From: Mesobacillus sp. AQ2
GTDB lineage: Bacteria; Bacillota; Bacilli; Bacillales; Cytobacillaceae
Length of the DNA: 64,000 nt
NCBI RefSeq assembly: GCF_030122805.1
Contig: NZ_CP126080.1
Coordinates: 2,485,001 to 2,549,000 of the forward strand
Direction of reading: 5' to 3'
Shown here in pieces: positions 1-64,000 of the stretch; the stretch's first letter is position 1, and every line of letters begins with the position of its first letter. Under the pieces are notes generated by a model, which was not told the DNA's origin, ran no database searches, and worked only from the letters and a program-made list of their open reading frames with translations. The position numbers were made by a program, and so were the translations under genes.

Positions 1-390
1 TTGCGAAATGGCTGGTTATATACAGGAGATATCGCAAGAGTTGATGAAGATGGCTACCTGTATATTGTCGACCGAAAAAAAGACATGATTATCGCGAGCG
101 GCTATAATATCTATCCCCGTGATATAGAGGAAGTACTCTATGAGCACCCTGCCGTACAGGAGGCAGTAGTCATCGGAATTCCTGATGAATATCGGGGTGA
201 AGCCGTGAAAGCCGTCATCGTCCTGAAGGAAGGTAAGGAAGCGGATGAAGCTGGAATCAAGGAGTTTTGCCGAAAGAATATGGCGGCCTATAAGGTGCCT
301 AACGTGGTTGAATTCCGTGATCAGCTGCCAAAAACAAGTGTTGGCAAGATATTGCGCAGGGCTCTGAGAGAGGAATTATTAAAAAGTTAA
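1..390 (+). CDS. Acyl-CoA synthetase (AMP-forming), C-terminal part only
   Basis: This is the C-terminal end of an ANL-superfamily acyl-CoA ligase, which activates a fatty or related acid with ATP and CoA. The 5' part lies outside the window, so the first codon shown is not a real start. Visible motifs are GWLYTGD (residues 4-10), DRKKDMI (24-30), NIYPRDIEE (36-44) and the terminal SVGK with the adenylation lysine (about residue 116). It resembles the ligase at 6195-7712, which shares NIYPRDIEE. It precedes the TetR gene and is probably the last gene of an upstream operon. The substrate cannot be read from this fragment. Confidence 0.93.
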
Positions 391-430
391 TATCTCCATT
401 GATCTAGAAGGGACAGGGGGTAAAATATGG

Positions 431-436
431 TATAAT
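431..436 (+). promoter_or_regulatory. Putative -10 box of the tetR gene
   Basis: TATAAT stands 38 bases before the GTG start of the TetR regulator. No convincing -35 hexamer lies at the usual spacing; TTGATC at 399-404 is too far away. The putative operator at 441-462 lies just downstream, where a bound repressor would block initiation. Confidence 0.4.
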
Positions 437-440
437 TTTT

Positions 441-462
441 TTATGCAGACTAGTAGGAATGC
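441..462. promoter_or_regulatory. Putative TetR operator, autoregulatory copy
   Basis: A degenerate copy of the palindrome found at 1086, 16023 and 20373. The right half AGTAGGAATGC matches the half-site well; the left half TTATGCAGACT is weaker (about 6 of 11). It lies between the TATAAT and the GTG of the TetR gene, as expected for autorepression. It is inferred by comparison with the other three copies. Confidence 0.5.
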
Positions 463-474
463 GAGGACAGCAAA

Positions 475-1038
475 GTGAAAGAGAAAATAACCGAGTACAG
501 CATAAAATTATTCGAAAAAAAAGGCTTCAGTGAAACATCCATCCAGGATATCGTGGATTCAATTGGAGTTACAAAAGGGTCTTTCTATTATTATTTTTCC
601 AGCAAAGAAGAACTTCTGATGGATATCCACCTGAGATATATAGACGAATTGCTCGGCAGACAGGAACAGATATTGGCTGATCAATCGACAAGCAAACAAA
701 AATTGTTCGATATCGTCTATATGCTGATCAGCAGCATTAAATCAAAAGGGGCATCAGCAAAAATCTTCTTCAGGGAGATGCGGCATTTAAGTGATGCCAG
801 ACTGGCACAGATAATCGCCAAACGGGATGAATTCAGGCTGAACGTGGAACGGCTGATCCGGGAAGGAATCGAAAACGGTGAACTCCGTAAGGATTTAAAT
901 CCAGTCATTGTTACCTTTGGTATTCTTGGTGCTGCTAACTGGAGTTATCAGTGGTTTAATCCAGATGGAAAGGTATCTGACAGGGAAGTAGCGGAGATAT
1001 TTGTCGAAATGATCTTAAAGGGGATCGAGATCAACTGA
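475..1038 (+). CDS. TetR/AcrR family transcriptional regulator of acyl-CoA metabolism (putative)
   Basis: A 187-residue TetR-type repressor. The N-terminal helix-turn-helix spans about residues 17-50 (KGFSETSIQDIVDSIGV, then KGSFYYYFSSKEELL). The C-terminal half is the variable ligand-binding and dimerisation domain. It starts at GTG 475 behind GAGGACAG. It stands between an acyl-CoA ligase and a thioesterase/SDR/crotonase operon, so an acyl-CoA or acid is the likely ligand (inference). A palindrome occurring upstream of this gene and at three other places in the island is its likely operator. A hairpin ends the gene at about 1050-1076. Confidence 0.93.
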   Translation: MKEKITEYSIKLFEKKGFSETSIQDIVDSIGVTKGSFYYYFSSKEELLMDIHLRYIDELLGRQEQILADQSTSKQKLFDIVYMLISSIKSKGASAKIFFREMRHLSDARLAQIIAKRDEFRLNVERLIREGIENGELRKDLNPVIVTFGILGAANWSYQWFNPDGKVSDREVAEIFVEMILKGIEIN

Positions 1039-1049
1039 AGAATAAAATA

Positions 1050-1076
1050 GGAAGGGGCTTTTATAAGCCTCTTCCC
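1050..1076 (+). terminator. Terminator-like hairpin after tetR
   Basis: GGAAGGGGCTT and AAGCCTCTTCC form an 11-bp stem with one G-T wobble and a four-base loop. The run after it is only weakly T-rich, so termination may be partial. Confidence 0.5.
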
Positions 1077-1085
1077 ATATCCTTT

Positions 1086-1107
1086 ACATACCAACCGGTC
1101 AGTAGGG
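1086..1107. promoter_or_regulatory. Putative TetR operator before the thioesterase operon
   Basis: The left half ACATACCAACC is identical to the left half of the site at 16023. The right half GGTCAGTAGGG is imperfect (7 of 11 symmetric). It lies 20 bases before the thioesterase start, after the terminator hairpin of tetR, so it would control 1127 onwards. Confidence 0.6.
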
Positions 1108-1126
1108 GGAAAGTGAGGAGAAAAGG

Positions 1127-1528
1127 ATGCAGGAAGTTCAGGTCCAGGCTCGTTTTGGCGAGACGGATGCCTTGGGACATATTAATAATACGAGCTATTT
1201 TGTCTATCTTGAAGAGGCAAGAATCCGCTTTTTCGAATCATTGGGCTACAACATGGAATTGGATGATTGGAAGTTCATACTAGCATCAACTAAATGCGAT
1301 TTTATCAGCCAGGGATATTTTGACCAGCTTTTGACTGTGAAGACATATGTGTCAAGAATCGGGACAAAAAGCTTCCAGCTTGAGCATGACATCGTTTGCT
1401 CGCAGACGAATGAGCTGATCGCAAAGGGAAATGCCATCATTGTGCATTATGATTTTAAAAATCAGAGAAGTGAAGTTTTGCCGGAATTGCTCAAAGAAGG
1501 ATTAAAGAGCTATTTTTTATCCGTTTAA
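1127..1528 (+). CDS. Acyl-CoA thioesterase, 4-hydroxybenzoyl-CoA thioesterase (hotdog) family
   Basis: A 133-residue single-hotdog thioesterase that would hydrolyse acyl-CoA to free acid and CoA. The N-terminal signature ETDALGHINN carries the usual catalytic Asp (residue 14), followed by SYFVYLEEAR. Length is normal for the YbgC/4HBT group. The start has a good ribosome site (GTGAGGAG). It is the first gene after the putative operator and leads the run to the SDR at 1575. It probably recycles CoA or removes dead-end acyl-CoAs. Confidence 0.9.
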   Translation: MQEVQVQARFGETDALGHINNTSYFVYLEEARIRFFESLGYNMELDDWKFILASTKCDFISQGYFDQLLTVKTYVSRIGTKSFQLEHDIVCSQTNELIAKGNAIIVHYDFKNQRSEVLPELLKEGLKSYFLSV

Positions 1529-1574
1529 AAAACTGAATATTTTGTATTTTAATTCATTACGGGGGGTGCAAGGT

Positions 1575-2354
1575 TTGAGGTTCTCAGAAACGGTAGCACT
1601 TATTACAGGAGCCGGCAGCGGAATAGGAAAGGCAGCTGCTTCTAGATTGGCTGCAGAGGGGGCAAAAGTGATTTTGGTAGGTAGGACAAAATCAAAGCTT
1701 GAAGCAGCAGCTCATGAAATAAACATTGCCCATAAACTCCCTAGAGCAGAAATTTTCCCTGCAGATGTGACCGATGAGGAAGACATCAGTGAATTAGCTG
1801 ACTATGTTCAAGAACAATTTGGAGACTTGCATGTCCTCATAAATAATGCGGGCGGCTCTGTACATTCAAAAATCATGGACACATCGACAAGCGACTGGGA
1901 CTTTGTCCAAAATACGAATCTTAGAAGTGTATTCCTTGTTTCAAAAGTATTGGGCAGTTTCATGGCAAAAAAGGCAAGTCTGGAGGAAGGAAAGTTGCAA
2001 AGCCGTTCCATAGTAAATGTCGCTTCGTTATCGGGACATCAGGCAGGCGCCCATATTCCTCATTATAGTGCCGCAAAAGCCGGTGTCATCAATTTCACTA
2101 GAGCATTGGCTCTGGAATTATCTCCGTTTGGAATCAGGGTCAATTCTGTATCCCCTGGTTTTGTCGAAACACCTTTAACGGAGGAAGGCATGAAGAATGA
2201 ACAATTCGTGAAGGCGATCAGGAAAAATACTGCGATGAAACGAGCAGGCAGGCCTGAAGAAATTGCAAGTGTCATCGCTTTTCTTGCCTCACAGGAAGCA
2301 TCCTATATGACGGGTTCAGATGTCCTTGTCGATGGCGGATGGTTAATCAAATAG
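1575..2354 (+). CDS. SDR family NAD(P)-dependent oxidoreductase
   Basis: A 259-residue classical short-chain dehydrogenase, likely a 3-hydroxyacyl-CoA or related alcohol dehydrogenase. TGAGSGIG (residues 11-18) binds the nucleotide, NNAGG follows near 90, and Ser151, Tyr164 and Lys168 make the catalytic set. TTG 1575 was chosen because GGGGGGTG lies at correct spacing; an in-frame TTG at 1542 has no ribosome site. The end GSDVLVDGGWL is typical of the family. It lies between the thioesterase and the crotonase in the same operon. Confidence 0.9.
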   Translation: MRFSETVALITGAGSGIGKAAASRLAAEGAKVILVGRTKSKLEAAAHEINIAHKLPRAEIFPADVTDEEDISELADYVQEQFGDLHVLINNAGGSVHSKIMDTSTSDWDFVQNTNLRSVFLVSKVLGSFMAKKASLEEGKLQSRSIVNVASLSGHQAGAHIPHYSAAKAGVINFTRALALELSPFGIRVNSVSPGFVETPLTEEGMKNEQFVKAIRKNTAMKRAGRPEEIASVIAFLASQEASYMTGSDVLVDGGWLIK

Positions 2355-2377
2355 AAAATATGAAAGGGTGACGATTG

Positions 2378-3166
2378 ATGAATGTAAAAACAAGTGACCA
2401 TTTAATGGTTAACAGAAGCGGTGCAGTTCTTTCATTGACACTTAACAGGCCAGAGAGTCTGAATGCTTTCAGCCCAGAAATGATTTTCGGACTGACAGAT
2501 GAAATCCGGAAGGCCCAGGAGGATCCCAATGTCAAAGTAATCGTGCTGTCAGGCTCTGGCCGATCCTTCAGTGCCGGAGGAGATGTGAAGACAATGGGAC
2601 AGGCAAATGCCGTCGGCGTTTATGACCATATCGGCAAATTGAATGAATGCATTCTCACCATTAAGGATACTGAGAAGCCAATCATCGCTGAGGTACATGG
2701 TTTTGCTGCCGGCGCTGGCTTCAACCTGGCATTGGCATGCGATTTGATCATTGCAGCGAACGACAGCAAATTTGCCCTGAGTTTTTCCCAGGTAGGCCTG
2801 GTTTCTGATGGAGGCGGATCCTATTTTGTCCCGCGGCTGGTTGGACCGCACCTGGCAAAACAATTTATGTTCACCGCAGAGCCTGTACCAGCAGAACGCT
2901 TATACCAGTTGGGAGTCATCAACTACCTTGTGCCATTGGAAAATCTCCAAGAAGAAACGTTAAAACTGGCCGGCAAGCTTGCCAATGGGCCAACAAGGAC
3001 GTATGGCATGATCAAGAAGCTGGTGGACCATTCAATGACCGCATCATTAGAGGAAATCCTTGAGCAGGAACGGATAACACAGACGATGATGGTTTCAACA
3101 GAGGACCATCAGGAGGGTATCGCAGCTTTTAAGGAAAAAAGGAAACCTAAATTTACAGGCAACTGA
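2378..3166 (+). CDS. Enoyl-CoA hydratase/isomerase (crotonase family, PaaG-like)
   Basis: A 262-residue crotonase. The oxyanion-hole segments are FSAGGDVKTM and GFAAGAGFNLAL. The active-site region reads VGLVSDGGGSYFVPRLVG, with Asp where hydratases carry Glu, as in PaaG-type isomerases. It may therefore isomerise as well as hydrate. ATG 2378 follows GAAAGGGTGA. It is followed after 8 bases by the oxidoreductase at 3175. Confidence 0.92.
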   Translation: MNVKTSDHLMVNRSGAVLSLTLNRPESLNAFSPEMIFGLTDEIRKAQEDPNVKVIVLSGSGRSFSAGGDVKTMGQANAVGVYDHIGKLNECILTIKDTEKPIIAEVHGFAAGAGFNLALACDLIIAANDSKFALSFSQVGLVSDGGGSYFVPRLVGPHLAKQFMFTAEPVPAERLYQLGVINYLVPLENLQEETLKLAGKLANGPTRTYGMIKKLVDHSMTASLEEILEQERITQTMMVSTEDHQEGIAAFKEKRKPKFTGN

Positions 3167-3174
3167 GGAGGATC

Positions 3175-4152
3175 ATGATGAAAGCAATTCAATTTACAGA
3201 ATACGGCGGACCAGAAGTACTGCAGACAGTCGAACTGGATCGGCCAATTCCAAAAGGGCAACAAGTCTTAATCGAAATCCATGCGATTGGCGTTAACTAT
3301 GCTGACACTGCAAGAAGAGAAGGCCAGTATGTAGTACCTACGAAACTGCCATTTCTCCCTGGAGCAGAAATTGCTGGTGTAGTAATTGAAGCTGGGGATT
3401 CAGTAACGAATGTAAAACCGGGTGACCGCGTTGTGACGCTGATCGAATCCGGAGGCTACGCTGAGTACGCGTTGGCCGATTGCCGAGGCCTGATCCCCTT
3501 GCAGGATAATATGGACTTTGAACAGGCAGCCGCATTGCCGCTGCAGGGATTGAGTGCCTATCACATTCTCAAAACGATGGGGCGGCTGGAAAAAGAAGAA
3601 ACCGTTTTAGTCCATGCTGCGGCCGGCGGGGTTGGCACTCTTGCTGTCCAACTCGCCAAGCTATTAGGGGCTGGCAAAGTAATAGCAACCGCTAGCAATC
3701 AGGAGAAACTGGCGCTCGCAGCTGAAATGGGTGCGGATGTTTTAATAAATTATACCGAACAGGGATGGGAAGAAAAGGTCCTGGAAGCAACCGGCGGCAA
3801 AGGGGTGGACGTTGCCCTTGAAATGGCTGGCGGCGAGATCTTCAACAAGACGCTAAAATGTCTTGCTACATTTGGCCGGCTTGTCATCTATGGTGTAGCC
3901 AGCGGAGAGCAGAGCAGGTTTTATCCATCATCTTTGATGGCCAGAAACCAATCTGTCATTGGTTTTTTCCTTCCTCAAATTATGAGGAAGCCGGCATTGA
4001 TTCAATCAAGCATGGCAGAAATGCTCAGGTTTATATCGGAGGGGCAGCTTAAGCTGACAATCGGTGGTGTTTACCCGCTCGAACAGGCAGCAGAAGTCCA
4101 CCGCCTTTTACAGTCCCGGCAAACAAAAGGAAAGCTGATTTTAAAACCTTAA
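3175..4152 (+). CDS. NADPH:quinone oxidoreductase-like medium-chain dehydrogenase
   Basis: A 325-residue zinc-independent MDR protein. It has an N-terminal GroES-like fold (LPFLPGAEIAGVV near residue 60) and a Rossmann segment HAAAGGVGTLAVQLAKLLGA near 147. The zinc-binding cysteine lobe of alcohol dehydrogenases is absent, which fits quinone reductase or enoyl reductase use. Two tandem ATGs (3175 and 3178) follow GAGGAGG. In this operon it may reduce an enone or enoyl-CoA, but the substrate is unknown. Confidence 0.9.
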   Translation: MMKAIQFTEYGGPEVLQTVELDRPIPKGQQVLIEIHAIGVNYADTARREGQYVVPTKLPFLPGAEIAGVVIEAGDSVTNVKPGDRVVTLIESGGYAEYALADCRGLIPLQDNMDFEQAAALPLQGLSAYHILKTMGRLEKEETVLVHAAAGGVGTLAVQLAKLLGAGKVIATASNQEKLALAAEMGADVLINYTEQGWEEKVLEATGGKGVDVALEMAGGEIFNKTLKCLATFGRLVIYGVASGEQSRFYPSSLMARNQSVIGFFLPQIMRKPALIQSSMAEMLRFISEGQLKLTIGGVYPLEQAAEVHRLLQSRQTKGKLILKP

Positions 4153-4168
4153 AAAGGGGTGCAGCAGT

Positions 4169-5167
4169 TTGGCTATGATCAATACGGTAACCGGTCCAAT
4201 TAATGCAGAGCAATTGGGAAAGACTTTAATTCATGAACACTTTATCTTTGGCTATCCAGGCTTCCAGGGAGATGTGACGCTAGGTGCTTTCAATGAGGAA
4301 GCGGCTTTGGAAGAGGCAATCAACATTGCCAGGCAAATGCAGAGCTTCGGTGTCCGGACTGTCGTGGATCCGACCCCAAATGAGTGCGGCAGAAACCCGG
4401 AATTTTTAAAGAAAATTTCTGAGGCGACCGGACTTCAGATCATCTGTGCAACAGGCTATTATTATGAAGGCGAAGGGGCAACCCCCTATTTCAAATTCAG
4501 GCAGGCATTGGGTACAGCTGAAGAAGAGATCTATGAAATGTTCAAAAAGGAGCTGACCGAAGGAATTGCCGGTACAGGAATCAAGCCAGGAGTCATCAAA
4601 TTGGCATCAAGCAAGGATGAAATTACCGAATACGAAAAAATATTCTTCCGTGCAGGAGCTCGCATCCAGCAGGAAACAGGAGCTGTGATATTGACGCATA
4701 CACAGGAAGGTACAATGGGTCCAGAACAGGTTCGGCTTTTGATGGAAAATGGTGCGGATCCAGGAAAAATAATTATTGGCCATATGTGCGGGAATACCGA
4801 CCCTGAATATCACAAGCAAGTGCTTGACCAGGGTGTAAGAATCGGCTTTGACCGCTTTGGCATCCAGGGGATGGTGGGAGCACCGTTCGATCAGCAGCGG
4901 GTACAGACCCTTCTTGTTTTGCTTAATGCCGGATATGAGGACCAGATTTTACTTGCCCATGATACTGTGAATATCTGGCTCGGGCGTCCTCCTGTTATGC
5001 CTGAACAGGCAGCAAAAATCATGGAGAACTGGCAGGCAGGACATATTTTCTCCAATATCCTGCCCCAGCTGAGGGAAAACGGAGTGTCAGAGGCACAAAT
5101 CGATAAGATGCTTGGAGGAAATGCAATTGGTTTATTCACGGGATCTTCAGCCAATGTAATTTCCTAG
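4169..5167 (+). CDS. Phosphotriesterase-family amidohydrolase (lactonase-like)
   Basis: A 332-residue binuclear metal hydrolase of the PTE/PHP family. Metal ligands are visible: HEH (His22 and His24), a lysine in VIKLASS, His in ILTHTQEG and IIGHMCG, and Asp in LLAHDTVN. Most members near lipid genes hydrolyse lactones rather than organophosphates. TTG 4169 follows GGGGTG; ATG 4175 is the alternative. The neighbours (MBL hydrolase, acyl-CoA ligase, R2lox) suggest it opens a lactone to a hydroxy acid for CoA activation (inference). Confidence 0.88.
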   Translation: MAMINTVTGPINAEQLGKTLIHEHFIFGYPGFQGDVTLGAFNEEAALEEAINIARQMQSFGVRTVVDPTPNECGRNPEFLKKISEATGLQIICATGYYYEGEGATPYFKFRQALGTAEEEIYEMFKKELTEGIAGTGIKPGVIKLASSKDEITEYEKIFFRAGARIQQETGAVILTHTQEGTMGPEQVRLLMENGADPGKIIIGHMCGNTDPEYHKQVLDQGVRIGFDRFGIQGMVGAPFDQQRVQTLLVLLNAGYEDQILLAHDTVNIWLGRPPVMPEQAAKIMENWQAGHIFSNILPQLRENGVSEAQIDKMLGGNAIGLFTGSSANVIS

Positions 5168-5207
5168 AGTGCTGAATATTGATTCTATAAGAAAGGGGCG
5201 ATGACCT

Positions 5208-6152
5208 ATCCAAAAAATCATACCACTTACTCTGGATTCGCCTTTTTCTGAAGGAATCGTTGTTGTATGCGCGGTTCTCGGCGAAACAGCAACACTGATC
5301 GACACAGGCAACCCGGGTGAGAAATCCTTTTACCAGCTCAAATCTCTCTTAAAAGAACATAAACTAGCATTTACTGATTTCGATCATATGATTGTTACAC
5401 ATATGCACACGGACCATTCTGGCGGTGTCAGTTTGATTCAAGAGGAAGCCGGACTCCCGGTGTATGTGCATGAGCTGGCCGAACCGGTGATCACCGGAGG
5501 CGAAACAGAGTTTAATAGAATGAACGTTTTTTTTAATGATTTCATCAGACAGTGCGGAGCGAATCCTTCCGTTCATCAGCATACCCGTAAATACAAAGAA
5601 GAAATCTGGCGTGATGTCCATTATATTAGCGAAGGAGAAGAAGTCTACATAGGAGGAAAACCTTACAAGGTCCTGCATGTTCCCGGCCATAGCCAGACGG
5701 ATATCCTGCTGCTAAATGAACAAAAAGGAATTACCTTTGTCGGTGACCATATTATCCCTGAGCTTGCCGTTAATGCTTTTATTGAGCCTCCTCCACCCGG
5801 GAAGAAAGAACGGCCTTCTCCATTGATCCAGTATAGGGAATCACTGCGTCGGTCCAGAGATCTGCAACTCGGAAAGTGTTACTCGGGACATGGAAAGCCT
5901 TTCACGGGGCATATTGAACTGATTGGAAAAAGGTTAGACCAACAAGATGCCCGCTGCCAGCAGATCCATCGGCTGTTGAAGGAGCGGGATAAGAATGTTT
6001 ACGAGATTTGCCAGGAAATATACCCGCATCTTAAAGGGCCGATTGTTTTTCTCGGACTCTCGCAAATTCAGGGGCATCTCGATTTGATGGAAGCACGAGA
6101 TGAGGTGATGAAAGAGAAACGAAACTCCATTTTTTATTATCGATTGCTGTGA
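5208..6152 (+). CDS. Metallo-beta-lactamase-fold hydrolase with no canonical start codon
   Basis: A glyoxalase II/lactonase-like MBL protein. HMHTDHSGG is the HxHxDH zinc motif, followed by VPGHSQTD, FVGDHI and YSGHGKPF. Homologous sequence starts well before the first in-frame ATG (5388): the frame encodes KIIPLTLDSPFSEG from about 5214. A stop at 5202 bounds that frame, and it holds no ATG, GTG or TTG before 5388. Either ATC 5208 starts it (GAAAGGGG at 5191), or the gene starts at ATG 5201 and is one base out of frame at the A6 run 5212-5217. With five As it would read MTYPKIIPLTL. Confidence 0.82.
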   Translation: MQKIIPLTLDSPFSEGIVVVCAVLGETATLIDTGNPGEKSFYQLKSLLKEHKLAFTDFDHMIVTHMHTDHSGGVSLIQEEAGLPVYVHELAEPVITGGETEFNRMNVFFNDFIRQCGANPSVHQHTRKYKEEIWRDVHYISEGEEVYIGGKPYKVLHVPGHSQTDILLLNEQKGITFVGDHIIPELAVNAFIEPPPPGKKERPSPLIQYRESLRRSRDLQLGKCYSGHGKPFTGHIELIGKRLDQQDARCQQIHRLLKERDKNVYEICQEIYPHLKGPIVFLGLSQIQGHLDLMEARDEVMKEKRNSIFYYRLL

Positions 6153-6194
6153 AGTCGCTAGGCCTATCTTTCTTTTTGAAAAGGGGAGGGTTAT

Positions 6195-7712
6195 ATGAAA
6201 CTTGCAGATCTGCTTGAAAACAATATTAGTGAATATGGTGAATATCCATTTATTTTTTATCAGGATCAGGAGTTTTCCAATGTTGAAACAAAAAAATATG
6301 CTGACCAAATCGCAAATGGTCTCAGGAAACTTGGCGTCGAAAATGGTGACAGGGTTGTTGTCTGTATGCCAAACAACCCTGAAGTAATTTTTTCCTATCA
6401 GGGAATTACCAGAAGCGGCGCCGTGATCGTTCCAATCATGTTCACCCTTCATCCAAAAGAAATCCAGTATATTATTAAAAACTGCCAGGCGAAAGTTGTG
6501 ATTGCCTCTGCTTATACAGCAGAAAATATGAAGAAGGCCATTGCGGAGCTCGAAGTGAAGCCGCTCCTTGTTGTTGCCGATCTTCCAGGCAGCGATGAGA
6601 TGGTCAATCTATATGACCTTATGTCTGTGGACTCATTTGCCAACGAAGAAAATGTCCATCAGAACGATACCGCTGTCATTTTATACACCTCTGGAACGAC
6701 CGGAAATCCAAAAGGCGTTCTGTTGACCCACAAAAATCTCTACACCAATGCCGTTAACTCTGCAGACCATAACGAAACCGACAGAGGCGTTACAATCGGC
6801 GTCCTCCCGTTAGCGCATGTATATGGCCTGACCATCTCTAATACGTGCTATTTAACAGGGAGTTCTATTGTTGTCTTCTCAAGATTTGATCCGCAGGAAA
6901 TTTTCAAAGCCATAGAGACATACAAAGTAAGGTCCTTCTCAGCAGTGCCTGCCATGATTCACGCTATGGTTGGAAGTCCGAAGGCTGATCAATATGATAC
7001 TTCTTCTTTGGAATGGATTGGTTCCGGCTCGGCCCCACTGCCAATAGCACTGTTGAATGGTTTCCGCCAAAGATTTGATGCGAAGGTGTTAGAGGGCTAT
7101 GGATTATCTGAAGCCGCCCCCATCGTTACCGCACATAATAAAAAAATCGACATTAAGCCTGGCTCAGTCGGAATCCCGATTCCAGGAGTCCAGATAAAAA
7201 TCATTGATGACGAGGGCAGGGAGGTGCCGACCGGGGATGTCGGCGAACTGCTTGTTTCCGGTGACAACGTAACACCCGGTTATTATCAGAACAAAGAAGA
7301 AACAAACCGTGTCATCAGGGATGGCTGGCTGCATACTGGCGACATGGCGAAAGTTGATGAAGATGGATATCTTTTTATCGTCGACCGAAAAAAAGATCTG
7401 GTGATCAGGGGCGGTTTCAATATCTATCCCCGTGACATCGAGGAACTGCTGAATGCACATGAGTCTGTCTCGGAAGCCGCTGTCATAGGTGTTCCTGATG
7501 AAAGGATGGGCGAGGAGATTGTTGCGTGTGTAGTGAAAAAAACGGAAGCCGATCCGTCAGAAGAGGAACTGATTCAATACTGCCAGGATCACCTTGCCAG
7601 GAATAAGACACCAAAAAGGATTATCTTCATGGAATCATTGCCACGGAATGGTGTCGGTAAAATTCTTAAAATTAGACTAAGAGAAACCGCTGCAAATATC
7701 CACACACATTAA
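6195..7712 (+). CDS. Long-chain acyl-CoA synthetase (AMP-binding)
   Basis: A complete 505-residue ANL ligase. The ATP/phosphate loop is LYTSGTTGNPKG, the adenine region EGYGLSEAAP, the hinge region GWLHTGD then DRKKDLVIRGG, and the C-terminal catalytic lysine is in GVGK. The start follows AAAAGGGGAGGG. It lies 25 bases before the R2lox gene and after two hydrolases, so it probably makes the CoA thioester of the acid they release, or of the acid R2lox modifies. Confidence 0.95.
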   Translation: MKLADLLENNISEYGEYPFIFYQDQEFSNVETKKYADQIANGLRKLGVENGDRVVVCMPNNPEVIFSYQGITRSGAVIVPIMFTLHPKEIQYIIKNCQAKVVIASAYTAENMKKAIAELEVKPLLVVADLPGSDEMVNLYDLMSVDSFANEENVHQNDTAVILYTSGTTGNPKGVLLTHKNLYTNAVNSADHNETDRGVTIGVLPLAHVYGLTISNTCYLTGSSIVVFSRFDPQEIFKAIETYKVRSFSAVPAMIHAMVGSPKADQYDTSSLEWIGSGSAPLPIALLNGFRQRFDAKVLEGYGLSEAAPIVTAHNKKIDIKPGSVGIPIPGVQIKIIDDEGREVPTGDVGELLVSGDNVTPGYYQNKEETNRVIRDGWLHTGDMAKVDEDGYLFIVDRKKDLVIRGGFNIYPRDIEELLNAHESVSEAAVIGVPDERMGEEIVACVVKKTEADPSEEELIQYCQDHLARNKTPKRIIFMESLPRNGVGKILKIRLRETAANIHTH

Positions 7713-7737
7713 AACTGGTAATCAAGGAGGAATACAA

Positions 7738-8631
7738 ATGGAGCAGAGAACGATTTTAACGACAAGCAAGCGAGGGCTGCAGGTAGATTCATTCCCGTTC
7801 CGACTCTATCAAAAAGCGAAGAAATTCGGCATCTGGAATCCTGCAGATATTGATTTTACCCAGGACCAGGAGGACTGGAGGCAGCTGACCGCCGAACAGC
7901 AAAATGATATTCTCCGCCTGATCTCGCAATTCCAGGCCGGTGAGGAAGCAGTCACACTCGACCTCCTGCCGCTGATCATGGCTATCGCAAAGGAAGGCAG
8001 GCTTGAGGAAGAGATGTTCCTCACAACCTTCCTGTTTGAAGAAGCCAAGCATACCGAGTTCTTCAGGCTTGTTCTGAACGCTCTGGGAGAAACAGGTGAC
8101 CTCTCAGGACACCACACAGAGACTTACAAAACGATTTTCTATGAAATATTGCCAACTACGATGGATCGCCTTTTGACTGACCAATCACCGGAAGCCATCG
8201 CCGAAGCCGCCACCGTCTATAACATGTTCGTTGAAGGGGTACTTGCCGAAACCGGCTATTATTCCTTCTATCAAAATCTCGAAACCCTCGGCCTGATGCC
8301 AGGACTCCTTAAGGGAATCGGCAATTTAAAAAGGGACGAGTCCAGACATATCGGCTACGGAACGTTCCTGCTGCAAAGATTGATCTGCGAGCATCCACAT
8401 TTGTACGAATATGTTGAAGGCAAAATGCAAGAGCTGACTCCGCTGGCCATCCGCTTGAACCAGGAGGGCTTCCGTGACAATGATGTCAGCACTTTTGGCA
8501 ACCAGATTGAAGATACAATGAACTTCACTTTAAAACAGCTATCTGTCCGGATGGAAATCCTCTCGAGAGCAAGAGGCAAGCGGATCGAAGAGATATATAG
8601 AGTGTCGGAGAGTGAGATGGGAGTTTTGTAA
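7738..8631 (+). CDS. R2-like ligand-binding oxidase (R2lox)
   Basis: A 297-residue ferritin-like protein of the R2lox family, which carries a Mn/Fe cofactor and a bound long-chain fatty acid. It is often mislabelled as ribonucleotide reductase beta chain. Ligands align residue for residue with characterised R2lox: Glu69, Glu102, His105 (EEAKHTEFF), Glu166, Glu201 and His204 (DESRHIGYG). Val72 and Tyr161 match the pair that forms the unusual ether cross-link. It is preceded by an acyl-CoA ligase and followed, after a repeat array, by an aldehyde dehydrogenase. The natural reaction is unknown; two-electron oxidation of a lipid is the usual proposal. Confidence 0.93.
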   Translation: MEQRTILTTSKRGLQVDSFPFRLYQKAKKFGIWNPADIDFTQDQEDWRQLTAEQQNDILRLISQFQAGEEAVTLDLLPLIMAIAKEGRLEEEMFLTTFLFEEAKHTEFFRLVLNALGETGDLSGHHTETYKTIFYEILPTTMDRLLTDQSPEAIAEAATVYNMFVEGVLAETGYYSFYQNLETLGLMPGLLKGIGNLKRDESRHIGYGTFLLQRLICEHPHLYEYVEGKMQELTPLAIRLNQEGFRDNDVSTFGNQIEDTMNFTLKQLSVRMEILSRARGKRIEEIYRVSESEMGVL

Positions 8632-8650
8632 GGAACTGCTAGAATCTCCT

Positions 8651-8918
8651 AGGTGACCTGATAATTCATTTTTGGGAATAAAGGTGTTCCATTAAGCCCT
8701 ATTGGCAACCTAATAATCCAGTTACTGGTAAACCAACACTTCAATAAGCCCTATTGGTGACCTGATAATCCAGTTAATGGTAAACCAGGATTCCAATTAG
8801 CCCTATTGGCGACCTCCTAATCCAGTTACTGGTAAATCAAGGTTCCAATAAACCCTATTGGTGACTTGATAATCCTGTTACTGGTAAACCAACACTCCAA
8901 TAAGCCCTATTGGCTAAC
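8651..8918. repeat. Tandem array A: 52-bp unit, about five copies
   Basis: The core CCCTATTGG recurs at 8697, 8749, 8801, 8853 and 8905, exactly 52 bases apart. Each good unit holds two dyads: CCAATA-n5-TATTGG (from CCAATAAGCCCTATTGG) and CCAGTTACTGG, followed by GGTAAACC. The first copy is the most decayed. No spacers and no coding capacity are apparent. It fills most of the 370-base gap between R2lox and the aldehyde dehydrogenase. Confidence 0.88.
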
Positions 8919-9001
8919 CAAAAATAGTGACTTCTTCAATGATTTTGCTATTCAGTACCTAGTTAATAAATTTATACAAAACCCAATAAGGAGGGCGCAG
9001 A

Positions 9002-10531
9002 ATGACTGTAAATGTCGATGTAAAAACGTTTCCGTTATTCATTAATGGAAAGTGGGAGGCTGCAAGCACCCAGGAAACCTTTGATGTCTTTAATCCAGCT
9101 ACCGGGGAATTGGCAGCACACGTGGCAAAAGGAAATGCAGCGGATGTGGAAAGAGCAGTAGAGGCGGCAAGGAAAGCATTCGATGAAACCGACTGGAAGG
9201 ATATGAAGCCAAAGGAAAGATCGAAGGTGTTGTACGCCATTTCTTATCAGATTGCTGCACATGCTGAAGAACTTGCTTACCTTGAAGCCATAAGCTCTGG
9301 TGGTACCGTTAGGAGAATCGGGGCAAACGACATTTTGCAAATGGTTGACTTGTTCCAAACATTGGCAAAGTTTGTGGAAGAGTATCCATTTTCGGAAACG
9401 CTTCCAAGTCCGCCGTTCCCTGGACCGGCTCACAATTTTATCTGGCGCGAGCCAATTGGGGTTTGCGCGGCGATTACTCCGTGGAATCTCCCGATGATGA
9501 TTGCGACCTGGAAAATCGCACCGGCTTTGGCGATGGGCAATACAATTGTGGTCAAGCCTGCAAGCTATACTCCGTTATCGACCCTGAAACTTGCTGAGAT
9601 CATTTCCCAGGTCGTGCCTCCAGGAGTCATAAATGTTGTGACCGGGCCAGGTGCCGAAGTTGGTGAAACGCTGGCAAGCCATCCGAAGGTCGATAAGGTT
9701 GCTTTTACAGGGTCGACTGAAGTCGGACGCAAGGTAATGCAGTTAGCCGCAGGCACAGTTAAAAATACAACACTTGAGCAAGGCGGGAAATCTCCAAACA
9801 TCATACTTGAGGATGCCGACTTAAGCATCGCCCTGCCTGGAAGTTTATTTGGAGTGTTCCTGCATTCCGGGCAGCTATGTGAATCAGGGACAAGGTTATT
9901 TGTGCCTGACCACTTACATGATGTGATTGTGGAAAATCTCGTAAAGCTGGCTGGCAAAATCAAACTTGGAAATCCGCTTGATCCAGCTACTGATGTTGGT
10001 CCAATCATTTCACAGAAGCAAAAAGAAACCATCTTATCCTATATCGAAGCGGGCAAAGCAGAAGGTGCAACGCTCCTCTGCGGCGGTAAGGAACTAAATG
10101 TTGCCGGCTGCGAAAATGGACACTTCATCGAACCGACGATTTTCACGAATGTCACAAACGATATGAAAATCGCTCGGGAGGAAATCTTCGGGCCAGTGCT
10201 GTCTGTTATTCGATATACCGATGTAGATGAAGCCATCAGGATGGCGAATGACTCTATCTATGGGCTTGCTGCCGGAGTATGGACACAGGATGTCAATAAA
10301 GCATATGACGTGGCACGCAAGCTGCAGGCTGGAGTTGTCTGGATCAACGACTGGCATATGCTGCGCAATTATGCACCATTTGGCGGCTACAAACAGAGCG
10401 GAATCGGCCGTGAGATGGGGAAGCATTCACTTGATGCCTATACTCAGGTTAAGCATGTCCATACTTCAATGGTACCAGAAGTTCATAAGCGTTCATGGTA
10501 TGGCTTGCTGCTTTCCGACAGTGGTGAATAA
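9002..10531 (+). CDS. NAD(P)-dependent aldehyde dehydrogenase
   Basis: A 509-residue ALDH-superfamily enzyme that oxidises an aldehyde to an acid. Visible are the cofactor segment ITPWNLPMM, FTGSTEVGRKV, the general base Glu in TLEQGGKSPN and the catalytic Cys in GQLCESGTRLF. The C-terminal PFGGYKQSGIGRE is typical. The start follows AAGGAGGGCG. It pairs with the iron alcohol dehydrogenase 24 bases downstream, which suggests sequential alcohol to aldehyde to acid oxidation. Confidence 0.95.
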   Translation: MTVNVDVKTFPLFINGKWEAASTQETFDVFNPATGELAAHVAKGNAADVERAVEAARKAFDETDWKDMKPKERSKVLYAISYQIAAHAEELAYLEAISSGGTVRRIGANDILQMVDLFQTLAKFVEEYPFSETLPSPPFPGPAHNFIWREPIGVCAAITPWNLPMMIATWKIAPALAMGNTIVVKPASYTPLSTLKLAEIISQVVPPGVINVVTGPGAEVGETLASHPKVDKVAFTGSTEVGRKVMQLAAGTVKNTTLEQGGKSPNIILEDADLSIALPGSLFGVFLHSGQLCESGTRLFVPDHLHDVIVENLVKLAGKIKLGNPLDPATDVGPIISQKQKETILSYIEAGKAEGATLLCGGKELNVAGCENGHFIEPTIFTNVTNDMKIAREEIFGPVLSVIRYTDVDEAIRMANDSIYGLAAGVWTQDVNKAYDVARKLQAGVVWINDWHMLRNYAPFGGYKQSGIGREMGKHSLDAYTQVKHVHTSMVPEVHKRSWYGLLLSDSGE

Positions 10532-10555
10532 AAAAATAATAATGAGGTGAAAAGG

Positions 10556-11770
10556 ATGCAAAGTACATCATTATCGCAATTCTCGCTCCACTCAGCAATA
10601 TACAGTGGCTCAAATTCAAGGGCAATGGTGCCTGATTTGTTCAAGGGATTAGGTGCAAAAAGGGTGGTTCTTTTTAGCGACAGGGGCCTTAAAAAAGCAG
10701 GAGTAGTCGAAAAAGTTGCCCAGATTTTTGAATTGACGTCCAAAGGCACGGGTCCTGAATTAGCTGGTATTTATGTGGATATTGCTCAGGACGCAGAAAG
10801 CAGTTCTGTGAATGAGGCACTCCGATATGCACGGGAATTTGGTGCGGATGGCTTGCTTGCTGTCGGCGGCGGAAGTGTACTTGACACGGTCAAAGGCGTA
10901 AAATACGCCATGCATAAAGGATTGACCGACATCAAGGAAGCCATACCCGGAGGCTTTTTATATGAGCAATTCCCGAAAGCAACCCATATACCAATCCCGC
11001 ATATTGCAGTACCAACTACTGCTGGTACCGGTTCGGAAGTCTCGCCGATCGCGGTCATATACAATGAAGATATCCAAATGAAAGGAAATATTATCAATCC
11101 TTTCCTCAGCGCGGATATTGCCGTACTGGATCCAGACCTTACTGTGGGGCTGCCACCGGCAATCACCGCATTCACAGGCTTCGATGCACTGACACACGCA
11201 ATTGAAGCCCTGGCATCACCAAACGCAAATGCACTTACTGATGCACATGCATTGCACGCAATCAGGCTGATCGAAAAGAATCTCCCTGTTGCCGTATGTG
11301 AAGGCTCAAACCTTAATGCAAGAATGGAAATGCTGCAGGCGAGCCTAATGGGAATTACCGCGTTCAGCTTTGCATTGAATGCGATCCCGATCCATAACTT
11401 TGCACATGCCTATGGCGCACTCTTCAGAATTCCGCATGGACTGGCGAATGCTGTTTTCCTTCCTGTCGTCATGGAATATGTACCAAGCCTGTATCTTCCG
11501 AAGGTAAAAGAACTGGCATCTGCCTTGCGTGTTTCATTCAATGACGACGATGACAATGAGAACGTACTGGCAAAAGTCATTGAAAAGATTCGAGTCCTTC
11601 AGCACAAAACTGGCTTGCCATCAGACTTTGCACAGTACAATTTAACAGAGGAAGACCTGGAGAGGGTTGCCGGAGCTGTAGCGAAAGACCCTGCAGCGGT
11701 TTCTTTCCCGATGCCGAAGGAACTGATTCACGCTGTCGGCCAGCAGGTTGTGCCGATTGGCGTAAAGTAA
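10556..11770 (+). CDS. Iron-containing alcohol dehydrogenase (group III)
   Basis: A 404-residue Fe-ADH. The NAD site GGGSVLDTVKG, the signature PTTAGTGSEVSP and metal ligands in FDALTHAIEA, IPIHNFAHAYGA and PHGLANA are present. ATG 10556 was chosen over in-frame GTG 10547, since GAGGTG at 10544 is then the ribosome site. It lies in one unit with the ALDH and ends in a terminator at 11781. The substrate is probably a medium- or long-chain alcohol, judged only from its neighbours. Confidence 0.93.
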   Translation: MQSTSLSQFSLHSAIYSGSNSRAMVPDLFKGLGAKRVVLFSDRGLKKAGVVEKVAQIFELTSKGTGPELAGIYVDIAQDAESSSVNEALRYAREFGADGLLAVGGGSVLDTVKGVKYAMHKGLTDIKEAIPGGFLYEQFPKATHIPIPHIAVPTTAGTGSEVSPIAVIYNEDIQMKGNIINPFLSADIAVLDPDLTVGLPPAITAFTGFDALTHAIEALASPNANALTDAHALHAIRLIEKNLPVAVCEGSNLNARMEMLQASLMGITAFSFALNAIPIHNFAHAYGALFRIPHGLANAVFLPVVMEYVPSLYLPKVKELASALRVSFNDDDDNENVLAKVIEKIRVLQHKTGLPSDFAQYNLTEEDLERVAGAVAKDPAAVSFPMPKELIHAVGQQVVPIGVK

Positions 11771-11780
11771 AAATACTCAG

Positions 11781-11812
11781 AAAGGGGGATCCATCAGTGG
11801 TTTCCCCTTTTT
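11781..11812 (+). terminator. Rho-independent terminator after the ALDH/ADH pair
   Basis: AAAGGGG pairs with CCCCTTT across a 16-base loop and is followed by a T run. Confidence 0.75.
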
Positions 11813-11834
11813 GTAAAGATATAACTTAATAAAA

Positions 11835-11954
11835 TGTCTAGCTTCAGCGCCTAGCCCCTCGAGTCGTTTCGGTCCGCCAAATAAACTAAAAGAACGACTT
11901 CACCGGTAGGCCCTCTAACGCTAGTCGGGGCTGACCAGGCGCTTAACGCTTTTC
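11835..11954. repeat. Dispersed Bacillus-type intergenic repeat
   Basis: About 120 bases beginning TGTCTAGCTTCAGCGCCTAG and ending GCGCTTAACGCTTTTCT. AGCGCC near one end and GGCGCT near the other, plus CCCC/GGGG blocks, give it a folded, partly inverted structure. From memory, similar sequence is scattered in many Bacillaceae genomes; only one copy lies in this window. It sits just before the acyl-CoA dehydrogenase start, so it could affect that gene's leader. Confidence 0.5.
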
Positions 11955-11971
11955 TTAAGGAGTGATCATCA

Positions 11972-13189
11972 ATGATGGATTTTGATTTTACAGATGAACA
12001 AGAGCTGTTAAGGAAAACAGTCAGGAATTTTGTTGACAGGGAAATCATGCCTTATATAAAAGAATGGGATGAAAAGCAGCATTTTGAGAGTAGTATTTTG
12101 ACAAGGCTTGCGGATCTTGGCCTCATGGGAGTATGCATACCGGAACAATATGGCGGCAGTGGGATGGATTATAATTCACTGGCAATTGTGTGTGAAGAAC
12201 TGGAGCGCGGGGACACAGCCTTCAGGACTGCAGTCTCCGTTCACACCGGCCTCAACAGTATGACTCTCCTGCAATGGGGAAATGAAGAGCAAAAACAGAA
12301 GTATTTAGTTCCTCAGTCAAAAGGGGAAAAGGTAGGGGCTTTCGGATTGACCGAGCCAAATGCAGGATCGGACGTTGCGGCAATGCAGACAACAGCCGCT
12401 GACGCGGGGGATCACTATATTCTGAATGGGTCAAAAACCTGGATTTCATTATGTGATGTTGCTGACCATTTCCTCGTATTTGCGTATACGGATAAAAGCA
12501 AAAAACACCATGGCATATCAGCCTTCATCGTGGAAAGGAGCTGGGAGGGCTTCTCCTCCAAGTCAATAAAAGGGAAGCTTGGAATCAGGGCCGGGAATAC
12601 CGGCGAAATCTTTTTTGACAATGTAAAGGTTCCTAAACAAAACCTGGTGGGCAATGAAGGTGACGGCTTTAAAATCGCGATGTCCGCCCTGGATAATGGC
12701 CGTTTCACGGTGGCCGCAGGTGCGTGCGGAACGATTATGGCTAGTCTTGAAGCAAGTTTGAAGTATTGTCATGAAAGAAGTACATTCGGCAAGGAAATCG
12801 GCAGGCACCAGCTCGTCCAACAAATGATCGCGAAGATGGAAGCGGGGCTGATACAATCACGCTTGCTCGTGTACCGGGCAGGCTGGCTTAAAAATCAGGG
12901 CAAACGGAATACCCGTGAAACCTCACTGGCCAAATGGCAGGCATGCGACTATGCCTATGAAGCAGCAAATGATGCCGTGCAAATCCATGGTGCCTATGGT
13001 TTTTCAAACGAATATCCTGTGGAACGATATTTGCGGAACGCCAAAGCGCCGGTCATATATGAAGGAACGCGGGAAATCCATACGGTTATGCAAGCGGAAT
13101 ATGCACTAGGCTATCGATTTGATAAACCACTCTCGAATATGCTCCCCGCTTGGCCTTTTGAGTCGGTATCAGAAGAAATCATGAAATGA
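11972..13189 (+). CDS. Acyl-CoA dehydrogenase
   Basis: A 405-residue FAD-dependent acyl-CoA dehydrogenase that introduces the 2,3 double bond. GAFGLTEPNAGSD (122-134) is the family signature and Glu364 in YEGTREI is the catalytic base. The tail runs some 35 residues past that motif, longer than usual. The start ATG 11972 follows AAGGAGTGATC (ATG 11975 is the alternative). It stands alone between two terminators, 3' of the R2lox/ALDH/ADH group, and is preceded by a dispersed repeat. Confidence 0.94.
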   Translation: MMDFDFTDEQELLRKTVRNFVDREIMPYIKEWDEKQHFESSILTRLADLGLMGVCIPEQYGGSGMDYNSLAIVCEELERGDTAFRTAVSVHTGLNSMTLLQWGNEEQKQKYLVPQSKGEKVGAFGLTEPNAGSDVAAMQTTAADAGDHYILNGSKTWISLCDVADHFLVFAYTDKSKKHHGISAFIVERSWEGFSSKSIKGKLGIRAGNTGEIFFDNVKVPKQNLVGNEGDGFKIAMSALDNGRFTVAAGACGTIMASLEASLKYCHERSTFGKEIGRHQLVQQMIAKMEAGLIQSRLLVYRAGWLKNQGKRNTRETSLAKWQACDYAYEAANDAVQIHGAYGFSNEYPVERYLRNAKAPVIYEGTREIHTVMQAEYALGYRFDKPLSNMLPAWPFESVSEEIMK

Positions 13190-13216
13190 AAAATAAGATT
13201 ACACCTATTAACTAGG

Positions 13217-13260
13217 AAAAAAGGAGATACGCTTCAATAACGAAGCGCATCTCCTTTTTA
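13217..13260 (+). terminator. Strong terminator after the acyl-CoA dehydrogenase
   Basis: AAAAAGGAGAT and CGCTTC pair with GAAGCG and ATCTCCTTTTT around a small loop, with one bulged base on each side. The A and T tails suit termination on both strands. Confidence 0.85.
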
Positions 13261-13265
13261 AAATT

Positions 13266-13448
13266 GGCTGTTTTCGTAAAGATTGTTGTTAAAATCTTAA
13301 AGCCGATTTTAACGTGCTATAAGCAATTTTGCAGTTCGTTTTTAAGTGTGCAAGCTCTTTTCTCATAATAAGCTTGAATTTTATAAAGAAAACTAGGTCA
13401 TTCAATCCAATTTAGTAGTCAATAGCAACAAAGTTTGAGAAAAGAGCC
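13266..13448. mobile_element. MITE-like element with imperfect terminal inverted repeats
   Basis: A 183-base non-coding segment starts GGCTGTTTTCGTAAAGATTG, and its other end, read in reverse complement, starts GGCTCTTTTCTCAAACTTTG. About 19 of the first 25 bases match. No open frame and no clear target duplication are visible. It fills the gap between two convergent genes. Confidence 0.45.
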
Positions 13449-13454
13449 TTACAA

Positions 13455-14504
13455 TTATAAGACCATTTCAGATTGCACATAGTGATAAAGCAGCTTAGCT
13501 GTATTTTCAATAGAATCTTTATGTGTTCTTTCAAATGCATGTGAGGAATCGATTCCGGGCCCAATCAAACCGTGGATGATATCATGTCCAGAACGGATCG
13601 CGGCTGAAGCGTCCGATCCGTAAAACGGATAGATATCGAGTTTGTAGCCGATTCCATTGTCAATAGCCAGTTGTGTCAGCCTTTTTCTAAGTTCATAATG
13701 ATAAGGGCCGCTCGCATCCTTCACACAAATGGAAACCGTGTATTCATCGGTAGATTGGCCATCGCCCATTGCCCCCATATCCACCGCCAGGTACTCAACT
13801 GTTTCCGAAGTGATGTTCGAGTTGCCTCCATAACCGATTTCTTCATTATTTGAAATCAGGAAATGAGTCGTATATGGCAATTCGATGTTTTCGCTTTTCA
13901 TTTGTTTGATTAGCTGAAGCAGGATCGCTACGCTTGCTTTATCATCCAGATGACGCGATTTAATATATCCGGACGGTGTTAGCTGTACACGAGGATCAAA
14001 AGAAACAAAATCTCCAACCTCGATGCCAAGTGCTCTCACATCATCAGCGTTATGTACTTTTTCATCAACTCGCACTTCCATATTATCCTGATTGCGCTCA
14101 GCTTTCCCGGCATCCTTATAGACATGTACGGAGGTTTGGTGCATCAAAATTGTTCCCGTGAACTTTTTGCCGCTTGAAGTTTCAATCTCGCAATATTCGC
14201 CCTCGATGGAGTTGTACTTAAAGCCGCCGATTAAATCAAGCTTAAGGCGTCCGCTTGGCTTAATTTCTTTTACGATGGCTCCAAGAGTATCGACGTGGGC
14301 AGTCAGCATCCTATGATTTTGCTGATCTTTACCTGGCAAGCTAGCAGTCAACCCGCCCTTGCGGTTTCTTTTTGTTTCTACCTGCAATTCCTTTAAATAA
14401 TTCTCTACATATGTAATCACTTCATTGGTATTTCCTGAAGGACTCGGGATGCTGACCAGTTCCTTTATCAGATTCACCGTCTCATCCGTATTTGGGTATG
14501 CCAT
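13455..14504 (-). CDS. M42 family metallopeptidase (glutamyl aminopeptidase/FrvX-like)
   Basis: A 349-residue M42 aminopeptidase of the tetrahedral, di-metal type. Metal-binding and catalytic segments are visible: TAHVDTLG, RHLDDKAS, SNNEEIGYGGN, AVDMG and DSSHAFERTH. It cleaves N-terminal residues from cytosolic peptides. The length suits the family. It reads opposite to the surrounding lipid genes and shares a divergent gap with the superoxide dismutase. No functional link to the island is visible. Confidence 0.93.
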   Translation of the reverse strand: MAYPNTDETVNLIKELVSIPSPSGNTNEVITYVENYLKELQVETKRNRKGGLTASLPGKDQQNHRMLTAHVDTLGAIVKEIKPSGRLKLDLIGGFKYNSIEGEYCEIETSSGKKFTGTILMHQTSVHVYKDAGKAERNQDNMEVRVDEKVHNADDVRALGIEVGDFVSFDPRVQLTPSGYIKSRHLDDKASVAILLQLIKQMKSENIELPYTTHFLISNNEEIGYGGNSNITSETVEYLAVDMGAMGDGQSTDEYTVSICVKDASGPYHYELRKRLTQLAIDNGIGYKLDIYPFYGSDASAAIRSGHDIIHGLIGPGIDSSHAFERTHKDSIENTAKLLYHYVQSEMVL

Positions 14505-14655
14505 AAATGAAATTCCTCCCTAAAATAAATTCTCACATAATTAATATTATAAGCTTTTTTCCCGAAGCAAAGTACCATTTATCTTTAATTCCTGTAATCC
14601 CTAAACCAGTCTGCTCATATTTTGATTATGGATGTAGTTTTGGGGAGGCGATTAA

Positions 14656-15549
14656 ATGAACGGGTATTGGTTTAGGTATTCATTGCAGGAATGGTGCAGG
14701 GAAATGGAAGAGAAATGGGACTCCGTTAAGGCTCAGCTTAGAGAATCTGGTGATCAAGACTCGTTAAAAAAATGGGAAGAAAACTTTTTCACCTTGAAAA
14801 AGAAAGCAGAAAGCAACTTGGATGAGGAACAGATATATGCAGAAGCGGGAAAATTATTTGACGAACTTACAGATTATGCGAATGACCCTGAAATTGGCCG
14901 CCAGCAAGCGCAGAGACTACAGCCGGTGCCAATAGGAGGTCACAAATTGCCGCCACTGCCTTATGCCTATAATGCGCTCGAGCCTGTGATCGATAGAGAG
15001 ATCATGAGACTTCATCACTTAAAGCATCACCAAAGCTATGTTGATGGCTTAAACAAAGCTGAAAAAGAAATGCAGAAAGCCAGGCAAACCGGTGACTTCT
15101 CTTTGATCAAACACTGGGAAAGGGAAGCAGCTTTCCACGGATCAGGACATTACCTCCATACGATTTTTTGGAACATTATGGTCCCGAATGGCGGGGGAGC
15201 TCCAAAAGGACAGCTTAGCAAAGCAATCAATGATACATTCGGCAGCTTTGAAGGCTTTAAAAAACATTTTACAGAAGCCGCTAAAAATGTCGAAGCTGTA
15301 GGGTGGGCCATCCTTGTCTGGTCTCCGCGTTCCCACCGTCTCGAAATTCTCCAGGCTGAAAAGCATCAAAACCTGACACAGTGGGATGTTGTTCCACTTC
15401 TCGTTCTGGATGTTTGGGAACACGCCTACTATCTGCAATATAAAAATGAACGAGCTAAATATGTTGAAAACTGGTGGAATGTCGTCAACTGGAAGGAAGT
15501 CGAGCAGCGGTTCAATAAAGCCAGGACATTAGCTTGGCAGGCATTTTAG
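14656..15549 (+). CDS. Fe/Mn superoxide dismutase with N-terminal extension (SodF-like)
   Basis: A 297-residue protein. A normal Fe/Mn SOD domain begins near residue 97 (KLPPLPYAYNALEP), with the metal-ligand segments HHLKHHQSYV and LVLDVWEHAYYLQY. The first 95 residues are a charged helical extension not found in housekeeping SodA (about 200 residues), as in B. subtilis SodF. ATG 14656 follows GGGGAGG. A terminator follows directly. It may protect against oxygen radicals from the flavin and di-metal enzymes around it, but that is only position-based. Confidence 0.92.
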   Translation: MNGYWFRYSLQEWCREMEEKWDSVKAQLRESGDQDSLKKWEENFFTLKKKAESNLDEEQIYAEAGKLFDELTDYANDPEIGRQQAQRLQPVPIGGHKLPPLPYAYNALEPVIDREIMRLHHLKHHQSYVDGLNKAEKEMQKARQTGDFSLIKHWEREAAFHGSGHYLHTIFWNIMVPNGGGAPKGQLSKAINDTFGSFEGFKKHFTEAAKNVEAVGWAILVWSPRSHRLEILQAEKHQNLTQWDVVPLLVLDVWEHAYYLQYKNERAKYVENWWNVVNWKEVEQRFNKARTLAWQAF

Positions 15550-15550
15550 A

Positions 15551-15579
15551 AGAGTGACGGATCGTCACTCTTTTTTTGT
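15551..15579 (+). terminator. Terminator after the superoxide dismutase
   Basis: AGAGTGACG pairs with CGTCACTCT around a three-base loop and is followed by seven or more Ts. Confidence 0.88.
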
Positions 15580-15630
15580 ATAAATGCTTCTCTTTGGCAA
15601 AGACTAAACATATGTTCGGGAGGTGGTATT

Positions 15631-15942
15631 TTGGATAATAAAGATTTCAACCAGATCTACAAGGAATACAAGGAGCAAAGCAGTGCACAGGCTGAAATTG
15701 AAGCAAACACAGACCAGCCCGGGAAAGAGCAAATTGTGGCTGTCCGGAAAAATGACGACGGGGATCTGATCGCATTTAAGACAGATAATGGCAGGGAGTT
15801 GGATTATGTCACTGCCCTTAATGAAGCAAAGGCTGGCAGACTGGCCCATGTGGATGTATTCCATAAATACGGACGGGATATTCTCAGAAGTGAGCCTGAT
15901 GGAATCAAAGAAAACAATCTTGATCAGCTGCCCGATTTTTAG
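15631..15942 (+). CDS. DUF3892 domain protein
   Basis: A 103-residue protein of unknown function. The C-terminal half (IVAVRKNDDGDLIAFKTDNG, later VDVFHKYGRDILRSEPDG) fits the DUF3892 family of Bacillus, whose members often lie near stress or sporulation genes. The N-terminal 35 residues are polar and helical. TTG 15631 follows CGGGAGGTGG. It has its own terminator and no evident role in the acyl-CoA island. Confidence 0.78.
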   Translation: MDNKDFNQIYKEYKEQSSAQAEIEANTDQPGKEQIVAVRKNDDGDLIAFKTDNGRELDYVTALNEAKAGRLAHVDVFHKYGRDILRSEPDGIKENNLDQLPDF

Positions 15943-15968
15943 CAGGGAATCTTCCCTGCTATTTTTGT
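15941..15968 (+). terminator. Terminator after the DUF3892 gene
   Basis: AGCAGGGA and TCCCTGCT form a perfect 8-bp stem with a four-base loop, then ATTTTTG. The stem overlaps the stop codon. Confidence 0.85.
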
Positions 15969-16022
15969 TTTCATTAATAAAAAACTTGATTTTTCAGAAA
16001 TTTCAATCTAAAATTAACACTA

Positions 16023-16044
16023 ACATACCAACCGGTAGGTATGT
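16023..16044. promoter_or_regulatory. Near-perfect TetR operator before the second acyl-CoA operon
   Basis: The halves ACATACCAACC and GGTAGGTATGT are symmetric at 10 of 11 positions. This is the best copy of the motif shared with 441, 1086 and 20373. It lies 72 bases before the acyl-CoA dehydrogenase at 16116, in a typical promoter position. Confidence 0.75.
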
Positions 16045-16115
16045 GAAAAAGGATTGTAACATACAATTTTAATAGAGATGCAGATTTATAAGAAAAAGTT
16101 AGGGGAGTGACTTGA

Positions 16116-17291
16116 ATGCATTTACGCCTTACAGAAGAACAAAAAATGGTCCAGAAGACCATCCGCAGGTTCGTTGAAAAAGAACTGGTGCCTTTGGAAA
16201 ATGAGGTTCTCAGGAATGAAAGAGAAGGACGGCCAAGCCTTCCGCCAGGTAAATTACAGGAGCTGCAATTAAAGGCAAAGGAAGCAGGCTTCTGGGGAAT
16301 CAATACACCTGAACAATATGGCGGTGCCGATCTTGGTCAAATGATGATGGCCATCGTATTGATGGAAATTTCAAAGACCTTCGTTCCTTTCCAATTCGGT
16401 GGGTCAGCAGATAATATTCTTTACTACGGAAACGAGGAACAAAAGCAGAAATATTTGATCCCAACCATCAACGGCGAGAAAAAGTCCTGCTTCGCAATGA
16501 CAGAGCCAGGCGCGGGATCGGATACAAGAAATATTAAAATGACCGCAGTCAAAGACGGCAATGAGTGGGTTTTGAATGGGGAAAAGACGTTTATAACGGG
16601 CGGAAATGAAGCGGACTTTGTCATGGTCATTGCCATTACCGATAAGGAGAAGCATCGTGCAACCGGCCGTGATGGAGTGACCTGCTTTATCGTCGACCGG
16701 GATATGGGCTGGAAGTCGGAATATATACATACGATGGGTGAGTGGGGTCCAGCCGGTCTTGTGTTTGATAATGTCCGCGTGCCAGAAGAAAACATTCTTG
16801 GTGAAGTTGATGGCGGTTACAAATTGGGACTTGAATGGATTGGCTTTGCAAGGTGGGTTGTTGGTGCAAGGGCAATCGGATCTGCAGAACGTCTTCTGCA
16901 AATGGCGATTGACTATTCAAAAGAACGCATCACCTTTGGCAAACCGATTGCTGAAAGACAAGCCATCCAGTGGATGATTGCTGATTCGGCGGTTGAAATC
17001 GAAGCAGCAAGGTGGCTGGTATTGAACGCCGCCTATACGCTGGATGCAGGTGAAGATAACAGGCATATGGCCTCGATGGCTAAATTGTATGGCTCGAATA
17101 TGGGGAACAGGGTAGTGGACCGCGTCATGCAAATACATGGCGGTATGGGATACACAAGGGAATTGCCAATCGAGCGCTGGTATCGTGAAGCCAGGCTTTG
17201 GAGAATTTACGATGGAACAGATGAAATCCAGCGCATGATCATCGCCAGGGACCTGTTAAAAGGACATGTAAAAATTGGGCAGTTTGTTTAA
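16116..17291 (+). CDS. Acyl-CoA dehydrogenase with Asp at the catalytic-base position
   Basis: A 391-residue ACAD. The signature CFAMTEPGAGSD and the C-terminal QIHGGMGYTRELPIERWYRE are clear. The catalytic segment reads IYDGTDEIQ, so Asp366 stands where short- and medium-chain enzymes carry Glu (YEGTSEIQ). The start follows AGGGGAGTGAC. It is the first gene after the operator at 16023 and heads the operon that continues with an SDR and a two-part hydratase. Confidence 0.94.
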   Translation: MHLRLTEEQKMVQKTIRRFVEKELVPLENEVLRNEREGRPSLPPGKLQELQLKAKEAGFWGINTPEQYGGADLGQMMMAIVLMEISKTFVPFQFGGSADNILYYGNEEQKQKYLIPTINGEKKSCFAMTEPGAGSDTRNIKMTAVKDGNEWVLNGEKTFITGGNEADFVMVIAITDKEKHRATGRDGVTCFIVDRDMGWKSEYIHTMGEWGPAGLVFDNVRVPEENILGEVDGGYKLGLEWIGFARWVVGARAIGSAERLLQMAIDYSKERITFGKPIAERQAIQWMIADSAVEIEAARWLVLNAAYTLDAGEDNRHMASMAKLYGSNMGNRVVDRVMQIHGGMGYTRELPIERWYREARLWRIYDGTDEIQRMIIARDLLKGHVKIGQFV

Positions 17292-17301
17292 TAAGTGAAT
17301 T

Positions 17302-17315
17302 TGTAAGCGTTAACA
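17302..17315. promoter_or_regulatory. Perfect CcpA cre box
   Basis: TGTAAGCGTTAACA is identical to the classical B. subtilis amyE cre operator. It lies between the dehydrogenase stop and the FabG-like start, 26 bases before the latter. Binding there would make a roadblock or repress an internal promoter. Confidence 0.75.
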
Positions 17316-17340
17316 GTTGACTCGATAGGGAGGAATTATT

Positions 17341-18102
17341 ATGGGAAGATTTGATGGCCGAGTGGCTTTTGTAACAGGAGGAAGCCGGGGAATCGGAAAA
17401 GGAATCGTCCAGCTTTTCGCGCAAGAAGGAGCTAAAGTTGCTTTTATTGATTTGAATGAGGAAGCTCTTGCAGATACAACGAATGAACTTAATGAAAAGG
17501 GATATGAAGTCTACTCAAAGGTAGCGAATGTTACTGACGCAGAGCAAGTTGAACAAGCATTCAAAGAGGTGAAGGACACTTTTGGTTCTGTTGATATCCT
17601 GGTAAACAATGCGGGTGTTATTCGTGACAACCTTCTTTTCAAAATGACTGATTCTGACTGGCAAACTGTCATGGATGTCCATTTGAAGGGATCCTTCAAT
17701 GCAGCCAGGGCTGCACAGAAGTACATGGTCGAACAGAAATATGGCCGAATCATCAATATATCTTCCACTTCCGCACTTGGAAACCGAGGACAGGCAAACT
17801 ATGCAGCAGCCAAGGCAGGTCTTCAGGGGTTCACCAAAACCCTGGCCATTGAGCTGGGGCGTTACGGTATAACTGCGAACTCGGTCGCACCAGGGTTCAT
17901 CGAAACAGAAATGACAAAAGAAACTGCGGCCCGAATTGGCATCTCTTTTGAAGATTTGATTAAACACAGTGTGGCAGGCATTCCGGTTGGCAGAAGCGGA
18001 AAACCAGCGGATATTGCCAATGCTGTCGCATTCTTTGCAGATGAAAAATCATCCTTTGTAAATGGGCAGGTCATCTATGTAGCAGGCGGGCCTAAAAATT
18101 AA
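17341..18102 (+). CDS. FabG-like SDR, probable 3-hydroxyacyl-CoA dehydrogenase
   Basis: A 253-residue classical SDR close to beta-ketoacyl reductases. TGGSRGIGKG binds the nucleotide, NNAGVIRDNLLFKM is FabG-like, and YAAAKAG has the catalytic Tyr and Lys. In a degradative operon it more likely oxidises 3-hydroxyacyl-CoA than makes fatty acids. The ribosome site is GGGAGG. The next gene, the first hydratase half, starts 17 bases after its stop. Confidence 0.93.
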   Translation: MGRFDGRVAFVTGGSRGIGKGIVQLFAQEGAKVAFIDLNEEALADTTNELNEKGYEVYSKVANVTDAEQVEQAFKEVKDTFGSVDILVNNAGVIRDNLLFKMTDSDWQTVMDVHLKGSFNAARAAQKYMVEQKYGRIINISSTSALGNRGQANYAAAKAGLQGFTKTLAIELGRYGITANSVAPGFIETEMTKETAARIGISFEDLIKHSVAGIPVGRSGKPADIANAVAFFADEKSSFVNGQVIYVAGGPKN

Positions 18103-18119
18103 CGCGAGGTGAAGGATCA

Positions 18120-18569
18120 ATGTTCAAAGAGCATATTGGCAAGCAATCGAATAAAGTGAAAAACATGGTCGAGCGCGGCGCTGTCAAAAAGTTCGCTGAA
18201 GCCATCGGGGACTTGCATCCCATTTTCGTGGACGAAGAAACCGGCAAGAACTCCAGATACAGCAGAAACATCGCGCCGCCGACATTCCCGAGGGTTTTTG
18301 ACTATGGCGCAATCGACGGACTGAACCTTCCCAATAAAGGACTGATCCATGGTGAACAAACATACCATTACGAGCGTCCATTATTGGTAGGTGAAGAAAT
18401 CACATGCTACTCCGTAGTGAAAAATTACTTTGAAAAGAAAGGCACTCAAGGAGAGATGGGGTTCCTTGTCCTGGAGAGCTTTGGCGAGGACGAAATGGGT
18501 CAGGTGGTTTTCACCTCTACACAAACAGTAATTATTACTGAAGCAGTAAGGAAGGTGCTGATTGGATGA
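18120..18569 (+). CDS. MaoC-type dehydratase subunit (FAS1-DH/HTD2-like N-terminal hotdog)
   Basis: A 149-residue hotdog protein of the N-terminal MaoC/FAS1-DH type. The segment AIGDLHPIFVDEE is typical, and the catalytic Asp/His pair of the hydratase-2 motif is not obvious here. Such subunits pair with a catalytic MaoC partner, as in mycobacterial HadAB or ChsH1/ChsH2. The partner is the next gene, overlapping by four bases (ATGA), which indicates coupled translation and a heterodimer. Confidence 0.9.
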   Translation: MFKEHIGKQSNKVKNMVERGAVKKFAEAIGDLHPIFVDEETGKNSRYSRNIAPPTFPRVFDYGAIDGLNLPNKGLIHGEQTYHYERPLLVGEEITCYSVVKNYFEKKGTQGEMGFLVLESFGEDEMGQVVFTSTQTVIITEAVRKVLIG

Positions 18570-18973
18570 GTAGATTGGCAGAATTGAAGATTGGTGATTC
18601 ATTAAAGGAAATCCAGCTTGATCCGGTGGATCGTATCACTTTGATTAAATATGCTGGTGCATCAGGTGATTATAATCCGATTCATACAATCGACGAAGAA
18701 GCAAAGAAGGCAGGACTGCCGGGAATTATCGCACACGGCATGTGGACGATGGGCAACCTGGCCAAACTGTTTACTGATTTTCACGAGGAAGGTTTCATAC
18801 AGCACTATACGATCCGCTTCAGAGGAATGGTGTTCCTCAATGACGTTGTCACTCTCCAGGCAGAACTGGCAGAGGAAAATGAAAACAATCTCCGATTCCT
18901 CGTCCGTGCAATCAACCAAAATGGCAATGAGGTCATTAAGGGAGATGTTTCGTACCATCTGTATGCGTCTTAA
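18566..18973 (+). CDS. MaoC-type enoyl-CoA hydratase subunit (catalytic)
   Basis: A 135-residue MaoC hotdog. The hydratase-2 motif ASGDYNPIHT carries the catalytic Asp and His, followed by GIIAHGMWTMGN. It would hydrate 2-enoyl-CoA, supplying the third step of beta-oxidation beside the dehydrogenases and the FabG-like enzyme. The start overlaps the stop of the preceding subunit. A hairpin with a weak T tail follows at 18982. Confidence 0.92.
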   Translation: MSRLAELKIGDSLKEIQLDPVDRITLIKYAGASGDYNPIHTIDEEAKKAGLPGIIAHGMWTMGNLAKLFTDFHEEGFIQHYTIRFRGMVFLNDVVTLQAELAEENENNLRFLVRAINQNGNEVIKGDVSYHLYAS

Positions 18974-18981
18974 TACAAATT

Positions 18982-19010
18982 AAACCCGGCATAGCATTGC
19001 TGGGTTTATT
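18982..19010 (+). terminator. Probable terminator after the MaoC pair
   Basis: AAACCCGGCA pairs with TGCTGGGTTT around a six-base loop, with one mismatch. The tail is short (ATTG). Confidence 0.6.
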
Positions 19011-19024
19011 GCTATAGGTGGTGC

Positions 19025-19150
19025 AGCATTTAGGAATATAAAACGATTTTAAGGAAAATAAGTTCATTTTTAAGAAAAAAAAAGAAAAAGTCAGGAATAA
19101 AAGATCAAGTTTAAGGAATAAAATCAAAAATTCCGGAATATCTGCTGCCA
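19025..19150. repeat. Degenerate A-rich short repeats
   Basis: About five copies of an AGGAATAAAA-like motif spaced some 20 bases apart lie between the MaoC terminator and the next dehydrogenase. They are too decayed to assign. This is the only content of that gap apart from an A-rich promoter-like run. Confidence 0.3.
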
Positions 19151-19219
19151 ATTGATTCAGCAAGATGTACTTTCGATTAAAAACTTTTGTTTTTTCCAGA
19201 AACGAGGTGACAAACACAG

Positions 19220-20365
19220 GTGAATTTTGACTTTAATGAGGATTTATTAGCATTAAAACGCAATGTCCGCGATTTCATCCAGGGTGAAGTCGAGCCTGTT
19301 GCGATGCAAATTGAAGAGCAAGACAAAATCCCAGAGCGGATCATCCAGCTTTCCAAGGAAATGGGACTTTTTGGACTCAGCATCCCAGAAGAATACCAAG
19401 GACTCGGTATCGGCATGGTTGAAAAATGTGCACTTTATGAGGAAATTGGCCAGACACACAACGGGTACACCACCTTAATAGGCGCGCATACCGGCATAGG
19501 CACGGTTGGCATCGTCGAAATCGGCAACGAACAGCAAAAACGCAAATACTTGCCGGCGATGGCAAGGGGTGAAAAGATTGGCGCTTTCGCCCTCACTGAG
19601 CCTGATGCTGGTTCCAATGCGGCGAACCTTAAGACGACTGCGGTCAGAAAAGGTGATAAATACGTTCTGAACGGTTTGAAGCATTATATTACAAATGCTG
19701 TAGAGGCAAGTGTTTTTACAGTGATGGCGGTAACAGACCCTGAAAAAGGGGCGAAAGGCATCACTTCCTTCATTGTTGAGAAGGACTTCCCGGGGTTCAA
19801 GCTTGGCAAAGTCGAAAAAAAGATGGGACTCAAAGGTTCTCATTCAGCTGAATTGGTTTTCGAGGATTGCGAGGTCCCTGTTGAAAATATGCTTGGAGAA
19901 GAAGGACAGGGTTATGTGAATGCCTTGAAAATACTTGCAAACGGAAGGGCGGGCCTTGCATCGCGCAATCTCGGGTCCTGCCAGAAGCTTCTCGACATGT
20001 CGGTTGCCTATGCAAAGGAAAGGATCCAGTTCGGCAAACCGATCATCAAGCAACAGGCAGTAAGCCATATGCTGGCGGAAATGGCGGTTGAAATCGAAGC
20101 GCTTCGATCACTTACATACCGAGTCGCCTGGATGGTGGATTCGGGCAAGAAGGTCATCAAGGAAGCGGCCATGCTGAAGCTATATGGTTCGGAAGTGTAT
20201 AACCGGGTGGCTGATAAAGCTGTTCAAATCCACGGAGGGCTAGGCTATATTTCGGACTATCCTGTCGAAAGGTTTTTCCGCGATGCCAGGATTACAAGGA
20301 TTTATGAGGGAACATCCGAAATCCAGAAAAACATCATAGCAGCACAGCTTGAAAAAGAATATTAA
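19220..20365 (+). CDS. Acyl-CoA dehydrogenase, short/medium-chain type
   Basis: A 381-residue ACAD with standard motifs: GAFALTEPDAGSN, a C-terminal QIHGGLGYISDYPVERF and Glu363 in YEGTSEIQ as the catalytic base. GTG 19220 follows CGAGGTGAC. It is the most canonical of the dehydrogenases here and can serve ordinary beta-oxidation steps. The ACAD11-like gene follows 57 bases later behind another operator copy. Confidence 0.94.
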   Translation: MNFDFNEDLLALKRNVRDFIQGEVEPVAMQIEEQDKIPERIIQLSKEMGLFGLSIPEEYQGLGIGMVEKCALYEEIGQTHNGYTTLIGAHTGIGTVGIVEIGNEQQKRKYLPAMARGEKIGAFALTEPDAGSNAANLKTTAVRKGDKYVLNGLKHYITNAVEASVFTVMAVTDPEKGAKGITSFIVEKDFPGFKLGKVEKKMGLKGSHSAELVFEDCEVPVENMLGEEGQGYVNALKILANGRAGLASRNLGSCQKLLDMSVAYAKERIQFGKPIIKQQAVSHMLAEMAVEIEALRSLTYRVAWMVDSGKKVIKEAAMLKLYGSEVYNRVADKAVQIHGGLGYISDYPVERFFRDARITRIYEGTSEIQKNIIAAQLEKEY

Positions 20366-20372
20366 ACAAGGA

Positions 20373-20394
20373 ACATACCTACTAGTTAGTATGC
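20373..20394. promoter_or_regulatory. TetR operator copy before the ACAD11-like gene
   Basis: The halves ACATACCTACT and AGTTAGTATGC are symmetric at 8 of 11 positions and share the ACATACCnAC core with 1086 and 16023. It lies 29 bases before the ACAD11-like start, so this sub-operon probably has its own controlled promoter. Confidence 0.65.
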
Positions 20395-20422
20395 AAGAGA
20401 CAAAAAGAAAGAGGTGGACTAA

Positions 20423-21628
20423 ATGAATTTTGATTATACAGAAAAGGTCAAGGGATACCAGGCCAGGCTGACGGAGTTCATGGATGAATACATCTACCCG
20501 AATGAACAGGTGTATAAAGAACAAATTGACAAGAATGACCCTTTTTCAAGAGTTCCTCCGATCATGGAAGAACTGAAGGCAAAGGCAAAAGAAAAAGGTC
20601 TTTGGAATCTGTTTTTGCCAGAGAGCGAATATGGTGAAGGACTGACAAATCTCGAATACGCTCCCCTCTGCGAAATCATGGGAAGGTCCAGCATCGCGCC
20701 AGAGGTATTCAATTGTGCTGCACCGGATACGGGGAATATGGAAGTGCTGGTCCGTTACGGAACTGAAGAGCATAAAGAACAATGGCTGAAACCGCTTTTG
20801 GACGGCGAGATTCGTTCCTGCTTCTCCATGACGGAGCCGGATGTCGCTTCATCTGATGCAACGAATATCCAGGCAAGCATCCTTCGCGATGGTGACGAGT
20901 ATGTCATTAACGGGACAAAATGGTGGTCATCTGGTGCCGGCGATCCGCGCTGCAAGATTGCGATCGTAATGGGCAAAAATGACCCAAATGCTCCAAAGCA
21001 TGAGCAGCAATCTATGATTCTCGTTCCGCTGGATAGTCCGGGAGTGACAATTAAGAGAATTCTGCCAGTCTTTGGTTATGATCATGCTCCGCATGGCCAT
21101 GCCGAAATAGAATACAAGAATGTCAGAGTGCCTGCTTCCAATATGCTTTGGGATGAAGGGAAAGGCTTTGCGATTGCCCAGGGGCGTCTTGGTCCTGGCA
21201 GGATCCACCACTGCATGAGGACAATTGGAGCGGCTGAAAGAGCGCTTGAAGAAATGAGCAAACGGGTCCTGGAGAGAACCGCTTTTGGAAAAAAACTTGC
21301 CGAGCAGGGGGTCATCCAGGAATGGATCGCGGAAGCACGAATCGATATTGAGCAGTCCAGACTCCTGACATTGAAAGCTGCCTACATGATGGATACGGTC
21401 GGAAACAAAGAAGCGAAAGCAGAAATTGCGATGATCAAGGTCGTTGCGCCAAATATGGCGTTGAAAATCATCGACAGGGCGATTCAGGCTTTTGGCGCAG
21501 CCGGGGTAAGTGATGATACCACACTAGCTGCTTCCTGGGCGAATATCAGGACATTGAGGCTGGCGGATGGGCCGGATGAAGTGCACAAACGCGCAATCGC
21601 AAGGTACGAACTGAAAAAATATATGTAA
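20423..21628 (+). CDS. ACAD11-like acyl-CoA dehydrogenase
   Basis: A 401-residue dehydrogenase that closely resembles the C-terminal half of human ACAD11. Shared segments are [64 protein letters not shown] and LADGPDEVH. Asp382 in ADGPDEVH takes the place of the usual catalytic Glu, as in ACAD10/11. Known members act on 4-phosphoacyl-CoA made by an attached or separate kinase. Here the matching kinase is the gene at 23625. The start follows AAAGAGGTGG. Confidence 0.94.
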
Positions 21629-21640
21629 GGGGGAGCAGCA

Positions 21641-22414
21641 ATGCATGTATCAGAATTATTTTCACTAAAAGGAAAAGTCGCCATTGTCACTGGGGGCGGA
21701 CGCGGTCTCGGCGAACAGATCGCTGTGGGTTTTGCTGAAGCAGGAGCCAATGTTGTCGTCTGTTCGCGACGAGTCGAAGCATGTGAGGAAGTAAGCCAAA
21801 AACTAAAGGAAATCGGTGTTGAATCTCTTGCTTTGAAATGTGACATCACGAACCCGGAAGACGTGAAAAATGTCGTAGACCAAACTGTTGAGAAATTCGG
21901 CCGGATCGATATTCTCGTCAATAACAGCGGAGCATCATGGGGGGCGCCGGCGGAAGAGATGCCGCTGGAGGCCTGGCAAAAGGTAATGAATGTCAATGTG
22001 ACTGGAACATTCCTAATGTCACAGACAGCAGGTAAAGTCATGCTAGAGCAAGGTTCAGGCAAAATCATCAATATTGCATCAGTGGCGGGATTGAAAGGTT
22101 CAAACCCAAAGGTGATGGATGCGATCGGCTATAACGCCAGCAAGGGAGCCGTCATTACTTTTACAAAAGACCTGGCAGTAAAATGGGGACCGCGTGGCAT
22201 CTACGTCAATGCAATAGCACCTGGATTTTTTCCGACAAAGATGTCAAAAGGGCTGCTGGAAAAAGGCGGCCAGTCTATTCTCGAAGGGACGCCACTAAGG
22301 AAATTCGGCTCTGATACTGACCTTAAGGGAGTCGCTGTATTCCTGGCGGCACCGGCTTCAGACTACATCACGGGAGACATAGTCGTAGTGGATGGCGGGA
22401 CACATGTTCTTTAG
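21641..22414 (+). CDS. SDR family oxidoreductase
   Basis: A 257-residue classical SDR: TGGGRGLGEQI near residue 18, NNSGASWG, and YNASKGAV with the catalytic Tyr and Lys. It resembles gluconate 5-dehydrogenase and 3-oxoacyl reductases. Following the ACAD11-like gene by 12 bases, it could interconvert 4-oxo- and 4-hydroxyacyl-CoA, as LvaD does in Pseudomonas, or act on 3-hydroxyacyl-CoA. The sequence alone does not decide. Confidence 0.92.
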   Translation: MHVSELFSLKGKVAIVTGGGRGLGEQIAVGFAEAGANVVVCSRRVEACEEVSQKLKEIGVESLALKCDITNPEDVKNVVDQTVEKFGRIDILVNNSGASWGAPAEEMPLEAWQKVMNVNVTGTFLMSQTAGKVMLEQGSGKIINIASVAGLKGSNPKVMDAIGYNASKGAVITFTKDLAVKWGPRGIYVNAIAPGFFPTKMSKGLLEKGGQSILEGTPLRKFGSDTDLKGVAVFLAAPASDYITGDIVVVDGGTHVL

Positions 22415-22429
22415 AAGGGGGATACTGCT

Positions 22430-23599
22430 TTGAAAAGAGAAGCTGTAATCGTTTCGGCCGTCAGGTCAGCCATCGGCAGGCAGGGCGGAGCGCTTGCCAC
22501 GGTACCTGCCCATGTCTTTGGAGCAGAAGTCATAAAGTAAGCTATCAGGAGGGCGAGTGTCCAGCCTGAAATGATCGAAGATATAATCATGGGGAATGTC
22601 ATCAGCGGCGGAGGCAATATTGCCCGGCTGACCGCCCTGCAAACAGGACTATCACTCGAATTGCCCGGCCTGACGATTGACCGGCAGTGCGGATCGGGAA
22701 TCAACGCAGTTACTCTCGCGGCCCAGGCGATCAGGGCAGGTGATGGGGATATCTATATTGCAGGCGGGATTGAAAGCATGAGCCGTGCACCATACTTGAT
22801 GGATAAACCCGACAAACCATACAGCCCCGTTCCCCCAAGCTTCCGGAAGTCCCGGCTGTCACCGGAGGAAATCGGCAATCCGCCAATGGGCATCACAGCA
22901 GAAAACCTTGCAGAAAAGTACTCGATCTCAAGAGAAGAACAGGATGAATTCGCCCTGGCAAGCCAGCATAAAATGGCTGCCGCGATGGCTGATGGACGTT
23001 TTGACAAGCAAATTGTTCCAATCACGATTCCGGTCCGAAAAGGGGAGCCAATCGTTTTTAAAAAGGATGAACACCCAAGGCCGCAAACGACAATTGAAGC
23101 ACTTTCCAAGTTGCCGCCAGCCTTTTTACAGGGAGGAACGGTTACAGCCGGCAGCAGTTCCGGCTTGAATGATGCTGCAGCCGCACTAGTCATAATGTCA
23201 AGAGAGAAAGCTCAGGAATTAGGTGTGAAACCGATGGCCGTGATCAGGGAACAGGCAATAGCAGGGGTCGACCCGAACATCATGGGCATCGGTCCTGTAC
23301 CAGCCGTTAGAAAAGTTCTTGAAAGATCAGGTCTTAATCTTGACGACATGGATCTGATTGAAATTAACGAAGCTTTCGCAGCCCAGGTGATTGCCTGCGA
23401 CCGGGACCTCAATATGGATATGGAAAAGGTCAACGTGAATGGCGGTGCTATTGCCCATGGCCATCCACTGGGTGCTACTGGAGCGATCCTGATGACAAAA
23501 GCCGTCTATGAACTTGAAAGAAGAGGCGGGCGTTACGCAATGATTACGGCCTGCATCGGCGGTGGCCAGGGAATCGCGGCTATTATTGAACGTGAATAA
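22430..23599 (+). pseudogene. Thiolase (acetyl-CoA acyltransferase) with an in-frame TAA
   Basis: The frame from TTG 22430 (behind AGAAGGGGG) encodes a full 389-residue thiolase but for TAA at 22538-22540, codon 37, where relatives have a residue such as Glu (VIK-stop-AIRRA). Downstream, all catalytic residues remain: Cys87 in DRQCGSG, His345 in AHGHPLG and Cys375 in ACIGGGQG. A restart at ATG 22571 would lack the first 47 residues, including the first strand and helix of the thiolase fold. It is probably a recent nonsense mutation, a sequencing error or read-through. Its loss would leave this operon without its own thiolysis step. Confidence 0.85.
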
Positions 23600-23624
23600 A
23601 TTTTCAAAAGGAGGAATGGCACTT

Positions 23625-24683
23625 ATGGCTTCTGATACGATACCAATCAGGCAAGGAGAAGAGCTGGATACAAGTGTTATCGAAAAGTACCTGAGGGAGC
23701 AATTGCCTGATCTTCCAGAAGGCATTCTAACAATCGACCAGTTCAGTTTCGGTAAATCAAATCTCACCTACCAGCTTAAAATCGCAGAATGGGAGGCGGT
23801 TTTAAGGCGGCCGCCTCTCGGTTCTGTTGCGCCAAAAGCGCATGATATGGAAAGGGAGTACAAGATCCTTAAAGAGATTAGCCCTCACTTTGCGGCTGCT
23901 CCCAGGCCCTATTTATTTGCTGATGAAAATGTCATCGGCAGTCCGTTTTTCGTGATGGAAAGAAAGCGCGGCATAGTCCTTGATACGGACTTTCCTGAAG
24001 GCATCATGCCGACTGATGAAATGTGCAGATCCCTTTCGGAAACGATGGTCGACCACCTTGTTGAGCTGCACAGCATCGATTATACGAAGACCAGGCTTAC
24101 CGAAATGACAAAACCTGAAGGCTTCATGGAACGGCAGGTCATCGGCTGGATTCGCCGTTATGAGCGGGCGGAAACAGATATTGTCGAGGGCGTGGAGCAC
24201 TTAAAGCAATGGATGCTGAAGAATGTTTCGGAATCCAAAACGCCAGCGATCATTCATTACGATTATAAACTGAATAATTCCATGTTCAATGAGGATTTAA
24301 CGAAGATGGTCGGTCTTTTCGACTGGGAGATGACGACGGTAGGTGACCCGCTGGCCGATCTGGGTGTGGCGATGAGCTACTGGATTCAACCGGACGATTC
24401 CGATTTGTTAAAAAGAGGGATGGGAAAACCGCCGGTCACAGTGATACCAGGGTTCATGACCCGTGATGACTTCATGGAGCGGTATGCGAAGAAAAGCGGC
24501 ATGGACCTTGCGAACATGAATTTTTACCAAACATTTGCCTATTTCAAGCTTGCCGTCATTTGCCAGCAAATTTATTACAGGTGGAAAAAGGGCCAGACAA
24601 AGGATAGCAGGTTTGCGCATCTTGATGCATTTGTCAGCAGCCTGATCCAATATGCGTTATATACCGCAACAAAGAAAGGGTGA
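23625..24683 (+). CDS. ACAD10/11-type acyl-CoA kinase (APH-fold phosphotransferase)
   Basis: A 352-residue aminoglycoside-phosphotransferase-fold kinase like the N-terminal domain of ACAD10/11. It has FSFGKSNLTY, RRPPLG, HDMEREYKIL, the catalytic loop IIHYDYKLNN (HYD for HGD) and the Mg site FDWEMTTVGDPLADLG. ATG 23625 was chosen over ATG 23616, which lies one base from AAAAGGAGG. With the ACAD11-like dehydrogenase at 20423 it makes a split version of the fused animal enzyme. It would phosphorylate a 4-hydroxyacyl-CoA, like LvaA in levulinate catabolism (inference). It is not an antibiotic resistance gene. Confidence 0.92.
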   Translation: MASDTIPIRQGEELDTSVIEKYLREQLPDLPEGILTIDQFSFGKSNLTYQLKIAEWEAVLRRPPLGSVAPKAHDMEREYKILKEISPHFAAAPRPYLFADENVIGSPFFVMERKRGIVLDTDFPEGIMPTDEMCRSLSETMVDHLVELHSIDYTKTRLTEMTKPEGFMERQVIGWIRRYERAETDIVEGVEHLKQWMLKNVSESKTPAIIHYDYKLNNSMFNEDLTKMVGLFDWEMTTVGDPLADLGVAMSYWIQPDDSDLLKRGMGKPPVTVIPGFMTRDDFMERYAKKSGMDLANMNFYQTFAYFKLAVICQQIYYRWKKGQTKDSRFAHLDAFVSSLIQYALYTATKKG

Positions 24684-24688
24684 AGGAC

Positions 24689-26407
24689 ATGATGAAGATT
24701 CACCTTTTGCTAAAAAAAGAGGACATCGACAAGCAAAAAATGGCCGATAACAAAATCGCTGTCGTCTTTGATGTTCTTCTGGCAACTTCCACGATCACCT
24801 CTGCTCTGGAGTTCGGTGCCAAAGAAGTGATTCCGGTCCTTGATGGAAAGGAAGCGGAAAAAGAAGCTGAAGACAGGGAAAAAGAACGTTTCTTACTCGT
24901 CGGCGAGTATCAGGGGAAAACAATAGATGGGTTTCTGTCACCAAATCCTCTGGAATTGAGAGAAAAAATCGAGGGTAAGTCCGTCATCCTGTCGACCACC
25001 AATGGAACCGTCGCGCTTAAAAATTCATCAGAAGCAAAGGCTGTTTATGCAGTGTCGCTGATGAACTGCAAGGCAGTAGCCAATCATATTTTAAAAGATT
25101 ACCAGGGAGAGACGATTGTCGTCGTCTGTTCTGGTTCTTCGAACGAGTTCAATGTAGAGGATTTCCATGGAGCCGGATGCTTCATTGACTGCCTTATAAA
25201 GGAATATGACAAGGAATTTTTCCTGACGGATTCTGCTTATGCCGCGCGCTGTTTCTACCATGCCCACAATCAAAACAGTGATGATATTCTAAAAGACTCC
25301 AGAGTCGGCCGGATGCTAAGTAAACATGGCTTTGACCAGGAAATTGAATTTGTTTCACAGCAAAATGTTTTTGCCACGGTTCCAATACTGATAGACAGAA
25401 AGAGGATTATTGACGCGGCAAATGATAGCGTTTACAAAAAAGGAGAGGAAAGTACGTCATTGAAGCCGGAAGTAAAAGCGTTGCTTGAAGCCTATGCTCA
25501 AAATCCAGTGCCGCCCTTGGAGCAGCTTCCGCTTGCAGAAGCAAGAAAGGGGTTTGAACAGTCTGCAAAACTTATGAGCAAGGCTGAGAAACTTGCAAAC
25601 ACAAAGGATTTCAAAATCCAGGGATACAAGGATGAGATTAAGATAAGACTTTATTCACCAGACGGAACAGATGGAACCAAGCTTCCCGCGATTGTCTACT
25701 ACCATGGAGGCGGCTGGGTGATCGGCAATATCGAAACACATGATGCCCTTTGCCACACTTTATCCAATGAAGCTGGATGTATCGTAGTTTCCGTGGATTA
25801 TAGTCTTGCACCTGAAAGCAAGTTCCCGGTTGCAGTCGAGGATTCATATCTAGCTGCCAAATGGGTGTTTGAAAACGCTGATGAAATGAACATCGATGAA
25901 AACTTTATCGCTGTCGCAGGAGATAGCGCGGGAGGAAACCTGGCAGCAGTGGTAAGTTACCTTGCTGTCCAGAGACAGACACCGTCGATTGCTTATCAAA
26001 TGTTGTTTTACCCGTCTACAGGCTTTGAATATACTCCATCCTATGAAAAATACGGTGAAGGCTATTATTTGACCAAGTCTACAATGACCTGGTTCCGCGA
26101 ACAATACTTAAACTCACCTGAAGATACGCAAAATCCACTGGCCGCGCCGTTGTTGATCCCAGATGAGATTACCCCGCTGCTGCCGCCGGCTTATATCCTG
26201 ACTGCGGAGCTTGATCCACTATGTGATGGCGGAGAGCATTTTGCTGCGAAATTAAAGAATGCAGGCGTAGAAACCGAGTATGTCTGCGCTCCGGGGATGC
26301 TCCATGGTTTCCTTGGGATGACTGAATATTTGCCCGATGGAAAGGAAGCAATCAAGGCTGCTGCGGAAGCCATTAAAAAAAGAAGTGCTCTTAATCCGGT
26401 TGAATAA
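24689..26407 (+). CDS. Fusion of ComB-type phosphatase and HSL-type alpha/beta hydrolase
   Basis: A 572-residue open frame. Residues 1 to about 245 match the ComB 2-phosphosulfolactate phosphatase family (DVLLATSTI, STTNGTVALK, VVCSGSSNEFNVEDFHGAG). Residues from about 258 are a complete hormone-sensitive-lipase-type esterase: YYHGGGWVIG oxyanion hole, GDSAGGN nucleophile elbow, ELDPLCDGGE Asp and MLHGFLGM His. The junction carries its own ribosome site (AGGAGAGG, 25441-25448) and TTG 25460, so the esterase may also be made alone and the fusion may come from a lost stop codon. The start was set at ATG 24689, six bases after the kinase stop. Confidence 0.88.
   Translation: MMKIHLLLKKEDIDKQKMADNKIAVVFDVLLATSTITSALEFGAKEVIPVLDGKEAEKEAEDREKERFLLVGEYQGKTIDGFLSPNPLELREKIEGKSVILSTTNGTVALKNSSEAKAVYAVSLMNCKAVANHILKDYQGETIVVVCSGSSNEFNVEDFHGAGCFIDCLIKEYDKEFFLTDSAYAARCFYHAHNQNSDDILKDSRVGRMLSKHGFDQEIEFVSQQNVFATVPILIDRKRIIDAANDSVYKKGEESTSLKPEVKALLEAYAQNPVPPLEQLPLAEARKGFEQSAKLMSKAEKLANTKDFKIQGYKDEIKIRLYSPDGTDGTKLPAIVYYHGGGWVIGNIETHDALCHTLSNEAGCIVVSVDYSLAPESKFPVAVEDSYLAAKWVFENADEMNIDENFIAVAGDSAGGNLAAVVSYLAVQRQTPSIAYQMLFYPSTGFEYTPSYEKYGEGYYLTKSTMTWFREQYLNSPEDTQNPLAAPLLIPDEITPLLPPAYILTAELDPLCDGGEHFAAKLKNAGVETEYVCAPGMLHGFLGMTEYLPDGKEAIKAAAEAIKKRSALNPVE
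25441..25462 (+). promoter_or_regulatory. Internal ribosome binding site and TTG start inside the fusion
   Basis: AAAAAAGGAGAGG ends at 25448, and TTG 25460 lies 11 bases on, in frame with the esterase domain. This is the expected start of a stand-alone hydrolase gene. Confidence 0.55.
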
Positions 26408-26430
26408 TAATCTTTGAGGAGGACTAGACG

Positions 26431-28107
26431 ATGCCTAATCTACACTTTGATCACTGGCCGAAAATCTCTAAATCACTGACATTGCCCGAAACATCACTCT
26501 ATGAAAATCTTAAAGTCAGTGCGGAGAGATATCCGGACCAAAGCGCAATCTATTACTATGGAAACGCCATCTCATACAGTGAGCTTAACGAAGAAGTTAA
26601 TTCGCTTGCTGGATTCCTCCAGCAGAAACTTGGGGTTGCAAAGGGAGACAGAGTTTTATTATTCATGCAAAATTCTCCCCAGTTCGTCATTGGATTCTAT
26701 GCAATTTCACGAGCTGATGCAGTCGTCGTGCCCATCAATCCAATGCTGACTGCAGATGAATTGAGCTTTTACATTAAAGATTGTGAGATTACTTCGGCGT
26801 TGGTTGGGCAGGAGCTTTATGACAAAGTTGAGCCGCTGATTGGTTCTACCCCATTACAGAATGTCGTGGTTGCTGCCTATTCTGATTACAAAGGAGGGGA
26901 TTTTAACGGTGTCGTGCCTCCAGAGGTCGAGGCAGCCAGGGTAGTTTACGAACAGCCAGTGCACTTCCATTGGAAAGAAGCCATTGCAGCACAATATGAG
27001 CCAGGGACCCATACGTCAAAAGCGGATGATATTGTAGTGCTTCCGTATACATCCGGGACAACCGGGCTTCCAAAAGGCTGCATGCATACCAATCGGACCG
27101 TTCAGGCGAATACCATCGGTGCCTATCACTGGTCCAGCTCCACAACAAGTGCCGTTCACCTTATGACACTGCCATTATTCCATGTGACCGGGATGGTACA
27201 CAGCATGCATATGCCGATTTTTTCCGGAAGCACGATGGTCCTGATGACGAGATGGAACCGGGAGGCAGCCGTGGAACTGATTAAATCCCAGGGATGCACG
27301 CACTGGGTAGCGATCGCTACGATGATTGTCGATTTCCTGGCAAATCCAAAACTGGACCCAAAAGATATTGCCACGTTGACATCGATATCAGGCGGGGGTG
27401 CAGCTCTTCCAGAAGCAGTGGGGGAAAAGCTTTACAAACTTACTGGCCTGCGATTTGTAGAAGGATATGGACTTTCCGAAACAATCGCCCAAACACACTT
27501 CAATCCGCCAGATCGTCCTAAAATGCAGTGCCTTGGGATTCCATCCTTCGACGTAGACGCGAGGGTTATTGAACCGGCTACGGGAAAAGAACTTGGTCCT
27601 GGTGAAGCAGGAGAAATTGTCGTAAATGGCCCACAGGTGATGGTCGGCTACTACAACAGGGAGGACGAAAACAGGAATTCCTTCATTGAGATTGATGGCA
27701 AGAAGTTTTTCCGGACAGGCGATATTGGCCGGTATGATGAAGAAGGCTACTATTTCATGGTCGACCGTGTTAAAAGGATGATCAACGCATCTGGATATAA
27801 GGTTTGGCCTACAGAGGTTGAATCTTACCTTTACAAGCATCCGGCCATCCAGCAAGCAGTTGTAGTAGGAATACCTGACCCAAGAAGGGGCGAATCGGTA
27901 AAAGCATTTGTCATTTTAAATGATGGATATGAAGGCAAAATCAGCGAAGAAGAAATCATTGAATGGTCCAAACAGCATATGGCGGCTTATAAATACCCTC
28001 GCGAGGTAGAATTCAGGACGCAATTCCCAATGACCAGCAGCGGCAAGATCCTGTGGCGGAAGCTTCAGGAGGAAGAGAGGGAAAAAGCTGAAAATCAGGT
28101 GAGGTAA
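26431..28107 (+). CDS. Acyl-CoA synthetase (AMP-forming)
   Basis: A 558-residue ANL ligase: LPYTSGTTGLPKGCMHTNR, EGYGLSETIAQTH, FFRTGDIGRYDEEGYYFMVD, then MINASGYKVWPTEVE and the terminal lysine in SSGKILWRK. The longer N-terminus and the ASGYKVWPTE segment set it apart from the ligases at 1 and 6195. The ribosome site is TGAGGAGGAC. It probably activates the acid imported by the ABC system downstream or released by the esterase upstream. Confidence 0.95.
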   Translation: MPNLHFDHWPKISKSLTLPETSLYENLKVSAERYPDQSAIYYYGNAISYSELNEEVNSLAGFLQQKLGVAKGDRVLLFMQNSPQFVIGFYAISRADAVVVPINPMLTADELSFYIKDCEITSALVGQELYDKVEPLIGSTPLQNVVVAAYSDYKGGDFNGVVPPEVEAARVVYEQPVHFHWKEAIAAQYEPGTHTSKADDIVVLPYTSGTTGLPKGCMHTNRTVQANTIGAYHWSSSTTSAVHLMTLPLFHVTGMVHSMHMPIFSGSTMVLMTRWNREAAVELIKSQGCTHWVAIATMIVDFLANPKLDPKDIATLTSISGGGAALPEAVGEKLYKLTGLRFVEGYGLSETIAQTHFNPPDRPKMQCLGIPSFDVDARVIEPATGKELGPGEAGEIVVNGPQVMVGYYNREDENRNSFIEIDGKKFFRTGDIGRYDEEGYYFMVDRVKRMINASGYKVWPTEVESYLYKHPAIQQAVVVGIPDPRRGESVKAFVILNDGYEGKISEEEIIEWSKQHMAAYKYPREVEFRTQFPMTSSGKILWRKLQEEEREKAENQVR

Positions 28108-28151
28108 AAAGGCTCCGTCACGTCAGCTATTAAATTATAAGGAGGATCTTG

Positions 28152-29015
28152 ATGGAGATTTTGGTTCAGCAGCTGTTCAATGGCCTTACCATTGGCAGTG
28201 TTTATGCTCTTGTCGCTCTTGGACTCACTCTTGTTTACGGTATCCTTCATATCCCGAACTTTGCCCATGGCGCTTTATACATGATGGGTGGATATATCAC
28301 CTTGATGATGATGGTGCAATACGGCCTTCATTACTGGCTGGCCATTCTTGTTTCTGTCATCGCGGTAGGATTAATCGGCGTTCTGATGGAGCGACTGGTC
28401 TTCCATCCCTTAAGACATGCCCCGCCGATTCATGACAAAATCGCAGCAATTGGAATTCTGTTATTTTTGGAAGCCTTCGCGCAATTCATCTGGGGCGCGG
28501 ATTACCAAATGATGCCGACACCTTACGGCCAGGTCGTCCAGGTGTTCGGCCTGACCTTCACGATGCAAAGACTGCTGATCATCATTGCAGCAATTGGTGT
28601 AATGGTACTGCTTTACCTGTTCCTGAAAAAGACGTTCACGGGTGCGACGATCATTGCGATGTCCCAGGAACGGGATGGAGCGAATCTTGTAGGAATCAAT
28701 ACTAACCGCGTGGCAATGCTAACATTCCTGATATCCGGAGGGCTTGCAGCAATAGCCAGCTCTCTTGCAGCGCCTATAAATCTCGTTTTTCCTGGAATGG
28801 GCCAGCTGGTAATCTTAAAGGCTTTTGTCATCATCATTCTGGGAGGGATGGGCAGCATTCCCGGAGCGATTATTGGAGGCTATATTTTAGGTTTCAGTGA
28901 AAGTCTCGGCGCCACGTACATTTCTAATGATTACAAAGACATCATAGCGTTCATCCTGCTGGTCATCATTTTAACAGTAAAACCAACCGGCCTGTTTGCC
29001 AAGGGGGGACATTGA
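28152..29015 (+). CDS. livH: Branched-chain amino acid-type ABC transporter permease, LivH family
   Basis: A 287-residue integral membrane permease with about eight hydrophobic segments. The LivH signature NGLTIGSVYALVALGLTLVYG is split at the N-terminus; ILGGMGSIPGAIIGG is near the end. ATG 28152 follows GGAGGATC. It forms the first half of the membrane channel with the next gene, overlapping by one base (TGATG). In this setting the cargo may be a carboxylic acid rather than an amino acid, as for other Liv-type systems in catabolic clusters (inference). Confidence 0.93.
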   Translation: MEILVQQLFNGLTIGSVYALVALGLTLVYGILHIPNFAHGALYMMGGYITLMMMVQYGLHYWLAILVSVIAVGLIGVLMERLVFHPLRHAPPIHDKIAAIGILLFLEAFAQFIWGADYQMMPTPYGQVVQVFGLTFTMQRLLIIIAAIGVMVLLYLFLKKTFTGATIIAMSQERDGANLVGINTNRVAMLTFLISGGLAAIASSLAAPINLVFPGMGQLVILKAFVIIILGGMGSIPGAIIGGYILGFSESLGATYISNDYKDIIAFILLVIILTVKPTGLFAKGGH

Positions 29016-30040
29016 TGGCGAAGGTAATCAATAAACGTACTATTATACTTGCACTTTTGTTATTTGCGATTGCCTTTCCATTCGTTACCCAAAATGATTA
29101 TTTCATCCATGTAATGACTCTGTCGTTCATCTGGATGATCGGTGTCTATGGGCTTAACCTATTGGCGGGCTATACAGGCTATCTCTCGCTGGCGCATGCT
29201 GGGTTCTTTGCGATCGGTGCGTATTCATTGGGCCTCCTGACGGTAAAGGCCCAGATAAATTTCTGGCTTGCTTTTGTTCTGTCGCTTCTTATCACCTCAA
29301 TTATTGGATTTTTAGTCGGTGTCATTGCCCTAAGGACCAAGGAACATTTCTTCGCCATCTATACCCTATGTGTCGGGTATATCATCTACCTTGTCATTGA
29401 TAAATGGGACAGTTTGACAGAAGGCGTCCGCGGTTTGATCGGTATCCCCGCGCCGGCAAATATTGGACCGATCTCATTCGAGTCATCCCTGTCACAATAT
29501 TATCTTGTTTTGGCCATATTGCTTCTCGTGATCCTGTTTGTTTATCGAATCGTGCATTCCCTGACCGGAAGGACGTATATTGCGATTCGCAATAGTGAAG
29601 ACCTTGCGCAGACTATCGGAATCTCAACAATGAAAAATAAATTGGAAGTTTTCGTGCTTTCCACTTTTTTCGCCGGACTGTCAGGAGCTCTATATGCGTC
29701 ATTCATCCGTTTCATCGGGCCAGATATCGGAAATATCGTTATCACATTTGATTTGCTGACATACCTCCTGATTGGCGGGATTGGCACGTTATCCGGACCT
29801 ATTGTCGGCACCGTTTTGGTTGTATGGATTTCCCAGCAGCTGCAGTTCCTTCAGGATTACCGGATGCTCATTTTCGGACCTGTGCTGACACTCCTGGTCA
29901 TATTTTACCCTCGGGGAATCGCAGGGGCAATTGGCGGCTGGAGCTTAAAGCGCGCCGAAAAGAAGCTGCATAAAGCTGAGATAAAAGAGGGATATTCACA
30001 AAATACGATCAGTACAGACAAACAGGTGAAGGAGGGGTAA
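29015..30040 (+). CDS. livM: Branched-chain amino acid-type ABC transporter permease, LivM family
   Basis: A 341-residue second permease: LNLLAGYTGYLSLAHAGFFA, ALRTKEHFFAIYTL, RNSEDLAQTIGI and GGIGTLSGPIVG are LivM hallmarks. ATG 29015 overlaps the livH stop. The last 40 residues are hydrophilic and cytoplasmic. It is followed two bases later by the ATPase gene, so the five-gene transporter is one transcription unit. Confidence 0.94.
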   Translation: MAKVINKRTIILALLLFAIAFPFVTQNDYFIHVMTLSFIWMIGVYGLNLLAGYTGYLSLAHAGFFAIGAYSLGLLTVKAQINFWLAFVLSLLITSIIGFLVGVIALRTKEHFFAIYTLCVGYIIYLVIDKWDSLTEGVRGLIGIPAPANIGPISFESSLSQYYLVLAILLLVILFVYRIVHSLTGRTYIAIRNSEDLAQTIGISTMKNKLEVFVLSTFFAGLSGALYASFIRFIGPDIGNIVITFDLLTYLLIGGIGTLSGPIVGTVLVVWISQQLQFLQDYRMLIFGPVLTLLVIFYPRGIAGAIGGWSLKRAEKKLHKAEIKEGYSQNTISTDKQVKEG

Positions 30041-30042
30041 GG

Positions 30043-30807
30043 ATGTTCCTGGAAACGAAGAATTTAACGAAGAAATTTGGCGGTTTGACAGCTGTTAACG
30101 ATGTTGATTTTTCGATTGAAAAAGGAAAAATCAATGCGATCATAGGTCCGAATGGAGCTGGCAAGTCCACTTTTTTCAATCTCATCAGCGGCTTTCACCC
30201 TCCTACATCAGGCCATATTATTTTTAAAGGCAGGGATATTACAAATCTGCCATCAAATAAAATTGCAGAACTGGGTATAGCACGTACCTTTCAAACTACC
30301 AATCTGTTTGAACAATCCACTGTCCTTGACAATGTGACCGTAGGACATCGATTGAGGACAAACTCCAATTTGCTCGATGCAGTGTTCAGATCGAAAAGAT
30401 TAAAGCGGGAAGAAGAGAAATGCCGCGAAAAGGCGTTTGAAGTAATCGAATTTGCAGGATTGGAAAAAGTGGCTGACAAACTTGTTGGAAGCCTCACGCA
30501 GGAAGAAAAGAAACGGACGGCATTTGCGCTGGCATTAGCAACAGATCCTGAAATTGTGTTCCTTGATGAGCCTGCAGCTGGTGTGAATCCTGATGAGACA
30601 GAGGGATTGGCTCTTTTGATGAAAAAAATGGCCGATAAAGGGATTACTGTCTGTTTGATTGAGCACAAAATGCAAATGATCATGAAGCTTGCAGATAAAA
30701 TAATGGTCCTCAATTACGGAGAAAAAATCGCCGAGGGAAATGCAGAAGAAATCAGGAATAATCCTACTGTAATCAAGGCCTACCTGGGAGGGAGCGCCAG
30801 TGCTTAA
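30043..30807 (+). CDS. livG: ABC transporter ATP-binding protein, LivG family
   Basis: A 254-residue ATPase. Walker A is GPNGAGKS, Walker B with the catalytic Glu is IVFLDEPAAG, and the H-loop is LIEHKM. The ABC signature is unusual: SLTQEEKKRTAFA instead of the common LSGGQ(Q/R)R, which may lower or alter ATPase coupling. It overlaps the next ATPase gene by eight bases. Confidence 0.93.
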   Translation: MFLETKNLTKKFGGLTAVNDVDFSIEKGKINAIIGPNGAGKSTFFNLISGFHPPTSGHIIFKGRDITNLPSNKIAELGIARTFQTTNLFEQSTVLDNVTVGHRLRTNSNLLDAVFRSKRLKREEEKCREKAFEVIEFAGLEKVADKLVGSLTQEEKKRTAFALALATDPEIVFLDEPAAGVNPDETEGLALLMKKMADKGITVCLIEHKMQMIMKLADKIMVLNYGEKIAEGNAEEIRNNPTVIKAYLGGSASA

Positions 30808-31507
30808 ACTGCGAGATGTTAAAGTGAATTATGGGAGCTACACAGCGGTAGACAAGGTGAACCTCGATGTCTCTAAAGGGGAAATCGTTGTCCTTCTGGG
30901 TGCCAATGGTGCCGGGAAAAGTACAATTTTCAAGACAATCAGCGGATTGAATAAAGTTTCTTCAGGAGACATTCTGTTTGAGGGAAAATCCCTGAACAAA
31001 ACCACACCGGATAGAATCGTCCAATCAGGAATTGCCCAATGCGCGGAAGGCCGAAAGCTGTTTCCATCAATGACCATTCAGGAGAATTTGAGAATGGGCG
31101 CTTATGTCCATAGAAAGCATAAAAAAGGAATAAAGGAATCGATGAATCATGTGTTTGAACTGTTTCCGATCCTGGAAGAAAAACAGCATGATATGGCAGG
31201 TTCACTCAGCGGGGGGCAGCAGCAGATGCTTGCAATTGGGAGGGCGTTGATGGCAAAGCCAAAATTGCTGCTTCTTGATGAGCCGTCTATCGGACTTGCA
31301 CCACTTATTGTTGAGCAAATGTTTGACGTGATCCAGACCATCAATCGGGAGGGAACGACAATCCTTCTGGCCGAACAAAATGCGAATGCTGCCTTGAAAA
31401 TTGCAGATAAAGGCTATGTATTCGAAAACGGATCTGTAGTACTGGAAGGGACTTCTGATGAATTGTTTGCTAATGATGAAATAAAAAAGGCATATATCGG
31501 TGCCTAG
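30800..31507 (+). CDS. livF: ABC transporter ATP-binding protein, LivF family
   Basis: A 235-residue ATPase with Walker A GANGAGKS, signature SLSGGQQQMLAIGRAL, Walker B LLLLDEPSIGLAP and H-loop region LAEQNANAAL. It pairs with the LivG-type subunit. The signature here is canonical, in contrast to its partner. After it comes a 90-base gap with a possible CodY box, then the binding protein. Confidence 0.94.
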   Translation: MLKLRDVKVNYGSYTAVDKVNLDVSKGEIVVLLGANGAGKSTIFKTISGLNKVSSGDILFEGKSLNKTTPDRIVQSGIAQCAEGRKLFPSMTIQENLRMGAYVHRKHKKGIKESMNHVFELFPILEEKQHDMAGSLSGGQQQMLAIGRALMAKPKLLLLDEPSIGLAPLIVEQMFDVIQTINREGTTILLAEQNANAALKIADKGYVFENGSVVLEGTSDELFANDEIKKAYIGA

Positions 31508-31554
31508 AACTGCTTCTTTCTTTTGGGGAGGTGGTTGGCTAGCAGTACAAATAT

Positions 31555-31569
31555 CAATTTCTGAATATT
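31555..31569. promoter_or_regulatory. Possible CodY box before the binding-protein gene
   Basis: CAATTTCTGAATATT matches the consensus AATTTTCWGAAAATT at 12 of 15 positions. It lies 28 bases before the lipoprotein start. CodY often represses Liv-type transporters in Bacillus. A three-mismatch match in AT-rich DNA is only suggestive. Confidence 0.3.
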
Positions 31570-31597
31570 GAAAATTCAAACTCAAGGGGGAAAACCA

Positions 31598-32797
31598 ATG
31601 AAGAAGTCCAAATTGGTGTTGGTCTTAAGTGTGATGTTTGCCTTAATTTTCAGTCTAGCCGCTTGCAACAGCTCAGAAAAAACAGATACAGGAGGAAAGG
31701 GTTCTGAAGCAGCGTCTGGTGAAGGGACAATAAATATTGGATATACTGGACCGCTGAGCGGACCTGCCGCGTTTTATGGAGAAAGGACATTGAATGGTGT
31801 CCAGATGGCAACAGAGGAAATCAACAATGCCGGCGGAATTGAAGTGAATGGCAAGAAGTATAAATTCAATGTCGTCTCCCTGGACGACAAGTATTTGCCT
31901 AATGAAGCCGGTGCGAATGCGAAAAGACTCATGCAGGAAAATAAGACACCCATCATTTTCACACCGCACAGCGGCGGTGTGGCTGCTTTGCAGGTGTTCA
32001 ACCAGCAGGATAAATTCATAATTGGCGCATACACAAGTGAACCAAAGGTAACGGAAGTCGGAAATAAATTAACGGTCAGGATCCCTCCTCGTTATGATGG
32101 CTATCTTGAGCCATTCACGAATTATACGATGGAGAAGTTCGGCAAAAAAATCGCATTCCTGCCAACTTCATCTCAGTATGGAAAGGATTGGGCTGAAAAG
32201 CTCCAGCCTCACTGGGAAAAATCCGGTGGTGAAGTCGTGTACAATTCATCAATCGACTTTGCCAAGGATACAGATTTCTTTACCATCATCACAAATGCAC
32301 TAAAGGAAAAACCAGACGTACTTTTTATCGGCGGACCGTCTGAACCAACTGCAAAAGTTGCCAAGCAGGCCAGAGAACTTGGCTTCAAGGGTGGTTTTAT
32401 CGTGATGGACCAGGCAAAGTTCGATGAAATGAAGAAGGTGACAGGTACGTATGAGGTCCTAAACGGCGCAATTGGTGTCATGCCGCTAGTCAATTCCGAA
32501 AGTCCCGGCATTCCCGACTTTGTAAAGAACTACAATACAAAATACAAAGAAGACCCAGGCTCTGAAGCTGGCTTGAATTACATTGCCATGCATGTTTTCG
32601 CCGAAGCCATAAAAGCGGCAGGGTCTGTGGATGACCCTGAAAAAATCATGGCCCATATGCAGGATGGGTTAGATAACCTGCCAGATGACAAAAAAGTTTA
32701 TGTCATTCCAAAAATCGACCCGAATGGCGGATTTGAAGGTGAATTGATTGTTGCGGCAATTGAGGATGGAAAAATTGTTCCAATCAAAGCAGATTAA
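31598..32797 (+). CDS. ABC transporter substrate-binding lipoprotein, LivJ/LivK family
   Basis: A 399-residue periplasmic-binding-fold (type I) lipoprotein. The signal peptide ends in the lipobox LAAC (lipidated Cys23), followed by a Ser/Gly/Thr-rich linker. The mature part begins INIGYTGPLSGPAAFYGERT, as in LivJ-like receptors. ATG 31598 follows CAAGGGGG. It is last in the transporter operon and is closed by a strong terminator. Ligand specificity cannot be read off; an organic acid is plausible. Confidence 0.94.
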   Translation: MKKSKLVLVLSVMFALIFSLAACNSSEKTDTGGKGSEAASGEGTINIGYTGPLSGPAAFYGERTLNGVQMATEEINNAGGIEVNGKKYKFNVVSLDDKYLPNEAGANAKRLMQENKTPIIFTPHSGGVAALQVFNQQDKFIIGAYTSEPKVTEVGNKLTVRIPPRYDGYLEPFTNYTMEKFGKKIAFLPTSSQYGKDWAEKLQPHWEKSGGEVVYNSSIDFAKDTDFFTIITNALKEKPDVLFIGGPSEPTAKVAKQARELGFKGGFIVMDQAKFDEMKKVTGTYEVLNGAIGVMPLVNSESPGIPDFVKNYNTKYKEDPGSEAGLNYIAMHVFAEAIKAAGSVDDPEKIMAHMQDGLDNLPDDKKVYVIPKIDPNGGFEGELIVAAIEDGKIVPIKAD

Positions 32798-32928
32798 TTT
32801 GCTGTAAGATATATAGCAGATACTTTATCTGAGTAGCCGGTTAGAGTAAAAACAAAGGTTTGTTGTGAGGCAGTTTTGGTTTCTAAAAAGTATAATTGAG
32901 AATTAATTAAGCGAGGCAAGTAAAGATC

Positions 32929-32962
32929 GAAGCGGCAGTTATGATGAACTGCCGCTTTTTCG
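32929..32962 (+). terminator. Terminator of the ABC transporter operon
   Basis: AGCGGCAGTT and AACTGCCGCT form a perfect 10-bp stem with a six-base loop followed by TTTTT. It closes the acyl-CoA island. Confidence 0.9.
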
Positions 32963-33038
32963 TTGCTTTCATGTTTTCCGAAGACATACAATAAGTAATA
33001 AGAAATCGCCAGTACGGTTCCTGAAAGGAGCGGTTATC

Positions 33039-33842
33039 ATGAATAATAGGATTGGAATTGATGCAGGAGGATCACTAATCAAAATTGCATATGAAGAAAA
33101 TGGGAGAATGCATTTTCGAAAACAGCCCAATTCAGAACTGGATGAGGCATTGCAGTGGCTGAAAATCACTGCATCAAATAAGCCAATCTATCTGACAGGC
33201 GGAAAGGCAGGAACCATTCAAGCCAATTATTTTCCGGAGGCAAAGGTGGTCGATGAATTTTCTGCTGTATGCGAAGGCTGCAAGCATTTGAAAATGAAGC
33301 AAGCGATTACTGCCAGCGAACATTACATACTGGTCAACATCGGTACAGGCACTTCCTGGTTTACAATTAAAGGGGAACAGTATGAACGGGTTCTCGGCAG
33401 CGGAATAGGCGGAGGTACTTTTATGGGACTGGGGAAAATTTTCGCTGAAGCTGATGACTTTTCCGAACTGGTAAGTTTGTCTGCTGAGGGGGACAGGGGG
33501 AATGTTGACCTGCTCGTGAAGGATATCTATTATCCGGAAAAACCCCCGATTCATGGTGAATTAACAGCGGGCAATTTCGCGAAGTCACAAGAGATATCTT
33601 CAAGCTCTCCAGCTGACAAAATGGCTTCCCTTAACAATATGATCGCTGAAACGTTAATTCTTCTCACTGTCCAGGCTGCTAGTCTTCACAACATAAAGCA
33701 GGCTGTCTTTATCGGGAGTACTCTTGCAGGAAATCAACTCCTCCGGGAAAATCTGAAGACGTATTGTAAAATGTCTGGAATAGATCCGGTGTTTCTGGAA
33801 AATGGTGAGTTTAGCGGGGCGATCGGGGCAATGCTCACATAA
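33039..33842 (+). CDS. coaW: Type II pantothenate kinase
   Basis: A 267-residue ASKHA-fold kinase that phosphorylates pantothenate, the first step of CoA synthesis. GIDAGGSLIKIAY is the phosphate loop, with VNIGTGTSW and GSGIGGGTFMGLG as further nucleotide contacts. It fits Bacillus/Staphylococcus CoaW rather than CoaA or CoaX. Although the adjacent island depends on CoA, the strong terminator between them argues against co-transcription. The ribosome site is GAAAGGAG. Confidence 0.93.
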   Translation: MNNRIGIDAGGSLIKIAYEENGRMHFRKQPNSELDEALQWLKITASNKPIYLTGGKAGTIQANYFPEAKVVDEFSAVCEGCKHLKMKQAITASEHYILVNIGTGTSWFTIKGEQYERVLGSGIGGGTFMGLGKIFAEADDFSELVSLSAEGDRGNVDLLVKDIYYPEKPPIHGELTAGNFAKSQEISSSSPADKMASLNNMIAETLILLTVQAASLHNIKQAVFIGSTLAGNQLLRENLKTYCKMSGIDPVFLENGEFSGAIGAMLT

Positions 33843-33845
33843 TGA

Positions 33846-33882
33846 CAAAAGAGGAGAAGCCACTATGGCTCCTCCTCTTTTG
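33846..33882. terminator. Bidirectional terminator between coaW and the luciferase-like gene
   Basis: CAAAAGAGGAG, AGCC and their complements GGCT, CTCCTCTTTTG form a long stem interrupted by one mismatch. A and T tails on both sides serve both converging genes. Confidence 0.88.
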
Positions 33883-33889
33883 TTGAATT

Positions 33890-34912
33890 TTATCTGTTTC
33901 CTTTAAAAACTTCAGAGACTATTTCAAAGGATTTCAATCTGGCTTTGTGATCAAAAATTTGTGCGTTAATAATCATTTCATCTGCCTGAGTTTCATCAAG
34001 GAATTCCTGAAGCTTGGTTTTAATCGTCTGTGGGCCGCCAATAATCGAGGAACCGATCCGGCTGTCCAGCAGCATTTTTTCATATTCGCTGACCTGGTTA
34101 TTAAAATCTTTCACAGGCGGCAGCAGGGGACTTGGGTTATTCCTGAAAAGATTCAGGAATTGCTGCTGCATGGATGTGGCCAGATATTCTGCTTCCTCAT
34201 CCGTTTCGCCTGCAATCACATTTACGCCAACCATTGCATATGGCTGGTCTAATACATCAGAAGGCTGAAAATTCCTCCGATATAGCTTGAGAGCTCCTAA
34301 AGTATTTTCAGGAGAGAAGTGGCTGGCGAATGAAAAAGGCAAGCCGAGTTGTCCTGCAAGCTGTGCACTATAACCACTGGATCCCAACAGCCAGATTGGA
34401 ATGTTCAATCCCTCACCTGGAATGGCGCGTACACTTCGAAATTGTGAATCAAGTTCCGGGTTGAAGTATGCTCGAAGTTCTTCCAATTGCTCAGGAAAGT
34501 CCTGGCCATCACTGCGTCGTTCGCGCCTTAAAGCATAGGCTGTCACCTGGTCGGTTCCAGGCGCGCGTCCGAGTCCAAGGTCAATCCGGCCCGGGAAAAG
34601 AGATTCAAGCGTCCCGAATTGTTCAGCAATTACAAGCGGAGCATGGTTTGGCAGCATGATTCCGCCAGAGCCAACCCTGATCGTGGATGTTCCTGATGCT
34701 ACATGTCCGATGACCATCGAAGTCGCAGAACTGGCGATTCCAGGCATATTATGATGTTCTGCCAGCCAGTAGCGGCGATATCCCCACTGTTCCGCATGCC
34801 TGGCAAGGTCAAGCGTGTTTTTAAGTGCATCTGAAGCTGTGCCTCCTTGTATGATTGGAGCAAGATCTAGCACAGAAAATTTGATATCGTTTAAACGTTT
34901 GCCGTCCGTCAT
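33890..34912 (-). CDS. LLM-class flavin-dependent oxidoreductase
   Basis: A 340-residue bacterial-luciferase-like monooxygenase or reductase. [32 protein letters not shown] and [16 protein letters not shown] segments define the MsnO8/YhbW-like branch. It uses FMNH2; the substrate is unknown. A second member lies at 47064. It is transcribed alone on the minus strand, converging on coaW across a shared terminator. Confidence 0.92.
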
Positions 34913-35051
34913 AATTACATCTTCCTTTATTGAATAATATTAACAGCCAGGAATAGCTTTTAACCATCCCCAGCGATTATACAATCCAATAGTAACAATA
35001 ATCTTTCGGTAATCAAAATAAAATGGTTTGAATCGACAGTTGGCCTTGCAG

Positions 35052-36371
35052 TTAATTAATGGAAGGCCGCTGCGTTACAAGAGAAGGATTTTCCGCCCTG
35101 TAATCCCTGCTGGATTCTCTAATGGATGCTTCGATATTGACAAACTCCGGATATCCGTAATTACCATGTTCACTGATGTCCAGCCCAATATTTTCTTCCT
35201 CTTCTGTAACTCGCAAGCCATTCATCGCTGTTTTCATTCCCAATAAAATGAGATAGGAAACAATGAAAGCAAAAGCACCTGAAACCAAAACTCCCATAGC
35301 CTGCACACCCAGCTGGTCAAAACCTCCGCCATAAAATAAACCGGGTTTTCCGACGGCCGCCAATTCTGGAGTTGCGAAGAATCCAGTCGATAAGGTACCC
35401 CAAACTCCAGCTGCCCCGTGAACTGATAAAGCAAATATAGGGTCATCGATCTTTTTGCTTTCAAAAAACCTGATGCTGTAGAAGACGAGAATTCCGGCAA
35501 CCAATCCAATCACAACTGCTGCCCAGGTATCAACAAAGGCACAGGAAGCGGTGATTGCGACAAGGCCGGCAAGTGTTCCATTCAGCATCATCGGGATATC
35601 AGCCTTTCCCATTACGATCCACGAAATAGCAAGTGCAGCAATGGTACCAGCCGCGGCTGCAAGATTTGTGTTCAGTGCCACAAATCCGAAAAATGCACCA
35701 TCTACCGAAACCGTGCTGCCTGCATTGAAACCAAACCAGCCCACCCAAAGGAAGAGTACACTCAAGGCGGTGAATACGAGGTTATGGCCCTCAATTTTAT
35801 TGGCCGAGCCATCTTGATTATATTTGCCTAAACGAGGTTTCAACAGGAGTGTAGCTGCCAGTGCGGCCATAGCACCCGTAAGGTGAACGACAGTCGAACC
35901 GGCAAAATCCTGTTTCCCATGCTCCGCAAGCCAGCCACCGCCCCAAATCCAGTGAGCAATAAACGGATAAACCAGGACGGAAAATAAAAGTGCGAAAACA
36001 ACATATACAGATAATTTCGCTCTTTCAGCAAACCCGCCAAAAGCAATCGTGATCGAAATTCCTGCGAAAGCCAGTTGAAATAGGAAGAAGACGGATCCTG
36101 AAAGGCCTAACCCTTCAACATCATAGCCTGAATAAAAGAAATCCGAGAATCCTAAAATCGAATTACCTTCACCGAAAATCAATCCATATCCTACTGCCCA
36201 GAAAACAATGGAGGAAATACCGAATGTTAAAATCGTTTTACCGGCTATATGTCCAGCATTTTTCATCCTTGTTGAACCTGTTTCAAGTAAAATGAACCCC
36301 CCAATCATCAAAATAACCAATACTGCAGAAATCATGACCCATAAACTATTCAATAAATAAACAGTATCCAT
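35052..36371 (-). CDS. amt: Ammonium transporter (Amt/NrgA)
   Basis: A 439-residue Amt channel with about 11 membrane helices. FILLETGSTRMKNAGHIAGKT is split near the N-terminus, DFAGSTVVHLTGA and GAAGVWGTLSTG hold the conserved pore regions. ATG 36371 follows AAGGGAG; longer readings lack a ribosome site. A TnrA box lies 70 bases upstream, and the tnrA gene itself is next door. Unlike B. subtilis nrgAB, no PII (glnB/nrgB) gene follows. Confidence 0.95.
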   Translation of the reverse strand: MDTVYLLNSLWVMISAVLVILMIGGFILLETGSTRMKNAGHIAGKTILTFGISSIVFWAVGYGLIFGEGNSILGFSDFFYSGYDVEGLGLSGSVFFLFQLAFAGISITIAFGGFAERAKLSVYVVFALLFSVLVYPFIAHWIWGGGWLAEHGKQDFAGSTVVHLTGAMAALAATLLLKPRLGKYNQDGSANKIEGHNLVFTALSVLFLWVGWFGFNAGSTVSVDGAFFGFVALNTNLAAAAGTIAALAISWIVMGKADIPMMLNGTLAGLVAITASCAFVDTWAAVVIGLVAGILVFYSIRFFESKKIDDPIFALSVHGAAGVWGTLSTGFFATPELAAVGKPGLFYGGGFDQLGVQAMGVLVSGAFAFIVSYLILLGMKTAMNGLRVTEEEENIGLDISEHGNYGYPEFVNIEASIRESSRDYRAENPSLVTQRPSIN

Positions 36372-36440
36372 TTGCTCAACTCCCTTAATTAATGATGTTT
36401 TATGTATTTTGTCATTTAATTGAAGATGAAACCACATTTA

Positions 36441-36457
36441 TGTCAGGTAACCTCACA
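36441..36457. promoter_or_regulatory. TnrA/GlnR box before amt
   Basis: TGTCAGGTAACCTCACA fits the nitrogen-control consensus TGTNAN7TNACA exactly. It lies in the amt promoter region between amt and the end of tnrA. Confidence 0.75.
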
Positions 36458-36475
36458 TGGTTTTTGAGACAAAAG

Positions 36476-36500
36476 AAAAAACCTTCTTTTACGAAGGTCA
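36476..36500 (-). terminator. Terminator of tnrA
   Basis: On the minus strand ACCTTC and GAAGGT flank a six-base loop, followed by TTTTTTC. It separates tnrA from the amt promoter. Confidence 0.75.
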
Positions 36501-36836
36501 TCATTTTTTACTTATACCAAATCGGGCATTGATTTGTCCCTGGATCATTTTCTTATGTTCTTCTGCTTCATTTCGTTTCTTTTGCTTCACCATTTCCTGC
36601 CTGATTTCATAGGTCTGTACACCGTCTTCAATTTTATTGGCTATCTCTACCAATAATTCTACATCTGAAAATGAATATCTTCTGCTCCCGCCTGGAGTTC
36701 GATCAGGAAAAACTAATTTTCTTTCTTCATAATAACGTATTTGACGTTCTGAAAGTCCAGTTAGTTCACTAACAATCCCGATTGCAATGACTTTTTTGTC
36801 TTTATAGGAAGAATCGGCAGCCAGGAGGATCACCAC
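36501..36836 (-). CDS. tnrA: MerR-family nitrogen regulator TnrA
   Basis: A 111-residue MerR-type DNA-binding protein that matches B. subtilis TnrA closely: [31 protein letters not shown] and EDGVQTYEI. In Bacillus it activates nitrogen-scavenging genes such as amt under nitrogen limitation and is held inactive by feedback-inhibited glutamine synthetase through its C-terminus (here [12 protein letters not shown]). A consensus TnrA box sits just upstream, suggesting autoregulation. GTG 36836 is the likely start, with a weak ribosome site. Confidence 0.93.
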
Positions 36837-36848
36837 ACTTCTTTTTTA

Positions 36849-36865
36849 TGTTATATTTTCTCACA
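36849..36865. promoter_or_regulatory. TnrA box before tnrA (autoregulation)
   Basis: TGTTATATTTTCTCACA matches the full TnrA consensus TGTNANAWWWTMTNACA with no mismatch. It lies 13 bases upstream of the GTG start. Confidence 0.8.
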
Positions 36866-36899
36866 CGGCTTGATGTTTTGTAAATAAAAACTCGAAGAA

Positions 36900-37046
36900 C
36901 TAACGCCCAGTGGTTAAATTTTTCAGTTCTGTTAGGGTTAATTTCTTTAATTCATTTTCAGTTTCTTTCGAAAGCCCTGTTTTAATCAAATGCTGGATAT
37001 AATGGTCTTTGAGTTTATCAACAGCTGTCCGTAAATGTAATGACAC
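36900..37046 (-). CDS. FbpA-like Fur-regulated basic protein
   Basis: A 48-residue basic protein, MSLHLRTAVDKLKDHYIQHL at its start and KKLTLTELKNLTTGR at its end. This pattern fits the FbpA family of Bacillus, small proteins of the iron-sparing response that work with the FsrA small RNA. GTG 37046 follows AAGGGGGC. It is preceded by another small gene 12 bases upstream. No clear Fur box is visible before the pair. Confidence 0.75.
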   Translation of the reverse strand: MSLHLRTAVDKLKDHYIQHLIKTGLSKETENELKKLTLTELKNLTTGR

Positions 37047-37058
37047 AGAGAAGCCCCC

Positions 37059-37202
37059 TTAAAAATAGTCATTTTGAACTTCACGCAGGATTTCTAACGC
37101 CCGCATGCCTTCTTTTTTCAAAAGCTGCTCATACAGTTCATCGCGAAAAAGATCAACCATGACAATCAATTGCGCCAAACCCAATTCCCTCTGTCCGTCC
37201 AT
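37059..37202 (-). CDS. Small conserved-looking protein, cotranscribed with the FbpA-like gene
   Basis: A 47-residue acidic/helical protein beginning MDGQRELGLAQLIVMVDLFR and ending REVQNDYF. ATG 37202 has a strong ribosome site (GAGGAGATT). Its stop is 12 bases before the FbpA-like start, so the two are translated from one message. No function is recognised; a role in the same iron or sporulation response is a guess. Confidence 0.65.
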   Translation of the reverse strand: MDGQRELGLAQLIVMVDLFRDELYEQLLKKEGMRALEILREVQNDYF

Positions 37203-37370
37203 AGAAATCTCCTCATTTCTTTTAAGTAATTTGATTCATCTTAACGAATAACTTTTGTGCAGTCATTAAGTTCGGAAGGATATCTGACAGGGATTTTAAC
37301 GGCATAAGTAATGAATTGCGTGCGAACCGGAAAACCTATAATGATGATTTGTCCATAAGGAGGAGTAGTG

Positions 37371-38237
37371 ATGGAACAGAATACGCAGCCAAAAAATAGA
37401 GGGTTTATCTTTAATGAATATGACGTACTTAAGAAAGTCATTCTTTGCCAGCCACAATATATGACCATCCGCGAAGTCATAAATGAAACCCAAAAACATT
37501 TTAAGGATGAAGGCATACATATCGAAGTTGCCTTGGAGCAGCATCATGAATTTGTGAATACATTAAAGAATTACGGCGTAGAGGTCATCCTGCTCCCGTA
37601 CCATAAAAAATTCCCGGAGCAAGTCTTCACAAGGGATATCGGATTTACACTTGGTGAAACAATTTTTGTAGCAGATATGGCCAGCGACGTCCGAAAAGGT
37701 GAGGAGGATGTCTTGAAACAGTGGCTAGAGGATGAAGAAATCTCCTATTATAATCTGCTCGGTGATCAGATCGAAGGTGGCGATGTAGTCATTGACCAGG
37801 ACACCGTATATGTGGGCCTGAGCAATCGAACCAACCAGCAGGCGGCCGACCACCTTAAGGGATTGCTCCCGAACTTAAACGTGCGAGCTATTTCCTTCAA
37901 AGCTGAGTACCTTCATCTTGATTGTGTTTTCAACGTCGTCTCACCTGAAGTAGCATTGATTTATCGCCCAGCATTGACAGACGAAGACATTCAATTATTC
38001 AGCTCCCGTTATGACCTGATTGATGTCAGCGAAGAGGAACAATTCACTCTAGGAACCAATGTGCTGGCCATCGGAAACAAACGGATTCTCAGTCTGCCAG
38101 TGAATAAAGGCGTGAATGAGCAACTCAGGGGTAAAGGATTCGAAATAATCGAAGTCGATATTACTGAAATTATTAAATCCGGAGGCTCATTCCGCTGCTG
38201 CTCATTGCCCATTTTACGTGAGAGGAATGTACATTAG
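37371..38237 (+). CDS. Dimethylarginine dimethylaminohydrolase (DDAH)-like amidinotransferase
   Basis: A 288-residue guanidine-modifying enzyme with the pentein fold, like B. subtilis YkgA. The active-site segments are FTRDIGFTLG, EGGDVV, EYLHLDCVFN (His) and the C-terminal GGSFRCCSLP with the nucleophilic Cys (276 or 277). It would release citrulline from methylated or free arginine-type substrates. ATG 37371 follows AAGGAGGAG. The tandem array follows its 3' end. Confidence 0.9.
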   Translation: MEQNTQPKNRGFIFNEYDVLKKVILCQPQYMTIREVINETQKHFKDEGIHIEVALEQHHEFVNTLKNYGVEVILLPYHKKFPEQVFTRDIGFTLGETIFVADMASDVRKGEEDVLKQWLEDEEISYYNLLGDQIEGGDVVIDQDTVYVGLSNRTNQQAADHLKGLLPNLNVRAISFKAEYLHLDCVFNVVSPEVALIYRPALTDEDIQLFSSRYDLIDVSEEEQFTLGTNVLAIGNKRILSLPVNKGVNEQLRGKGFEIIEVDITEIIKSGGSFRCCSLPILRERNVH

Positions 38238-38330
38238 GATTAATCCCCTAAGTTATTGTTATGTTATGAGAAAATCACTCTGAAGCAGGTGGCAATCGTC
38301 ATTTGCTTTTTTCATTTAAAAAAGGTAACT

Positions 38331-39004
38331 CGGACAGCTTTGGTGATTGCATGCGAAAGTTGTTCGAACTCAGGACTACTTCGGACAGCTTTCATGGTCG
38401 CATGTGAAAAGCTGTCCGAACTCGGGGCTACTTCGGACAGCTTTCGTATTCACAGGGGATAAGCTGTCCGAACTTGGGGTAACTTCGGACAGCTTTCGTG
38501 GTTACAGGTGAAAAGTGGCTGAACTCGGAGCTACTTCGGACAGCTTTCGTGGTCACAGGGGAAAAGCTGTCCGAACTTGGAACTACTTCGGACAGCTTTC
38601 GTCGTCGCAGGGGAAAGGCTGTCCGAAATCGGGGTTACTTCTGACAGCTTTGGTGCTCGCAGGTGAAAAGTTGTCCAAACTTGGGGCTACTTCGGACAAC
38701 TTTGGTGCTCGCAGACCAAAAGCTGTCCAAAATCGGGGCTACTTCTGACAACTTTTGTGGTCGCAGGGGAAAAGCTGTCCGAACTCGGGGCTACTTCGGA
38801 CAGCTTTCGTCGTCGCAGGAGAAAAACTGTCCGAACTCGGGGCTACTTCGGACAGCTTTCGTCGTCGCAGGAGAAAAACTGTCCGAACTCGGGGCTACTT
38901 CGGACAGCTTTCGTCGTCGCAGGAGAAAAACTGTCCGAACTCAGGGCTACTTCGGATAGAATTCTTGCTCCCGGGTGAAAAGTTGTCTGAATCGAACAAC
39001 TGTC
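38331..39004. repeat. Tandem array B: 52-bp hairpin unit, about 13 copies
   Basis: The core CGGACAGCTT (or close variants) recurs 13 times from 38331 to 38953, with spacing of 52 bases in ten intervals and 51 in two. Each unit has an 11-bp inverted repeat, CGGACAGCTTT and AAAGCTGTCCG, around a loop of about 15 bases, then a linker such as AACTCGGGGCTACTT. Several 3' copies (38797-38952) are nearly identical; the outer ones have drifted. There are no unique spacers as in CRISPR. The 52-base period rotates the reading frame, so apparent proteins there are artefacts. Confidence 0.92.
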
Positions 39005-39041
39005 CAACCCAACTTGCTCCATATTTGTTTGAAATAACTAC

Positions 39042-39055
39042 TGCAAGCGCTGTCA
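39042..39055. promoter_or_regulatory. Candidate cre box before alsT
   Basis: TGCAAGCGCTGTCA differs from the cre consensus TGWAANCGNTNWCA at one position. It lies 126 bases before the start of the sodium:alanine symporter. Confidence 0.5.
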
Positions 39056-39180
39056 AATCCTGTATTTATAACAGACCAAAAAATAGTTTGCTGTGAAACA
39101 TCAGTTTTTGATTGTCCTTTGCGCCCAATTATCTTATAATTCAAAATAGAAAGAAATCAAACAAGTAAAGGGGGATTCAT

Positions 39181-40641
39181 TTGGAAGCTTTTGTTTCTTG
39201 GCTCAATGGCATTTTGTGGAGCAACCCGGTCATTTATATCATTTTGGGAATTGGCCTGGTGTTCTCCATCCTGACACGTTTTTTACAAGTAAGACTCTTG
39301 AAGGACATGGTTACACTTATGTTCAAAGGGAGAAGTTCCGATGCGGGCGTTTCATCTTTTCAGGCCTTATCTATCGCTTTATCCGGCCGTGTAGGAACTG
39401 GTAACATCGCTGGTACGGCCACTGCGATTGCAATGGGTGGACCTGGTGCGGTTTTCTGGATGTGGACAATTGCGTTTATCGGGGCGAGCAGCGCTTTTGT
39501 TGAATCAACATTAGCCCAGATTTATAAGGTTAAGCAAGATGGTCTTTATCGAGGCGGTCCTGCTTATTACATCGAGAAAGGTCTTGGCATAAAATGGTTT
39601 GCGATTGTATTTTCTGTTGCGGCCTTGCTTGCAATGGCTCTTTTAATGCCAGGAATTCAGTCAAACTCGATTGCGCTTGGCCTTGAGAATGCTTTCGGTG
39701 TCAACAAATCAGTTTCAGGTTTAGTTATCATCGCTCTGTTGGGTTTTATCATTTTTGGCGGCGTTAAAAGGATCGCTACGGTTGCCCAATATACTGTTCC
39801 ATTTATGGCGATCGGGTACATTCTTGTTGCTCTTATCATTATAGGAATGAATATCACCGAAGTTCCCGCTGTTTTCGCTTTGATTTTCAAGAGTGCTTTC
39901 GGTGCTGACTCCATTTTTGGCGGTATTTTGGGCAGCGCGATTGCTTGGGGTGTAAAACGGGGTATTTATTCCAATGAAGCTGGACAGGGTACAGGTCCTC
40001 ACGCAGCTGCTGCGGCTGAGGTTTCCCACCCGGCAAAACAAGGTCTTGTCCAGGCATTTTCTGTTTACATCGATACCTTATTTGTTTGTTCAGCTACAGC
40101 GTTCATGCTCCTGTTCACTGGCATGTTCAACACTGTTGGCGCTGACGGTTCATTCATCGTCGAAAACTTGAAAGGCGTAGAGGCAGGTCCAGGATATACA
40201 CAGGCTGCTGTTGATGCTGTTCTTCCTGGATTCGGTGCAGAATTTGTTGCTGTAGCGCTATTCTTCTTCGCTTTCACAACAATCATGGCCTATTATTATA
40301 TGGCTGAAACAAACATCGCTTATCTTCTCAGAGGAAGAAATGGCAAGGTTCCGATGTTTGTCCTTAAAGTCGTCATCCTTGGAGCAACTTTCTACGGTGC
40401 TGTGAAAGAAGCGTCACTTGCATGGGCGCTGGGAGATGCTGGTCTCGGATTGATGGTGTGGCTCAACCTGATTGCTATCGTCCTGCTTGCAAAGCCGGCA
40501 CTGATTGCTTTGAAGGACTATGAGGAACAGAAAAAGCAAGGGCTTGATCCGGTCTTCAATTCCAAAAAGCTCGGTATTAAGAATGCTGAATATTGGGAAG
40601 AAGAATATTCCTTCAACCATGAAAAAGAAAAAGTATCATAA
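39181..40641 (+). CDS. alsT: Sodium:alanine/glycine symporter (AGCS family, AlsT)
   Basis: A 486-residue membrane transporter. GRVGTGNIAGTATAIAMGGP and the segment SNEAGQGTGPHAAAAAEVSHP are the AGCS signatures. About 10-11 helices are apparent. TTG 39181 follows AAGGGGGA. It lies alone between the hairpin array and a terminator. The nearest relatives move alanine, glycine or glutamine with sodium; specificity is not decided by sequence. Confidence 0.93.
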   Translation: MEAFVSWLNGILWSNPVIYIILGIGLVFSILTRFLQVRLLKDMVTLMFKGRSSDAGVSSFQALSIALSGRVGTGNIAGTATAIAMGGPGAVFWMWTIAFIGASSAFVESTLAQIYKVKQDGLYRGGPAYYIEKGLGIKWFAIVFSVAALLAMALLMPGIQSNSIALGLENAFGVNKSVSGLVIIALLGFIIFGGVKRIATVAQYTVPFMAIGYILVALIIIGMNITEVPAVFALIFKSAFGADSIFGGILGSAIAWGVKRGIYSNEAGQGTGPHAAAAAEVSHPAKQGLVQAFSVYIDTLFVCSATAFMLLFTGMFNTVGADGSFIVENLKGVEAGPGYTQAAVDAVLPGFGAEFVAVALFFFAFTTIMAYYYMAETNIAYLLRGRNGKVPMFVLKVVILGATFYGAVKEASLAWALGDAGLGLMVWLNLIAIVLLAKPALIALKDYEEQKKQGLDPVFNSKKLGIKNAEYWEEEYSFNHEKEKVS

Positions 40642-40655
40642 TACTGATTTTTCGG

Positions 40656-40688
40656 AAGAGCTGCCTGATCAATGGCAGCTCTTCTTTC
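40656..40688 (+). terminator. Terminator after alsT
   Basis: AAGAGCTGCC pairs with GGCAGCTCTT around an eight-base loop, followed by CTTTC. Confidence 0.8.
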
Positions 40689-40764
40689 AGTCTATCCGGT
40701 TTATTCATATTGTTTTGGTGGAATGGGAAGGATGATAGTATCAAGGATGTAGCGGGTGACTATC

Positions 40765-41679
40765 ATGAAATTGTTATGCATTGACGGTGGCGGTATTAGA
40801 GGTGTATTCCCAATTGCCATCCTGAAGGCTATTGAAGAAGAATTCGGCAAGCCTGTTGGCCAGCTGTTTGATGTGATCTCGGGCACCAGCACAGGGGCCA
40901 TCATTGCCGCTTCAGTTGCTTTGAATACATCAATGGGAGAGTTGATGGAAAGGTACGAGATTTATGGGGAAAAGATTTTCGTCAAAAAATCAAAGGTAGG
41001 CCTTTTTAAAAGTGTATACAGTGACCGTTATTTAAGGAGGCTGTTGAAGCATGCCTTCAAAGACCTTACCCTTGGAGAAATCCAAAAGCCTTTGTTGATT
41101 CCTGCTGTTGATATCACCCATGGAAAACCCTATGTCCATCGAACAGACTTTGGTTATTCATCGGAAAATGAACTTTCAATCAAGCTATGGGATGCTGTTC
41201 TTTCATCTTGTTCGGCGCCTATCTATTTTCCTCCAAACAATGTTAACAATCAATACTTATCGATTGATGGGGGATTGTGGGCAAATAATCCATCATTGGT
41301 TTGTGTGACTGAGGCATTACATCATTTTAAAATCGATCTGGAGGAAATACTTATCCTCTCGATCGGGACAGGCCAGCAGAACATCGACTTTACGATGGAG
41401 GAGAATAAATACTGGGGAATCCGTCAGTGGCTGCCATTCCAGTTTCCATCCTTTAAGGTAACACCTAAGCTCTTGGATCTGGCAATGGACTTATCCTCTG
41501 AATCCGTTTCCTATCACTGCAGGCTTTTGCTGCGTGACCATTATCTCCGCTTAAATACAGAGTTGTCTGAGGAAGTGCCTTTTGATGATTTTACTTATAC
41601 GGAAAAATTAAAGGAACTGGGAAAGCAGGTATTTGAGTCAAACAAAGGGCAAATCACAGCCTTTCTTTCTGAGAATTAG
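40765..41679 (+). CDS. Patatin-like phospholipase
   Basis: A 304-residue patatin-fold acyl hydrolase. The oxyanion loop DGGGIRG (7-13), the nucleophile elbow GTSTG (Ser42) and the DGG dyad Asp168 are intact. No signal peptide is visible, so it acts inside the cell on membrane or storage lipids. It resembles the CBASS/patatin group only at motif level, with no cyclase gene nearby. ATG 40765 follows GGGTGA. Confidence 0.92.
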   Translation: MKLLCIDGGGIRGVFPIAILKAIEEEFGKPVGQLFDVISGTSTGAIIAASVALNTSMGELMERYEIYGEKIFVKKSKVGLFKSVYSDRYLRRLLKHAFKDLTLGEIQKPLLIPAVDITHGKPYVHRTDFGYSSENELSIKLWDAVLSSCSAPIYFPPNNVNNQYLSIDGGLWANNPSLVCVTEALHHFKIDLEEILILSIGTGQQNIDFTMEENKYWGIRQWLPFQFPSFKVTPKLLDLAMDLSSESVSYHCRLLLRDHYLRLNTELSEEVPFDDFTYTEKLKELGKQVFESNKGQITAFLSEN

Positions 41680-41750
41680 ACCATTTGTTTTACAGAATGA
41701 GCCATCCTTCATTGGGTATACTATTTTTACAATTTAGAGGAGGAACCATA

Positions 41751-42020
41751 ATGGAAAAAATTGAAGTTGGTGAAGTTTTTACAATTAGCGACGAAAGCGA
41801 TATCGAGCAGGAGGTCGAAGTAATCGGTACGTTGAACATAGACGGATCTGATTATGCAGCTGTAAGCTTTGTTGACGACCTGCAAACGGAATCTGACGAA
41901 GACATTGATATCTTTTTTCTCAAGCTCGACGAAGATGGAGATTTTGCTGCCATCGAATCTGATGAGGAATTCGAAAAGGTTTCTGCAGCTTTTGATGAAA
42001 TGATGAATGAAGAAGAATAA
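41751..42020 (+). CDS. DUF1292 family acidic protein
   Basis: An 89-residue, strongly acidic protein. The beta-rich core (GEVFTISDESD, EVIGTLNIDGSDYAAVSF) and the acidic tail fit DUF1292 proteins found across Bacilli near yrzL/yrrK-type genes. The function is unknown. ATG 41751 follows AGAGGAGGAA. A terminator follows. Confidence 0.8.
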   Translation: MEKIEVGEVFTISDESDIEQEVEVIGTLNIDGSDYAAVSFVDDLQTESDEDIDIFFLKLDEDGDFAAIESDEEFEKVSAAFDEMMNEEE

Positions 42021-42057
42021 CGGGGAGGAGGGGAGGTTAAGCTCCTCTCCTTTTTTG
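42021..42057 (+). terminator. Terminator after the DUF1292 gene
   Basis: GGAGGGGAG pairs with CTCCTCTCC (one wobble) and is followed by a T run. Confidence 0.75.
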
Positions 42058-42151
42058 GTATATATACATAGGAAGTACGTTCGTAAAAAAGTTGTAAATA
42101 GAAGGAAATCATTCGCGTCTGTCGAATTGATTTTTAAAGGAGTTGATACAA

Positions 42152-42421
42152 TTGGATAGCGTCATCCTCGTAACCTTTAAAATCAAGGGAATACCGATTC
42201 CTATCAAAATAGCATCTACAAATGAACCAAGCAGAGAGCAAATCCTCAAAAAGATCACTGATTTGGCCAAGGGATATGATTTATCGGGCGAAATTCAATT
42301 CAAGAAGCTCCTAAAAGAGCACGGCCACAAAATGTATATATATGAAATTGGGGATAAAAAATGCATGGTGCTGGTAGAGCGGCTAGAGAAGATAAAAGAG
42401 TTTGAAGAAATAGGTTCATAG
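42152..42421 (+). CDS. Hypothetical protein, 89 residues
   Basis: A small protein beginning MDSVILVTFKIKGIPIPIK, with a basic middle and an acidic end (KIKEFEEIGS). No family is recognised. TTG 42152 was chosen because AAAGGAG lies nine bases upstream; TTG 42143 would abut it. It converges on the phosphatase gene at 42441 with only 19 bases between and no clear terminator. Confidence 0.7.
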   Translation: MDSVILVTFKIKGIPIPIKIASTNEPSREQILKKITDLAKGYDLSGEIQFKKLLKEHGHKMYIYEIGDKKCMVLVERLEKIKEFEEIGS

Positions 42422-42440
42422 CACGCTAATACAATCGGTT

Positions 42441-44501
42441 TCACAATAAATTTTCATCATTCGATATCGGTTCCGCAACCATAAGCAAGGTATTCTCAGG
42501 TAACGCTTTATCAAAATGAAGATAGCCGATTGAGTTTTTTGTTTCGGCAATGCTGCCGTCTTGGAATGAGTAGTAGTTAATCGTTTCTTCCCATAGATTT
42601 TGCTTCGGGATTTCTGTTTTATCTTTGGTAAGGCTCATGCTGTAGGTCTCGCTGCAGCTGCGGTACAGCGATTGTTCCTTTCGTTTTTGAGCGTTGAGCC
42701 ACAGTACCGACTTCATTAAAATACCCCATATCCCAGTAAAACTTTCATTATGGACGGGGCTGCTCGTAAACTGATAGAAAGAATGTATTTTACCATCGTT
42801 AAGCTTGACTTCTGATTTTACCGATGAAGAGAAGTGGACATCCCCAGACAGTAAAATGACGCAACTTGGGTTCCAGCTGGAAACTTGTGAAAGGAATGAA
42901 TGAAATCCTTTGCCGTTATACTTCCATCCATCAAAATCAAATGACGTCTGTACTGGGAATCCTAATACTTTGAAAGGATATACATATTTATGGAGGAAGG
43001 ATTCAATCAGTCCCATTCCATAAACAGGAGTTGGGGAGACAATATTCAAAGGAGTACGCTTATTCCACCCGCTAATAAGGAGTTTTTCGGTCGTGCTTTG
43101 CCAGCCTTTTTCAGAAATCAGCAAAGGTGTCCTGGTTGTCTCCTCCATCAAACTTCCAAGCTTAACCGCTCTGGGTCTTGGATCGAAACCACGCTGTGTA
43201 CGCGTATCAAGGAAAACAGTTTTAGGAACAGTTGGAGCAATGAAGTGCCAGGAGTGATAGTCCCATAAAAAATCCAGTCCTACTTTATAATCCTGTGATT
43301 CCATGTTTCCAGACCCGAGATACTTTTCGATTTTATTACGGAAAGTTGTGTCAAAGCTTTTAGGGTCGTTGCCCCAGCCCTGGAACAGCCAATAAGCCGC
43401 CAATCCGTTGCCAATAATATATTTGCCCAGCGGTGAATTCCTGGCCGTCGCCGTCCACTTTTCGGATATATTCCAATCATCCGTTACATCATGGTCATCA
43501 AAGATCATGTAGGTTGGTATGTTCGCCATCAATCTTCTGGTCGCTGATATAGATACAATGAATTCCCTGATCTGTTCCATTTGTTCCTCATATCTGGCTT
43601 CCAGCCTGGAAAGCTCCTTTTCCCGCTTTTTCGGTTCACCCTCGAATTTCAAGTAAAGCTTTTTATTATCAATAATTTGCCTGAAGGATTGGATTAGATC
43701 GTTTTCCTGGATGAATTCCCAGATTTCCGGGCTCCAGCTGATTAAATACATTGCTGCATATTCTCCGAATGTGATTAAATGGTTATCACCTTTTCCGGTT
43801 GAAAAGTTTGACAGATGTTCAATCAGGAATTGCCGTGCATTTACCTTAGAAAGCCGGGAATGCAAAACATGAGGAATCAAATCGGATAATTTACTATCAT
43901 CACGATGACCGACTAATTCGGATGAAAGTACCGATAGAATCGGGAATAGCGGGTCCGCAACATCATCGGCATAAATCTGGTCACCCATGAAAAATAATCC
44001 ATTGGGCCGTTGTGAATGATCCAGATGTTTTTCCTCCACAAGGAAGTCTGCTGAAATCAAAGCATCTTCGCCAACGCCATGGGGCTTTCGGCAGGAGCCA
44101 TAAAGCAAATTTGTCGGCAGGCTTTCATGATCGATATAAAATGCTGGATACTTCAGATTCCCGTATACAATTGATCGGCTATGTTCCTTGGTAAGAAGGC
44201 CATAGTTTCCCAGATCACGGACCATCGCGTCTTTTTTAAAAAATAAGTTATAGCCAAGGAGAGTGCAGGAAGGGAAAGGAGTCCTTCTCGGTGAAATCTT
44301 AATCAGGTAAATATATAACTGCTCGCCAGCTTTGAAAGTTTTTGTCTCGGTATTGATATCCAAAGGGATATAGGTATCCTGATTGATTTGAAATAATTGA
44401 GCGTCCATCTTGATTTGGCGGCTCAAAGCAATCCAAATGTAAAGGGATGTTGGTTCAACCCTCCTTAGGATTGGGCCAGACAAAATAAATGGTAACTTCA
44501 T
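42441..44501 (-). CDS. PhoD-family alkaline phosphatase/metallophosphoesterase
   Basis: A 686-residue PhoD-like enzyme with no signal peptide. Metal and active-site segments are present: LYGSCRKPHG, FMGDQIYADDVADP, FDDHDVTDDWN and ILLSGDVHFSS. The C-terminal 150 residues carry further insertions. Classical PhoD is exported by Tat; the N-terminus here (MKLPFILSGPILRRVEP) has no twin-arginine signal, so it is a cytosolic member. ATG 44501 follows GGTGGTG. Substrate unknown. Confidence 0.9.
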   Translation of the reverse strand: MKLPFILSGPILRRVEPTSLYIWIALSRQIKMDAQLFQINQDTYIPLDINTETKTFKAGEQLYIYLIKISPRRTPFPSCTLLGYNLFFKKDAMVRDLGNYGLLTKEHSRSIVYGNLKYPAFYIDHESLPTNLLYGSCRKPHGVGEDALISADFLVEEKHLDHSQRPNGLFFMGDQIYADDVADPLFPILSVLSSELVGHRDDSKLSDLIPHVLHSRLSKVNARQFLIEHLSNFSTGKGDNHLITFGEYAAMYLISWSPEIWEFIQENDLIQSFRQIIDNKKLYLKFEGEPKKREKELSRLEARYEEQMEQIREFIVSISATRRLMANIPTYMIFDDHDVTDDWNISEKWTATARNSPLGKYIIGNGLAAYWLFQGWGNDPKSFDTTFRNKIEKYLGSGNMESQDYKVGLDFLWDYHSWHFIAPTVPKTVFLDTRTQRGFDPRPRAVKLGSLMEETTRTPLLISEKGWQSTTEKLLISGWNKRTPLNIVSPTPVYGMGLIESFLHKYVYPFKVLGFPVQTSFDFDGWKYNGKGFHSFLSQVSSWNPSCVILLSGDVHFSSSVKSEVKLNDGKIHSFYQFTSSPVHNESFTGIWGILMKSVLWLNAQKRKEQSLYRSCSETYSMSLTKDKTEIPKQNLWEETINYYSFQDGSIAETKNSIGYLHFDKALPENTLLMVAEPISNDENLL

Positions 44502-44576
44502 CGCTTGCACCACCGTTCAGTTCTTTACTGCTACCTTATTCAAGCAGGTTCAGAACGGTGTCCAACAGCCTAAAGC

Positions 44577-44600
44577 AAAAAAAGCCCTTTTAAGGCTTTT
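44577..44600 (-). terminator. Terminator after the GH18 gene
   Basis: On the minus strand AAAAGCC and GGGCTTTT form a stem around TTAAAA, followed by TTTGC. It lies next to the stop codon at 44601. Confidence 0.75.
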
Positions 44601-45746
44601 TCACTTTCTTGTATAATAACGAGCGTCTTGATGCTCCAATAATTCATTAGCAATCAGTTTGGCTGCACTTTGATTTCCGGGGGCATCAAGTCCTGCTTCC
44701 CAGAGCATCATACCGCCCAACTGCTCAGAAAGCGCGAGTTCTGTCTTCTTTTTCAAAGTGGAATGCCCATTATAATGGTATGTGGTTCCATTTAAATTGA
44801 CCTGATCCTTGCCCGCATTCTCAAGGGCATGATCAATTAGTGCTTCATATGAGATTTGCTTTGCCGAAGGGTCTTCAGGCTGTGCATAAAGAGGGACTCC
44901 AAGGACAAGTTTCTCTCTGGAAAAGCCATGTGAATCAAATAAAGCGGTCCAATAGTTTACTATATTTGCGGAATAGGTGAAAGGTGATAGATTCGCTGCG
45001 TTGTACTCTCCATCCCACTGACCATCATATGCCATCAAATTGACATGGTCAAAGTATCCGAACATCTCGGGCTCAAAGACAACAGAGTGAATTTCAGTCC
45101 CTGTAACGCTGTGCACTTTGGCGTTTACAGCGATTGAAAGTTCTTTGCCCATCGGTTTTAGCTGTGCACTCAAATCTTTAGAGAACTCAGCAAGATATTG
45201 GGCATCATTTGCTGATCTGGGATGCTCAAAGTCGATGTCAATTCCATCGAGATTCTCTCTTTCTGCAATACTAACAAGCTCATGTATTAGTTTTTCTCTT
45301 GAAGCAGGAGTTGAAATGGCCGCCTTAAAATAATCGTAAGATTCTCCGCCATTGATATGGTACCAGCCACCAATGGCCAGGATGACTTTTGTCTCGTGCT
45401 TACTTGCATTGTCCACGATTGCCCTCAAATTTTTGATTGCCTGATCTCCATTTAATAAAATCCTGCCATCAGCAGTTGGGTGAGCAAACGAAAATATGAC
45501 ATGGGTCAGGCTTTGGTAATCGATTTCAGCAGGATTACGGAAGTCCTGAACATATCCGATCAATACCTTTGCGTCCTGTCTTTTCTCAGGTGTTTTTTTC
45601 ACAGCGGCTGTTTTGGACGACAATGTGACAGGAGAACTGGACGCTTTCTCGTTGTTTTGTTGTTTATTGGCAAATATTGCGCCTGATAAAAACCCTCCTA
45701 TGAAGGTTATCATGATAATCAATATGGACAGGGAACGTTTTCTCAT
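44601..45746 (-). CDS. Glycoside hydrolase family 18 protein, membrane-anchored or secreted
   Basis: A 381-residue GH18 barrel. The catalytic motif DGIDIDFE (Asp167, Asp170, Asp172, Glu174) is intact. The N-terminus MRKRSLSILIIMITFIGGFL is a signal anchor or signal peptide followed by a Ser/Lys-rich linker. Substrate segments LAIGGWY and LMAYDGQWDGEYN fit chitinase or spore-cortex/peptidoglycan-type N-acetylglucosaminidases such as YdhD/YaaH, but LysM domains are absent. It probably acts on cell wall or chitin outside the cell. Confidence 0.92.
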   Translation of the reverse strand: MRKRSLSILIIMITFIGGFLSGAIFANKQQNNEKASSSPVTLSSKTAAVKKTPEKRQDAKVLIGYVQDFRNPAEIDYQSLTHVIFSFAHPTADGRILLNGDQAIKNLRAIVDNASKHETKVILAIGGWYHINGGESYDYFKAAISTPASREKLIHELVSIAERENLDGIDIDFEHPRSANDAQYLAEFSKDLSAQLKPMGKELSIAVNAKVHSVTGTEIHSVVFEPEMFGYFDHVNLMAYDGQWDGEYNAANLSPFTYSANIVNYWTALFDSHGFSREKLVLGVPLYAQPEDPSAKQISYEALIDHALENAGKDQVNLNGTTYHYNGHSTLKKKTELALSEQLGGMMLWEAGLDAPGNQSAAKLIANELLEHQDARYYTRK

Positions 45747-45907
45747 TTAGGAATCCTCCTGGGTTTTGTCAACTTTAAAATTGTAACAGAGAAAGCGTCA
45801 TTGATGCTGTGGTAATATCAGGCTAAATACATAAATATCAAACGTATAGATTAGTAAATGTGTTTCAGGGAATAAACTAATTAGTATAAAAGATAGGAGA
45901 GATTGGA

Positions 45908-46699
45908 ATGAATACACAAAAAATAAAGGCAGCAGACACAGAAATCAGTTTTTATGATGAGGGAAATGGAAAACCGATTGTCCTTATTCATGGTTTTGCC
46001 GGCGGGAAAGAGTATTGGGACAAAGTCCTTCCTGATTTGGCCAAAGAGAACAGGGTGATTGCTTTGGACCTCCCTGGACATGGAGGATCCGGCATGGGGA
46101 AGGAAAGTTATTCCATTGAGGATATGGCAGATGTGATAAAAGACTTTCTTGATCATTTAGGGCTTAAGAAAGTAACAATGTTTGGACATTCACTTGGCGG
46201 ATATATTACTCTTGCTTTTGCCGAGCTTTATCCTCAATACTTAAACGGTTTTTCACTGATCCATTCCACAGGAAATCCTGACACTGACGAAGCTAAAAAA
46301 GGCAGGGACACAAATTCGAAAAAAATACTGGAGGAGGGTCCGGGTTCATTTATCGATGGACTATCCAAAAAGCTCTTTTCGCCTGATAACCTTGATTTGA
46401 ATATGGATGAAATTGCAGAGACAGTCAATATCGGCCTTAAGACTTCTGTAAAGGGGCTTGTGAGTGCACTGACTGCGATGAAAAATAGACCGGACCGGAA
46501 TTATGTGCTGGAAGAGACCGGGCTTCCGGTGCTGTTGGTTGCTGGTGAACTCGACCAAATCGTTCCACCAGAGAAAACATTTACGGTTGATAGACAAAAT
46601 ATCCAAAAAAACATTATCAGAAACAGCGGACATATGAGCATGTATGAACAGCCCCAGGATCTGGTGAGGGCAATGAACGTATTCCTTGCCAAACTATAA
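45908..46699 (+). CDS. Alpha/beta hydrolase
   Basis: A 263-residue alpha/beta-fold hydrolase. LIHGFAGGKEYWD is the oxyanion region, GHSLGGYI holds the nucleophilic Ser, GELDQIVPP the Asp region and NSGHMSMYEQP the His. It is of the esterase/MhpC-like type with an open substrate range. The ribosome site is AGGAGAG. It is single, with a terminator at 46707. Confidence 0.93.
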   Translation: MNTQKIKAADTEISFYDEGNGKPIVLIHGFAGGKEYWDKVLPDLAKENRVIALDLPGHGGSGMGKESYSIEDMADVIKDFLDHLGLKKVTMFGHSLGGYITLAFAELYPQYLNGFSLIHSTGNPDTDEAKKGRDTNSKKILEEGPGSFIDGLSKKLFSPDNLDLNMDEIAETVNIGLKTSVKGLVSALTAMKNRPDRNYVLEETGLPVLLVAGELDQIVPPEKTFTVDRQNIQKNIIRNSGHMSMYEQPQDLVRAMNVFLAKL

Positions 46700-46706
46700 A
46701 TGCCTA

Positions 46707-46735
46707 TCAGCCTGCCCGTTTAGGACAGGCTTTAT
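46707..46735 (+). terminator. Terminator after the alpha/beta hydrolase
   Basis: AGCCTGCC pairs with GGACAGGCT (one mismatch), followed by TTATCTTTT. Confidence 0.7.
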
Positions 46736-46778
46736 CTTTTGTAAACACATAAGAGTTGAATAGCAGGGAGTGTTGGTA

Positions 46779-47060
46779 TTGGTAAAAGAAATCGTCTTAG
46801 ATGGCTTTCCAATCGAGATCCGTAAATTTGAACATTCACGTGAGCACGGACTTCGCATAGTCTCAGTAGAATTTCCGGTGACTAGTGAAAGGTACCATGA
46901 TGTGACTACCTTATTATATAAGGGCGAATTTGATATAAATATTTCAGGTTACCCTTCCTTTCGCGGAAAAGTTGTGGAGTACTCTACTTCGGTTACAAAT
47001 CTGTACGCAAGCGGGCAGGTGGGTCAATTTAAATTAGCATTGATGGAGGTGAAAAACTAA
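46779..47060 (+). CDS. DUF3219 family protein (YkvR-like)
   Basis: A 93-residue protein of unknown function. Segments VTSERYHDVTTLLYKGEF and FRGKVVEYSTSVTNLYASG match the pattern of B. subtilis YkvR (DUF3219). It is predicted to be beta-rich and cytosolic. TTG 46779 has AGGGAG eight bases upstream. The luciferase-like gene starts three bases after its stop, so the two form an operon. Confidence 0.75.
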   Translation: MVKEIVLDGFPIEIRKFEHSREHGLRIVSVEFPVTSERYHDVTTLLYKGEFDINISGYPSFRGKVVEYSTSVTNLYASGQVGQFKLALMEVKN

Positions 47061-47063
47061 ACC

Positions 47064-48059
47064 ATGAAATTAAGCATTCTTGACCAGGCACCAGTCTCAA
47101 GTAACCAGACAGCCAGAGAAGCATTGGAGCAATCCGTCCTGCTTGCACAGACAGCAGAGAGGTATGGATATACTCGCTACTGGATTGCTGAGCATCATGA
47201 TATGACGGGGTTGGCCTGTCCGGCTCCTGAAGTAATGCTCCCTTATATAGGTGCCAGCACAAGCAGGATCCGTATTGGGTCCGGCGCTGTTCTGCTGCCA
47301 CATTATAAACCGTATAAAGTGGCGGAAATCTACAATATGCTGGCAACCCTATTCCCAGACCGGGTGGATATCGGGATTGGCCGTGCACCAGGCGGCTCTG
47401 CGGAAGTAACAAATGCATTATCTGATCATTTCCTCCAGAATGTATGGAATATGCCTGAAACATTGAAGGATTTACTTCATTTTATCCATAATGATCACCC
47501 TGGTGGAAGCGAACTCGCTAAAATCAAGGCTGCGCCTCTTCCTGAAATCTCTCCGGAACCATGGCTTTTAGGGATAAGCAAGAAAAGTGCACTGCTGGCT
47601 GCAGAGCATGGAATGGCATATGTATTTGGGATGTTTATGAGCGACAAGGATGCCGTGGAAATTGTCAATCTTTACAAAGATTCTTTTCAGCCAGGAAGCA
47701 TACAATCACCAAAGACAATCTTAGCTGTTTCGGCGATCTGTGCTGAGACGAACGAACAAGCGGAAGAGATTGCTTTAAGTTCCCTGTGCTGGAGTGTCCA
47801 GAGGAAAAATGGGGAGGGATTAACTGGGGTGCCATCAATTGCTGAGGCAAAAGATTTTATTCTCTCAGCCACAGAAAAGGAAGAGCTAAGAGCGATGCGA
47901 GAAAAGATGATCATTGGAAATCCTGCAGATGTAAAAAATCGACTGCTTGACTTGCAGAAACAAACGAAAACAGATGAAATCATGATTATCACCATTACAT
48001 ATTCTCCACAGGATCGTCTGAATTCTTATCAATTAATTGCAGAAGAGTTATTAGAGTAA
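47064..48059 (+). CDS. LLM-class flavin-dependent oxidoreductase
   Basis: A 331-residue luciferase-like protein: RYWIAEHHDMTGLACPAPEV, RIGSGAVLLPHYKPYK and VDIGIGRAPGGS. It is a paralogue of the protein at 33890, with the same branch signature but clear divergence in the C-terminal half. It is co-transcribed with the DUF3219 gene. It uses reduced flavin; no substrate is suggested by its neighbours. Confidence 0.92.
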   Translation: MKLSILDQAPVSSNQTAREALEQSVLLAQTAERYGYTRYWIAEHHDMTGLACPAPEVMLPYIGASTSRIRIGSGAVLLPHYKPYKVAEIYNMLATLFPDRVDIGIGRAPGGSAEVTNALSDHFLQNVWNMPETLKDLLHFIHNDHPGGSELAKIKAAPLPEISPEPWLLGISKKSALLAAEHGMAYVFGMFMSDKDAVEIVNLYKDSFQPGSIQSPKTILAVSAICAETNEQAEEIALSSLCWSVQRKNGEGLTGVPSIAEAKDFILSATEKEELRAMREKMIIGNPADVKNRLLDLQKQTKTDEIMIITITYSPQDRLNSYQLIAEELLE

Positions 48060-48301
48060 TTAACTTTTATAGAGTTTTTCTCCTGCAATCAACTGGATAA
48101 AAGTGTAATGAACTGATTCATCTTGGGTGAACGGGGCTCGCGAGATCATCTACACTAAAATTCCTCGTGAAGCAGAGAGATAGTTCCCTATTAACAAATT
48201 CCCTTTTTAAGGTATAATATTATTTGTGAAACGCTGCATGGCTTGTAATCTAGTACCTTTAGCATGCAGTTAACTGATATAACTTGAAAGAGAGTGGGAT
48301 T

Positions 48302-49018
48302 ATGGGTCGTAAATGGAACAACATCAAAGAAAAGAAAGCGTCCAAGGATGCTAATACCAGCAGGGTTTATTCTAAATTTGCATTGGAAATATATGTTGCA
48401 GCCAGGCAAGGTGAGCCGAATCCAGAATCGAACCAGGCTCTGAAATTCGTTCTTGAGAGAGCGAAAACATATAATGTACCAAGAGTCATTATTGACCGTG
48501 CAATTGATAAAGCCAAGGGCGGAGGAGAAGAAAGCTATGATGAGCTTCGTTATGAAGGCTTTGGTCCTAACGGCTCAATGATCATTGTTGATGCACTCAC
48601 AAACAACGTAAACCGTACTGCTTCCAATGTACGCGCTGCTTTTGGCAAGAACGGCGGCAATATGGGAGTAGCCGGATCGGTTTCCTACATGTTCGATAAA
48701 ACAGCGGTAATCGGTTTTGAAGGAAAGTCAGCCGATAAAGCATTGGAAATTTTAATGGAAGCTGATGTGGATGCACGTGATATCCTTGAGGAAGAAGATT
48801 CAGTCATTATCTATGGCGAGCCTGAACAATTCCATGCTATCCAGGAAGCTTTCAGGAATGCCGGCATTACAGATTTCACTGTTGCCGAATTGACGATGCT
48901 TCCACAAAATGATGTCACCCTTGATTCGGACTCACTAGCCCAGTTCGAGAAGCTTGTTGATGCTTTGGAAGATTTAGAGGATGTTCAGCAGGTTTATCAT
49001 AACGTAGATCTTGATTAA
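48302..49018 (+). CDS. YebC/PmpR family DNA-binding/translation factor (YeeN type)
   Basis: A 238-residue YebC-family protein: [38 protein letters not shown] and [14 protein letters not shown]. The shortened N-terminal motif fits the YeeN branch, one of two paralogues in Bacillus. YebC proteins have been described as transcription regulators and, more recently, as factors that relieve ribosome stalling on proline-rich stretches. ATG 48302 follows AAAGAGAGTGGG. A strong terminator follows. Confidence 0.92.
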
Positions 49019-49021
49019 TAT

Positions 49022-49057
49022 AAACAACCCATTCCGCTGATGGAATGGGTTGTTTTT
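49022..49057 (+). terminator. Terminator after the YebC-family gene
   Basis: AAACAACCCATTCC and GGAATGGGTTGTTT form a perfect 14-bp stem with a six-base loop and a T tail. The A run on the other side can also serve the converging gene. Confidence 0.92.
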
Positions 49058-49066
49058 GTGTAAAGT

Positions 49067-49393
49067 TCATCCTGCCTTCTTATGTTTAACAAGTTCCTCA
49101 GCCAGTTTCCCAAATAAAGTTAACCGGTACATGCGAAAATCAGCACGCAAAGACCAGACAGGGTGGCCAAAAGTAGCTGGCTTGTTCCCTTCAATAAAAA
49201 AATGGCTGAACCACGCGAAAGCATAGGCAGTTACAGGCGCCAGCAAAATCAGCCACAAATTCCTGGTAAAAAGAGCTGCTAAGACAAAAACAAAAACGAA
49301 AGTAGTTCCAACAAAGTGCCATGTTCTTGTTGAAGCTTTACTGTGCTGTGATAAGTAAAATGGCCAGAACTCTTCATAATTTTTAAACTCCAT
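49067..49393 (-). CDS. DUF962 (Mpo1-like) membrane protein
   Basis: A 108-residue protein with two adjacent hydrophobic helices (FVGTTFVFVFVLAALF, LWLILLAPVTAYAFAWF) and conserved histidines in SQHSKASTRTWHFVG and FSHFFIEGNKPATFGHP. These fit the DUF962/Mpo1 family. Yeast Mpo1 is an iron dioxygenase for alpha-oxidation of 2-hydroxy fatty acids; whether bacterial members share that is unknown. Two tandem ATGs (49396, 49393) are possible starts. Confidence 0.85.
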   Translation of the reverse strand: MEFKNYEEFWPFYLSQHSKASTRTWHFVGTTFVFVFVLAALFTRNLWLILLAPVTAYAFAWFSHFFIEGNKPATFGHPVWSLRADFRMYRLTLFGKLAEELVKHKKAG

Positions 49394-49574
49394 CATAAAC
49401 CTCCAAAAAATAATTACTAATATATTTCTATTTCCGAATGAAAATTCCTCTAAATTTATTGTCCTGATTTCTATGATTGAGTATGTAATTGATAGTCAAC
49501 ACTTAAATCCCTGTAAGTTTAATCCCCCTGATTTTCAGGAATAGACAGATATATTGAAATGACAGGTGGTATAC

Positions 49575-50624
49575 ATGATAGATACTTTTATCAGGGACAT
49601 CTCACGTGAAGAAATCATCAGACTTGCCGTTATTCTGGTGATCATCATTATATTCAATTGGGTTATCAAAAAAGCAGTCCAGTTTTCTGCGGCAAAAAAA
49701 TCACGCTTTTTTCAACAAGCATTGCCGATCATCGATTCCATGGCAGACTGGATCACCTTTTATGGCATCATTATTTTGTTATTGCTGACCATACCTAAAA
49801 CTGATTGGCTTTTTTATACGCTATACACTAATGGTAAAATCGATGTCACAATCCTGCTGATTGTCATCGCCTTCTTGATTGTGTCGCTTGCGCACCGACT
49901 CGTTAAGTTATTCAATAAATATATTCTGTCATCCGTTTATGACTATTACGGAGTGGACAGGGGCCTTGGCTATACATTTAATCAAATCATCTATTATATC
50001 GTCATGTTTGCAGCACTGGCTATAAGTCTTACAAGTGTGGGCATCAACCTGACTGCCATCGGTGCTGTATTTGGTGTTCTTGGCATAGGGATTGGGTTTG
50101 GGATGAGGAATGTTGCCGGCAACTTTGTATCAGGTATTATTATTCTTTTTGAAAGACCAATTGAAGTGGGGGAAGTCATTCAAATCAATGATAAAATAGG
50201 GCGTGTTGAAAAAATCCGCTTAAGGTCAACAGTAATCCGCACAGCCAAGGAAGGCACATTGATTGTGCCCAATCAGTATTTCATCGAACAAATCATCAAG
50301 AACCGCACAAGTGCCAGGATGATGGCCCAGGTTCAGGTCAGCGTGGCGTATGGGACAGATACCCATAAAGTACAGGCTCTTCTCGAAGAGGCCGTAAGGG
50401 AAATCAAGGATGGGGAGAAGGGGATTCTGGATCAGCCTGAACCTGATATTCGTTTTATTGATTTTCGCAGTAAGGCTCTGGAATTTCTGATTGAAATTCC
50501 GGTTGTGAATTTTGAGATTAAAGAACAAATCGAAAGTAAATTAAGGCATATGATCGCAGCAATTTTCATGGAAAATGAGATCCAGCTGCCGAGTATGACG
50601 TTTCAGGTAATTGAAAGTAACTGA
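49575..50624 (+). CDS. Small-conductance mechanosensitive channel (MscS family)
   Basis: A 349-residue MscS channel. Four hydrophobic segments precede the pore helix region GAVFGVLGIGIGFGMRNVAG, followed by FERPIEVGEVIQI of the beta domain and the C-terminal alpha/beta cage. It opens under hypo-osmotic shock to release solutes. ATG 49575 follows AGGTGG. It has its own terminator. Confidence 0.93.
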   Translation: MIDTFIRDISREEIIRLAVILVIIIIFNWVIKKAVQFSAAKKSRFFQQALPIIDSMADWITFYGIIILLLLTIPKTDWLFYTLYTNGKIDVTILLIVIAFLIVSLAHRLVKLFNKYILSSVYDYYGVDRGLGYTFNQIIYYIVMFAALAISLTSVGINLTAIGAVFGVLGIGIGFGMRNVAGNFVSGIIILFERPIEVGEVIQINDKIGRVEKIRLRSTVIRTAKEGTLIVPNQYFIEQIIKNRTSARMMAQVQVSVAYGTDTHKVQALLEEAVREIKDGEKGILDQPEPDIRFIDFRSKALEFLIEIPVVNFEIKEQIESKLRHMIAAIFMENEIQLPSMTFQVIESN

Positions 50625-50692
50625 TCTTTAAATTAAAAGAGACCTCAGACGCAAATAACAAATGATGTAAGGAGAATAAAATATTGTCCGCA

Positions 50693-50727
50693 AAAAAGAG
50701 TTTACCAGGCTGGTAAACTCTTTTTCA
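50693..50727. terminator. Bidirectional terminator between mscS and yhfK-like genes
   Basis: AAAAAGAGTTTACCAG and TGGTAAACTCTTTTTC pair nearly perfectly around a two-base loop. Confidence 0.88.
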
Positions 50728-50735
50728 TTTTCTGT

Positions 50736-51380
50736 TTATAGAGTTTTTAGTGCTTCTGCAACATCTGTATCACCTGATATTAAATCGAAGGATTTTCTGA
50801 ATGTGTTTTCCTCATTCAAGCATGACAGGATGGTTCTTGCTACATCAGTTCTAGGGATTGTACCTCTTTCCAGGTTCTCAGCAACCTTTATTTTTCCAGT
50901 TCCTGCTTCATTCAGCAATCCGCCCGGCCTGATGATGGTATAATTCAAGCTGCTCTGCAGCAATGCCCGGTCTGCATAGTGTTTTGCAACATAATAAGGT
51001 TTGATGGCTTCAGACCAGTTTTCCCGTTTGTGGGCTTGCAGGGCACTGACCATGATAAACCTTTCGATTCCGGCCTGTTCTGCAGCTTCTACCGTCTTAA
51101 CGGCACCATCCAGGTCAACTAAAAGGGTTTTATCCAATCCTGTATGGCCTCCCGATCCTGCTGCGAACACGACCGCATCACATCCTTTTAATGCAGACGC
51201 GATATCCTCAACAGTACCTTCCAGACTGGCGATTGCTGTTTCTACACCTTTTTGTTCAAACTCCTTAGTTTGTTCTGGTTTTCTAAGCATTGCTCTAACT
51301 TCATATTCTTTACTTTCATTAAGCAGACCGACAAGCTGTTTGCCAATCTGTCCATTTGCACCTACGACAAGTACTTTCAT
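50736..51380 (-). CDS. yhfK: NAD(P)-binding atypical SDR (YhfK-like)
   Basis: A 214-residue NmrA/SDR5-type protein that matches B. subtilis YhfK along its length: VGANGQIGKQLVGLL, GCDAVVFAAGSGGHTG, VSALQAHKRENW and IIRPGGLLNEAGTG. The catalytic Tyr is in KPYYVAKHYAD. It probably works as an NADPH-dependent reductase or redox sensor. ATG 51380 follows AAGGAGG, which fixes the start. Confidence 0.9.
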   Translation of the reverse strand: MKVLVVGANGQIGKQLVGLLNESKEYEVRAMLRKPEQTKEFEQKGVETAIASLEGTVEDIASALKGCDAVVFAAGSGGHTGLDKTLLVDLDGAVKTVEAAEQAGIERFIMVSALQAHKRENWSEAIKPYYVAKHYADRALLQSSLNYTIIRPGGLLNEAGTGKIKVAENLERGTIPRTDVARTILSCLNEENTFRKSFDLISGDTDVAEALKTL

Positions 51381-51617
51381 CAAGTTACCTCCTTGAATAG
51401 CAGAATTCGTTTTAATAAAACTTTTGCCTGGTAAAAGCGTCGGCGTACTATGCTTTATTGATGACATTACGGACTGTATTAGCACATGTATATAATCTAC
51501 CCTTTAATCAGGAATGTAAAAGGAATGGGCACTTTTTGATGATAAAGGTTAAATAAGGGGTATTATCACTATTCAATGGGGAATACAAAGAAGGAAACGA
51601 AGCAGGAGGGAGATAAG

Positions 51618-51809
51618 ATGGGTGCAATAGAACGAAGCGGCTATGTATTCGAACCTGAATATAGTGTGATCAGCCAAGATGGAGCTATTCATGTTTATTA
51701 TAAAGGGGCGTTTATCGAGGAAATTACATTTTCTTTTGAAGGTGAAAAACCGGAACCAGATAAGATTGAGAAGTTAGTTGATGATTATTGTGAAAAACAT
51801 GAACTATGA
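51618..51809 (+). CDS. DUF5370 family small protein (YbxH-like)
   Basis: A 63-residue protein, MGAIERSGYVFEPEYSVISQ at the start, with an acidic C-terminal helix (KIEKLVDDYCEKHEL). It resembles the small Bacillus protein YbxH. Function unknown. ATG 51618 follows AGGAGGGAG. A bidirectional terminator separates it from the symporter gene. Confidence 0.75.
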   Translation: MGAIERSGYVFEPEYSVISQDGAIHVYYKGAFIEEITFSFEGEKPEPDKIEKLVDDYCEKHEL

Positions 51810-51843
51810 GGGAAACATCAAGGTATGGAAGATATTCAATATA

Positions 51844-51878
51844 AAAACAGCTGCCCGGAATTAAAGAGCAGCTGTTTC
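51844..51878. terminator. Bidirectional terminator
   Basis: AAACAGCTGC and GCAGCTGTTT form a perfect 10-bp stem around a 13-base loop between two converging genes. Confidence 0.75.
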
Positions 51879-51893
51879 ATTAAAGTTCAGAAA

Positions 51894-53135
51894 TTATGCT
51901 GTTACATTTTCCTCGATTTCAACCTCTCCTAAGGTTTCCCCTTCAGAGCGTGCGACATACACAGCACAGGCAGCATCCCCGGTAATATTAACTGCTGTCC
52001 TGCACATATCAAGGAGACGGTCCACCCCAAGGACTAAAGCGATGGCTTCAACCGGCAAACCGACTGATGTTAATACCATAGACAGCATGATCAATCCTAC
52101 TCCAGGGACTCCAGCTGTCCCAATGCTTGCCAGTGTTGCAGTCAAAATGACCGTCAATAGCTGGCCAAATCCTAATTCCGCACCATAGACCTGGGCAATA
52201 AAGATGGTCGCAACCCCTTGCATGATGGCAGTTCCATCCATATTGATGGTCGCACCTAGCGGCTGAACGAACCCACTGACACTTTTAGAAACCTTTAGGT
52301 TGTTTTGCAAGGTTTTCATCGAAATCGGCAGGGTAGCCGCACTGCTTGAAGTGCTGAAGGCAACAATCATAGCAGGGGAGAACTCTTTAAAGAATTTAAG
52401 AGGATTCAATTTTCCAAGCATAGATACAGCCGATCCATAGACGATGACCATGTGAAGCAACAATACAAACAGTACCACAAACATGTATTTACCCATGGCT
52501 GCAATGGCATCCAGTCCCTGGCTGCCGATTGCTGTAGCAATCAAACCAAAAGCTCCATATGGCGCAAATTTCATGACTGCCTGAACCAAATACATCATGA
52601 CCTCGTTTGCCTGTTCAACAAGCTTGGTCAACCCGGCAGCTTTTTCGCCAACTCTTGATATTCCAAAACCAATGATAATCGAGAAAGCAATAACCTGAAG
52701 CATAGAGCCTTCTACCATTGCACCAAGAGGATTGGCCGGGATAATATTTAACAAAGTTTCAATCACCGGCGGAGCCTGAGCAGCTTCAAAGTTGGCGCCA
52801 TCCAATTGGAAGCTGCCTGAACCAGGTTGCACAAGCAGAGACATGCCAATCGCCAAAACCAAAGCAATTCCAGTAGTGATTAAAAAGAAAGCAATCGTTT
52901 TGCCGCCGATTCTGCCAAGCTTTTTTGGATCACTGATTCCCGCTGTCCCTAGTATTAGTGAAACAATGACAATCGGAACAACAAGCATCTTAATTAAATT
53001 GACAAAAATCTTTCCCAGAGGCACAAATAAATAACTATTTACGCTTTCGAAGACACCTGGCAAGGCAAGGTTAAAAATGAGGCCAACAATGATACCAAGC
53101 CCCATACCATAAAGGATTTTACGAGTGAGTGACAT
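51894..53135 (-). CDS. Dicarboxylate/glutamate:cation symporter (DAACS family, GltT-like)
   Basis: A 413-residue transporter. STSSSAATLPISMK is the serine-rich hairpin tip, NMDGTAIMQGVATIFIAQ the cation/substrate loop, and DRLLDMCRTAVNITGDA the substrate-binding helix 8. It imports glutamate, aspartate or C4-dicarboxylates with sodium or protons. A cre-like box stands 33 bases upstream, so glucose should repress it. The start at 53135 follows TAGGAGGAGA. Confidence 0.94.
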   Translation of the reverse strand: MSLTRKILYGMGLGIIVGLIFNLALPGVFESVNSYLFVPLGKIFVNLIKMLVVPIVIVSLILGTAGISDPKKLGRIGGKTIAFFLITTGIALVLAIGMSLLVQPGSGSFQLDGANFEAAQAPPVIETLLNIIPANPLGAMVEGSMLQVIAFSIIIGFGISRVGEKAAGLTKLVEQANEVMMYLVQAVMKFAPYGAFGLIATAIGSQGLDAIAAMGKYMFVVLFVLLLHMVIVYGSAVSMLGKLNPLKFFKEFSPAMIVAFSTSSSAATLPISMKTLQNNLKVSKSVSGFVQPLGATINMDGTAIMQGVATIFIAQVYGAELGFGQLLTVILTATLASIGTAGVPGVGLIMLSMVLTSVGLPVEAIALVLGVDRLLDMCRTAVNITGDAACAVYVARSEGETLGEVEIEENVTA

Positions 53136-53167
53136 TCCATCTCCTCCTAATAAAATGTAATAAAAAA

Positions 53168-53181
53168 TGAAAGCGCTTACT
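53168..53181. promoter_or_regulatory. Candidate cre box before the GltT-like gene
   Basis: TGAAAGCGCTTACT differs from the cre consensus only at the final base. It lies 33 bases from the symporter start, near or in its promoter. Confidence 0.6.
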
Positions 53182-53308
53182 AAAATAACTGATAATTATA
53201 AATATTTAGTCATATTCAAAGTATGCCTAATCTTTGTATATTTTCCGCTATATTATAAGACTATTTTATTAATGGAATGTGAAAACAGCAGAAGATTTTA
53301 TATAGTAT

Positions 53309-53328
53309 AATTCGAGTTAACTCGAATT
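53309..53328. promoter_or_regulatory. Perfect 20-bp palindrome, likely operator
   Basis: AATTCGAGTTAACTCGAATT is its own reverse complement. It overlaps TATAAT (53306-53311) and ends 20 bases before the methyltransferase start, where a repressor would sit on the transcription start. Confidence 0.55.
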
Positions 53329-53348
53329 TTTGAAAGCAGGGATAACTA

Positions 53349-53912
53349 ATGGATTCACAAGAAAAATGGAATTCAAAATACACGAATCGATTGACTGATA
53401 ATGCACCACCTGAACCAAATAACAGATTACTAATGATGTCAGGGTATTTAAGCGAAGGGGAAGCGCTCGACATTGCTTGTGGCCTTGGAGGCAACAGCAT
53501 TTTCCTTGCAGAAATGGGTTATGAAGTGACAGCATTTGATATCTCGGACGTTGCTGTTGACTTTGTTCAAGAGCGGGCAGCTGGCAAAAAGCTGCATATT
53601 ACGGTTAAAACTGCCGATCTCACGAAAGAAAAATCGGTTTTATCGGGAATGAAATATAATATTGTGGTGTTGACCTATTATTTGGACCGTTCTTTGTTTC
53701 CACTGATGAAGGAATTGATCCAAGCAGATGGTTATTTGTTCATAGAAACCTTTTTTCAAAATGGCTCTTCAGGAAACCCGAATATTGCGAATCGATACAA
53801 ACTGGAATCAAATGAATTGCTGAGAGAATTCAGTGACTGGAGAGTTCTTTATTTTGAGGAAAACGAGCATGAAGGACGTCAGACAATTTTTTGCCAGAAA
53901 CCAGCAATATAA
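53349..53912 (+). CDS. Class I SAM-dependent methyltransferase (TehB-like)
   Basis: A 187-residue methyltransferase. ALDIACGLGGNSIFLAEMG is motif I for SAM binding, FDISDVAVDF motif II. The N-terminus EKWNSKYTNRLTDNAPPEPN is typical of tellurite-resistance/thiopurine-type enzymes. Its substrate is unknown; detoxification of a metalloid or thiol is a family-level guess. The likely operator upstream suggests induction by a small signal. Confidence 0.9.
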   Translation: MDSQEKWNSKYTNRLTDNAPPEPNNRLLMMSGYLSEGEALDIACGLGGNSIFLAEMGYEVTAFDISDVAVDFVQERAAGKKLHITVKTADLTKEKSVLSGMKYNIVVLTYYLDRSLFPLMKELIQADGYLFIETFFQNGSSGNPNIANRYKLESNELLREFSDWRVLYFEENEHEGRQTIFCQKPAI

Positions 53913-53927
53913 CAATGGCTAAAAATC

Positions 53928-53967
53928 AAAAAGCAGAAATCAGTTAAATACCTGTTTCTGCTTTTTC
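53928..53967. terminator. Bidirectional terminator after the methyltransferase
   Basis: AAAAAGCAGAAA and TTTCTGCTTTTT form a perfect 12-bp stem around a 15-base loop between two converging genes. Confidence 0.85.
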
Positions 53968-53979
53968 AAGGATATAAAG

Positions 53980-55206
53980 TTAAATAGATTCTGCTATGAT
54001 TCTCCGTTCCAGTTTTAAGGCAACAAACAAGAAAGAGAACGCGGCAGCCATCCTGAATAGCGAGATGAGATTCATGGCCGCAGCCATGCCAAGTCCATTA
54101 AGAAGCATGACTCCCACCTGCGGGGCAATGAATCCAACGATTGAAAGCAGGAAGTTATAATTGGCAATATAATTCGTGCGGCCTTTTTCCGGTGATGCCT
54201 TAAGGAGCTGGTTGAATAACAGCAGGTTGGTTCCAGATACAAACAAGCCAATCCACAGGTTGATCAAAGTTAAATAAACAAGATTACTTGAAAGTATAGT
54301 TAAAGCAGGTGCTGTTGCCATACCTGCTGCGGCGATGAATAATACGAAGCTGTTTCCACGCCGGTCTGCGGCATTTGCCCACCATTTTATACTGATGATT
54401 TGTGCCAGCTGGTTAGTAACGGAAAAAAGGCTTAACCATAGTGCCGTCGCGTTTGCCTCTTTAATTTGATAGATACTGAAGAGAGACCATGCCATCTGGG
54501 CAGTAAAATTGAACAACAAAGCAGATATGATGAACGCTAAAAACGGTTTGTGCTTATATAGGTCAAGTGACAGCTTCTTTCTTTTTTCTTCTAGTCTCTC
54601 TTCATTTTTTATTCTTTCAGGTTCTTTGTGTTTAATAAGAAAAAAAACTTCTGCTGCCGCAAACAGAAAGGCAGCAATAAATAAAAGTTGGTAAGGAAAA
54701 GCATTATCTTTATCAAACTGTTGCAAGAAAACTCCGGTACCGAATGTTACAGCCATTGCGGCAATCGTGTTATATCTATTTCGTGAGCTGAAAAATTCTC
54801 CTCTCCGCTTTTCGGGTACCAGGTCACCGATCATGGATTGCCATGACAGTCCAGATAACGCACCAGGGAAGTTAAGCAAAGCGATAAGGATCACCAGCGC
54901 CCATGCTGCATACGGATTCCCGAGAAATGGAACGAAAAGAATCAAGCTGAATAGTAGGCGGGTAACGAACGTTGAAATGACCGCAAAGTTCTTTTTGCTT
55001 TGTACGCGGTTCAGCCAAATGGCCCCCGGAATCAATGCAAGCATTCCTATAATTGAAGGAAGGGAGACAATCAGACCTATCTGCTGGTTTGTGGCTCCAA
55101 GAACACTGATGGCGAATAAAGGAATATACCCGTTGACCATATTAGTAGCTGCGGTGGAAGCAAGTCCGTTATAGATGCTCCACTTCTCATTTCCATTAAA
55201 TTTCAA
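53980..55206 (-). CDS. MFS transporter
   Basis: A 408-residue 12-helix carrier of the major facilitator superfamily. The N-terminal half has NGYIPLFAISVLGATNQQIG, and PGAIWLNRVQSKKN lies at the loop 2-3 position. A hydrophilic central loop (KHKEPERIKNEERLEEKRKK) joins the halves. TTG 55206 was chosen because GAGAGGGG lies upstream; longer readings begin inside the ribosome site. Substrate unknown, efflux is likely. Confidence 0.88.
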   Translation of the reverse strand: MKFNGNEKWSIYNGLASTAATNMVNGYIPLFAISVLGATNQQIGLIVSLPSIIGMLALIPGAIWLNRVQSKKNFAVISTFVTRLLFSLILFVPFLGNPYAAWALVILIALLNFPGALSGLSWQSMIGDLVPEKRRGEFFSSRNRYNTIAAMAVTFGTGVFLQQFDKDNAFPYQLLFIAAFLFAAAEVFFLIKHKEPERIKNEERLEEKRKKLSLDLYKHKPFLAFIISALLFNFTAQMAWSLFSIYQIKEANATALWLSLFSVTNQLAQIISIKWWANAADRRGNSFVLFIAAAGMATAPALTILSSNLVYLTLINLWIGLFVSGTNLLLFNQLLKASPEKGRTNYIANYNFLLSIVGFIAPQVGVMLLNGLGMAAAMNLISLFRMAAAFSFLFVALKLERRIIAESI

Positions 55207-55427
55207 TCTTTTTTCCCCTCTCAAAAAATTCACACGAGATGGATTGTACGATTTTGCTTCTCATTAGGCAATAGAAGCAAGTAAAAACAGTACATTCAGC
55301 ATACCTTCTCAATAAAGAACAAAACCCGTTTACATAAAGAAATATAAGCATAATTCAAAAAGAGAATGAAACAATGAAGGGATAGAATATAATAAAATAT
55401 GGTCAATGAGAAAGAGGGAGGTGAGCC

Positions 55428-56387
55428 ATGTTTAATATCCTTTTGTTCACGGATTCCGGGGTGGATGATTCTTTGGCACTGATGTATGCGTTGCTGCATC
55501 CTCAGCTCAATGTCGTAGGTGTTGTAACCGGTTATGGAAACATCACAAAGGAACAGGCAATTAATAATACTGCCTATTTATTGCAGCTTGGCGGAAGAGA
55601 GGAAATACCAATCATCGCAGGCGCTTCAGGACCATTATCCGGTGAACTGGCAACCTTTTATCCAGAAATCCATGGCCCAGAAGGTCTTGGCCCAATCAGG
55701 CCGCCAGAGGATTTGGGAGAGGTAGAGGTATTTGATATTGATAAAATCCTGGATATTGTGAATGAATACCCAGATAATTTAGTGATTGTCGGTGTCGGAA
55801 GGCAAACGGAACTGGCTATCCCATTCATCCTATATGGAAAGGATGCTTTCAAAACCGTAAATGCTTTTTACATCATGGGGGGAGCATTCCTTGTTCCCGG
55901 AAATGTCACAGCAGAAGCCGAGGCAAATTTTTATGCAGACCCGATTGCGGCCAATCAGGTGCTGGAAAAGGCAAGAAATGTATTCCTGCATCCTTTGAAC
56001 ATTACCAACAAAGCAATTATCCCGCCTGCAGTAATCGACTACCTTGCTGAAAACAGCCATTCCCCTTTCAAAAAGCTCATCAAACCTGTATACGATTATT
56101 ACTTTGAAGCATATAAAGAGAACGTACCTGGCATACTGGGAGCACCACTGCATGATGTGATCACTTTAAGTGCTCTCGTGAATAAAAACCTCGTCAAATA
56201 TCTGCCCAGAAGGGTTACCGTCGAATTGTTCGGCCGCGCCAAAGGGAAAAGCATGGCCGACTTCAGACCGAAACCAGCACCTGAACCGGAAGATGACCTG
56301 GACTGGATCGGTATGGAGGCAGACATACCAGCTTTCATCGAAGATTTCACCCTTATTTTTATGGGGAGTAAGACAACTAAAGGATAA
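55428..56387 (+). CDS. Nucleoside hydrolase with variant metal motif
   Basis: A 319-residue inosine-uridine nucleoside hydrolase fold. The N-terminal DTDPGxDD motif appears as FTDSGVDD: Asp9, Asp13 and Asp14 are kept, while the first Asp is Phe7 and Pro is Ser. The C-terminal calcium ligand region GAPLHDVITL is intact, as is HPLNITNKA. It would cleave ribonucleosides to base and ribose, unless the change alters specificity. The ribosome site is GGGAGGTGA. A terminator follows. Confidence 0.88.
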   Translation: MFNILLFTDSGVDDSLALMYALLHPQLNVVGVVTGYGNITKEQAINNTAYLLQLGGREEIPIIAGASGPLSGELATFYPEIHGPEGLGPIRPPEDLGEVEVFDIDKILDIVNEYPDNLVIVGVGRQTELAIPFILYGKDAFKTVNAFYIMGGAFLVPGNVTAEAEANFYADPIAANQVLEKARNVFLHPLNITNKAIIPPAVIDYLAENSHSPFKKLIKPVYDYYFEAYKENVPGILGAPLHDVITLSALVNKNLVKYLPRRVTVELFGRAKGKSMADFRPKPAPEPEDDLDWIGMEADIPAFIEDFTLIFMGSKTTKG

Positions 56388-56391
56388 ACCA

Positions 56392-56425
56392 AAAGAACTC
56401 CCTTAGAGTAAAAGGGAGTTCTTTT
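56392..56425. terminator. Bidirectional terminator between converging genes
   Basis: AAAAGAACTCCC and GGGAGTTCTTTT form a perfect 12-bp stem with a loop of about ten bases. Confidence 0.88.
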
Positions 56426-56433
56426 GCGAGGAA

Positions 56434-57654
56434 TCATAAGCCCTGTTTTACTTCTTTATACTTCCTTGGGCCGGCATTTGAAATGAGGATCACTAGAATG
56501 CTGGAGATAATCAATGTTCCATGAAAAATCCAGACCATTTTTGCCAGTGAAAGAGCCTCTAGCAGGATAGGTGCAACCAAAAACCCTAGCGCAAATCCCA
56601 GTGATTTCAAAAGCATGCCGACTCCAAATATTCTTCCTCTAATATAATTATCTGTTTGCTGAAGAATGGTAGCATGCAAGGTCGTAAAGCATGCATCAAA
56701 GATTCCCGTAAAGAAAGCAAACATCAGTACGACCCAAATATTTATATTCGAGAGAAAGGTTATGAAGCCAGCTGACATCAAGATTGCTGAAACAAAATAG
56801 GTACGATACAAGCGATTTCCCTTGATAAAATTCATCCTCGGCAAAAGCATGCTGGCCAATACAGAACCTATTCCCCAGACGCCCCAGATCAGTCCATATA
56901 TTAAGCTTTGCTTACTGGTAACAATTGCATCAGCCAACAATGGAATTCCCAGGTTATGTGAGGCACCGGCGAATGAACCGACGAGAAATATGATGTTTAT
57001 GTATAACAACATCGGCACAGATAAAATGAAAGAATATACTTCTTTTAAGTCTTTGCCAATCTGTGATACTTTTTCTTTCACTCCAGACGCTATAAGATCT
57101 GTACCGACTGACGCAGTTGTTTGCCATTTCATTTTGATAAGAACGCCTGCTGATAACAGATATGTGGCTGCGTCGATGATTAAGGTAATCTGGTATCCAA
57201 GAAAATCGGTTATCATTCCTGCTCCAATGAACCCTAATACGAGACTGATCGATGTCAGTCTTGAAATCAGCGCGTTCGTTTCGAGGACCTTATCCTGGCC
57301 GAATATTTGTGGAATTTCGGCACTGTAGCTTACAGCAAAAAAGCTGCTTGTCAAACCGATCAGGAAGCATACAATCAGGATCATAACCGGATTAGGGAAG
57401 GGGATTAAGCTAAGAATGATGACTGCCCGAAAAATATCGGTCCAAATCATGATTTTCCTCCGGTCAAAACGGTCTGCAAGGACACCTGAAAATAAGCTCG
57501 ACAGGACACCGCCTAAGGTCCGGAATGCCATTGTGGCAGCAAGCCAGGCAGGACTTCCAGTTGCAATATACATTAATACATTGATAGCAATTAAATCCAT
57601 AAAAGTGCCGAGATCCGAAAATGCTTTTACATACAGAAAAACTTTGCGGTTCAT
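56434..57654 (-). CDS. MFS transporter
   Basis: A 406-residue MFS carrier. GVLADRFDRRKIMI is the loop 2-3 signature, and IRGRIFGVGMLLKS lies in the second half. It resembles the MFS_3/enterobactin-exporter-like group found near many Bacillus drug-efflux genes. It reads opposite to the flavin reductase gene, sharing a 130-base divergent region. Substrate unknown. Confidence 0.9.
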   Translation of the reverse strand: MNRKVFLYVKAFSDLGTFMDLIAINVLMYIATGSPAWLAATMAFRTLGGVLSSLFSGVLADRFDRRKIMIWTDIFRAVIILSLIPFPNPVMILIVCFLIGLTSSFFAVSYSAEIPQIFGQDKVLETNALISRLTSISLVLGFIGAGMITDFLGYQITLIIDAATYLLSAGVLIKMKWQTTASVGTDLIASGVKEKVSQIGKDLKEVYSFILSVPMLLYINIIFLVGSFAGASHNLGIPLLADAIVTSKQSLIYGLIWGVWGIGSVLASMLLPRMNFIKGNRLYRTYFVSAILMSAGFITFLSNINIWVVLMFAFFTGIFDACFTTLHATILQQTDNYIRGRIFGVGMLLKSLGFALGFLVAPILLEALSLAKMVWIFHGTLIISSILVILISNAGPRKYKEVKQGL

Positions 57655-57787
57655 TAGAAGTCTCCCTTAACCCGTGCGTGGTAGTAAGTCGCTGTGTTTT
57701 ATTTTAAGGATTTTGAATTTACTTAGCAATACGAAATTTCAGTTTTTTGTTATAATATGCTTAAAAATAAAGAGGAGAAATTAGATC

Positions 57788-58348
57788 ATGATTCAAAGAG
57801 TCAATCAAACCGTTATGCATAGCTATCCAGGGATGGTCGCACTCGTATCGGTGAGCCATAAGGGAGAACACAATATAATGGCAGCTGGCTGGCACACGTA
57901 TATTTCTTATGATCCGCCAATTTACGGAGTTGCAATCGGCCGTGAGCGTCATTCGTATCAATTGGTAAAAGAGGCCGGAAAATTCGCCATTAATTTTGTC
58001 CCATTTGAAAAAGCAGAGCTCATACAACAAGCGGGTGTATATTCTGGATCCGAACACGACAAATTCGAAAAATCGAACATCTGTTTCCACCATGGTTCAG
58101 CTACAAATTCACCAGTACTGAAGGATGCTTATATTGCGTATGAGTGTGAAGTGATCGATCGCCATACATATGGGGACCATGACTGGTTTGTGGCAAATAT
58201 CGTTCGATTTTACCGGGATGATGAGAAATTTCTTGCTAATGGTTTGCCAGATTTCGAGAAGCTATCGATTCCTCTATATATAGGAAGGTCTACATATGCA
58301 AAGGTTGATAAAGATACCCAGTTTGTTACACATACAGTAAAAGAATAA
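57788..58348 (+). CDS. Flavin reductase-like (split-barrel) protein
   Basis: A 186-residue FMN-binding split-barrel protein of the flavin reductase family. The segments MHSYPGMVALVSVSHKGEHN, YDPPIYGVAIGRERHSYQL and GKFAINFVP are characteristic. It may reduce FMN for a partner monooxygenase or act as an FMN-dependent enzyme itself. The luciferase-like genes of this window are not adjacent. The ribosome site is GAGGAG. Confidence 0.9.
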   Translation: MIQRVNQTVMHSYPGMVALVSVSHKGEHNIMAAGWHTYISYDPPIYGVAIGRERHSYQLVKEAGKFAINFVPFEKAELIQQAGVYSGSEHDKFEKSNICFHHGSATNSPVLKDAYIAYECEVIDRHTYGDHDWFVANIVRFYRDDEKFLANGLPDFEKLSIPLYIGRSTYAKVDKDTQFVTHTVKE

Positions 58349-58410
58349 TGACCATAGGAATGCAGAACTTAACGTTTTAAAAAATAAAGTCCTATTTAAT
58401 GAGAAAATAA

Positions 58411-58465
58411 AAAAAGCTTGAGACATTGTCTATTTGAAAACGACTTTGCCCACAAGCTTTTTTTA
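58411..58465. terminator. Long-loop inverted repeat, possible terminator
   Basis: AAAAAAGCTTG and CAAGCTTTTTT are perfect complements separated by 33 bases, which contain a smaller GAGACA/TGTCT-like hairpin. It lies between the flavin reductase gene and the spore genes. Confidence 0.5.
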
Positions 58466-58588
58466 AATTGACGACATACCCTTCTAAGACTCTCGGCATG
58501 ATTGCAGACTGCAAAAGCACTTGATGTGCAAAAGTTCTATAACCAAAAAAAGCAACAAGCAAGGCCTGCATAAGCAGGGAAATATATG

Positions 58589-58822
58589 TCATACCACGCT
58601 ATTTTTCACACTGTTAGATTCCGACAGATCTGGATCGTTCACAATATTTACAGGAAAGTTTACAGGGGCCAAATCCCCATTTTGCTCTCCAAATCCCTGA
58701 TTTCGTTTTGTTGACAGAAATACATCTGCCTGTTGGATTGAACCAAAAGAAATCTGTGAAGAACGGTCCATTACGTTGACTTTAATGGCAAATACATTCG
58801 TCACTGAAGGTGCGAATATCAA
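58589..58822 (-). CDS. GerPA/GerPF-like spore protein
   Basis: A 77-residue beta-rich protein. The pattern of a hydrophobic start (NVFAIKVNVMDRSSQISFG), a QQ pair, an Asn/Gly-rich centre (KRNQGFGEQNGD) and a D(P/R)D near the end (NIVNDPDLSES) fits small GerPA/GerPF-type proteins and B. subtilis YdgA/YdgB. These are made late in the mother cell and help germinants pass the coat. TTG 58822 follows GAGGAGGGA. It is last in a two-gene minus-strand unit with the next entry. Confidence 0.75.
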   Translation of the reverse strand: MIFAPSVTNVFAIKVNVMDRSSQISFGSIQQADVFLSTKRNQGFGEQNGDLAPVNFPVNIVNDPDLSESNSVKNSVV

Positions 58823-58834
58823 ATTATCCCTCCT

Positions 58835-59080
58835 CTAAAATATCTTTGGCACGTTTGATTCGAAGCTGGATGGCGAATCGATTTGATCCCTGTCGTCAAC
58901 AAAATTCCGGTTGCCGACAAAAGCACTGCCATCTCCATAGCTCTGCCCATAACCTTGATTTCTTTTGTCCGAATTTTGCCATTCAGCTAGCAGGTTTTGT
59001 CCGATATTGACAGCAGAAGCATTTTCGAAGGAATTAATTTTCAAAATAAAAATATTAATATTAACAGCAGGTGTGGCCAT
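58835..59080 (-). CDS. GerPA/GerPF-like spore protein
   Basis: An 81-residue paralogue of the preceding protein. NINIFILKINSFENASAVNI is the hydrophobic/beta start, KRNQGYGQSYGD the central glycine/asparagine block and VDDRDQIDSPS the acidic end. ATG 59080 follows AAGGGGGA. It diverges from the Hsp20-like gene across a 67-base gap that must hold two promoters. Family membership is by pattern, not by a strong motif. Confidence 0.75.
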   Translation of the reverse strand: MATPAVNINIFILKINSFENASAVNIGQNLLAEWQNSDKRNQGYGQSYGDGSAFVGNRNFVDDRDQIDSPSSFESNVPKIF

Positions 59081-59147
59081 GAAGATTCCCCCTTATGAAA
59101 ATCAATATATGCCCCTGGCTCCAGTATTATGTTTAGGAGGAAGCGCT

Positions 59148-59621
59148 ATGGATTTACACAAATTGAAGGAATGGATGGAAATGGCCCAAAAGGTCCAAGG
59201 AGGGGATTTTTGGAACCAGATATTTGATCATGACTATGCCAAGCAATTTATGGCTGATGCTTCAACAGAAAACCCTTCTGAAGGAAAAAAAGAGAATTCT
59301 CCTGCTGTTGATTATCCCGCAATTGATATTTTAGAAAGTGATGATCAGGTATTCATCCTAGTTGATATCCCAGGTGTGCAGAAGGAGGATGTCAGGCTTT
59401 CTTTACAAGGCGATAGGCTAGTCATCCGATGTATCATCAACTCTCCAGCCTACGGTTTAAAGCCGATTCAGAAGGAGAGGAAGTATGGCAACTTCGAACG
59501 GGTATTGAAACTTCCAGAACTGCCAATGGATTATAAATTGAATGCAAAATTCCAAAATGGACTCCTGGAAATCAGCTACTATAAATATTTGAAAAATGAG
59601 GAATATATATCAATTGATTAG
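59148..59621 (+). CDS. Hsp20/alpha-crystallin family protein, CotP-like
   Basis: A 157-residue small heat-shock-type protein. The alpha-crystallin domain spans about residues 57-150 (AIDILESDDQVFILVDIPGV, then the NGLLEI strand). The N-terminal 50 residues are helical and acidic. In B. subtilis the spore coat protein CotP has this fold and lies beside ydgA/ydgB, which matches this neighbourhood. ATG 59148 follows TAGGAGG, which sets the start. Its stop codon overlaps the stop of the converging gene at 59618. Confidence 0.88.
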   Translation: MDLHKLKEWMEMAQKVQGGDFWNQIFDHDYAKQFMADASTENPSEGKKENSPAVDYPAIDILESDDQVFILVDIPGVQKEDVRLSLQGDRLVIRCIINSPAYGLKPIQKERKYGNFERVLKLPELPMDYKLNAKFQNGLLEISYYKYLKNEEYISID

Positions 59622-59848
59622 CTCGTGGCTTTTTTAACAGAATCACTATCAATTAAGTCTCCATCCAGTATAATATTAACTTCCCCTGAAGCCGGTGCCA
59701 TATCACCAGATTGCTCACCCCACCCATGTGTAAATTTATAATTCATCACTATACGCTGCTGGACCGTTTTTTGTGTGGAAATGGTTCCAGAAGTAAAACT
59801 ATTCAACTTAAAGCTGCCAATATTAATTTCCGTTGGTTTAAACTTCAT
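59618..59848 (-). CDS. GerPA/GerPF-like spore protein, third copy
   Basis: A 76-residue protein with the same layout as the two at 58589 and 58835: a beta start (INIGSFKLNSFTSGTIS), QQ in KTVQQRI, the block THGWGEQSGD, then ILDGDLIDSDS. Its stop (59618-59620) overlaps that of the Hsp20-like gene with no terminator between, so convergent transcription could give antisense effects. ATG 59848 follows AAAGGATGA. Confidence 0.75.
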   Translation of the reverse strand: MKFKPTEINIGSFKLNSFTSGTISTQKTVQQRIVMNYKFTHGWGEQSGDMAPASGEVNIILDGDLIDSDSVKKATS

Positions 59849-59917
59849 AATCTTTCATCCTTTCTGCCAAAGAGTGGTTGTAAATTAAATTACTGAAGGA
59901 AACGTGGTGCCGATTTC

Positions 59918-60835
59918 ATGCCTATAAAAAGGTTATTCAATCCAGTTGATAAAGATGTAAACATAGAGAACCTGATTAAGAAAGTTGATATCCTCGATTC
60001 ACAAGTAAAAAAACTCAAGACGGTTGATCTGCATTTTAAAAGAATCTTAGAGATGGAAAAAACACTTAAGCTTTATGAGTTAAAAGAAAAAGATAAACAA
60101 AACCAGGACTGGACAGCAGCCAAAACGGGGAAGTCTGGCAAAAATACAGATCATCATTCTGATAAAATCCAAAAAGACAATCAAAACAAGCCAGTTTACC
60201 GATCAGTGGATGGTGAAAATCGAAAAATATCCGCTTCCTCAGAATGGACAAGGATAGAGGAGATGGAACAGAGAATTAAGCGTCTTGAAGAAGCAGTGGT
60301 CAAACATCAGGATTTGCAGCTGGTGAAACATGAAGTACAAAACATTGAACGTGAAAATATAGCAAAATGGTTTACACAGCTTATATACCAGGAATTAGAG
60401 CCCTACAAACAGCAACTGAAGATATGGAACGATAAAGTATCCCAGCTTGAAATGTATTTTGATGAATTAAAAAAAGAATTTTCAATGATAAAAGAGAACC
60501 ACAAAACAGCTGATGAAAACAAAAACACAGAATCTACTTTTTCAAAAGAACCCAATCCTGAAAAAGGTCCATCATCGGTTATTTATCAAGAAATCAAAAT
60601 TGAGAAAGTTTATCTCGATAAGTATGAGCTAAACAATAACTTTGCCCAGCTTGGGATTAAAGAACTTGGCGGTCAGTTGAACATAGGCGCGACTTATGGA
60701 AGCGGGGCCATTCCTGAGGAAGTTATCGAGCAAGGTAAAGAAGCAAAGGAGTCAATGCAGGAAATGAAAGAAGAATTTGAGGCTGAAAGGGATTTAGCAA
60801 AGGAAGATAGCAATCCTAAAGATGACGAACTCTAA
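59918..60835 (+). CDS. GerPC-like coiled-coil spore protein
   Basis: A 305-residue, highly charged protein with coiled-coil stretches at about residues 15-55 and 110-200. Between them is a polar, low-complexity segment. Near residue 240 comes IKIEKVYLDKYELNNNFAQL then IKELGGQLNIGATYG, which follows the C-terminal pattern of GerPC (IEKIEY, then LNIG). Ordinary GerPC is about 200 residues, so this is an enlarged relative with an extra acidic tail. It closes the GerP-like cluster. The ribosome site is weak. Confidence 0.72.
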   Translation: MPIKRLFNPVDKDVNIENLIKKVDILDSQVKKLKTVDLHFKRILEMEKTLKLYELKEKDKQNQDWTAAKTGKSGKNTDHHSDKIQKDNQNKPVYRSVDGENRKISASSEWTRIEEMEQRIKRLEEAVVKHQDLQLVKHEVQNIERENIAKWFTQLIYQELEPYKQQLKIWNDKVSQLEMYFDELKKEFSMIKENHKTADENKNTESTFSKEPNPEKGPSSVIYQEIKIEKVYLDKYELNNNFAQLGIKELGGQLNIGATYGSGAIPEEVIEQGKEAKESMQEMKEEFEAERDLAKEDSNPKDDEL

Positions 60836-61035
60836 TTGGGTTATGACAGGCTGTAATTTTAAAATATAATTCGAAAAAAACTTTTGAAGGAAACCATCAA
60901 CCATTCACATGAATCTCCCCTATGGGTGGGCTTTTTTATTTGCAAAAAAATTTCCCAACATCCGTTTACAGAAAAAAATTACATATCTGGAGGGTTTTAG
61001 CATTTATTTAGTCGAAAGAATAGCAAGGGGGTAAG

Positions 61036-61074
61036 GACAGGTGAGGACAATGTCGAGTATTGTCAGGTTTTGTC
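61036..61074. promoter_or_regulatory. Helically phased GACA/TGTC operator
   Basis: GACA at 61036 and 61046 and TGTC at 61051, 61061 and 61071 repeat at 10-base spacing. The four inner copies are mirror-symmetric around A61050 (GACA-n6-GACA-A-TGTC-n6-TGTC). They lie 40-78 bases before the secreted peptidase start. The TGTC elements resemble loose Spo0A-box cores but do not match the full box. Confidence 0.5.
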
Positions 61075-61113
61075 ATATTAAAAATATTACAGAATAAGGG
61101 GTTGGGAAGTAAA

Positions 61114-61692
61114 ATGAAAGTAATGAAGGTCTTGCTTAGTCTCGTATTGGTATTGAGCATATTCGCAAGTGCCGGCTCTATTAAAACGGAAGCCGCTGCC
61201 AGAACTTTGTACGTTCCAATTTACAATCAGCAAGAGGATAATTGGTGCTGGGTGGCTACGGCACAATCGATTGTATATTACCACACGGGAGATAGACAGA
61301 CTACCCAATGTACATTTTTTAAATGGGGGAAGGCAACCACCACTTGTTACGATGCTACGGGTTCATTGGAATTAGAAACTACACGCATCCTGTCTAAGGC
61401 ATATTTTGCAGCCACTGGATACACAGTTGGCGACATTGTGAGTTACTCCGTAGTTAAAAGTCAGGTTGAAAAACAACAGCCAATGCTGACCAGGATTGTT
61501 TGGTCAAGTGGTGCTACAGTCGGTCATCAGGCGGTCATATACGGTTATGATGACAACGGCACCGGCTCGGACTATATAACATGGTCGGATGTCGGCACAT
61601 CGGGTACTACCCCGAGAAAAACTACCTACAAATATTTTGTGAGTAATGCAACCTTCTCTTGGGATGACACCAGGGTAGGAATGTACGACTAA
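61114..61692 (+). CDS. Secreted papain-like cysteine peptidase (C39/C70-like)
   Basis: A 192-residue exported protein. A signal peptide covers about residues 1-28 (MKVMKVLLSLVLVLSIFASA, then cleavage near EAAA). The mature part has NQQEDNWCWVATAQS with the catalytic Cys45 and oxyanion Gln, and His138 in VGHQAVIYGYDD, followed by DYITWSDVG. This is the papain-like fold of the AvrRpt2/C39-like group. ATG 61114 follows GGGGTTGGGAAG. The membrane protein 15 bases downstream is probably its partner. Target unknown. Confidence 0.87.
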   Translation: MKVMKVLLSLVLVLSIFASAGSIKTEAAARTLYVPIYNQQEDNWCWVATAQSIVYYHTGDRQTTQCTFFKWGKATTTCYDATGSLELETTRILSKAYFAATGYTVGDIVSYSVVKSQVEKQQPMLTRIVWSSGATVGHQAVIYGYDDNGTGSDYITWSDVGTSGTTPRKTTYKYFVSNATFSWDDTRVGMYD

Positions 61693-61707
61693 AAAGGGGG
61701 ATTCACA

Positions 61708-62451
61708 ATGAAGAAACTGATGATGGTTTGCACTTTATTATTAAGCATTTTATTTACTTCTTTTCATGCGAGCGCTGCGGAAACCGAAATTCCTAAAGGT
61801 GCTCAAGATTTTGCAGACACTCATTTCAAGAACATTGTTTTGGACACAGTAAAAGGCGATACGCCGGGAAGTTTCAATTTTACTCCATCCGAAAACATCA
61901 CATTCGGCCCACTGCTGAAAATCTATGTGATGGGTAAGGATTTCTATGTCGGCAAGAAAAAAGGAAGCGAAGGCATCGTGGATGCCAACGAATATATCTC
62001 TGTCGTATACCAGGATGGAAAGCCTGTCAACGCAATCTCTACATACTTAAATGAGGCAGGGGCCTATGATCTGGCAATATTCGGCTATCCATACGAGGAT
62101 GTAAAGGAATTGGCGAAAATCAAGGAAAACGAAAGCCTCCTTTATAATATGGAAAACGAACTATGGTTTGTTTATAACGGGAAAAAGGTAAAGGGTTTAA
62201 ATAAGGCAGGCAAAGACCTCCTTAAGACACAGGAGAAATCCATTGAAGATTATCAGTCTGTCATAGTTGATATGTATGAGGGAAAGGTCGGCACAGATAC
62301 AGGCCAAGATGGTGCAAAGGGCAGCATACTGGCGCAGTATAATCCGGAAAACAACAATCTCTTATATACACTTTACGGTGCTGTTGCGGTACTCGGTGCT
62401 GCATGTGCTTATCTTGTGATTAAAAACCGAAAGTTGAAAGCAGTTAAATAA
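61708..62451 (+). CDS. Exported membrane-anchored protein, partner of the cysteine peptidase
   Basis: A 247-residue protein of no recognised family. It has a signal peptide (MKKLMMVCTLLLSILFTSFH), an extracellular beta-rich domain and a C-terminal membrane helix (about 218-238) ending in KNRKLKAVK, so it is held on the outer face of the membrane. It is in one operon with the secreted peptidase. It could be the peptidase's immunity factor, chaperone or substrate; these are guesses from the pairing. AAAGGGGG precedes the start. Confidence 0.82.
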   Translation: MKKLMMVCTLLLSILFTSFHASAAETEIPKGAQDFADTHFKNIVLDTVKGDTPGSFNFTPSENITFGPLLKIYVMGKDFYVGKKKGSEGIVDANEYISVVYQDGKPVNAISTYLNEAGAYDLAIFGYPYEDVKELAKIKENESLLYNMENELWFVYNGKKVKGLNKAGKDLLKTQEKSIEDYQSVIVDMYEGKVGTDTGQDGAKGSILAQYNPENNNLLYTLYGAVAVLGAACAYLVIKNRKLKAVK

Positions 62452-62460
62452 GCAATGAAA

Positions 62461-62493
62461 TGAAAAGCCTGTCCAATGGATGGGCTTTTCTTT
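62461..62493 (+). terminator. Terminator of the peptidase operon
   Basis: AAAAGCC and GGGCTTTT form a stem around a 12-base loop, then CTTTTTT. Confidence 0.75.
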
Positions 62494-62592
62494 TTTATTC
62501 CCTGGAAGGAGAGAAGGATTTGTCAATTTAATTTAGCAACAAAAGAACTATACTGCATGGATAAGACCGTATTTTTCACGTACTTTCAATTA

Positions 62593-62834
62593 TTACTTTC
62601 GGTTTCTTTTGTCAAAATAATGATTCCTTTTCAGTACCAGTTCTTGGATGAACCGGCGGACTGTCGAAGGATTGAAATCCTCGATTTTGCTGCGAACGGT
62701 TACGGTTATGCTGTTTTAAAAATTCCTCGAACTATCAATAGATCGAGTTCATAACTAGTGATGGTATTCATGGAAAAGTTCCGTTCGACTTGCAGGTACA
62801 TTTAAAATTCATCACGAGCTTCAGTGACCATCAT
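62593..62834 (-). pseudogene. Relic of a tyrosine recombinase (integrase N-terminal region)
   Basis: On the minus strand, behind AGGAGG, ATG 62834 opens MMVTEARDEF, then a stop, then YLQVERNFSMNTITSYELDL in the same frame. A frame shift leads to FEEFLKQHN and another to STVRRFIQELVLKRNHY. Together these are the N-terminal core-binding domain of XerC/D-type recombinases. The catalytic C-terminal half is missing. It is a decayed remnant of a mobile element or recombinase gene. Confidence 0.72.
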
Positions 62835-62945
62835 AAAAAGACCTCCTGGAATTTTAATGTGAACAAGAAACAAATTGTTGGCTGAAACGAAAGAATTATC
62901 GTCCAAAACATGAAACGATAACCTTACGAAAGGAGAGGAATGATT

Positions 62946-63035
62946 ATGAGGAACAAAGAGGGACGTAGTTCAACATATGCATTATTACAGGAACTTAAAG
63001 GGATAAGCCCCCATACAACAATGAGTTATTTCTAG
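62946..63035 (+). CDS. Possible 29-residue peptide
   Basis: A short frame starting MRNKEGRSSTYALLQELKGI with a strong ribosome site (AAAGGAGAGG). It is basic and has no recognised family. It may be a real small peptide or the remains of a gene from the same decayed element as the recombinase relic. Confidence 0.35.
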   Translation: MRNKEGRSSTYALLQELKGISPHTTMSYF

Positions 63036-63505
63036 TTTACATAACATAAATTCTCGGAAGTTCCATGTATAATCTAGAATCTTATCTCAATACCTAAGTA
63101 TACTCAAATCAGTGAGACAGAATCAAAAATTGTTTAACTTTGTCTTTAAGATTTCATTAGACAAAATTAATAATACTGTTTATGGATTTTGAAATAATTG
63201 TAGGTTCGTCGTATTTAACACGTCAAAAGTTATCCTTAGCAATTTAGATACAATCTTTTTGCCTGATCTCTATCAGATATCAATTCGGTTTTATTATTAA
63301 TAATTGCATATTTCATTTACTCTAAAAAATTTCAGATTCTAATCTGTAATCTTAACGCTTTTCAATTTCAAAGACAAATTAAAAAGCTAATACTTCTCAT
63401 TAATCCAGATAACAACAAAATCTCAGAAACATCCTACATCAATAACTGTAAGTTTACATAATATTATTATGTAATAAAAGGCTGTCTATTCCCTTTCGTT
63501 TAAAA
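63036..63505. other. AT-rich gene-poor stretch
   Basis: About 470 bases with no supported gene, RNA or repeat. It is visibly richer in A and T than its surroundings, which fits the remains of a foreign element beside the recombinase relic. Confidence 0.5.
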
Positions 63506-63508
63506 CAC

Positions 63509-63535
63509 GAAACACAGGCCTAAACCTGTGTTTCT
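63509..63535 (-). terminator. Terminator overlapping the end of the staygreen-like gene
   Basis: On the minus strand AAACACAGG and CCTGTGTTT form a perfect 9-bp stem that includes the stop codon region, followed by CGTGTTTT. Confidence 0.7.
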
Positions 63536-64000
63536 GTTACTCTTTTGCTATTCACCTTGTTTAAATAGAGTCTTGGTGTTCCGTAATAAGCGATTTCATT
63601 GAACTCTGGGAAACTGGATGCGAACCGAACGTAGATTGGCGCATCCAGCAGCAATGGATGATAGGTAAAAAAGCTCCTGTCGCCATAAATCATCGCCGTC
63701 AATGCTAAATCCAATTCTCGTTTGAAAATCATATACCGGATCCGGGACATATTCTTGTCATATTCCCCATTGCTGACGTATACATTTGCATACAGAATAT
63801 ACTCACCATTAATGGTTACCCAGTCTGCCAATACTTCATCCCGCATTTTATAGTTGATGGCCTGGTAATCAAAAACATTCCCAATCGCTAAAAACAACTC
63901 ACCGATTAAATCAGAGTGTGTTAAAGTATATTTCCTGCTGTCTATGGGCCTGTAAGCTGTTGCTGGCGGAATAAAGTTGACAGTCAATTTCTCTGGCTTG
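63520..64000 (-). CDS. Bacterial staygreen-family protein, N-terminus beyond window
   Basis: About 160 residues are visible; the frame stays open to the window edge, so the true start is outside. It reads LTVNFIPPATAYRPIDSRKY, LTHSDLIGELFLAIG, MRDEVLADW, ANVYVSNGEYDKN and YYGTPRLYLN. These match the bacterial staygreen (SGR) family of Bacillus. Plant SGR is a magnesium dechelatase of chlorophyll a; bacterial homologues dechelate chlorophyll in vitro though the hosts lack it. The native substrate is unknown. Confidence 0.85.
   Translation of the reverse strand, partial: KPEKLTVNFIPPATAYRPIDSRKYTLTHSDLIGELFLAIGNVFDYQAINYKMRDEVLADWVTINGEYILYANVYVSNGEYDKNMSRIRYMIFKRELDLALTAMIYGDRSFFTYHPLLLDAPIYVRFASSFPEFNEIAYYGTPRLYLNKVNSKRVTETQV

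Follow-up and report, generated by a model that had tools for sequence, protein, structure and literature searches.

We identify in Mesobacillus sp. AQ2 a ComB-type domain encoded together with the putative kinase of an ACAD11-like 4-hydroxyacyl-CoA module, and we favor, at a probability of roughly 55%, the reading that this otherwise known kinase/eliminase module has a dedicated ComB-type phosphatase that either acts on the phosphorylated intermediate or regulates its formation. The cluster lies in a window of 64,000 nucleotides, the whole stretch of DNA analyzed here, to which all positions refer. It was only in 2024–2025 that 4-hydroxy acid breakdown via a phosphorylated CoA ester was attributed to ACAD10 and ACAD11 (PMC12440821, PMC11342911), and two published puzzles remain, namely the phosphatase-fold domain of ACAD10 and the role of the phosphatase in the Pseudomonas citronellolis levulinate cluster. 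The widespread association of the bacterial kinase with a third, unrelated phosphatase family would make both puzzles testable with small proteins, and it would correct the automatic name "2-phosphosulfolactate phosphatase" carried by many of these Bacillales genes.

Separate ACAD11-type dehydrogenase and kinase genes

The gene at 20423..21628 (+ strand) had been annotated as the dehydrogenase half of ACAD11 with an Asp at the catalytic position, and both structural matches and active-site residues agree with this assignment. Its four top Protein Data Bank (PDB) matches are 4hr3 (475 bits), a putative acyl-CoA dehydrogenase, 2wbi (465 bits), human ACAD11, and 8v3u and 8v3v (461 and 458 bits), mouse ACAD11; the fifth, another acyl-CoA dehydrogenase (ACAD), reaches only 147 bits. 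The Arg/Arg/His/Arg set on the active-site helix is present in a 13-residue motif at residue 254, and R255, R260, H263, R266, and D382 correspond, with the same spacing, to R626, R631, H634, R637, and D753 of mouse ACAD11, for which this set and the catalytic Asp have been described (PMC12440821). The Asp takes the place of the usual Glu, lying in ADGPDE at residue 381 rather than in YEGTSE or YEGTRE. Neither the phosphate-binding pattern nor the ADGPDE pattern is matched by three further ACADs of the cluster, at 11972, 16116, and 19220, the last of which (19220..20365, +) is a conventional ACAD with the catalytic-type Glu (YEGTSE). The ACAD at 16116-17291 (+) also carries an Asp variant, YDGTDE. 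By sequence, the protein at 20423 is an ACAD11/LvaC-type dehydrogenase, and it would eliminate phosphate from 4-phosphoacyl-CoA.

The putative 4-hydroxyacyl-CoA kinase (23625..24683, +) belongs to the Pfam APH family, scores 167 bits against the kinase domain of mouse ACAD11, and has PDB 9o56 as its closest solved structure (480 bits); the matches of dehydrogenase and kinase to the ACAD11 domains are both far beyond chance. Counting along the alignment with the mouse kinase domain, we mapped D213 and N218 to the catalytic D220 and N225 and R170 to the CoA-cavity Arg, R176, and these residues are invariant in 31 aligned rows. For mouse R86 the mapping is less certain, as the Arg preceding the αC Glu counts to 84 in that numbering. 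The kinase is intact and shares its broad family with the ACAD11 kinase domain. Its proposed place inside the ACAD11 kinase clade did not hold, if narrowly: in an unrooted tree of 34 hand-chosen rows, from which ACAD10 and LvaA are absent, a 100/100 branch parts the window kinase from mouse ACAD11, 3dxp, and six plasmid kinases. Because the window kinase sits in this sister branch, we infer the position at which it phosphorylates its substrate. The 25-hydroxysteroid kinase (9fsg, 9ft5), whose substrate is a steroid and not an acyl-CoA, shares 19% identity with it over the structural alignment. Searching 249 Bacillota genomes for the kinase at E ≤ 1e-40 yielded five with a match, the window's own included, which is too few for statistics.

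Kinase and ACAD11-type dehydrogenase are, as the initial annotation described, encoded separately within a single compact run of genes, and they carry the residues that phosphorylation and phosphate elimination require. The split itself is not new, since LvaA/LvaC is a known split bacterial pair, and in vitro each of the Burkholderia orthologues can stand in for its corresponding ACAD10 domain (PMC11342911). ACAD10 and ACAD11 likewise combine an APH-fold kinase with a dehydrogenase bearing the R/R/H/R set and catalytic Asp, whereas the window has two separate proteins and a kinase in a branch sister to mouse ACAD11. In ACAD10 a phosphatase-fold (HAD) domain adjoins the kinase; in the window this kind of partner is ComB, which is joined to an esterase and not to the kinase.

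The Pseudomonas lva operon (LvaA, LvaB, LvaC, LvaD, LvaE) resembles the window by gene type, having a separate kinase and dehydrogenase, a short-chain dehydrogenase (SDR), and an acyl-CoA ligase, whereas the window has ComB by the kinase plus MaoC genes, extra ACADs, and an ABC importer. No match to the LvaB family (DUF6285, PF19802) came up in any of the 21 genomes searched, the window's own included, and the family is absent among the 25 families listed (of 28 and 27) for immediate kinase neighbors. The levulinate cluster of P. citronellolis LA18T lacks lvaB and has a phosphatase-family gene next to its LvaA homologue; its authors left the function of the phosphatase open (PMC6692424). That phosphatase belongs to the histidine phosphatase superfamily, a family and fold different from those of ComB.

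A ComB domain lacking a family Arg

The open reading frame at 24680-26407 (+) had been annotated as an esterase, which is correct for residues 263-564 (25448..26407), an HSL-type esterase of the LipP1 family, but not for the N-terminal part, where residues 12-237 (24680..25447) form a ComB/2-phosphosulfolactate phosphatase-family domain. The start codon of this fusion overlaps the stop codon of the kinase gene (24680 versus 24683). The ComB domain meets the family fold and the Pfam profile (PF04029), and none of the listed ComB NCBIfam models reached its cutoff for the window fusion. The initial annotation had overlooked this domain as well as its repeated association with the kinase. An unbroken ComB–esterase fusion occurs in three of 61 genomes (G000, G021, and G001); most cluster-bearing genomes of the genus encode ComB and the esterase as two neighboring genes, and beyond the genus ComB usually has no adjoining esterase. 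We rejected the fusion as the unit of selection on these grounds.

We compared the ComB domain with a set of 72 proteins comprising that of the window and every sufficiently long ComB match from loci L033-L155; it includes three from loci with no kinase in the fetched stretch (L049, L054, and L065), some encoded 1–3 kb from the kinase (L050, L138, L144, L146, and L147), and one gene twice (L062, L154). The DxLRATS-type Arg, a defining ComB feature by our own sequence comparison rather than by a published definition, is missing in 72 of 72 and replaced by Leu, Met, Ile, or Phe (Leu34 in the window). The same position holds Arg in all four classical and all five DVIRAFT-type rows and Ser or Cys in all 13 DVLSFSS-type rows. 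In a tree with near-identical genus copies thinned, a branch with 88/79 support (92% of bootstraps) divides the set from classical ComB. Compared with the ComB/2-phosphosulfolactate phosphatase family (PF04029; 1vr0, 2yyv, 2z0j), the set differs in the lost Arg, in its own branch, and in being mostly kinase-adjacent, and for these reasons we rejected a literal 2-phosphosulfolactate phosphatase function.

Known ComB substrates are 2-phospho hydroxy acids and not 4-phosphoacyl-CoA. This substrate class, together with neighboring genes that differ widely between species, would fit a ComB that acts on another phosphate ester of the same catabolic diet, such as a 2-phospho hydroxy acid or a sulfonate, and is linked to the kinase through shared regulation only. 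We consider this improbable, as the kinase usually stays as the constant partner when the neighbors change and the set branches apart from classical ComB.

Catalysis may instead depend on the lost Arg. The domain would in that case be a pseudo-phosphatase that senses the phospho-intermediate and, as a kinase-binding partner, tunes the kinase, analogous to LvaB or to the HAD domain of ACAD10. Two studies (PMC11342911, PMC6692424) describe such behavior, the HAD domain restraining the ACAD10 kinase despite negligible phosphatase activity and LvaB binding LvaA, and the overlap of the kinase and ComB genes in the window is consistent with a binding partner. Yet, apart from this Arg, the main polar and acidic residues of the family are retained by every member of the set, and a dead enzyme would rarely keep them; the histidine phosphatases beside other kinases belong to a different family, so that a binding surface common to both is unlikely; and ComB is often absent. 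A non-catalytic role is therefore the strongest alternative to a dedicated phosphatase, though a rather doubtful one.

ComB recurs beside the kinase

Among 61 genomes holding 41 kinases, 31 of the kinases have ComB immediately downstream, and none was found beside the other 10. At named loci, the 80 best of at least 579 confirmed relatives, ComB is adjacent to the kinase in 34 and was not found in 42. None was found at 14 plasmid kinase loci, hand-chosen for taxonomic spread from 40 listed of 248 records, and plasmid records with a ComB match number only six versus 248 with a kinase match. Mapped onto a quick 96-row tree of the kinases, the presence or absence of ComB requires 19 changes; given these changes and its frequent absence, ComB is not essential for the route, and we rejected that candidate role. 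An ordinary 4-hydroxy acid or levulinate operon, as first annotated, with ComB as a bystander and an accidental fusion, would accommodate these absences and the rarity of the unbroken fusion, as the kinase–dehydrogenase pair suffices for the core chemistry. Adjacency at three quarters of the 41 kinases, across two phyla and several gene orders, is unlike a bystander, and we regard this explanation as very improbable. Surrounding genes vary widely among species, and the constant partner of ComB is usually the kinase. Among titles and abstracts of the literature matches listed, with most subscription journals outside the scope, none linked ComB to this kinase.

A histidine phosphatase, unrelated to ComB, neighbors the kinase at eight of 94 loci, as found with a profile built from four of those eight; of the four newly found, two are adjacent (L148, L152) and two at least one gene away (L153, L155). 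ComB and the histidine phosphatase co-occur at none of the 94 loci, a result with a chance of 0.013 if loci were independent, but confounded by phylogeny. In these scans, a same-strand gene was present downstream in 77 loci and upstream in 78, of which 72 (omitting L136 and L186-L189) and 68 (omitting L080, L123, L152, L178-L180, L182, L184, L188, and L189) were searched, and in several GC-rich loci, including L177, the neighbor chosen was on the wrong strand.

Proposed pathway

Gene order, domains, conserved residues, and recurrent linkage are direct observations, from which we infer every reaction proposed here, that of ComB above all. The ligase would form the CoA ester of a 4-hydroxy acid, the APH-fold kinase would phosphorylate the 4-hydroxyl, and the ACAD11-type flavoenzyme would eliminate the phosphate to give a 2-enoyl-CoA, which the products of the MaoC, SDR, and ACAD genes could pass into β-oxidation. 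The ComB domain encoded with the kinase would serve as a dedicated phosphatase partner, most likely returning to the 4-hydroxy form any 4-phosphoacyl-CoA or free 4-phospho acid that the dehydrogenase fails to clear, whether from a wrong stereoisomer, a wrong chain, or overloaded flux. The ACAD domain of ACAD10 is also active on the S form (PMC11342911), so a need for stereo-repair is not proven. The recurrence of ComB by these kinases suggests a built-in brake or repair step.

More tentatively, the kinase-linked ComB proteins could be a new enzyme or regulator subfamily, marked by the loss of the Arg, that controls the phospho-intermediate in the breakdown of 4-hydroxyacyl-CoA. On that view, one kinase family would have acquired phosphatase folds of three unrelated kinds, ComB, histidine phosphatase, and HAD, across bacteria and mammals, possibly pointing to a widely shared requirement for braking or repair at 4-phosphoacyl-CoA.

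Other genes of the cluster

The positions first given for the dehydrogenase (20423), SDR (21641), and kinase (23625) are correct, and the ligase, MaoC halves, further dehydrogenases, and importer reported around the pair are all present. The SDR (21641..22414, +; adh_short_C2) is a frequent neighbor of the ACAD11-type gene and, among NCBIfam models, scores best against that of a gluconate 5-dehydrogenase subfamily (405 bits, cutoff 279). The AMP-forming acyl-CoA ligase (26431..28107, +) belongs to the PRK08314 subfamily. Upstream on the same strand lie a FabG-like SDR (17341-18102), so named from sequence, and two MaoC-type dehydratase halves (18120-18569, FAS1_DH_region; 18566-18973, MaoC). 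A branched-chain-amino-acid-type ABC importer (28149..32797, +) comprises two permeases, two ATPases, and a binding protein, of which the family search covered the first permease and the binding protein. A promoter scan was at background (25 found versus 26.0 expected), and a terminator scan modestly above it (25 versus 17.8, SD 4.3).

The earlier description of a complete route for γ-hydroxy or levulinate-like acids was overstated, as the acetyl-CoA acyltransferase (thiolase) gene (22430..23599, +) is broken in the window by a premature in-frame TAA at 22538-22540, the rest of the open frame running from 22571. Two other loci of the genus (L045 and L047) gave no thiolase match, and in all 10 genus loci checked, of 15 fetched, the thiolase frame is open.

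Gene organization around the kinase

The window (G000:C1:2485001-2549000) belongs to a single-contig genome of 4.80 Mb, and all assigned genes from 16116 to 32797 lie on its + strand. From the acyl-CoA dehydrogenase (ACAD) at 19220 to the predicted 4-hydroxyacyl-CoA kinase (23625-24683), the intergenic gaps are 57, 12, 15, and 25 bases, and the kinase stop codon is overlapped by the GTG start (24680) of a gene that fuses an N-terminal ComB domain (PF04029) to an HSL-type esterase (24680-26407). Gaps of 23 and 41 bases separate the fusion from the ligase (26431-28107) and the ligase from the first permease of the ABC importer (28149-32797). The string is likely a single predicted transcription unit; a promoter scan gave matches at background level.

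The thiolase (22430-23599), between the SDR (21641-22414) and the kinase, carries a premature in-frame TAA at codon 37 (22538-22540), reflecting either a real pseudogene or a sequence error. This frame is open in all 10 genus loci checked of the 15 fetched, and two of the 15 (L045 and L047) have no thiolase match at that position. Because the gene is broken here and unmatched there, the thiolase step may be supplied from elsewhere.

The dehydrogenase carries ACAD11 signatures

Searched against the PDB, the dehydrogenase at 20423-21628 scored 475 bits to 4hr3, a putative acyl-CoA dehydrogenase, and 465 and 461 bits to human (2wbi) and mouse (8v3u) ACAD11, with the next-best ACAD after this group at 147 bits. 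For mouse ACAD11, the published account describes R626, H634, and R637 as contacting the 4-phosphate, R631 as conserved across ACADs, and D753 as catalytic (PMC12440821). The spacing of R626, R631, H634, and R637 is matched in a 13-residue stretch (not shown) from residue 254 on, and the catalytic-position Asp lies within ADGPDE (381 on). Neither the Arg/His pattern nor an ADGPDE-type pattern was matched in the ACADs at 11972, 16116, and 19220; in the second of these (16116-17291), the position normally occupied by Glu holds Asp (YDGTDE), yet the ACAD11 phosphate-binding pattern is lacking. Both patterns are matched in 54 of 62 ACAD11-type proteins found across the named kinase loci (top 80 of 579), the first being missed by L123 and L143, the second by L138, and both by L139, L140, L146, L147, and L151.

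The kinase-dehydrogenase core, taken without any role for ComB, is assigned with high confidence, and such a kinase/eliminase pair, the split form included, is already known. Judged by the importer, ligase, and esterase, candidate physiological substrates are lactones, esters, and branched hydroxy acids, none favored over the others.

ComB recurs beside the kinase

Across 61 genomes of the window's order, the window's own included, 41 kinases at ≥44% identity were listed (a split copy in G004 counted as one), of which 31 have a ComB match directly downstream, one of them (G015) partial. The window's genus supplies 16 of these 31; outside it the proportion is 15 of 25. The remaining 10 kinases occur in G019 (2), G056, G053, G043, G058 (2), G040 (2), and G032 (1), with ComB 2.5 kb from one of those in G058. 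The 80 named loci were retrieved with the kinase as sole query and are the top-scoring 80 among 579 confirmed relatives; in these, ComB adjoins the kinase in 34 (31 after, 3 before), lies nonadjacent within 2 kb in 4, and was not found in 42, some of which are cut by contig ends. PF04029 is the commonest family in a Pfam scan of 72 immediate downstream genes (31), ahead of acyl-CoA dehydrogenases (14), enoyl-CoA hydratases (8), and histidine phosphatases (3).

ComB precedes the kinase in two Rubrobacter-type loci (Actinomycetota) and Geomicrobium, and Aneurinibacillus and Ammoniphilus have the order kinase-ACAD-ComB; the pairing is thus kept through rearrangement and extends beyond a single phylum. 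Counting against a general pairing, ComB was found in 0 of 14 plasmid kinase loci, and 6 plasmid records have ComB versus 248 with a kinase match. The ComB label changes 19 times on the kinase tree (96 rows, quick version only), so gain or loss of the partner has been frequent, as would be expected of an accessory function more than of an obligatory step. A Lentibacillus persicus locus (L138, 8001-14037) holds two kinases of the family, followed by an ACAD11-type gene and ComB.

A candidate phosphatase partner

The 72 ComB proteins compared (the window's and those of loci L033-L155, with L049, L054, and L065 lacking a kinase in the fetched stretch) share invariant D31, E76, N108, T110, N129, C150, E160, and D161. 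Four classical ComB rows all share D31, N108, T110, N129, and D161; three share E76 and C150, and the E160 position is Glu or Asp. Position 34 is Leu (64), Phe (5), Met (2), or Ile (1) in the set and Arg in all four classical and all five DVIRAFT-type rows; none of the top 120 of 1934 database relatives has Arg there. Thinned to 60 rows, the set forms one side of a branch (support 88/79, 92% of bootstraps). A separate ComB-family group in related genomes (L156, L159, L161-L169, L173, and L174) carries DVLSFSS, or a variant of it, where DxLRATS would otherwise stand, with Arg at the E76 position in 13 of 13.

We propose that ComB would serve as a phosphatase partner, removing or limiting the 4-phospho intermediate, and give the whole mechanism with this predicted activity a probability of about 0.55. 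The strongest rival, a catalytically silent, regulatory ComB, seems rather unlikely to us. Upstream of the kinase, the commonest immediate family is the 4HBT thioesterases (23 of 68 scanned, found among loci L076-L155, L176, and L187), which together with a phosphatase could recycle stalled 4-phosphoacyl-CoA.

Among the titles and abstracts listed in literature searches, none links ComB to this kinase; a histidine phosphatase as the kinase's neighbor is already published. In the Pseudomonas citronellolis LA18T levulinate cluster, which is described as lacking lvaB, a histidine phosphatase gene is reported to adjoin the lvaA homologue, and the authors left the phosphatase's function open (PMC6692424), the same arrangement as in loci found here. 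An annotated histidine phosphatase adjoins the kinase in two Deinococcus records, one Streptomyces record, and one Sulfitobacter plasmid, and a profile built from these four added four named loci, from Planctomycetales and Acidobacteriota (both adjacent), Deltaproteobacteria, and KSB1. The Sulfitobacter kinase falls on the ACAD11 side of a deep split in the 96-row quick tree and the other seven on the window's side, six of them also in the 34-row tree. ComB and histidine phosphatase were found together in 0 of 94 loci.

Upstream catabolic genes

The upstream catabolic genes include one of the phosphotriesterase family (PF02126; 4169-5167), a family that includes lactonases; it would fit lactone use. 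A metallo-beta-lactamase-fold ORF (5388-6152) matches its profile from position 48, and its N-terminal portion may be absent or encoded in a different frame. An R2-like ligand-binding oxidase (7738-8631; NF006202, 338.5 bits versus a cut-off of 315) adjoins an acyl-CoA ligase, an aldehyde dehydrogenase, and an iron alcohol dehydrogenase.
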